From contig CADCPV010000142.1 of assembly GCA_902803345.1 (NCBI GenBank), positions 1 to 18,016 of the forward strand: 18,016 nucleotides of DNA. The letters run 5' to 3'. The notes below the pieces were generated by a model. It was not told where the DNA came from. It saw only the letters and a program-made list of their open reading frames with translations, and made no database searches. Below, piece by piece: positions 1 to 18,016 of the stretch (within the stretch, counting starts at the first letter, position 1; each line of letters opens with the position of its first letter). The stretch comes from an uncultured Eubacteriales bacterium (lineage in GTDB: Bacteria > Bacillota_A > Clostridia > Lachnospirales > Lachnospiraceae). The translations under genes and the position numbers were made by a program.

Positions 1-3000
1 CTCCTCATCCCCCGCCGCCTTCGCTTTCTCCAGCTGCGCGTAGGCATTTGCCAGGGTATCCGTCTCCGACTTCACAGTCACAATCAGGCTGAAGAATTCA
101 GATCCGGTGCTGCTGTTCGTCACAGTAATGATGTAGCTCAGCGAAGCGCCCGTGTAATTCCTCGGTGCATTCAGCAGAACTTCCGAAGTACCCGGTGAGA
201 AGCTTCCGCTTCCGGAACGCATCGCGCTGATGATATTCAACACATTCTGGGCTTCGCTGCGCTCGTCGTCCGTGGACTCTGCCGCAGAAAGGATCGTATT
301 CGCTTCGGTTTCGTACCGCAGCAGCGTATCCTCCGGATAATTCGTTTGGACATTAAGATCCGCGCGTCCCTTCGCCTGCGTCGCCGAATCGTAACCGTTG
401 ATCACAGCTGTGAATCCTTCGGAAGCGTCGACTCTGGGTGTAATCTTCACGCCTTCACCGGACTCAATCAGAAGGCTCTTCTGGTCGTTCTGTTTCAGGT
501 CGGTAGTTTCTTCGACTCCGCCGCTCGTATTCAGTACGCTGACTGTTCCGACAGTCTGGACTTTCTCCCAGTCTTCGATCAGTTTCTCCAGGTCATCATT
601 CTGCTTGCTGACATAGATGTCAAGCGTGAAGGAGTTTGTTGAATTTTCTTTTGCCGTTACCACAATCCGGTACTGCAGCTTACGGTCGCTGTAGTTTCTC
701 GGTGTCTGGAATACAATATCCACTGAGCTGCTGTCGTCTTCACTGGGTCCGCTGATGCTGCCCTTTCCGGAACGCATCGAATTGATCCGTTCAATCACGG
801 CCTTCGCGGCTTCGATTTCCTTCTCATCCGTAACATCCGGTCCGATCGACTGGACTGCCCGAGCATAAATCTCATCCAGTTCTTCTTCTTTGTAACTATA
901 AGTTCCCTTGGAAAGGTCTGCTTCTTCCTCGAGACCAGTCTCAGGATCGATCTGCCAGAACTTGTAGGTATAGCCCTTGGACGATCCGGATACTCTGGTG
1001 TTCAGCATGATGCGAGTTCCGGACTCAACTGTTAGTGTACCGATTTCAGGACTCTTGATCGATGCGTTGGTTCTTCTCTCTGCAGTGCTTTCAGAATCGG
1101 CCTTCACGTAGAATTCCGGCTCGGATTCCAGCGGTTCTCCGTCGGATCCGGAAAGTCGGATATTAGATACCAGTACCATATCCGCAAGGAAGACGGTCTC
1201 TTCCGATCCTTCGACAATGGTCTTGTTAATCTGTCTCGATACGGTTGCTCCGTCCAGCCCGACAGTAGCGCTCAGGCTCTCCGGCGTCCAGGAAGCAATA
1301 TCGGCGTCATTTGCATTGTACGGCTCCAGTTTGACATAACGCAGAGATTCCAGACGCGGAATCAGGATCTTCAGATGGTCTTCTTTACCGGACTGAAGTG
1401 CTTTGTCCTTAATATTGTAGGTATCCGCAGTATCCGCTTCGAGATACGGCCGGATATTGCTGATCTCATATTCCTGCTCAGAATCGTAAATGTCGTAATA
1501 ACCGATTCTTGCGCGTACCGGATCCGTCGTTCCGCTTCCGGAAGTTGTCGTATCCAGAGCTGTTTTGATATCAAGCTGTACAAGTTCCACATTGCCGATC
1601 ATATTGACGCGGGAAGGTGTCAGCGACGGCATGAATCCGTTTTCGATGTAGTATTTCCTTATAATCTCTCCTGACGGTTTCTGCGTCACAATGTAAACAT
1701 TTTCGATCGTCAGATCCAGGTTTCCGGTCTTGACGATATTCAGGCCCCTGATCTCCGACACATCTCCGAGATCGAAATCCAGTTCAAGAAGCTGACCGGG
1801 CTTCACCATCTTGTATCCGGCATCCGTCAGGTAGATATACTTACTTCTGATCTCCTGATCCGGCGCTCCGGAAGGTGTAAAGTACACCGCCACAGCCATA
1901 TCCCGGTTCTCCGCGATCAGGTCCTGAAGCGGATTATAAGAAAGCACCTGCATCATCACGCGCTGTATGCCCGGCTGGACTTTGGGTGAAGTTGTAATCG
2001 ACAGTGTACTCTTCGAATCCGCATTGACAGCACCGGTCAGGTAGTAAGTTTCAATCAGGACTCCTGAACGGACACGCTGCAGGACTCCATAACTGATTGG
2101 CGCTTTTAAAGTTCCCTTTGAAGTCGTCTTGACAGTGACACCGGTAATTGAGTCCAGATTCGTCGCGCTGATTCCGACCTTGGAGAAGACCGGCTGCCCG
2201 TCCTGATTATATGAGAAGTCCAGCTGTCCTGCGCCGGCGCCCATCGGTTCCAGCGTCATTGCATCCGTATAAATAACACTCGCATTGAGACCATAGCTCG
2301 AAGGATCGGATGCATTCTCTGCCGTCCCCGGATAAATGAACAGGTTCAGGGTGTCGTTCTTGGACTTCGGTTCCCGGTTGATTACGGGAGCCCAGCTATT
2401 GGTCTTCTCATCCGTCTTAATCGGGTTGTTCTGGAGCGAAATATCTATCTTCTGTATACCGGATGTCCCGCCGCCGTAAACCGGAATATAAGTTTCCAGC
2501 GTCGTATCATTCACCCACTGTGTAATAAAAGACAGGCCGGCGCCTTCATCATAGCGATACGAAATTTCACCGGACTTATTGATATAACGCCGTCCTTTTC
2601 CGTTAACCAGGTGCACCGATACATTGTCTATATGCCAATAGGTAACCTCATCAGCCCTCGTATACAGCGTCAGGGTGTTCAGCTTTGTGATGTCACTGAC
2701 GTTCAGGTAGAACCGGTCTGTCTTGCCTGCCCGGAAGGTGTATTCCGGATTGCTGACGGCGTAAGTCACTTTCGTCGACCTGGCTCCGACTCCGTCATCA
2801 TAGGTCCGTTCATAGGAAGATTCACGTCCGGCGTACTGGTCCATCTGATAGACTATGTCAATTCCGTCCACTGTCTGAACCTGGCTGTTCGCATCCTCAT
2901 AAGAGTAGTCCATGCTCATGCCGCCAACCAGCTGCTTGCAGTCCTCATATTCCGGTGTGCCATCTGTTGCGATTCCGGTAGTCCGTTTGTAGGCACCGGT

Positions 3001-5685
3001 TGTAATGCTGACCAGAAGTTTTGCGCTGTAGGAAGATGCTGTTACCTCATAGGTCGTAGCAATTTCCGCCGCCGTGTGGCCTTCCATACCCTTGATCGTA
3101 GAGGATTCGCCCGGATCACGGTATTCGATACCGACCCAGCCAAGCCCCTCTTCACTTGCGCCGTCGATCCTCCAGGTCGGTGTCAGTGCAGCATCGGTGT
3201 TCTGCATAACTTCTATGTATTTAATTTTCAGCTTGTCATAAATATTTCCGTTGGAGTCCTGATCATCCGGAAGGACCATTACGGCTGAAAGATCACCGTA
3301 ATCAATGACTGTCGGAATGTCAAAGTACACATCCGCGCCGGTACGGAAGGCGTCGCCGTCGATCTGCTGGTTCGCGAGAACGCAGCCGGAGGTACCTCTC
3401 TCAAAAATCAGCTGGAAGTAGAACAGGTTTGCCGAACCGCAGTCGTCGTTATTATCGGTCACCTTGTCACCCGCCACCTTGACATGAACTGTATAGTTTC
3501 TGCGTTGTTTTGTGAAGCCGAGGTCCTTCTGGGCATCCTCGTAGGTCATATTGTTGATCAGATCATTCCAGTCAACATCCTCACGATTGACGACTTGTTT
3601 GCCTTCGCTGTCAAACTGTTTCCACTCGCCGTCATCCTGCACCAGGTCACCCGGTACCCAGTCTTCACTGTTCGGATCTGCGCCGGGGTCTTCATCGGGG
3701 TCATAATCCGGGTTCGTCGCCATGTCGCCGGTAACAGCACCCGCGCTGAAACTGATCGAATGCGCGTCTACTTTTCTTGTATACTCCAGATGCGACAGGT
3801 AGCGTGCATTGGCAGGATCGTCCGGGTCTATTTCCTTACTTTTGGTTTCAGAAAAAGATGCAATACGCTGCTCATAGGACTCCACAAACTGCATCGTAAT
3901 GCCCTTCACCTGCCACTCGTCTTCGCCGCTCAATTTATACGACACCGAAGTAAAGCGCATTACATTCGGTATCGGCAGCAGAAACTGGATCTTTGCGCCC
4001 TGGCTCATGCCATAACTGTAAGCAAACTCGTCGACATTTCCGCCCCAGTAGCCATAGAACTGATTGACGTAATCCCGAACATTGAATTCCGGACTTGTTA
4101 CACTTGAACCATCGAAATTGGTATAGGTAAACTGAATCATGAGGTCATCACGGGTACCCGCATTGATGACATTGTCGGTGTAAAGTGACACAAGATAGCG
4201 CTCCTGGTTGTCCACAGGATTCAAAACCAGCTTGTCATTATAATTCTGGAGATAGAAATAGTTTTCCGTTCCAGCTGCTACACGCACACCTTCAACCGTT
4301 GAGGCGGTCGAAACCTTTACCGGATCTCCGTTAAAGCGGTAACGGACTGTCGCACCGTCAATTGCAGCCTCACACTGGCTTGCATCTTCATAGACCGCAA
4401 AACAGGTATAACGGAGTTCGTCCGTTTTAGTTGTTTGGAAACGCTCTGTTGCGGTGTCAGAGCTCGTACTCGCACTTAACCCGCACTTTGTAAGAGCTGG
4501 TTCGCCCCCGATAGTTATCGACACATTCACGATGCCCTGATAATCCGGAAGCAGAAGCGGAACTGCAATCGTATCTCCCTGCTGTGCATAGCCCGCGATA
4601 CGCGGGTCGCTGATCAGTTTGCTGAGTGATCCGATCGCGCAGGCAGCGAAAGGAACGGTAACCTCACGCACATCTCCCCAGACATCCGAATAGCGGACAG
4701 TAAGCGCAGCTGTTTCAACAAAGCCCATGTCTTTCAGTTGCGGTTTGCTGCCATTCTCATATTTACATGCCAGAGACTCAAAGCCGGCAAAAGCCTGGTC
4801 CGCAAGGTCCAATCGAAGCACGACATTTATTTTTTTCTGGGACTGATGTTTTTTTCCGGCCTGGGTGGGTCTGCCGTAAGCACTTGCCTGGCTGGCATTC
4901 ACCAGAGTGCAGTCCGCAACACCGCCCTGATCGCCGTATTTCACGACATTGAAGGTACCGCCTGTGGTTCTCCACTTGAAGTTTCCGCCGCTCTCCGACA
5001 TGGCCATATCGCAGATGACCTCGCCGGTAAAATCGATATAGCCGTATGCAGAATACCAGCCAACCATCTCGTTTTCAAGCAGCTGGTCCACGCGGTAGAT
5101 CCGGAGGCTCTGACAGGACCAGGTGGTCTCGTCAGGCGTATGCATTCCGAAGATCTGAATCTTGTCGATGCTGGTAATCGCCTCTTCGGTCTGGAACATG
5201 ATCTGGTCTGTACTGACAGAATGGAGCGCATCCACGTTTGTTATGTCAATTGGATTGAAACCAAAGATTTCCCGGGCAGACTTCATCTTTTCAGATGAAA
5301 AAGTCGCTCCCGCCTTTTCCGCGAGTTCGAATCCGTTTTCAATTGCATCCAGATGCGGCATCAGCAGAACACTTTTTTTGGATGAGCCAGCCGTATAATG
5401 TACGTTGAAATACAGGACGTTATCGGCGTTTCCGTTGTCGCGGATTGTGCCGGTGCTCACTTCCAGGATATAAAGATTCTTGCCGGTATGGGCGATTTTG
5501 GCACCCGCCGGGTAAAGGTCGCTGATTTTTTTCCAGTTCAGGTTCGCACTGGTACTGTCTGCGGCTGCAAAGGCTTCCTTCGGAAACAACGGCAAAATCA
5601 TCGCCATAAGAAGCACTGCCGCAAGGATTTTGCGGGCCAGTGCCTTCAGGCGGGTATTCTTTATTCCTGTGTCATGTCGTTTCAT
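1..5685 (-). CDS. Giant secreted surface protein, C-terminus beyond window
   Basis: An open frame of 1895 codons runs without a stop from an ATG at 5685 to the window edge, so the C-terminus is missing. GGAG lies 9 bases before the ATG. The start is 14 bp after the virB4-like stop, so it is probably the next gene of the same operon. Residues 1-40 form a signal peptide (Lys/Arg-rich start, hydrophobic core about 20-33, AFA cleavage motif at 38-40). The mature part is beta-rich and acidic. About four segments (roughly residues 70-200, 495-610, 733-855 and 886-1030) share a loose pattern resembling PLAT/LH2 domains: Tyr-X-Val-X-Val at the start, Gly/Asn/Asp-rich turns, and a Trp or Phe with V/I-X-V near the end. 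Two C-terminal tandem units (about 1553-1710 and 1740-1880) are clearly homologous. Inference: a long extracellular adhesin or fibre exported with, or displayed by, the T4SS-like machine. No catalytic motif was recognised. Confidence 0.9.
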   Translation of the reverse strand, partial: MKRHDTGIKNTRLKALARKILAAVLLMAMILPLFPKEAFAAADSTSANLNWKKISDLYPAGAKIAHTGKNLYILEVSTGTIRDNGNADNVLYFNVHYTAGSSKKSVLLMPHLDAIENGFELAEKAGATFSSEKMKSAREIFGFNPIDITNVDALHSVSTDQIMFQTEEAITSIDKIQIFGMHTPDETTWSCQSLRIYRVDQLLENEMVGWYSAYGYIDFTGEVICDMAMSESGGNFKWRTTGGTFNVVKYGDQGGVADCTLVNASQASAYGRPTQAGKKHQSQKKINVVLRLDLADQAFAGFESLACKYENGSKPQLKDMGFVETAALTVRYSDVWGDVREVTVPFAACAIGSLSKLISDPRIAGYAQQGDTIAVPLLLPDYQGIVNVSITIGGEPALTKCGLSASTSSDTATERFQTTKTDELRYTCFAVYEDASQCEAAIDGATVRYRFNGDPVKVSTASTVEGVRVAAGTENYFYLQNYNDKLVLNPVDNQERYLVSLYTDNVINAGTRDDLMIQFTYTNFDGSSVTSPEFNVRDYVNQFYGYWGGNVDEFAYSYGMSQGAKIQFLLPIPNVMRFTSVSYKLSGEDEWQVKGITMQFVESYEQRIASFSETKSKEIDPDDPANARYLSHLEYTRKVDAHSISFSAGAVTGDMATNPDYDPDEDPGADPNSEDWVPGDLVQDDGEWKQFDSEGKQVVNREDVDWNDLINNMTYEDAQKDLGFTKQRRNYTVHVKVAGDKVTDNNDDCGSANLFYFQLIFERGTSGCVLANQQIDGDAFRTGADVYFDIPTVIDYGDLSAVMVLPDDQDSNGNIYDKLKIKYIEVMQNTDAALTPTWRIDGASEEGLGWVGIEYRDPGESSTIKGMEGHTAAEIATTYEVTASSYSAKLLVSITTGAYKRTTGIATDGTPEYEDCKQLVGGMSMDYSYEDANSQVQTVDGIDIVYQMDQYAGRESSYERTYDDGVGARSTKVTYAVSNPEYTFRAGKTDRFYLNVSDITKLNTLTLYTRADEVTYWHIDNVSVHLVNGKGRRYINKSGEISYRYDEGAGLSFITQWVNDTTLETYIPVYGGGTSGIQKIDISLQNNPIKTDEKTNSWAPVINREPKSKNDTLNLFIYPGTAENASDPSSYGLNASVIYTDAMTLEPMGAGAGQLDFSYNQDGQPVFSKVGISATNLDSITGVTVKTTSKGTLKAPISYGVLQRVRSGVLIETYYLTGAVNADSKSTLSITTSPKVQPGIQRVMMQVLSYNPLQDLIAENRDMAVAVYFTPSGAPDQEIRSKYIYLTDAGYKMVKPGQLLELDFDLGDVSEIRGLNIVKTGNLDLTIENVYIVTQKPSGEIIRKYYIENGFMPSLTPSRVNMIGNVELVQLDIKTALDTTTSGSGTTDPVRARIGYYDIYDSEQEYEISNIRPYLEADTADTYNIKDKALQSGKEDHLKILIPRLESLRYVKLEPYNANDADIASWTPESLSATVGLDGATVSRQINKTIVEGSEETVFLADMVLVSNIRLSGSDGEPLESEPEFYVKADSESTAERRTNASIKSPEIGTLTVESGTRIMLNTRVSGSSKGYTYKFWQIDPETGLEEEADLSKGTYSYKEEELDEIYARAVQSIGPDVTDEKEIEAAKAVIERINSMRSGKGSISGPSEDDSSSVDIVFQTPRNYSDRKLQYRIVVTAKENSTNSFTLDIYVSKQNDDLEKLIEDWEKVQTVGTVSVLNTSGGVEETTDLKQNDQKSLLIESGEGVKITPRVDASEGFTAVINGYDSATQAKGRADLNVQTNYPEDTLLRYETEANTILSAAESTDDERSEAQNVLNIISAMRSGSGSFSPGTSEVLLNAPRNYTGASLSYIITVTNSSTGSEFFSLIVTVKSETDTLANAYAQLEKAKAAGDEE
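49..468 (-). repeat. Internal protein repeat unit B of the giant surface protein
   Basis: The unit covers about residues 1740-1880. It starts with IESGEGVKITPRV, passes through an acidic helical stretch and MRSGSGSFS, and ends with APRNYTGASLSYIITVT and an IVTVKS strand. It matches unit A at 583-1029. The MRSG anchor residues are 1822 and 1637, exactly 185 residues (555 bp) apart. The DNA is still identical over 14 bases around the MRSG codons (211-224 against 766-779). Further units may follow beyond the left edge. Confidence 0.8.
583..1029 (-). repeat. Internal protein repeat unit A of the giant surface protein
   Basis: The unit covers about residues 1553-1710. It starts with VESGTRIMLNTRV, has an acidic helix ending in INSMRSGKGSIS, then TPRNYSDRKLQYRIVVTA and a DIYVSK strand. 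The same order of motifs recurs in unit B at 49-468. A serine/aspartate-rich loop after GSISGP is longer here than in unit B. The alternation of strands and one helix suggests a folded extracellular domain, not a simple low-complexity repeat. Confidence 0.8.
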
Positions 5686-5699
5686 TTATATATGCTCCA

Positions 5700-8600
5700 T
5701 TATCCTGCTTTTCTTCTTCTCTCACGCTGCGCTTCCACCTCGGCAATCAGATCATCGAGCGTCATTTCTTCGACCTCGCGGCCGTTCGCGCGCATCTTCT
5801 CGAAAGGAGACATATTCATGAGGGTTGCGGCAAAGCTGCAGAAGCTGGACATAAAGTCGTCATCCTCGTCGGTGTCGCTGTCTTCGTCCTCATCGTAGTC
5901 TTCGTCGTCTTCGTCCTCATCCTCGTCGTAGTCTTCATCATCGTCGTAAGCCGAGAAGTTATCATCCAGGTCTTCGTCGTAGTCTTCATCCGGCGCGCCG
6001 AAAAGCATTGCGATTTCGCCGTCTTCCTCTTCGGGATAGTCGTCATCTTCTTCATCGCTGCCGAAGGGGTTCAGTACTTCGGTATCGTACTCGTCGGCAT
6101 CAAAATCGTCTTCGTCATAATCATCCGTATTATCTCCGCCGATATCCAGGATGAATGCGTTGTCTTCTTCATTCTCATCGTCTTCTTCGAAGCTTTCTCC
6201 TGCCCTGAGACGCTCGTTTTCTTCGCGGAGCTTCCGGATCTGCTGGTCCATCTCCTCGCGCATCCGGCGGATTTCCTCGTCCTTTTCACGAAGCTCCCGC
6301 GACTGTGCATCTGCCGGAGCGGTTTCCTGTACATACGGGGATGTCTGCGCCGCACGCGCCGCTGACGGCATCAGCGGATTTTCAGATGTGCGTTCCGCGG
6401 CTGTCGCCATGCGGTCGAGCGCATTCGCGATCATGCTGAATACGGACATAGCCGCAGGATCTGATGCGACTCCCTGCTGTGCCGGTTCATCGTTTTTGAT
6501 CGGCTGAAGCGGAACCGACTCATCATGCCCAGTCTGTTCTTCTTCCTCATCCAGGAAGTCCAGACTCAGATCAGGATCTTCCGTTATCATGAGATTGACA
6601 GAATTTCCGGCATTCTGCGAAAGATAATCCGCATACTCGTCTTCGTCGTAAATATTCAGCGTAACACCGGAACTGTACTGTACCTGTTCCTGGGTCTCAC
6701 GGGGCTCATTCCGCTTCTTCTGCGCGACGGCCTCTTCATGCTGTGCGCGACTTACGCCAACGAAATCTTCCCAGTTGGCCGCGCCTTCCGGTCCAGAGAA
6801 ATAGCGGCTCTCGTAATTCTGAGCCTCAAACATTTCGACGATACCGGGGGAGGTATTGATCTGGAAGCTGGAGCGGCTGGTCGGGCTCAGAATGGTGAAC
6901 GCCTGGCCGCGGGGTGCCTGCACGATCTCCTCCTGCTCGGATTCATTAATTCCGCCCGCGTTTGCATACAGGTTTACAAGGTCCTGCATATCATTCGGCG
7001 CAAGCGAGAAAATGAAGCTGTACTGGCAGGCGTTGATGATCGCGGCGGACTTGCGCATCAGTTCGTCTGAACCGACAAAGTCCTTGATATTCTGCGTGAT
7101 GACGATCTGCATACCATTGTATTTCCGGATACGCTTTGCGAGCTGGAACATGAAGTCCAGCGCGATCGGGAACTTCGAATCAATGAATACGTGCGCTTCG
7201 TCAATGACGACCACGATCTTGCGGTTTGCCCTGAAACGCAGATTGTAATCACGGTTCTTGATGATTTCGTTGTCAATGTATTTCAGAACCAGCAGCATCT
7301 GCGCGTTGGCGATGGTCTGGTTCCGGTTCGCAAGCATGGACTGGAAATTGAAAACCGTAAAGTTTTCGTCCGTCGTAATGGTCGAGGGGCCGTTCCAGAT
7401 GTTCGCGTTCCGGCCTCCGGTCGAGAATTTTGCGATATAGTTCATCAGGGTTCCGAGCATGTCCCGCGTGAAGGGGTTGTCGCTCTTCTGGAACTCTTCG
7501 AGCACCTCATCATACAAATCGTCGAAGACCGGGTAATCCTCGGGCCTCAGCGCGCCGAGATCCGTCTCCGGCGTAATATTGTGCATCAGGTACATGTGAT
7601 CGACGAGGGTATTGAGATACTCCATCGCGTCTTTTTCACAGTCCGGGATGATCTGGCGGAAGAACTCTTCCAAAAACTGCAGATGCGTCGCGTAACTGCC
7701 TGCAGCGCCGCTTGAACTCCCGGTCTCATCATCATCCAGCGAGGTGATGATATGGAAGGGGTTCAGACGGCCGTACTGAGAGTTGCCGACGTTGATCATC
7801 TGGCCGTGGAGGTTCCGGGCCAGTTCCGTATACTCGTTTTCCGGGTCAAGGATGAAAATCTTGGCGTCCTCGGCCGCGAGATTCGCGAGGAGCGATTTGG
7901 TCGCGTAGGATTTACCGGAACCGGACTTGCCGACGATGACCATGTTGCTGTTGACACGTTCTGAATCTCTGCGGAAGAAATCCACAAAGACCGGTACGCC
8001 TTCGGATTCACCGAGCTTCACGCCGCCCTCGTCCGAAACATGTGCGAAAATCCAGGGATAGGAAGCGGCAATTGTATTAGACGGAATGCCCCGCCCTTCT
8101 TTGGACATCGGGTCAAGAGCCGAGACCTGCGAGCCGATAAAGGCCTGCACCTGGTCGAATTCCATGTTGTTCAGGCGGAAGGAGGCCTCCTGCCAGACAC
8201 GGCGGATATTCTTCTTCATCTCTGTCATGACCGGCAGATCGGATTCACGGTCACGCTGCGACGAAGACAGATTCCGGGTTGCGTTGATATCGTAGGCAGT
8301 AATATAAATATTTGTCTCCATCAGCGCTTCATTATCGTTCTGAAGCGTCACAAGGAGATTCTGCAGCGTCTCGATATGGGACTCAATTTCGATCCTTCTC
8401 GAATCAACGCCGGTTGAGGACCACTGGCCCCGGAGTTCCTGAAGCGAACGGTCAATATTCCGGGTCGCTTTCGTGCGGTCCATCGGTTTGAACTTGATGA
8501 CGACCTTCGTCGCGGGAACGCTCAGGACACTGGCAAGCCAGGCGTCGTCCACCATCGTCGGGAAGTTGATGACCCGGAAGTTGTGCGTGACGATCCGATT

Positions 8601-9617
8601 GACTTCTACTTTCCGCACGCGGATATCCACCGAATCCGGCTGAGCCCAGCGTACAAGATCCTCGTCCCGGATCTTCTCGACATCATGCTCGTTAAAGTCA
8701 ATCTGGTTTGAATACTTCAAAAAAACTGCCAGTTCCCGGTTTGTCAGCCTATGGACAGTCAGTTCCCCGCTTGTCAGCTGCTGCACCGCGTCCCGGATCT
8801 GAAGTTCCAGCCTTCTGCGGTCCGATTCGAATAGCACCAGGTAGTAGAACGGTGTAACAATGTGGTTGTCTTCGCTGTAATCCCGGAGCTCATTGATACG
8901 ATCATACTTGATCTCAACACGGGCTTTCAGCTCTTCCTCACTCAGCATTCCGTTTTCGTAGGAATCACTCAGTGCTTCAAGACCGTCGTATTCGCGGTCA
9001 AGGTAGCGGTCATAGATGATCGGCTGCTCGAGTTTGACAATGTTCGCGCAGTAATCCGCGGAGATTGAACGCAGGACCCTTCCAAAGCAGTTCTCAATTG
9101 AGTTCGTGCGGCGATGCTCAGAGAAGAATCGGAATTCCACCGGCTCAATCTGAACCACAGCGCCGTAATACTGGCCATGCAGGTACTCGATCTGGTCATC
9201 ACTGATCCCCGTGAAGGGGATAATATCGTCCATGCTTACCCCGGCAAGTGTTTTCCCGGAGCCTTTGAGATTCTGCTGTTTGCCGCCCTTTTTCTTCGGG
9301 GTCTCTTCCTCTTGTTCTCCCTCCGAGAGCGCGACCAGCTCCTGATCGGTGCAGGCACGGACAAACTTCCGTTTATAGCTGAAAAAGCTCAGGATATGGC
9401 CGAAGTATTTGTAGTTCGGAACACCGTCCATCCGGACGAGAAGCAATGCCGCGATTGCCACAACACCGATAAAGAAAGCGACTTTATAGGGCAGGTTGGA
9501 AATCGCTATGAGAACCAAAAATCCAATACCGATACCGCCCACGATGAGGTCGCCGACGCTCACACCGCGGAAAATCTCTACACGGACTTTGGTTTTTTCA
9601 GGTATCATTCTCTGCAT
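5700..9617 (-). CDS. VirB4-family T4SS ATPase with PrgI/VirB3-like N-terminus and acidic C-terminal tail
   Basis: This is the cytoplasmic motor ATPase of a type IV secretion/conjugation apparatus; the family powers pilus biogenesis and substrate transfer. Residues 1-90 resemble PrgI/VirB3: a short basic segment and two adjacent membrane helices at about 20-40 and 45-63. The ATPase core has Walker A GKSGSGKS at 563-570 and Walker B VVVIDEAH with D806/E807, and the ITQN motif typical of VirB4 follows. The core ends near residue 950, whereas family members are usually about 600-850 aa. The other 350 residues are a linker, a charged coiled coil (about 1105-1143, EEIRRMREEMDQQIRKLREE), an extremely Asp/Glu-rich stretch (about 1143-1262) and a short basic end. 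The ATG at 9617 has only a weak AGG-type site 12 bases upstream; Met4 is an alternative start. The gene follows the virB6-like gene after 74 bp. Confidence 0.93.
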   Translation of the reverse strand: MQRMIPEKTKVRVEIFRGVSVGDLIVGGIGIGFLVLIAISNLPYKVAFFIGVVAIAALLLVRMDGVPNYKYFGHILSFFSYKRKFVRACTDQELVALSEGEQEEETPKKKGGKQQNLKGSGKTLAGVSMDDIIPFTGISDDQIEYLHGQYYGAVVQIEPVEFRFFSEHRRTNSIENCFGRVLRSISADYCANIVKLEQPIIYDRYLDREYDGLEALSDSYENGMLSEEELKARVEIKYDRINELRDYSEDNHIVTPFYYLVLFESDRRRLELQIRDAVQQLTSGELTVHRLTNRELAVFLKYSNQIDFNEHDVEKIRDEDLVRWAQPDSVDIRVRKVEVNRIVTHNFRVINFPTMVDDAWLASVLSVPATKVVIKFKPMDRTKATRNIDRSLQELRGQWSSTGVDSRRIEIESHIETLQNLLVTLQNDNEALMETNIYITAYDINATRNLSSSQRDRESDLPVMTEMKKNIRRVWQEASFRLNNMEFDQVQAFIGSQVSALDPMSKEGRGIPSNTIAASYPWIFAHVSDEGGVKLGESEGVPVFVDFFRRDSERVNSNMVIVGKSGSGKSYATKSLLANLAAEDAKIFILDPENEYTELARNLHGQMINVGNSQYGRLNPFHIITSLDDDETGSSSGAAGSYATHLQFLEEFFRQIIPDCEKDAMEYLNTLVDHMYLMHNITPETDLGALRPEDYPVFDDLYDEVLEEFQKSDNPFTRDMLGTLMNYIAKFSTGGRNANIWNGPSTITTDENFTVFNFQSMLANRNQTIANAQMLLVLKYIDNEIIKNRDYNLRFRANRKIVVVIDEAHVFIDSKFPIALDFMFQLAKRIRKYNGMQIVITQNIKDFVGSDELMRKSAAIINACQYSFIFSLAPNDMQDLVNLYANAGGINESEQEEIVQAPRGQAFTILSPTSRSSFQINTSPGIVEMFEAQNYESRYFSGPEGAANWEDFVGVSRAQHEEAVAQKKRNEPRETQEQVQYSSGVTLNIYDEDEYADYLSQNAGNSVNLMITEDPDLSLDFLDEEEEQTGHDESVPLQPIKNDEPAQQGVASDPAAMSVFSMIANALDRMATAAERTSENPLMPSAARAAQTSPYVQETAPADAQSRELREKDEEIRRMREEMDQQIRKLREENERLRAGESFEEDDENEEDNAFILDIGGDNTDDYDEDDFDADEYDTEVLNPFGSDEEDDDYPEEEDGEIAMLFGAPDEDYDEDLDDNFSAYDDDEDYDEDEDEDDEDYDEDEDSDTDEDDDFMSSFCSFAATLMNMSPFEKMRANGREVEEMTLDDLIAEVEAQRERRRKAG

Positions 9618-9646
9618 GGATTCTATGACCTGCTTTCCTCATTGCT

Positions 9647-9683
9647 TCATCCCGGGTGGAATCCCTGACTGTGCCCGGGATGA
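9647..9683 (-). repeat. Intercistronic inverted repeat between virB6-like and virB4-like genes
   Basis: TCATCCCGGG at 9647-9656 is the exact reverse complement of CCCGGGATGA at 9674-9683, giving a 10-bp GC-rich stem with a 17-base loop. It begins 8 bp past the virB6-like stop codon. No U-run follows the stem on the minus strand, so a classical terminator is unlikely. Attenuation, transcript protection or a dispersed hairpin repeat are all possible. Confidence 0.7.
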
Positions 9684-9691
9684 CTCATGGC

Positions 9692-11983
9692 TTAAAAGTT
9701 ACGGTTTCGGCCGGCGCTGAAGGATCCTGCCCTTCTTCTCACGGGCGGCGGGTTATTTCCCTGCGGCGGCGGATTGTTGCCCTGCTGGTTGTTGCCCTGG
9801 TTGTTGTTGCCCTGCGGCGGATTGTTGCCAAGGTTGCGGTTTCCTGCCGGCTGACGGAAGCCCGGACCATTCGGTCCCTGTCCGTTCTGGGCGGGCGGCT
9901 GGCCCTGACCCTGGCCTTGGCCACCGCCCTGACCGCCTCCGCCCTGACCGCCGCCATTATCATCCAGCGGCTCATTGAAGCCGAAGCGGTTTCTCAGGTT
10001 CTGAGCGCCGGCGCCGGGCTGGTTCATACGGGCATTTTCATCGCCTCCGCCTCTTCTATACCGCTCCGGAAGCTGCGGCGGAACGAAGTCGTTGTTGTTC
10101 CGGTTGTTGTTCTGGTTCTGATTATTATTCTGGTTCTGGTTATTATTGTTGGGGTTCTGGTTGTTGGGGTTCTGGTTATTATCGTTATTATTGTTATTAT
10201 TGTTGTTCCCGTTGTTTGGCTCAAGCCACTGTCTGTCATCCGGATGCTTGTCGAGATAGTCCTTCTGGTACTTTGCTGCGGAAATCTTATCCTTCAGCTG
10301 CTTCTCGTTTCTCGCCTGCTCACCGCCGGTACCGAGCTTGCTCCACCACTCTTTCGCCCTTTTTAAGGGCGTTGTAATCGTGTTGGTCAAAGGCTTTGCG
10401 GCAAATCCAACAACACCGAGCGCCTTGCCGCCGACATACTTGCCGGCACCGAGCGCGGCCTTGCCGACCCCGATTGCGGAGCCGATGGCCTTTCCGGCGG
10501 AGGAACTCATATCACCGGCCTGAATCGACTGCCAGCCTGCACTGTCCGCAAGAATACCGGTCAGAAGGCCTGTGGCCTTTTTCGCGACCTCGAAACCGCC
10601 GTAAACCAGGACAAACTTCGCGAACATATTCATGTATTTGGAGTTCTCAAAGAGCACGAGTTCCGGGTCCATGACGATCGGCAGATAAACATCCAGAAGC
10701 CGCATCGCGATGATGGTGCCGAATACGCTGAGTGCCTGAATCAGGAAAGCAGTCGACCACTGTTTGAACTTCCCGCCCTGATCCAGAGGCGCCGCCGCGA
10801 TAATCGGCGGGGCGATAATATACAGGAAGATCATATTGAAGATTCGGGCCACACAGTTCATGATAATAACGACAAGGTCGAAAATGCATGCAACCGCCAT
10901 CATCCAGACAAGAATGTAGTCCGTCTTGAAGCCGATTTCAAAGTCCTGCTGTACGACATCAATGTCGTAAATGGTCTTTCCGTTCTCATGGTAGTACGGC
11001 CCTCGGAGCGCGTCGTCTACGGACGGTTTTTCATTGTAGACCGGGTTCTTTGCTGCGCTCAGGGTACCCATCAGGAAAACCATGCGGTCAAGATGGAACT
11101 TTTCGTTGGAAGTATATTTCTTAGATGCTTCCGGAACCGGTGTTACAATCTTATTCTGCTGCAGGTAATTCATCGCATAGGTGATGGCTTCAACGATATC
11201 CTCATCATATTTGTCAACGGGCACTTCGTTTCTGAGGTCATGGGACTTTGCGATCTTTGAGAGTACCGACTGCCAGGATTCCTTTACGTTCCCATCCTTG
11301 TCTGTTTCATAATAATCGTAGTCGAAAACATGAGACACCTGCAGGAAATACATATCGGAACGAATCGCATTGTAACAGGAATTCATATTGTAGCGGTTGT
11401 TTGACGAATTCACGACCGAGTAGTTCCCGATCGTGAGCAGCACCCTTCCCATGGCCGAGTACTCCTCATCTGTGAAAACCTTTTTGTCCGGCTGATCCAG
11501 CTCCTTATCATTATTGAAAATCCAGTTCACCTGCTGCATCAGGACATTGGTGCTGTAGATCACAACATTCATGATCAGCGTCAGGCCGACGATAATAACG
11601 ATGCTTCGGACTGCCGCGGTTATGATCTGTCCGAGAGAACGCTGTTCCCGGTCAGAGATGTCGAACATCTTCTTCACAACCGCCCAGATTGTAAAGCCAA
11701 AGGTCAGGGCTATGCCAATCATGGCCATCGCCCAGTAGATATTGCTGATGACCTTGTTGTTGAAAAAGACATTGATCAGGTAGTCATGATCCCCCTTGTA
11801 CAGGATTTCCTCCTGTCCGGAGAAAACCTCGAATAACTGGTACAGGATATTGATCAGCTGACACAATGCCCGCTCGAGATAATAGAATAGTTTAAATAAT
11901 GTGGCGTTCAGGATTGATTCCAGAACCGACTGTATGCCGTCTCCGAAAATGTCTCCAAAGCCTTCCCACAATGTATCTAACAA
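9692..11983 (-). CDS. VirB6/TrbL-like polytopic T4SS membrane protein with Asn/Gln/Gly/Pro-rich tail
   Basis: This 763-aa protein is a likely inner-membrane channel component of the type IV secretion machine. Hydrophobic segments lie at about 80-103, 120-146, 355-378, 380-400, 411-435 and 452-470, with a large polar domain (about 150-350) between the first and second clusters. The cluster with APPIIAAAPLDQGGKFKQW at about 391-409 is the typical TrbL/VirB6-like core, followed by a Gly/Ala-rich amphipathic stretch (480-530). From about 589 on, the protein is almost entirely Asn, Gln, Gly, Pro and Arg, with runs of NNNN and repeated QGNNPPP, ending in Arg-rich VRRRAGSFSAGRNRNF. The start is TTG, with AGGA seven bases upstream; no in-frame ATG precedes codon 86. 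The gene lies 42 bp after the Ig-like gene and precedes the virB4-like gene. Assignment rests on topology and context, as sequence identity in this family is low. Confidence 0.8.
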   Translation of the reverse strand: MLDTLWEGFGDIFGDGIQSVLESILNATLFKLFYYLERALCQLINILYQLFEVFSGQEEILYKGDHDYLINVFFNNKVISNIYWAMAMIGIALTFGFTIWAVVKKMFDISDREQRSLGQIITAAVRSIVIIVGLTLIMNVVIYSTNVLMQQVNWIFNNDKELDQPDKKVFTDEEYSAMGRVLLTIGNYSVVNSSNNRYNMNSCYNAIRSDMYFLQVSHVFDYDYYETDKDGNVKESWQSVLSKIAKSHDLRNEVPVDKYDEDIVEAITYAMNYLQQNKIVTPVPEASKKYTSNEKFHLDRMVFLMGTLSAAKNPVYNEKPSVDDALRGPYYHENGKTIYDIDVVQQDFEIGFKTDYILVWMMAVACIFDLVVIIMNCVARIFNMIFLYIIAPPIIAAAPLDQGGKFKQWSTAFLIQALSVFGTIIAMRLLDVYLPIVMDPELVLFENSKYMNMFAKFVLVYGGFEVAKKATGLLTGILADSAGWQSIQAGDMSSSAGKAIGSAIGVGKAALGAGKYVGGKALGVVGFAAKPLTNTITTPLKRAKEWWSKLGTGGEQARNEKQLKDKISAAKYQKDYLDKHPDDRQWLEPNNGNNNNNNNNDNNQNPNNQNPNNNNQNQNNNQNQNNNRNNNDFVPPQLPERYRRGGGDENARMNQPGAGAQNLRNRFGFNEPLDDNGGGQGGGGQGGGQGQGQGQPPAQNGQGPNGPGFRQPAGNRNLGNNPPQGNNNQGNNQQGNNPPPQGNNPPPVRRRAGSFSAGRNRNF

Positions 11984-12025
11984 AGGTATTTCCTGCCTTT
12001 CTTTTCTGTCACTCCAACCGGGATT

Positions 12026-13036
12026 TTAACCTATCTTCAGACTCTTTCTTCTGATCAGCACATATATGCCGATGCCGATCACGAGAAGTGCTGCAACAAG
12101 AACAAAAAGGATGCTGCTGACATTGAAATACATCATGATCCGGTACTGATACTCCGTCATATTGCCGGCCGCATCATAATCCTGGATCTTATACAGGCCC
12201 GAATCTTTCAAAGTATAGACCCCTTCACTGTCAGCCCGGGCGTTTACTTTCGCGCCGTCCCGCGTCACCACAACGCTTCCGCCTTCCTCGACGCCGGTGA
12301 ATTCCAATGCGGAACGCACCTGATTCTCTTCATCGATCTTTCCTGAGAACTGCAGTTCCGGCGGCGTCCGGTCAATTGTCACCGTCAGGGTATAGACCTT
12401 CTCGGAAGCCGAACACATATAACTCAGGAAATACTCACCCTCTGCCGCAAGGTCCGTACCGAAACGGGTGTAATAGTAACCCGATCCGTCCAGTTCTGCG
12501 CCTGTCATATAGAAGCCTTCGGGCACTTTGAAATGCTGCAGGCCGTTCGTGGTCTTCCCGACAATGGTGACAGAGAAAAGCCGTGTCATATCGGAGCCCG
12601 CCTGAGTCGAAATCACATACTCTCCGGGATTCTTCAGGGTCTGGACCTTGCCGCTGAGCTGATTCCCGTCCTGATGTACGACGATGCTCGTATCCGATGC
12701 GGCATAAATCGTAACGGGCTCGGAGGTGACCATTCCGTCTGCCGCGGAGCTCCGCACTTCGCTCTGACCATTGTTGATCGGATAGACAAAACTCCTCGTG
12801 TTTTTGTCATAATACATGGTTTCGGAAAGCTTCACACGGCCGCTGTCCGCCTCCTGCTCCTCCCGGACCGGTTCATTTGTGTCGGAATCCAGCGGACCGC
12901 TGTAGGTGAATTCGTCATCCGTATCCCCCGCAGCAAAAACCGCGGCAGACATACCCGAACATGCCAACGCAAGGAACAGTACTCCCGACGCAGCGAGTAA
13001 AACGAGGTTTTTTCGAACAGATTTCAGCTTATGCAT
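12026..13036 (-). CDS. Exported membrane-anchored protein with Ig-like repeats
   Basis: The 336-aa protein starts at the ATG at 13036, which has AAAGGA five bases upstream. A GTG start at 13087 would add 17 non-signal residues and overlap the previous gene, so it is rejected. Residues 1-35 are a signal peptide (KLKSVRKN, hydrophobic core, VFA). A polar acidic linker follows. About three beta-sandwich-like segments come next, at roughly 100-160, 165-220 and 221-300; the last starts DRTPPELQFSG and ends YDAAGNMTEYQYRI, typical of bacterial Ig-like folds. A single membrane helix at about 306-327 is followed by RRKSLKIG, giving a type I topology with most of the protein outside. No sortase motif is seen. 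Its place between the beta-helix-like protein and the virB6-like protein suggests an accessory or anchoring role in the secretion machine, but the precise function is unknown. Confidence 0.85.
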   Translation of the reverse strand: MHKLKSVRKNLVLLAASGVLFLALACSGMSAAVFAAGDTDDEFTYSGPLDSDTNEPVREEQEADSGRVKLSETMYYDKNTRSFVYPINNGQSEVRSSAADGMVTSEPVTIYAASDTSIVVHQDGNQLSGKVQTLKNPGEYVISTQAGSDMTRLFSVTIVGKTTNGLQHFKVPEGFYMTGAELDGSGYYYTRFGTDLAAEGEYFLSYMCSASEKVYTLTVTIDRTPPELQFSGKIDEENQVRSALEFTGVEEGGSVVVTRDGAKVNARADSEGVYTLKDSGLYKIQDYDAAGNMTEYQYRIMMYFNVSSILFVLVAALLVIGIGIYVLIRRKSLKIG

Positions 13037-13077
13037 TCCGATCCTTTCGTTTCTGTGTTCAAATGGTTCTTGACGGA

Positions 13078-14979
13078 TTATTTCCACCAGAAGCCGTTCG
13101 TCCAGGAGTTGTCCTCCTCTGCGTCTATTTTCTTCGTATCGTTAATTACGGTTTGGATTGTATAGTAATAATCCGCTTTCGGCGTGTTGCCCGTGTAGTA
13201 ATTATACGTAGAATAACCGGTTTTGTATGTATATACCCGATCCTTCCCTTTTCCGTAAATGCCATTCATTGCAATAACCGAATTGGAGGCGCCCTGAATC
13301 CTGCCAAGGCCTGGGTAACTGAGAGCGCCGTTTTTCACCGAAATATCCGCCGCCGTCAGCGTATAGCCACCGTCTATAATATCATAGCCAATCCCAATCA
13401 GGCTGTCGTCTCCGCGGTTCTCAATTGTATAACTGTTCTTGACGGTCAGATTCACTGTGAGGATCGCGCCGTAATTGACCACCTGGGCGCTTGATCCGAG
13501 CTGGAGTCCGCCGATACCGCCGCAATGCAGCTTGCAGCCAGGCATGACAACAATCGTGCCGTCGCACTTTATTTCACCGGCGGTCTCATTCTTGTCGCTG
13601 TTATAGGTTGCGAGGATGCCCTTAACGTCATAGCCATCGGCGTCAGTCTTATCCATGATTATCAGGGTGCCGCCCTTCTTGACCTTGATGGTGCCGTTAT
13701 TCGTAACCCAGCCGGAAATCACAAGGACACCGCCGTCTTCTACTGTAATTGTCCTGTTTTTATTGATGCCGACCGGTCCGTCCAGATTCGTCGTCTGTCC
13801 GTTCTGAACAGTAAAATCTCCCTTCACGAAGCTCATCGGCATCGTCGTGGCGTAGGCAAGCTGGAAAGCCCAGCTGGTATTGTCCATGCCGTTGTACTCA
13901 TTAATATAGTTCTTGCTGACGCTGAAGTCAGCTTTTCCCGTGCCCTTTCCTGTCCATCCATGGGCACCGAAACCTTTGTCACTGGTGTGGTACAGCTCCA
14001 TATGGCACTTCCAGGATTTCAGCGCATCATTGAGAATTCCATGGCCGGTTTTCATCCACCAGCTGTCGCTTTCCGCATCTTCTTTCCGGTCCAGCGTAAC
14101 GCCCTCCTGGCGGAAGGTATACCAGCCGTCCTTTTCAGTTCGGACATCCCAGGCCCGGTCCTTAAGAGCAGAGGTATAGGTCCCGGAGCCATCGGAATAG
14201 ACGTATTTTTTCGAATACTTCTTGTTCTGGATGAATTCATTCCGGTCTGACTCATAGGTATCCAGAATCCAGTCGAAACTTTTCCAGTTGTATATGTCGC
14301 GCCCCATGAAATCCTCTACCATATCATTGTAGCAGGAAAGCATCGAAGTCATAAACACCTGTTTGTTGTTCGCATTTCCGTGATTGATTTCGATCGCGTA
14401 GTAGGATTCAGCTTCGCTCATCTTATCGCCGGCCGCAGCAACAAAGTAAGGAACGTTCGGACAGGAAAAGCTGATCGCCACACCGTACTGATGCAGTGCC
14501 GGCAGATTCAGTGGGAGACTGGACGCCGGTTTATAACCGAACTGTGTCCAGAAATGCAGATATCTTGCTTTATAACCGCCTTCATGCTTTTCATTGGTAT
14601 CATCATAGTGCTTTTCGGCGCGCATACCTTCTTCTTTATGCTTTTCGATCAGGCCTTCCAGCGTATAGTTTTTTACCTCTACAGAACGGATTTTTCCGCC
14701 GGAATTCCCGGTGCCGAGGTCAAGATACTGGGCTCCGTTGTCCCAGTACATGATCACAGGCCAGGCACTCCCGTTCACGGTCATCGGCGGCTTGCCCTTG
14801 TGCCATAAATAGACAGTCTTTGACTCCATAGAGTTTGCGATGTTCTGAAATTCTGAATCGTCAATCGTATAGTCCGCGAATACATTCGTCAGCGGAAAGG
14901 CTGTTAATAGTATGATAATCAGCGCCGCGGATGCCGCGAGGCGGCGAAGCTTGCGGCGCTTCGTTGTTTTCATGTTCAT
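13078..14979 (-). CDS. Secreted protein with beta-helix-like C-terminal half
   Basis: The 633-aa protein starts at the ATG at 14979, preceded by AGGAGAG at eight bases. The frame remains open to 15033, but that extension lies partly in a dispersed repeat and is not signal-like. Residues 1-35 form a signal peptide (MKTTKRRKLRR, hydrophobic core, VFA). Residues 36-380 are a globular domain rich in Tyr and Trp with no family recognised. From about 384 to 555, short strands alternate with turns in the pattern T-I-X-V-X-X-G-G-X-L-X-I (for example GTIKVKKGGTLIIMD and GTIVVMPGCKLHCGG), as in right-handed parallel beta-helices of pectate-lyase or adhesin type. The end is Tyr-rich and ends in TNGFWWK. 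There is no membrane anchor or LPXTG motif. It lies 41 bp before the Ig-like gene. Inference: an exported surface or adhesion factor working with the T4SS; enzymatic activity on glycans cannot be excluded. Confidence 0.85.
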   Translation of the reverse strand: MNMKTTKRRKLRRLAASAALIIILLTAFPLTNVFADYTIDDSEFQNIANSMESKTVYLWHKGKPPMTVNGSAWPVIMYWDNGAQYLDLGTGNSGGKIRSVEVKNYTLEGLIEKHKEEGMRAEKHYDDTNEKHEGGYKARYLHFWTQFGYKPASSLPLNLPALHQYGVAISFSCPNVPYFVAAAGDKMSEAESYYAIEINHGNANNKQVFMTSMLSCYNDMVEDFMGRDIYNWKSFDWILDTYESDRNEFIQNKKYSKKYVYSDGSGTYTSALKDRAWDVRTEKDGWYTFRQEGVTLDRKEDAESDSWWMKTGHGILNDALKSWKCHMELYHTSDKGFGAHGWTGKGTGKADFSVSKNYINEYNGMDNTSWAFQLAYATTMPMSFVKGDFTVQNGQTTNLDGPVGINKNRTITVEDGGVLVISGWVTNNGTIKVKKGGTLIIMDKTDADGYDVKGILATYNSDKNETAGEIKCDGTIVVMPGCKLHCGGIGGLQLGSSAQVVNYGAILTVNLTVKNSYTIENRGDDSLIGIGYDIIDGGYTLTAADISVKNGALSYPGLGRIQGASNSVIAMNGIYGKGKDRVYTYKTGYSTYNYYTGNTPKADYYYTIQTVINDTKKIDAEEDNSWTNGFWWK

Positions 14980-15025
14980 GTAGGATTCTCTCCTGTGCTG
15001 TTGTCGTAACCAGTGATTCGTGAGC

Positions 15026-15141
15026 CACCTCATCCGGCCCTTCGGGCCATCTTTCCCTCGAGGGGAAGGCTTTGTAAAGGGCCGGGGGTTAACCGGCTTC
15101 CCCTTGAGGGGAAGCTGTCAGCGAAGCTGACTGATAAGGTG
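15026..15141. mobile_element. 116-bp hairpin-rich MITE-like dispersed repeat
   Basis: The ends CACCTCATC (15026-15034) and GATAAGGTG (15133-15141) are inverted repeats matching at 8 of 9 positions. Inside are several perfect or near-perfect hairpins: GGCCC/GGGCC (15036-15048), the palindrome CCCTCGAGGG (15055-15064), GCCGG/CCGGC (15081-15097), CTTCCCC/GGGGAAG (15097-15114) and GTCAGC/GCTGAC (15117-15131). TGAG occurs on both sides (15021-15024 and 15145-15148), possibly a short target duplication. It has no coding capacity. Very similar elements are familiar to me from many Clostridia genomes, but that is memory and was not searched. It sits 22 bp after the pilin stop and may act as a transcript-processing or attenuation site. 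Confidence 0.7.
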
Positions 15142-15163
15142 CTATGAGTTGTTTTTTGTTCCT

Positions 15164-15451
15164 TTACTGCTGCGGAATTACTTCCTTGCCGGCGAGGTCG
15201 TTGACCCACTGTCCAAGCTTCGGCATCATCAGTGTAAGTGCCAGAATCAGAACGAAAATCAGGACAAAGCCGATAATAGCATTCTTCAGATGCTGTTTCG
15301 CTTTTTCACGATCCTGCGGCTCTTCTGCCTTGGCGAACTTTACGCCCAGAATTACGCAGAAAATCGTTCCTGCTGCGCCGACAATACCAAGAAGCGGCGG
15401 AAGAAGACTCTGGATTAACTCGATTACCGGATTGGCTACGCTATCAAACAT
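15164..15451 (-). CDS. VirB2/TrbC-like pilin, two membrane helices
   Basis: The small 95-aa hydrophobic protein has two membrane helices, about residues 18-38 and 59-77. They are joined by a short charged loop (KFAKAEEPQDREKAKQHLKNAIIG). This topology and the basic loop are typical of VirB2/TrbC-type pilin-like proteins of Gram-positive T4SSs. In that family the subunits form the pilus or the channel-associated multimer in the membrane. No cleavable signal peptide is obvious, unlike Gram-negative VirB2. The start ATG has a very strong AAAGGAGG site eight bases upstream, consistent with high expression of a structural subunit. It is the first gene after the double promoter, and the hairpin-rich repeat follows its stop codon. 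The family is too short and divergent for firm assignment without a profile search, but its position ahead of virB6- and virB4-like genes supports the call. Confidence 0.77.
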   Translation of the reverse strand: MFDSVANPVIELIQSLLPPLLGIVGAAGTIFCVILGVKFAKAEEPQDREKAKQHLKNAIIGFVLIFVLILALTLMMPKLGQWVNDLAGKEVIPQQ

Positions 15452-15529
15452 AACCCTTTCCTCCTTTTAAAAAATTATTTATGGCATACGGCGCAAAAAC
15501 CGTTTTTCCCCTGTTTCGCAACCGATGAT
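15452..15529 (-). promoter_or_regulatory. Untranslated leader of the pilin/T4SS operon
   Basis: The leader would be about 78 nt if transcription starts near 15529, seven bases after the proximal -10 box. It holds a near-palindrome AAAAACGGTTTTT (minus strand, around 15497-15509) and an A/T-rich stretch directly before the strong AAAGGAGG ribosome binding site. No riboswitch class was recognised. Confidence 0.45.
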
Positions 15530-15535
15530 GCGTGT

Positions 15536-15569
15536 ATTATACTGTACCCTGTCCAACAGATGTCCAACA
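15536..15569 (-). promoter_or_regulatory. Promoter P2 with paired 11-bp direct repeats (SARP-type layout)
   Basis: On the minus strand, TGTTGGACA occurs at 15569-15561 and again at 15558-15550, an 11-bp period. Eight bases (GGGTACAG) then separate the second copy from a perfect -10 box TATAAT at 15541-15536. The nearest -35-like hexamer, TGGACA, lies inside the distal repeat and is 19 bp from the -10, a poor spacing typical of activator-dependent promoters. A/T-rich DNA lies just upstream. It would start transcription near 15529 for the pilin/T4SS operon. Confidence 0.78.
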
Positions 15570-15608
15570 GATTTAATATTTTTTCGTTGTTTTTCATCTG
15601 ACAGGGCC

Positions 15609-15642
15609 AGTATAACAGGCGATGTCCAACAGATGTCCAACA
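15609..15642 (-). promoter_or_regulatory. Promoter P1 with paired 11-bp direct repeats (SARP-type layout)
   Basis: On the minus strand, TGTTGGACA occurs at 15642-15634 and 15631-15623, again with an 11-bp period. Eight bases (TCGCCTGT) separate the second copy from TATACT at 15614-15609, which differs from the -10 consensus at one base. The whole unit is a copy of the P2 architecture shifted by exactly 73 bp, about seven helical turns. It begins 32 bp after the response-regulator stop and reads toward the pilin gene. Confidence 0.75.
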
Positions 15643-15674
15643 AGAAAACACTATTTTTCAAAAAAATGATTATT

Positions 15675-16487
15675 TTACTCCAGCCTCTTCCGCTGCAGAC
15701 GGTCCATGTAGGCCTCGGTGAGGCTGGCCCAGGAATAGGAGCTCATGTATTCGCCGCGGTAGGCATTCACAGCCGCGATGTCCCCTGCGAAGAAATGGTA
15801 CAGATCGCAGTCCAGAATCTCCGAACGGATCCGAAGCGAGCCGCTCTGCATCTCCAAAAGTTCGCTGATGCCATAGTCTTTCAAAGTCTGGCGAAGGGCA
15901 CGCACCACGACATCCATCTGCTTCTGCATTGCCCGGTCATAAAATTCGTCTTCCCAGAGCACCGCGAAGGCCTCCGCACGCGTTACGGAGGATCCCTGCC
16001 TGTCCACGAGATAAGCCATCAGTTCTTTGGCCTTGCTTCGGCTGAAGACAACCGCCTTGCCGTCAACGAAGAGATCGAAATTGCCGAAAGTCTTGGCGGA
16101 AATATGCGCTGTGCTCTCCGTGGAGCTGCTCCGCGCCGCGAGCGCGTGACGGATTTCCTGTTCCAGTTTGTCTTTGCTCGTCGGCTTCATCAGGTATCCG
16201 GAGGCGTGCAGCTGGAAAGCGTCCAGCGCGTACTGCGCATAGCCTGTCAGGAAAATGATCTGGGTGTCCGGGCGGAGTTCCTTGATCCGCATTGCGAGCG
16301 TCAGCCCGTCCATGTCCGGCATGTCGATGTCCAGAAGCGCGATGTCCGCATTGTTGTCCTCGAGGTACTCGAGGGCCTCCGTTGCCGAGTTGAAGCCGAG
16401 GGCTTCGTCGGTCTCCGGGAGGTCTTTGACCATCGAGAGGGTCAGCTGCAGGATCAGAGCTTCGTCGTCTACACAGATGATTTTCAT
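15675..16487 (-). CDS. Response regulator: receiver domain plus SARP/BTAD-like DNA-binding domain
   Basis: The 270-aa protein is the likely phosphorylation-controlled transcription factor paired with the adjacent kinase. Residues 1-118 are a receiver domain with the acidic pocket D7/D8, phosphoacceptor D53 (LLDIDMPD), switch residue T81 and conserved K101-P102. Residues 131-225 form an OmpR-like winged helix of SARP type, starting KTFGNFDLFVDGKAVVFSRSKAKELMAYLV. Residues 226-270 match only the first part of a BTAD (YRGEYMSSYSWASLTEAYMDRL); a full BTAD is about 150 aa. LytS-type kinases more often pair with LytTR regulators, so this combination is notable. The ATG at 16487 is 3 bp from the kinase stop, with AGGAGG eight bases upstream inside the kinase end. 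SARPs bind direct repeats with 11-bp period overlapping the -35 region; such repeats occur just downstream, at 15550-15569 and 15623-15642. Inference: it activates the T4SS operon. Confidence 0.92.
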   Translation of the reverse strand: MKIICVDDEALILQLTLSMVKDLPETDEALGFNSATEALEYLEDNNADIALLDIDMPDMDGLTLAMRIKELRPDTQIIFLTGYAQYALDAFQLHASGYLMKPTSKDKLEQEIRHALAARSSSTESTAHISAKTFGNFDLFVDGKAVVFSRSKAKELMAYLVDRQGSSVTRAEAFAVLWEDEFYDRAMQKQMDVVVRALRQTLKDYGISELLEMQSGSLRIRSEILDCDLYHFFAGDIAAVNAYRGEYMSSYSWASLTEAYMDRLQRKRLE

Positions 16488-16490
16488 GAA

Positions 16491-17774
16491 TTATTCCTCC
16501 TTTTCCTCCGGAATCCGTATGGTAATCTTTGTTCCTTCGTCAATCCGGCTGTCCACATGGAAAGAGCCGAGCAGCATAGTTTCTACGCGGTCGCGGACGT
16601 TCCGAAGTCCGATATGCGAGCGCTCCTTCAGGGCGGATTCTTCTTCGGGGTCTTTCCGCTGCAGGGCGGCTTCCGGGTCGAAACCCTTGCCGTTATCCTC
16701 AATTACGAGGACATGCTCTTTTCCTTCGCGGCGTGTGCTGATCCGCACAATTCCTTCTTTCCGAACGCGCACGCCGTGGCGGATCGCATTCTCCACAAGC
16801 GGCTGGATCGTCAGTGCCGGCACCGAAAACTCCGTATCCTCGATATCGTACTCAATGCGGATCCGCGGGAAACGGACCTGTTCGATATCCGTATAAACCT
16901 GTGTATGCTCCAGTTCCTTTTCCAGCGGAATCAGACTCGGCTGGGAGAGAGAATCGATATTCTGCCGCAGGTAAATCGCGAATTTCTCCGTGATTTCCGA
17001 GGCTTTTTCCGGGTCCACGCGGCAGAGCGCCTGGATCGTGGTCAGTGTATTGTACAAAAAATGCGGCTGGATCTGCGAAATCATGATCCGAATCCGCTGT
17101 TCCGCCTGCAGCGCCTGCTCGTGCTCTCTGGAGAACTGCAGGTGCAGCCACAGGTAATAGAATACGCAGCTCGACACCACCGATCCCGTGAGGAATGTAA
17201 CGATAAAGTCCTGCCCGACGTTCATGTCCAGTCCCACGCCCACAACTACGATTACAGCCGCGACAATCGGCAGGATACTCTCGGATTTTTTGACCCGGCG
17301 GTATTCGAGAATGGACAGGAGCAGCAGCCATAACAGGAGCACAAAGCTGATAATATGGCAGGTATAGCCGAGAGGCCCGCGCACAAAGCGGTTGCTTTCG
17401 CTGATTGTGAAGCAGATGCTTGTGAAAAGGGCAGTCATATGAACCCCGGCATTGAAGCCGACAAGGGTCCACATCGGCCACTGCATTCCGTCCGGCCGCA
17501 CCAGGCGGATAAAAAGCACCAGGATCACCGGCCGGATCGCATAGCCGTAAATGGAGGTCATGATCCTCAGGTACCGGTAGCGGCCAGCCTGCATTGTGAG
17601 ATAATTCAGGTAATTCTGCAGCACCAGGCTCGCAACCAGCGTGATGATGATAATAAAGATTCCCTGTCTCCGGTGTGTGATGAAGGGGTCCACGAGCACC
17701 GCAAAGACCAGCCCTAAGAGCTGCAGCAGGAGCGGCAGCAGGCAGAGGACTATGGTTTGCGTTTCGTGGGACAT
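16491..17774 (-). CDS. LytS-type sensor histidine kinase, six membrane helices
   Basis: This 427-aa protein is a membrane sensor kinase that would phosphorylate the adjacent response regulator. The first 200 or so residues hold about six hydrophobic helices with short loops, so the signal is probably sensed in or at the membrane; no PAS or extracellular domain is seen. A short coiled segment (REHEQALQAEQRIRIMISQ) leads to the HisKA_7TM/His_kinase-type motif QPHFLYN, with phospho-acceptor H238. The HATPase domain follows with N-box PLVENAIRHGV (N329) and G1 box EDNGKGFD near residue 360. The chosen ATG has AGAGGTGA four to six bases upstream; a TTG at 17810 would overlap the deacetylase gene. 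The gene starts 10 bp after the deacetylase stop, whose TAG forms part of the ribosome binding site, so translation of the two may be coupled. Confidence 0.93.
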   Translation of the reverse strand: MSHETQTIVLCLLPLLLQLLGLVFAVLVDPFITHRRQGIFIIIITLVASLVLQNYLNYLTMQAGRYRYLRIMTSIYGYAIRPVILVLFIRLVRPDGMQWPMWTLVGFNAGVHMTALFTSICFTISESNRFVRGPLGYTCHIISFVLLLWLLLLSILEYRRVKKSESILPIVAAVIVVVGVGLDMNVGQDFIVTFLTGSVVSSCVFYYLWLHLQFSREHEQALQAEQRIRIMISQIQPHFLYNTLTTIQALCRVDPEKASEITEKFAIYLRQNIDSLSQPSLIPLEKELEHTQVYTDIEQVRFPRIRIEYDIEDTEFSVPALTIQPLVENAIRHGVRVRKEGIVRISTRREGKEHVLVIEDNGKGFDPEAALQRKDPEEESALKERSHIGLRNVRDRVETMLLGSFHVDSRIDEGTKITIRIPEEKEE

Positions 17775-17784
17775 ACATTCACCT

Positions 17785-18016
17785 CTAATTCTGCACTGCC
17801 TGGTGCACAAGCGGGGTCGAAGCGGTTATCGGCAAGAAAGTATAGCCGTTCGCAAGCCCCCAGGAAAGAATTTCCCGGACAGCCGCGACGGAATTCGGCC
17901 AGATGTCATGCTGCAGCACAATCGAGACGTCGTGCGCCTGAATACCGTTGATCACGTTCTGCGCGATGGTTGAAGCCGGGCTCTGGCCGCCGTCCGCGTC
18001 GCCGGATACCACGTTC
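17785..18016 (-). CDS. Polysaccharide deacetylase (NodB family), C-terminal fragment only
   Basis: Only the last 77 residues are in the window; the frame is open to the right edge, so the true start is outside. NVVSGDADGG followed by IVLQHDIWPNSVAAVREILSWGLANGYTFLPI is the typical end of NodB-homology deacetylases: the LQHD histidine corresponds to the conserved H-D of the last catalytic motif, followed by the helix and GYTF strand. The family removes acetyl groups from peptidoglycan or other N-acetyl-glycans, outside the cell. The stop is 10 bp from the kinase start, so it is in the same operon. Inference: cell-wall tailoring coordinated with assembly of an envelope-spanning machine. Confidence 0.82.
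   Translation of the reverse strand, partial: NVVSGDADGGQSPASTIAQNVINGIQAHDVSIVLQHDIWPNSVAAVREILSWGLANGYTFLPITASTPLVHQAVQN

Follow-up and report, generated by a model that had tools for sequence, protein, structure and literature searches.

Introduction

The SARPs are activators which are widespread in actinomycetes and drive antibiotic synthesis there, and their promoters, as set out in the promoter passages of PMC10936776, follow a common rule: direct repeats are spaced by 11 or 22 bp, and 8 bp separate the final one from the -10 element. For AfsR from Streptomyces coelicolor (PDB 8hvr, 8k60) the same passages describe 11-bp repeats at the afsS promoter with 8 bp to the -10 and a poor -35 which is overlapped, the start of helix 1 touching the backbone at the first repeat bases and helix 3 lying in the groove, and they give AfsR NOD and TPR domains as well as a BTA domain of seven helices. 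The AfsR repeat itself reads CGTT(T/C)ATCGNN in the section of PMC10972967 dealing with it. EmbR from Mycobacterium tuberculosis (PDB 2fez, 2ff4) carries an extra FHA domain and a longer helical part than the protein described below. It is not known to be a response regulator. The PhoB/OmpR regulators join a receiver to a winged helix and bind tandem repeats (pho-box-like) at 11-bp steps. In SARPs an all-helical BTA domain follows the winged helix, and they activate by contacts with region 4 of sigma, the beta flap and alphaCTD.

Here we compare with these systems a locus in which two promoters of the SARP kind stand before a type IV secretion system (T4SS) operon. SARP promoter geometry and, in the model, the SARP fold were found in two-component systems of cultured and uncultured rumen Clostridia; the SARP-type promoters would be served here by response regulators outside their usual home, and the box code can be traced across genomes. 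A literature search on SARP- or BTAD-type regulators in Clostridia or Firmicutes and on rumen T4SS effectors did not show the system among the matches listed, which is weak evidence of absence as few subscription journals are covered, and the matches listed for the string TGTTGGACA all look unrelated.

Results and Discussion

The window, meaning the whole analysed stretch of 18,016 nucleotides, carries on its minus strand a kinase gene, a regulator gene, two promoters and the genes for a pilin, a 651-aa protein, a 353-aa protein, VirB6, VirB4 and a very large protein in this order (Table 1). A first-pass annotation had described four copies of one half-site as two pairs with an 11-bp step and 8 bp to a -10, and exact matching confirmed this for both pairs: positions 15536-15642 read TGTTGGACA-TC-TGTTGGACA-N8-TATACT and then TGTTGGACA-TC-TGTTGGACA-N8-TATAAT on the minus strand, all four exact copies thus lying on the operon's strand. 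None of 200 dinucleotide-preserving shuffles of the window gave an exact 9-mer repeat at 11 bp with TAnnnT at 8 bp, of which the window itself contains two. The hexamer 17 bp upstream is GACATC at both P1 and P2, leaving no usable -35, and a consensus promoter scan of 15100-18016 gave two promoters, both on the plus strand and none on the operon strand. Transcription is predicted to start near 15602 (P1) and 15529 (P2). The pilin gene starts about 85 bp past the proximal -10, behind AAAAGGAGGAAAGGG. Further along this leader, downstream of P2 at 15470-15500 of the minus strand, stands ACGGTTTT..CCGTATGC, which is kept in the window and its closest relatives L001 and L052 and might possibly form a small hairpin; Rfam gave no family at threshold over 15300-15800.

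Table 1: Positions of promoter elements and genes in the window.
Feature	Positions	Strand	Basis
P1 (distal promoter) upstream half-site TGTTGGACA	15634..15642	-	exact match; aligned in L001
P1 (distal promoter) downstream half-site TGTTGGACA	15623..15631	-	exact match; aligned in L001
P1 -10 element TATACT	15609..15614	-	8 bp from second half-site
P2 (proximal promoter) upstream half-site TGTTGGACA	15561..15569	-	exact match; invariant in window, L001 and L052
P2 (proximal promoter) downstream half-site TGTTGGACA	15550..15558	-	exact match; invariant in window, L001 and L052
P2 -10 element TATAAT	15536..15541	-	8 bp from second half-site
Membrane histidine kinase, PF06580 + HATPase_c	16491..17810	-	Pfam; relative adjoins regulator in most of 55 loci
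Response regulator, 270 aa: receiver, SARP-type winged helix, truncated BTA-like helices	15675..16487	-	PF00072, PF00486; AF2 models; EmbR/AfsR fold match
T4SS pilin-like protein, first gene behind P1/P2	15164..15451	-	PF18895; NCBIfam Mbov_0395 family
651-aa probably exported protein, T4SS operon member	13078..15033	-	same position in L001 and L052
353-aa probably membrane-anchored protein, T4SS operon member	12026..13087	-	same position in L001 and L052; relative in L230
VirB6/TrbL-like membrane protein	9692..11983	-	NCBIfam MMCAP2_0566 and Mbov_0396 ICE families
VirB4-type ATPase, 1305 aa	5700..9617	-	PF19044; NCBIfam VirB4_plasma 555 bits, slightly below cut-off 590
Very large probably exported protein, cut by window end	1..5685	-	open ORF; homologues at same position in L219 and L220

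We propose, with a probability of roughly 0.88, that a receiver-SARP phosphorylated by the adjoining kinase activates the T4SS operon and other boxed promoters through the paired boxes. The regulator would join its receiver to a winged helix of the SARP type, followed by the opening helices of a BTA domain, and the membrane kinase, which is likely its partner and which we take to be LytS/YehU-like, would phosphorylate it on D53, as family knowledge and conservation suggest. Two regulator molecules would then occupy the direct repeats next to each other, covering about -40 to -21 in place of the absent -35, and the bound regulator would hold region 4 of sigma-A and the flap of RNA polymerase on the -10 element 8 bp downstream. 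In this way the T4SS operon would be switched on from two tandem promoters, together with the other boxed promoters of the same cell.

A genome scan for paired boxes at 11-bp steps, suggested by the first-pass annotation as the way to the regulon, gave 147 sites in 23 of the 24 regulator genomes when one mismatch was allowed, with up to 22 sites in one genome and none for the reversed pattern. The one genome without such a canonical pair (G019) has a pair with two mismatches before its regulator. As to the target, a T4SS operon had been named; the boxes do stand before the T4SS operon of the window, but the same box precedes many unrelated genes and regulators of this type have such genes as neighbours too, and the first reading is right at its core and too narrow in its target. 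The T4SS as a general target of the regulator family was rejected, as VirB6 occurs only in G001 and G023 among the 24 regulator genomes. Close VirB4 relatives occur only in G001, G023 and G232 among 25 genomes, and remote ones in four more.

For the 147 sites 60 flanks were fetched, all from G001, G007, G015, G016, G020 and G023, and the first ORFs behind the boxes were called by a simple ribosome-site rule, some of them being doubtful. A hydrophobic N-terminus was found in 7/8 and 5/13 of these ORFs in the Butyrivibrio genomes G020 and G007, in 4/4 in G016 and 0/1 in G015, and in 1/17 and 1/12 in the T4SS genomes G001 and G023. Among the boxed targets are a HAD-type hydrolase, a leucine-rich protein, a nucleotidyl transferase and a histidine phosphatase, and in several loci the kinase or the regulator itself lies behind a box. 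Ten mostly large boxed proteins from G001, G023 and G007 gave no match at the Pfam cut-off, and an iterative profile seeded with the five members of one large-protein family did not reach the other families, smaller families existing as well. One of the large-protein families has a member in G007, a genome without the VirB6 found in the T4SS genomes. Our guess, drawn from co-regulation, is that the large boxed proteins might be T4SS substrates, and for the T4SS genomes the regulon gives a short list of candidate secreted proteins. Two loci (L007:4911-5096 and L019:4475-4744) have boxes before small genes near two-component genes. We take their products to look like double-glycine leader peptides, and they might be secreted peptides.

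The T4SS itself could be the plain conjugation system of an integrative element, so that the regulator would control DNA transfer, a question which concerns the target and not the promoter. Pilin, VirB4, VirB6 and VirD4 lie in one operon as in ICE-type systems, and the window pilin and VirB6 as well as the VirD4 of L219 score above the cut-offs of NCBIfam ICE conjugation families (Mbov_0395/0396 and CD1115-type); the window ends before the position that VirD4 takes in L219. The G001 operon differs from these systems by additional genes for a STAS protein, an anti-sigma-type kinase and a SpoIIE-type phosphatase. Against conjugation, the T4SS genomes G001 and G023, both MAGs, have no relaxase match to PF03432 (0/2) or PF02486 (0/2), the two families searched, whereas PF03432 is present in G007 and G002. 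Moreover, first ORFs of at least 400 aa that lack a hydrophobic segment make up 9/17 in G001 and 10/12 in G023, compared with 3/13 in G007 and 0/13 in the rest. We give conjugation slightly less than an even chance.

Further regions of the closest relatives' genomes (L219 and L220) encode the large protein together with a membrane protein and one that is VirD4-like, and in both genomes another box stands before a gene for 158/167 aa and a very long gene. Beyond the VirD4-like protein G001 encodes a 201-aa protein, the STAS protein, the anti-sigma-type kinase and the SpoIIE-type phosphatase, Pfam having been run on L219 for these regions. The last three form a partner-switch set beside the T4SS in G001 and G232 (L219:13175-15669; L230:3215-3532 and 15140-17127). 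G232 is the third T4SS carrier (VirB4 67%). In this genome a TACTGGACA-TT-TATTGGACA box with TATCAT at 8 bp heads the VirD4-to-VirB4 genes, a second box lies before a 526-aa ORF and is followed at a distance of about 3 kb by a relative of the G001 protein L123 (E 5.6e-61), and a third immediately precedes a regulator that has Y150. G232 further has a pilin gene which lies behind a QKY-type regulator and a TGAGGGACA-TGATGGACA box that lacks a -10 at 8 bp. In the window, VirB4, presumably with a PrgI-like N-terminus, ends in a long acidic low-complexity tail (5700-6500), VirB6 in an N/Q/G/P-rich tail (9692-10300), and the 651-aa protein matches no Pfam family above the cut-off.

To place the regulator that we propose as a receiver-SARP, we compared its domains and its model with the known families. 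It has a receiver with the phospho-acceptor Asp (PF00072), an OmpR-type winged-helix DNA-binding domain (ODB) as in SARPs (PF00486) and a short helical extension, and D7, D8, D53, T81 and K101 are invariant across 26 aligned regulators. In the AF2 models about 50 more residues with three helices follow the wing, so that the winged helix is not the C-terminal end, unlike in OmpR/PhoB regulators. EmbR is the closest fold with Z 14.7 over 144 residues, tied with AfsR, and is also found by a profile search against PDB sequences (E 0.0056). The model matches AfsR residues 21-183, and past the wing its alignment extends to residue 183 of AfsR and residue 175 of EmbR, which would fit a BTA domain cut to about three helices. 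Compared to AfsR the receiver stands in front and the BTA part would stop early. Most of the BTA helices with which AfsR contacts sigma and alphaCTD lie beyond the end of this match, so that the polymerase contacts would have to differ in part. The AfsR repeat, in the version given in that section of PMC10972967, shares GTT with TGTTGGACA.

The neighbouring gene had been annotated as a receiver-winged helix-BTAD remnant regulator, of which the receiver, the winged helix and the model fold held up, but Pfam BTAD was matched by 0/38 members at E up to 1. This, together with Trans_reg_C matches in 33/38 members, would also suit an ordinary OmpR/PhoB-type response regulator, whose class-wide tandem binding at 11-bp steps would agree with the SARPs in the 8-bp spacing by coincidence. 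The best matches of the full-length model are OmpR-class regulators as well, the receiver dominating there, and the NCBIfam matches listed (25 of 98) are response-regulator and receiver models. The fold match of PhoB/OmpR regulators, on the other hand, covers only about 94 residues, the winged helix, and we consider this explanation unlikely. Two relatives of 428 aa (P0003 and P0004) align over 97% of the 270-aa regulator and are longer by about 160 residues.

The conservation of the boxes was followed from close to distant relatives. L001 and L052, both titled uncultured Lachnospiraceae, have the same gene order as the window from the kinase to VirB4. Aligning the leader region across relatives had been proposed as a check, and in the three orthologous leaders the repeats, -10 and 8-bp spacing of P2 are kept in 3/3, P1 being present in 2/3 and absent from L052; the boxes and -10 elements are invariant and most of the 8-bp spacer is variable. 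A genome scan for the regulator confirmed 149 relatives, the best 80 of which were returned, and 55 loci were examined (L001-L056 minus the truncated L049), most of them with a kinase relative beside the regulator. Loss of the repeats or the spacing where the regulator is kept, which would have spoken against the first reading, was mostly not seen: an 11-bp pair lies within about 3.4 kb of the regulator in 45/55 loci, behind the regulator, before the kinase or regulator, or divergent, whereas the stretch examined holds no such pair in 10/55 (L009, L018, L025, L036, L042, L046, L047, L053, L054, L056).

When half-site thresholds were applied and a -10-like hexamer was required at 3 to 14 bp, there were 60 cases at 8 bp, none at 7 or 9 bp and 45 at other distances, the latter often being a second reading of the same box. 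In a cleaner count with boxes chosen by half-site match alone, 58 of 61 distinct boxes have TAnnnT at 8 bp, and the SARP promoter rule of 11- or 22-bp repeats with 8 bp to the -10, to which the promoters had been assigned, is thus followed exactly in the window (2/2) and kept in its relatives. The base counts of the 61 boxes show a sigma-A-like -10 preceded by a partial TGn (T 35, G 27 of 61). L038, L039 and L040 also have boxes downstream of the regulator; these lack a -10 at 8 bp, and about 18 bp separate them from the closest -10-like hexamer. A regulator bound over -40 to -21 might also act as a repressor by blocking the polymerase, as the box overlaps the place of the -35. This is very improbable, since no -35 able to work unaided is present and the fixed distance to the -10 fits a polymerase contact better than simple blocking, and we infer activation rather than repression.

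In order to see how far box and regulator occur together we used a sample of 200 genomes from the family to which G007 belongs, taken out of a larger group. Exact pairs were found in G007, G023, G026, G170 and G183, all among the eight genomes with a regulator of at least 51% identity, and in 0/192 remaining genomes, 56 of which carry a more distant regulator relative (E below 1e-40). The association has a hypergeometric p of about 2e-8, calculated by hand, the cut having been placed at 51% once the gap down to 44% identity was known. The other close regulators are those of G158, which has a one-mismatch pair by its regulator, and of G065 and G104, which have R150 and the canonical helix, yet no exact pair in this search without mismatches. 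Regulators of 39-44% identity (L179-L200, 1.5-kb flanks) have other pairs of the same geometry in 4/22 loci (L181, L183, L197, L198), a count without shuffle control.

The half-sites fall into families, TGTTATACA, TACTGGACA, CTTTGGACA, GGGTGGACA, TGATGGACA and others, in which both copies mostly change together. Among 37 genomes searched with up to one mismatch, TGTTATACA pairs occur in 5/5 genomes with a Q(K/N)SF helix and in 0/32 others. One of the five is that of L050, where the regulator frame stops inside the recognition helix after QKSF and the box is intact, which may reflect an assembly error or a decayed gene. Pairs of TACTGGACA occur only in G226, G227, G228 and G232, the adjoining regulator lacking R150 in all four. 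TGA(T/G)GGACA pairs were found in 5/7 genomes with a QKY helix, as half-changed pairs in 6 canonical genomes and in 0/24 of the remaining, the reversed control giving one match, in G235. Canonical TGTTGGACA pairs are present in 0/13 non-canonical genomes; the fourteenth, G018, has both regulator types and both boxes, as has G011. These patterns suggest that changes in the box and in the regulator went hand in hand during evolution.

For a covariation table 52 regulators were used (43 of the 55 loci, the window and 8 others), thinned to 41 at 85% identity and leaving out the 10 loci without a pair, L028 with mixed boxes and L051 with a partial regulator; half-sites were assigned by hand and not blind. 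R150 is the top regulator column for half-site base 2, with 35 cases of R and G, 0 of R without G, 1 of G without R and 5 of neither (p 8e-6), and D192 for base 6, with 35, 0, 0 and 6 (p 2e-7), both p values being uncorrected for about 270 columns and nine bases. In the model R150 lies directly before helix 1 and D192 within helix 185-204, both columns belonging to the DNA-binding domain. The best column for base 3 is A173, with Q190 sixth (p 0.018), several scattered columns are tied for base 7, and no column stood out for bases 4, 5, 8 and 9. A tree built without the DNA-binding columns gave three independent contrasts for R150 and base 2 (two or three in the same way), two for D192 and base 6 (both in the same way) and three for Y190 and A at base 3 (two in the same way), none of them opposite. 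These changes are consistent with a link between residue and base and too few for significance. A single residue explaining each box was ruled out by L205, which has a canonical-like helix yet a TACTGGACA box, by L023, which keeps G at base 2 without R150, and by L046 and L047 (G234 and G235), which have a Y190 helix and no TGAKGGACA pair genome-wide.

That another protein reads the boxes beside an incidental two-component neighbourhood is likewise very improbable: many boxes lie far from a regulator gene and binding by the regulator itself is what we infer, but box presence follows the regulator over the 200 genomes, each type of box tends to come with its own type of regulator, and the best-scoring columns for bases 2 and 6 lie in the DNA-binding domain.

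Returning to the receiver-SARP, a wider view is tentative, and we would put it at somewhat less than an even bet. The receiver-SARPs may be a large Clostridial family whose DNA code can be read and can evolve (R150 for base 2, D192 for base 6, with 190 for base 3 as the weakest), and in a branch of rumen Lachnospiraceae this code would run a relaxase-less, protein-exporting T4SS with the large signal-less boxed proteins as substrates, the set being kept despite the change in box type. The natural box variants offer ready-made material for tests of DNA recognition by a winged helix, and as box and spacing can be read from the sequence alone, regulons of uncultured bacteria become predictable.

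Viral contigs gave five pattern matches and no confirmed regulator relative. L044, from a MAG titled Coriobacteriaceae, has the regulator with a canonical box, and either the system reaches beyond Clostridia or this MAG may be mixed. In the plasmid collection there were two short matches, one of which lies over a kinase gene of a Butyrivibrio plasmid.
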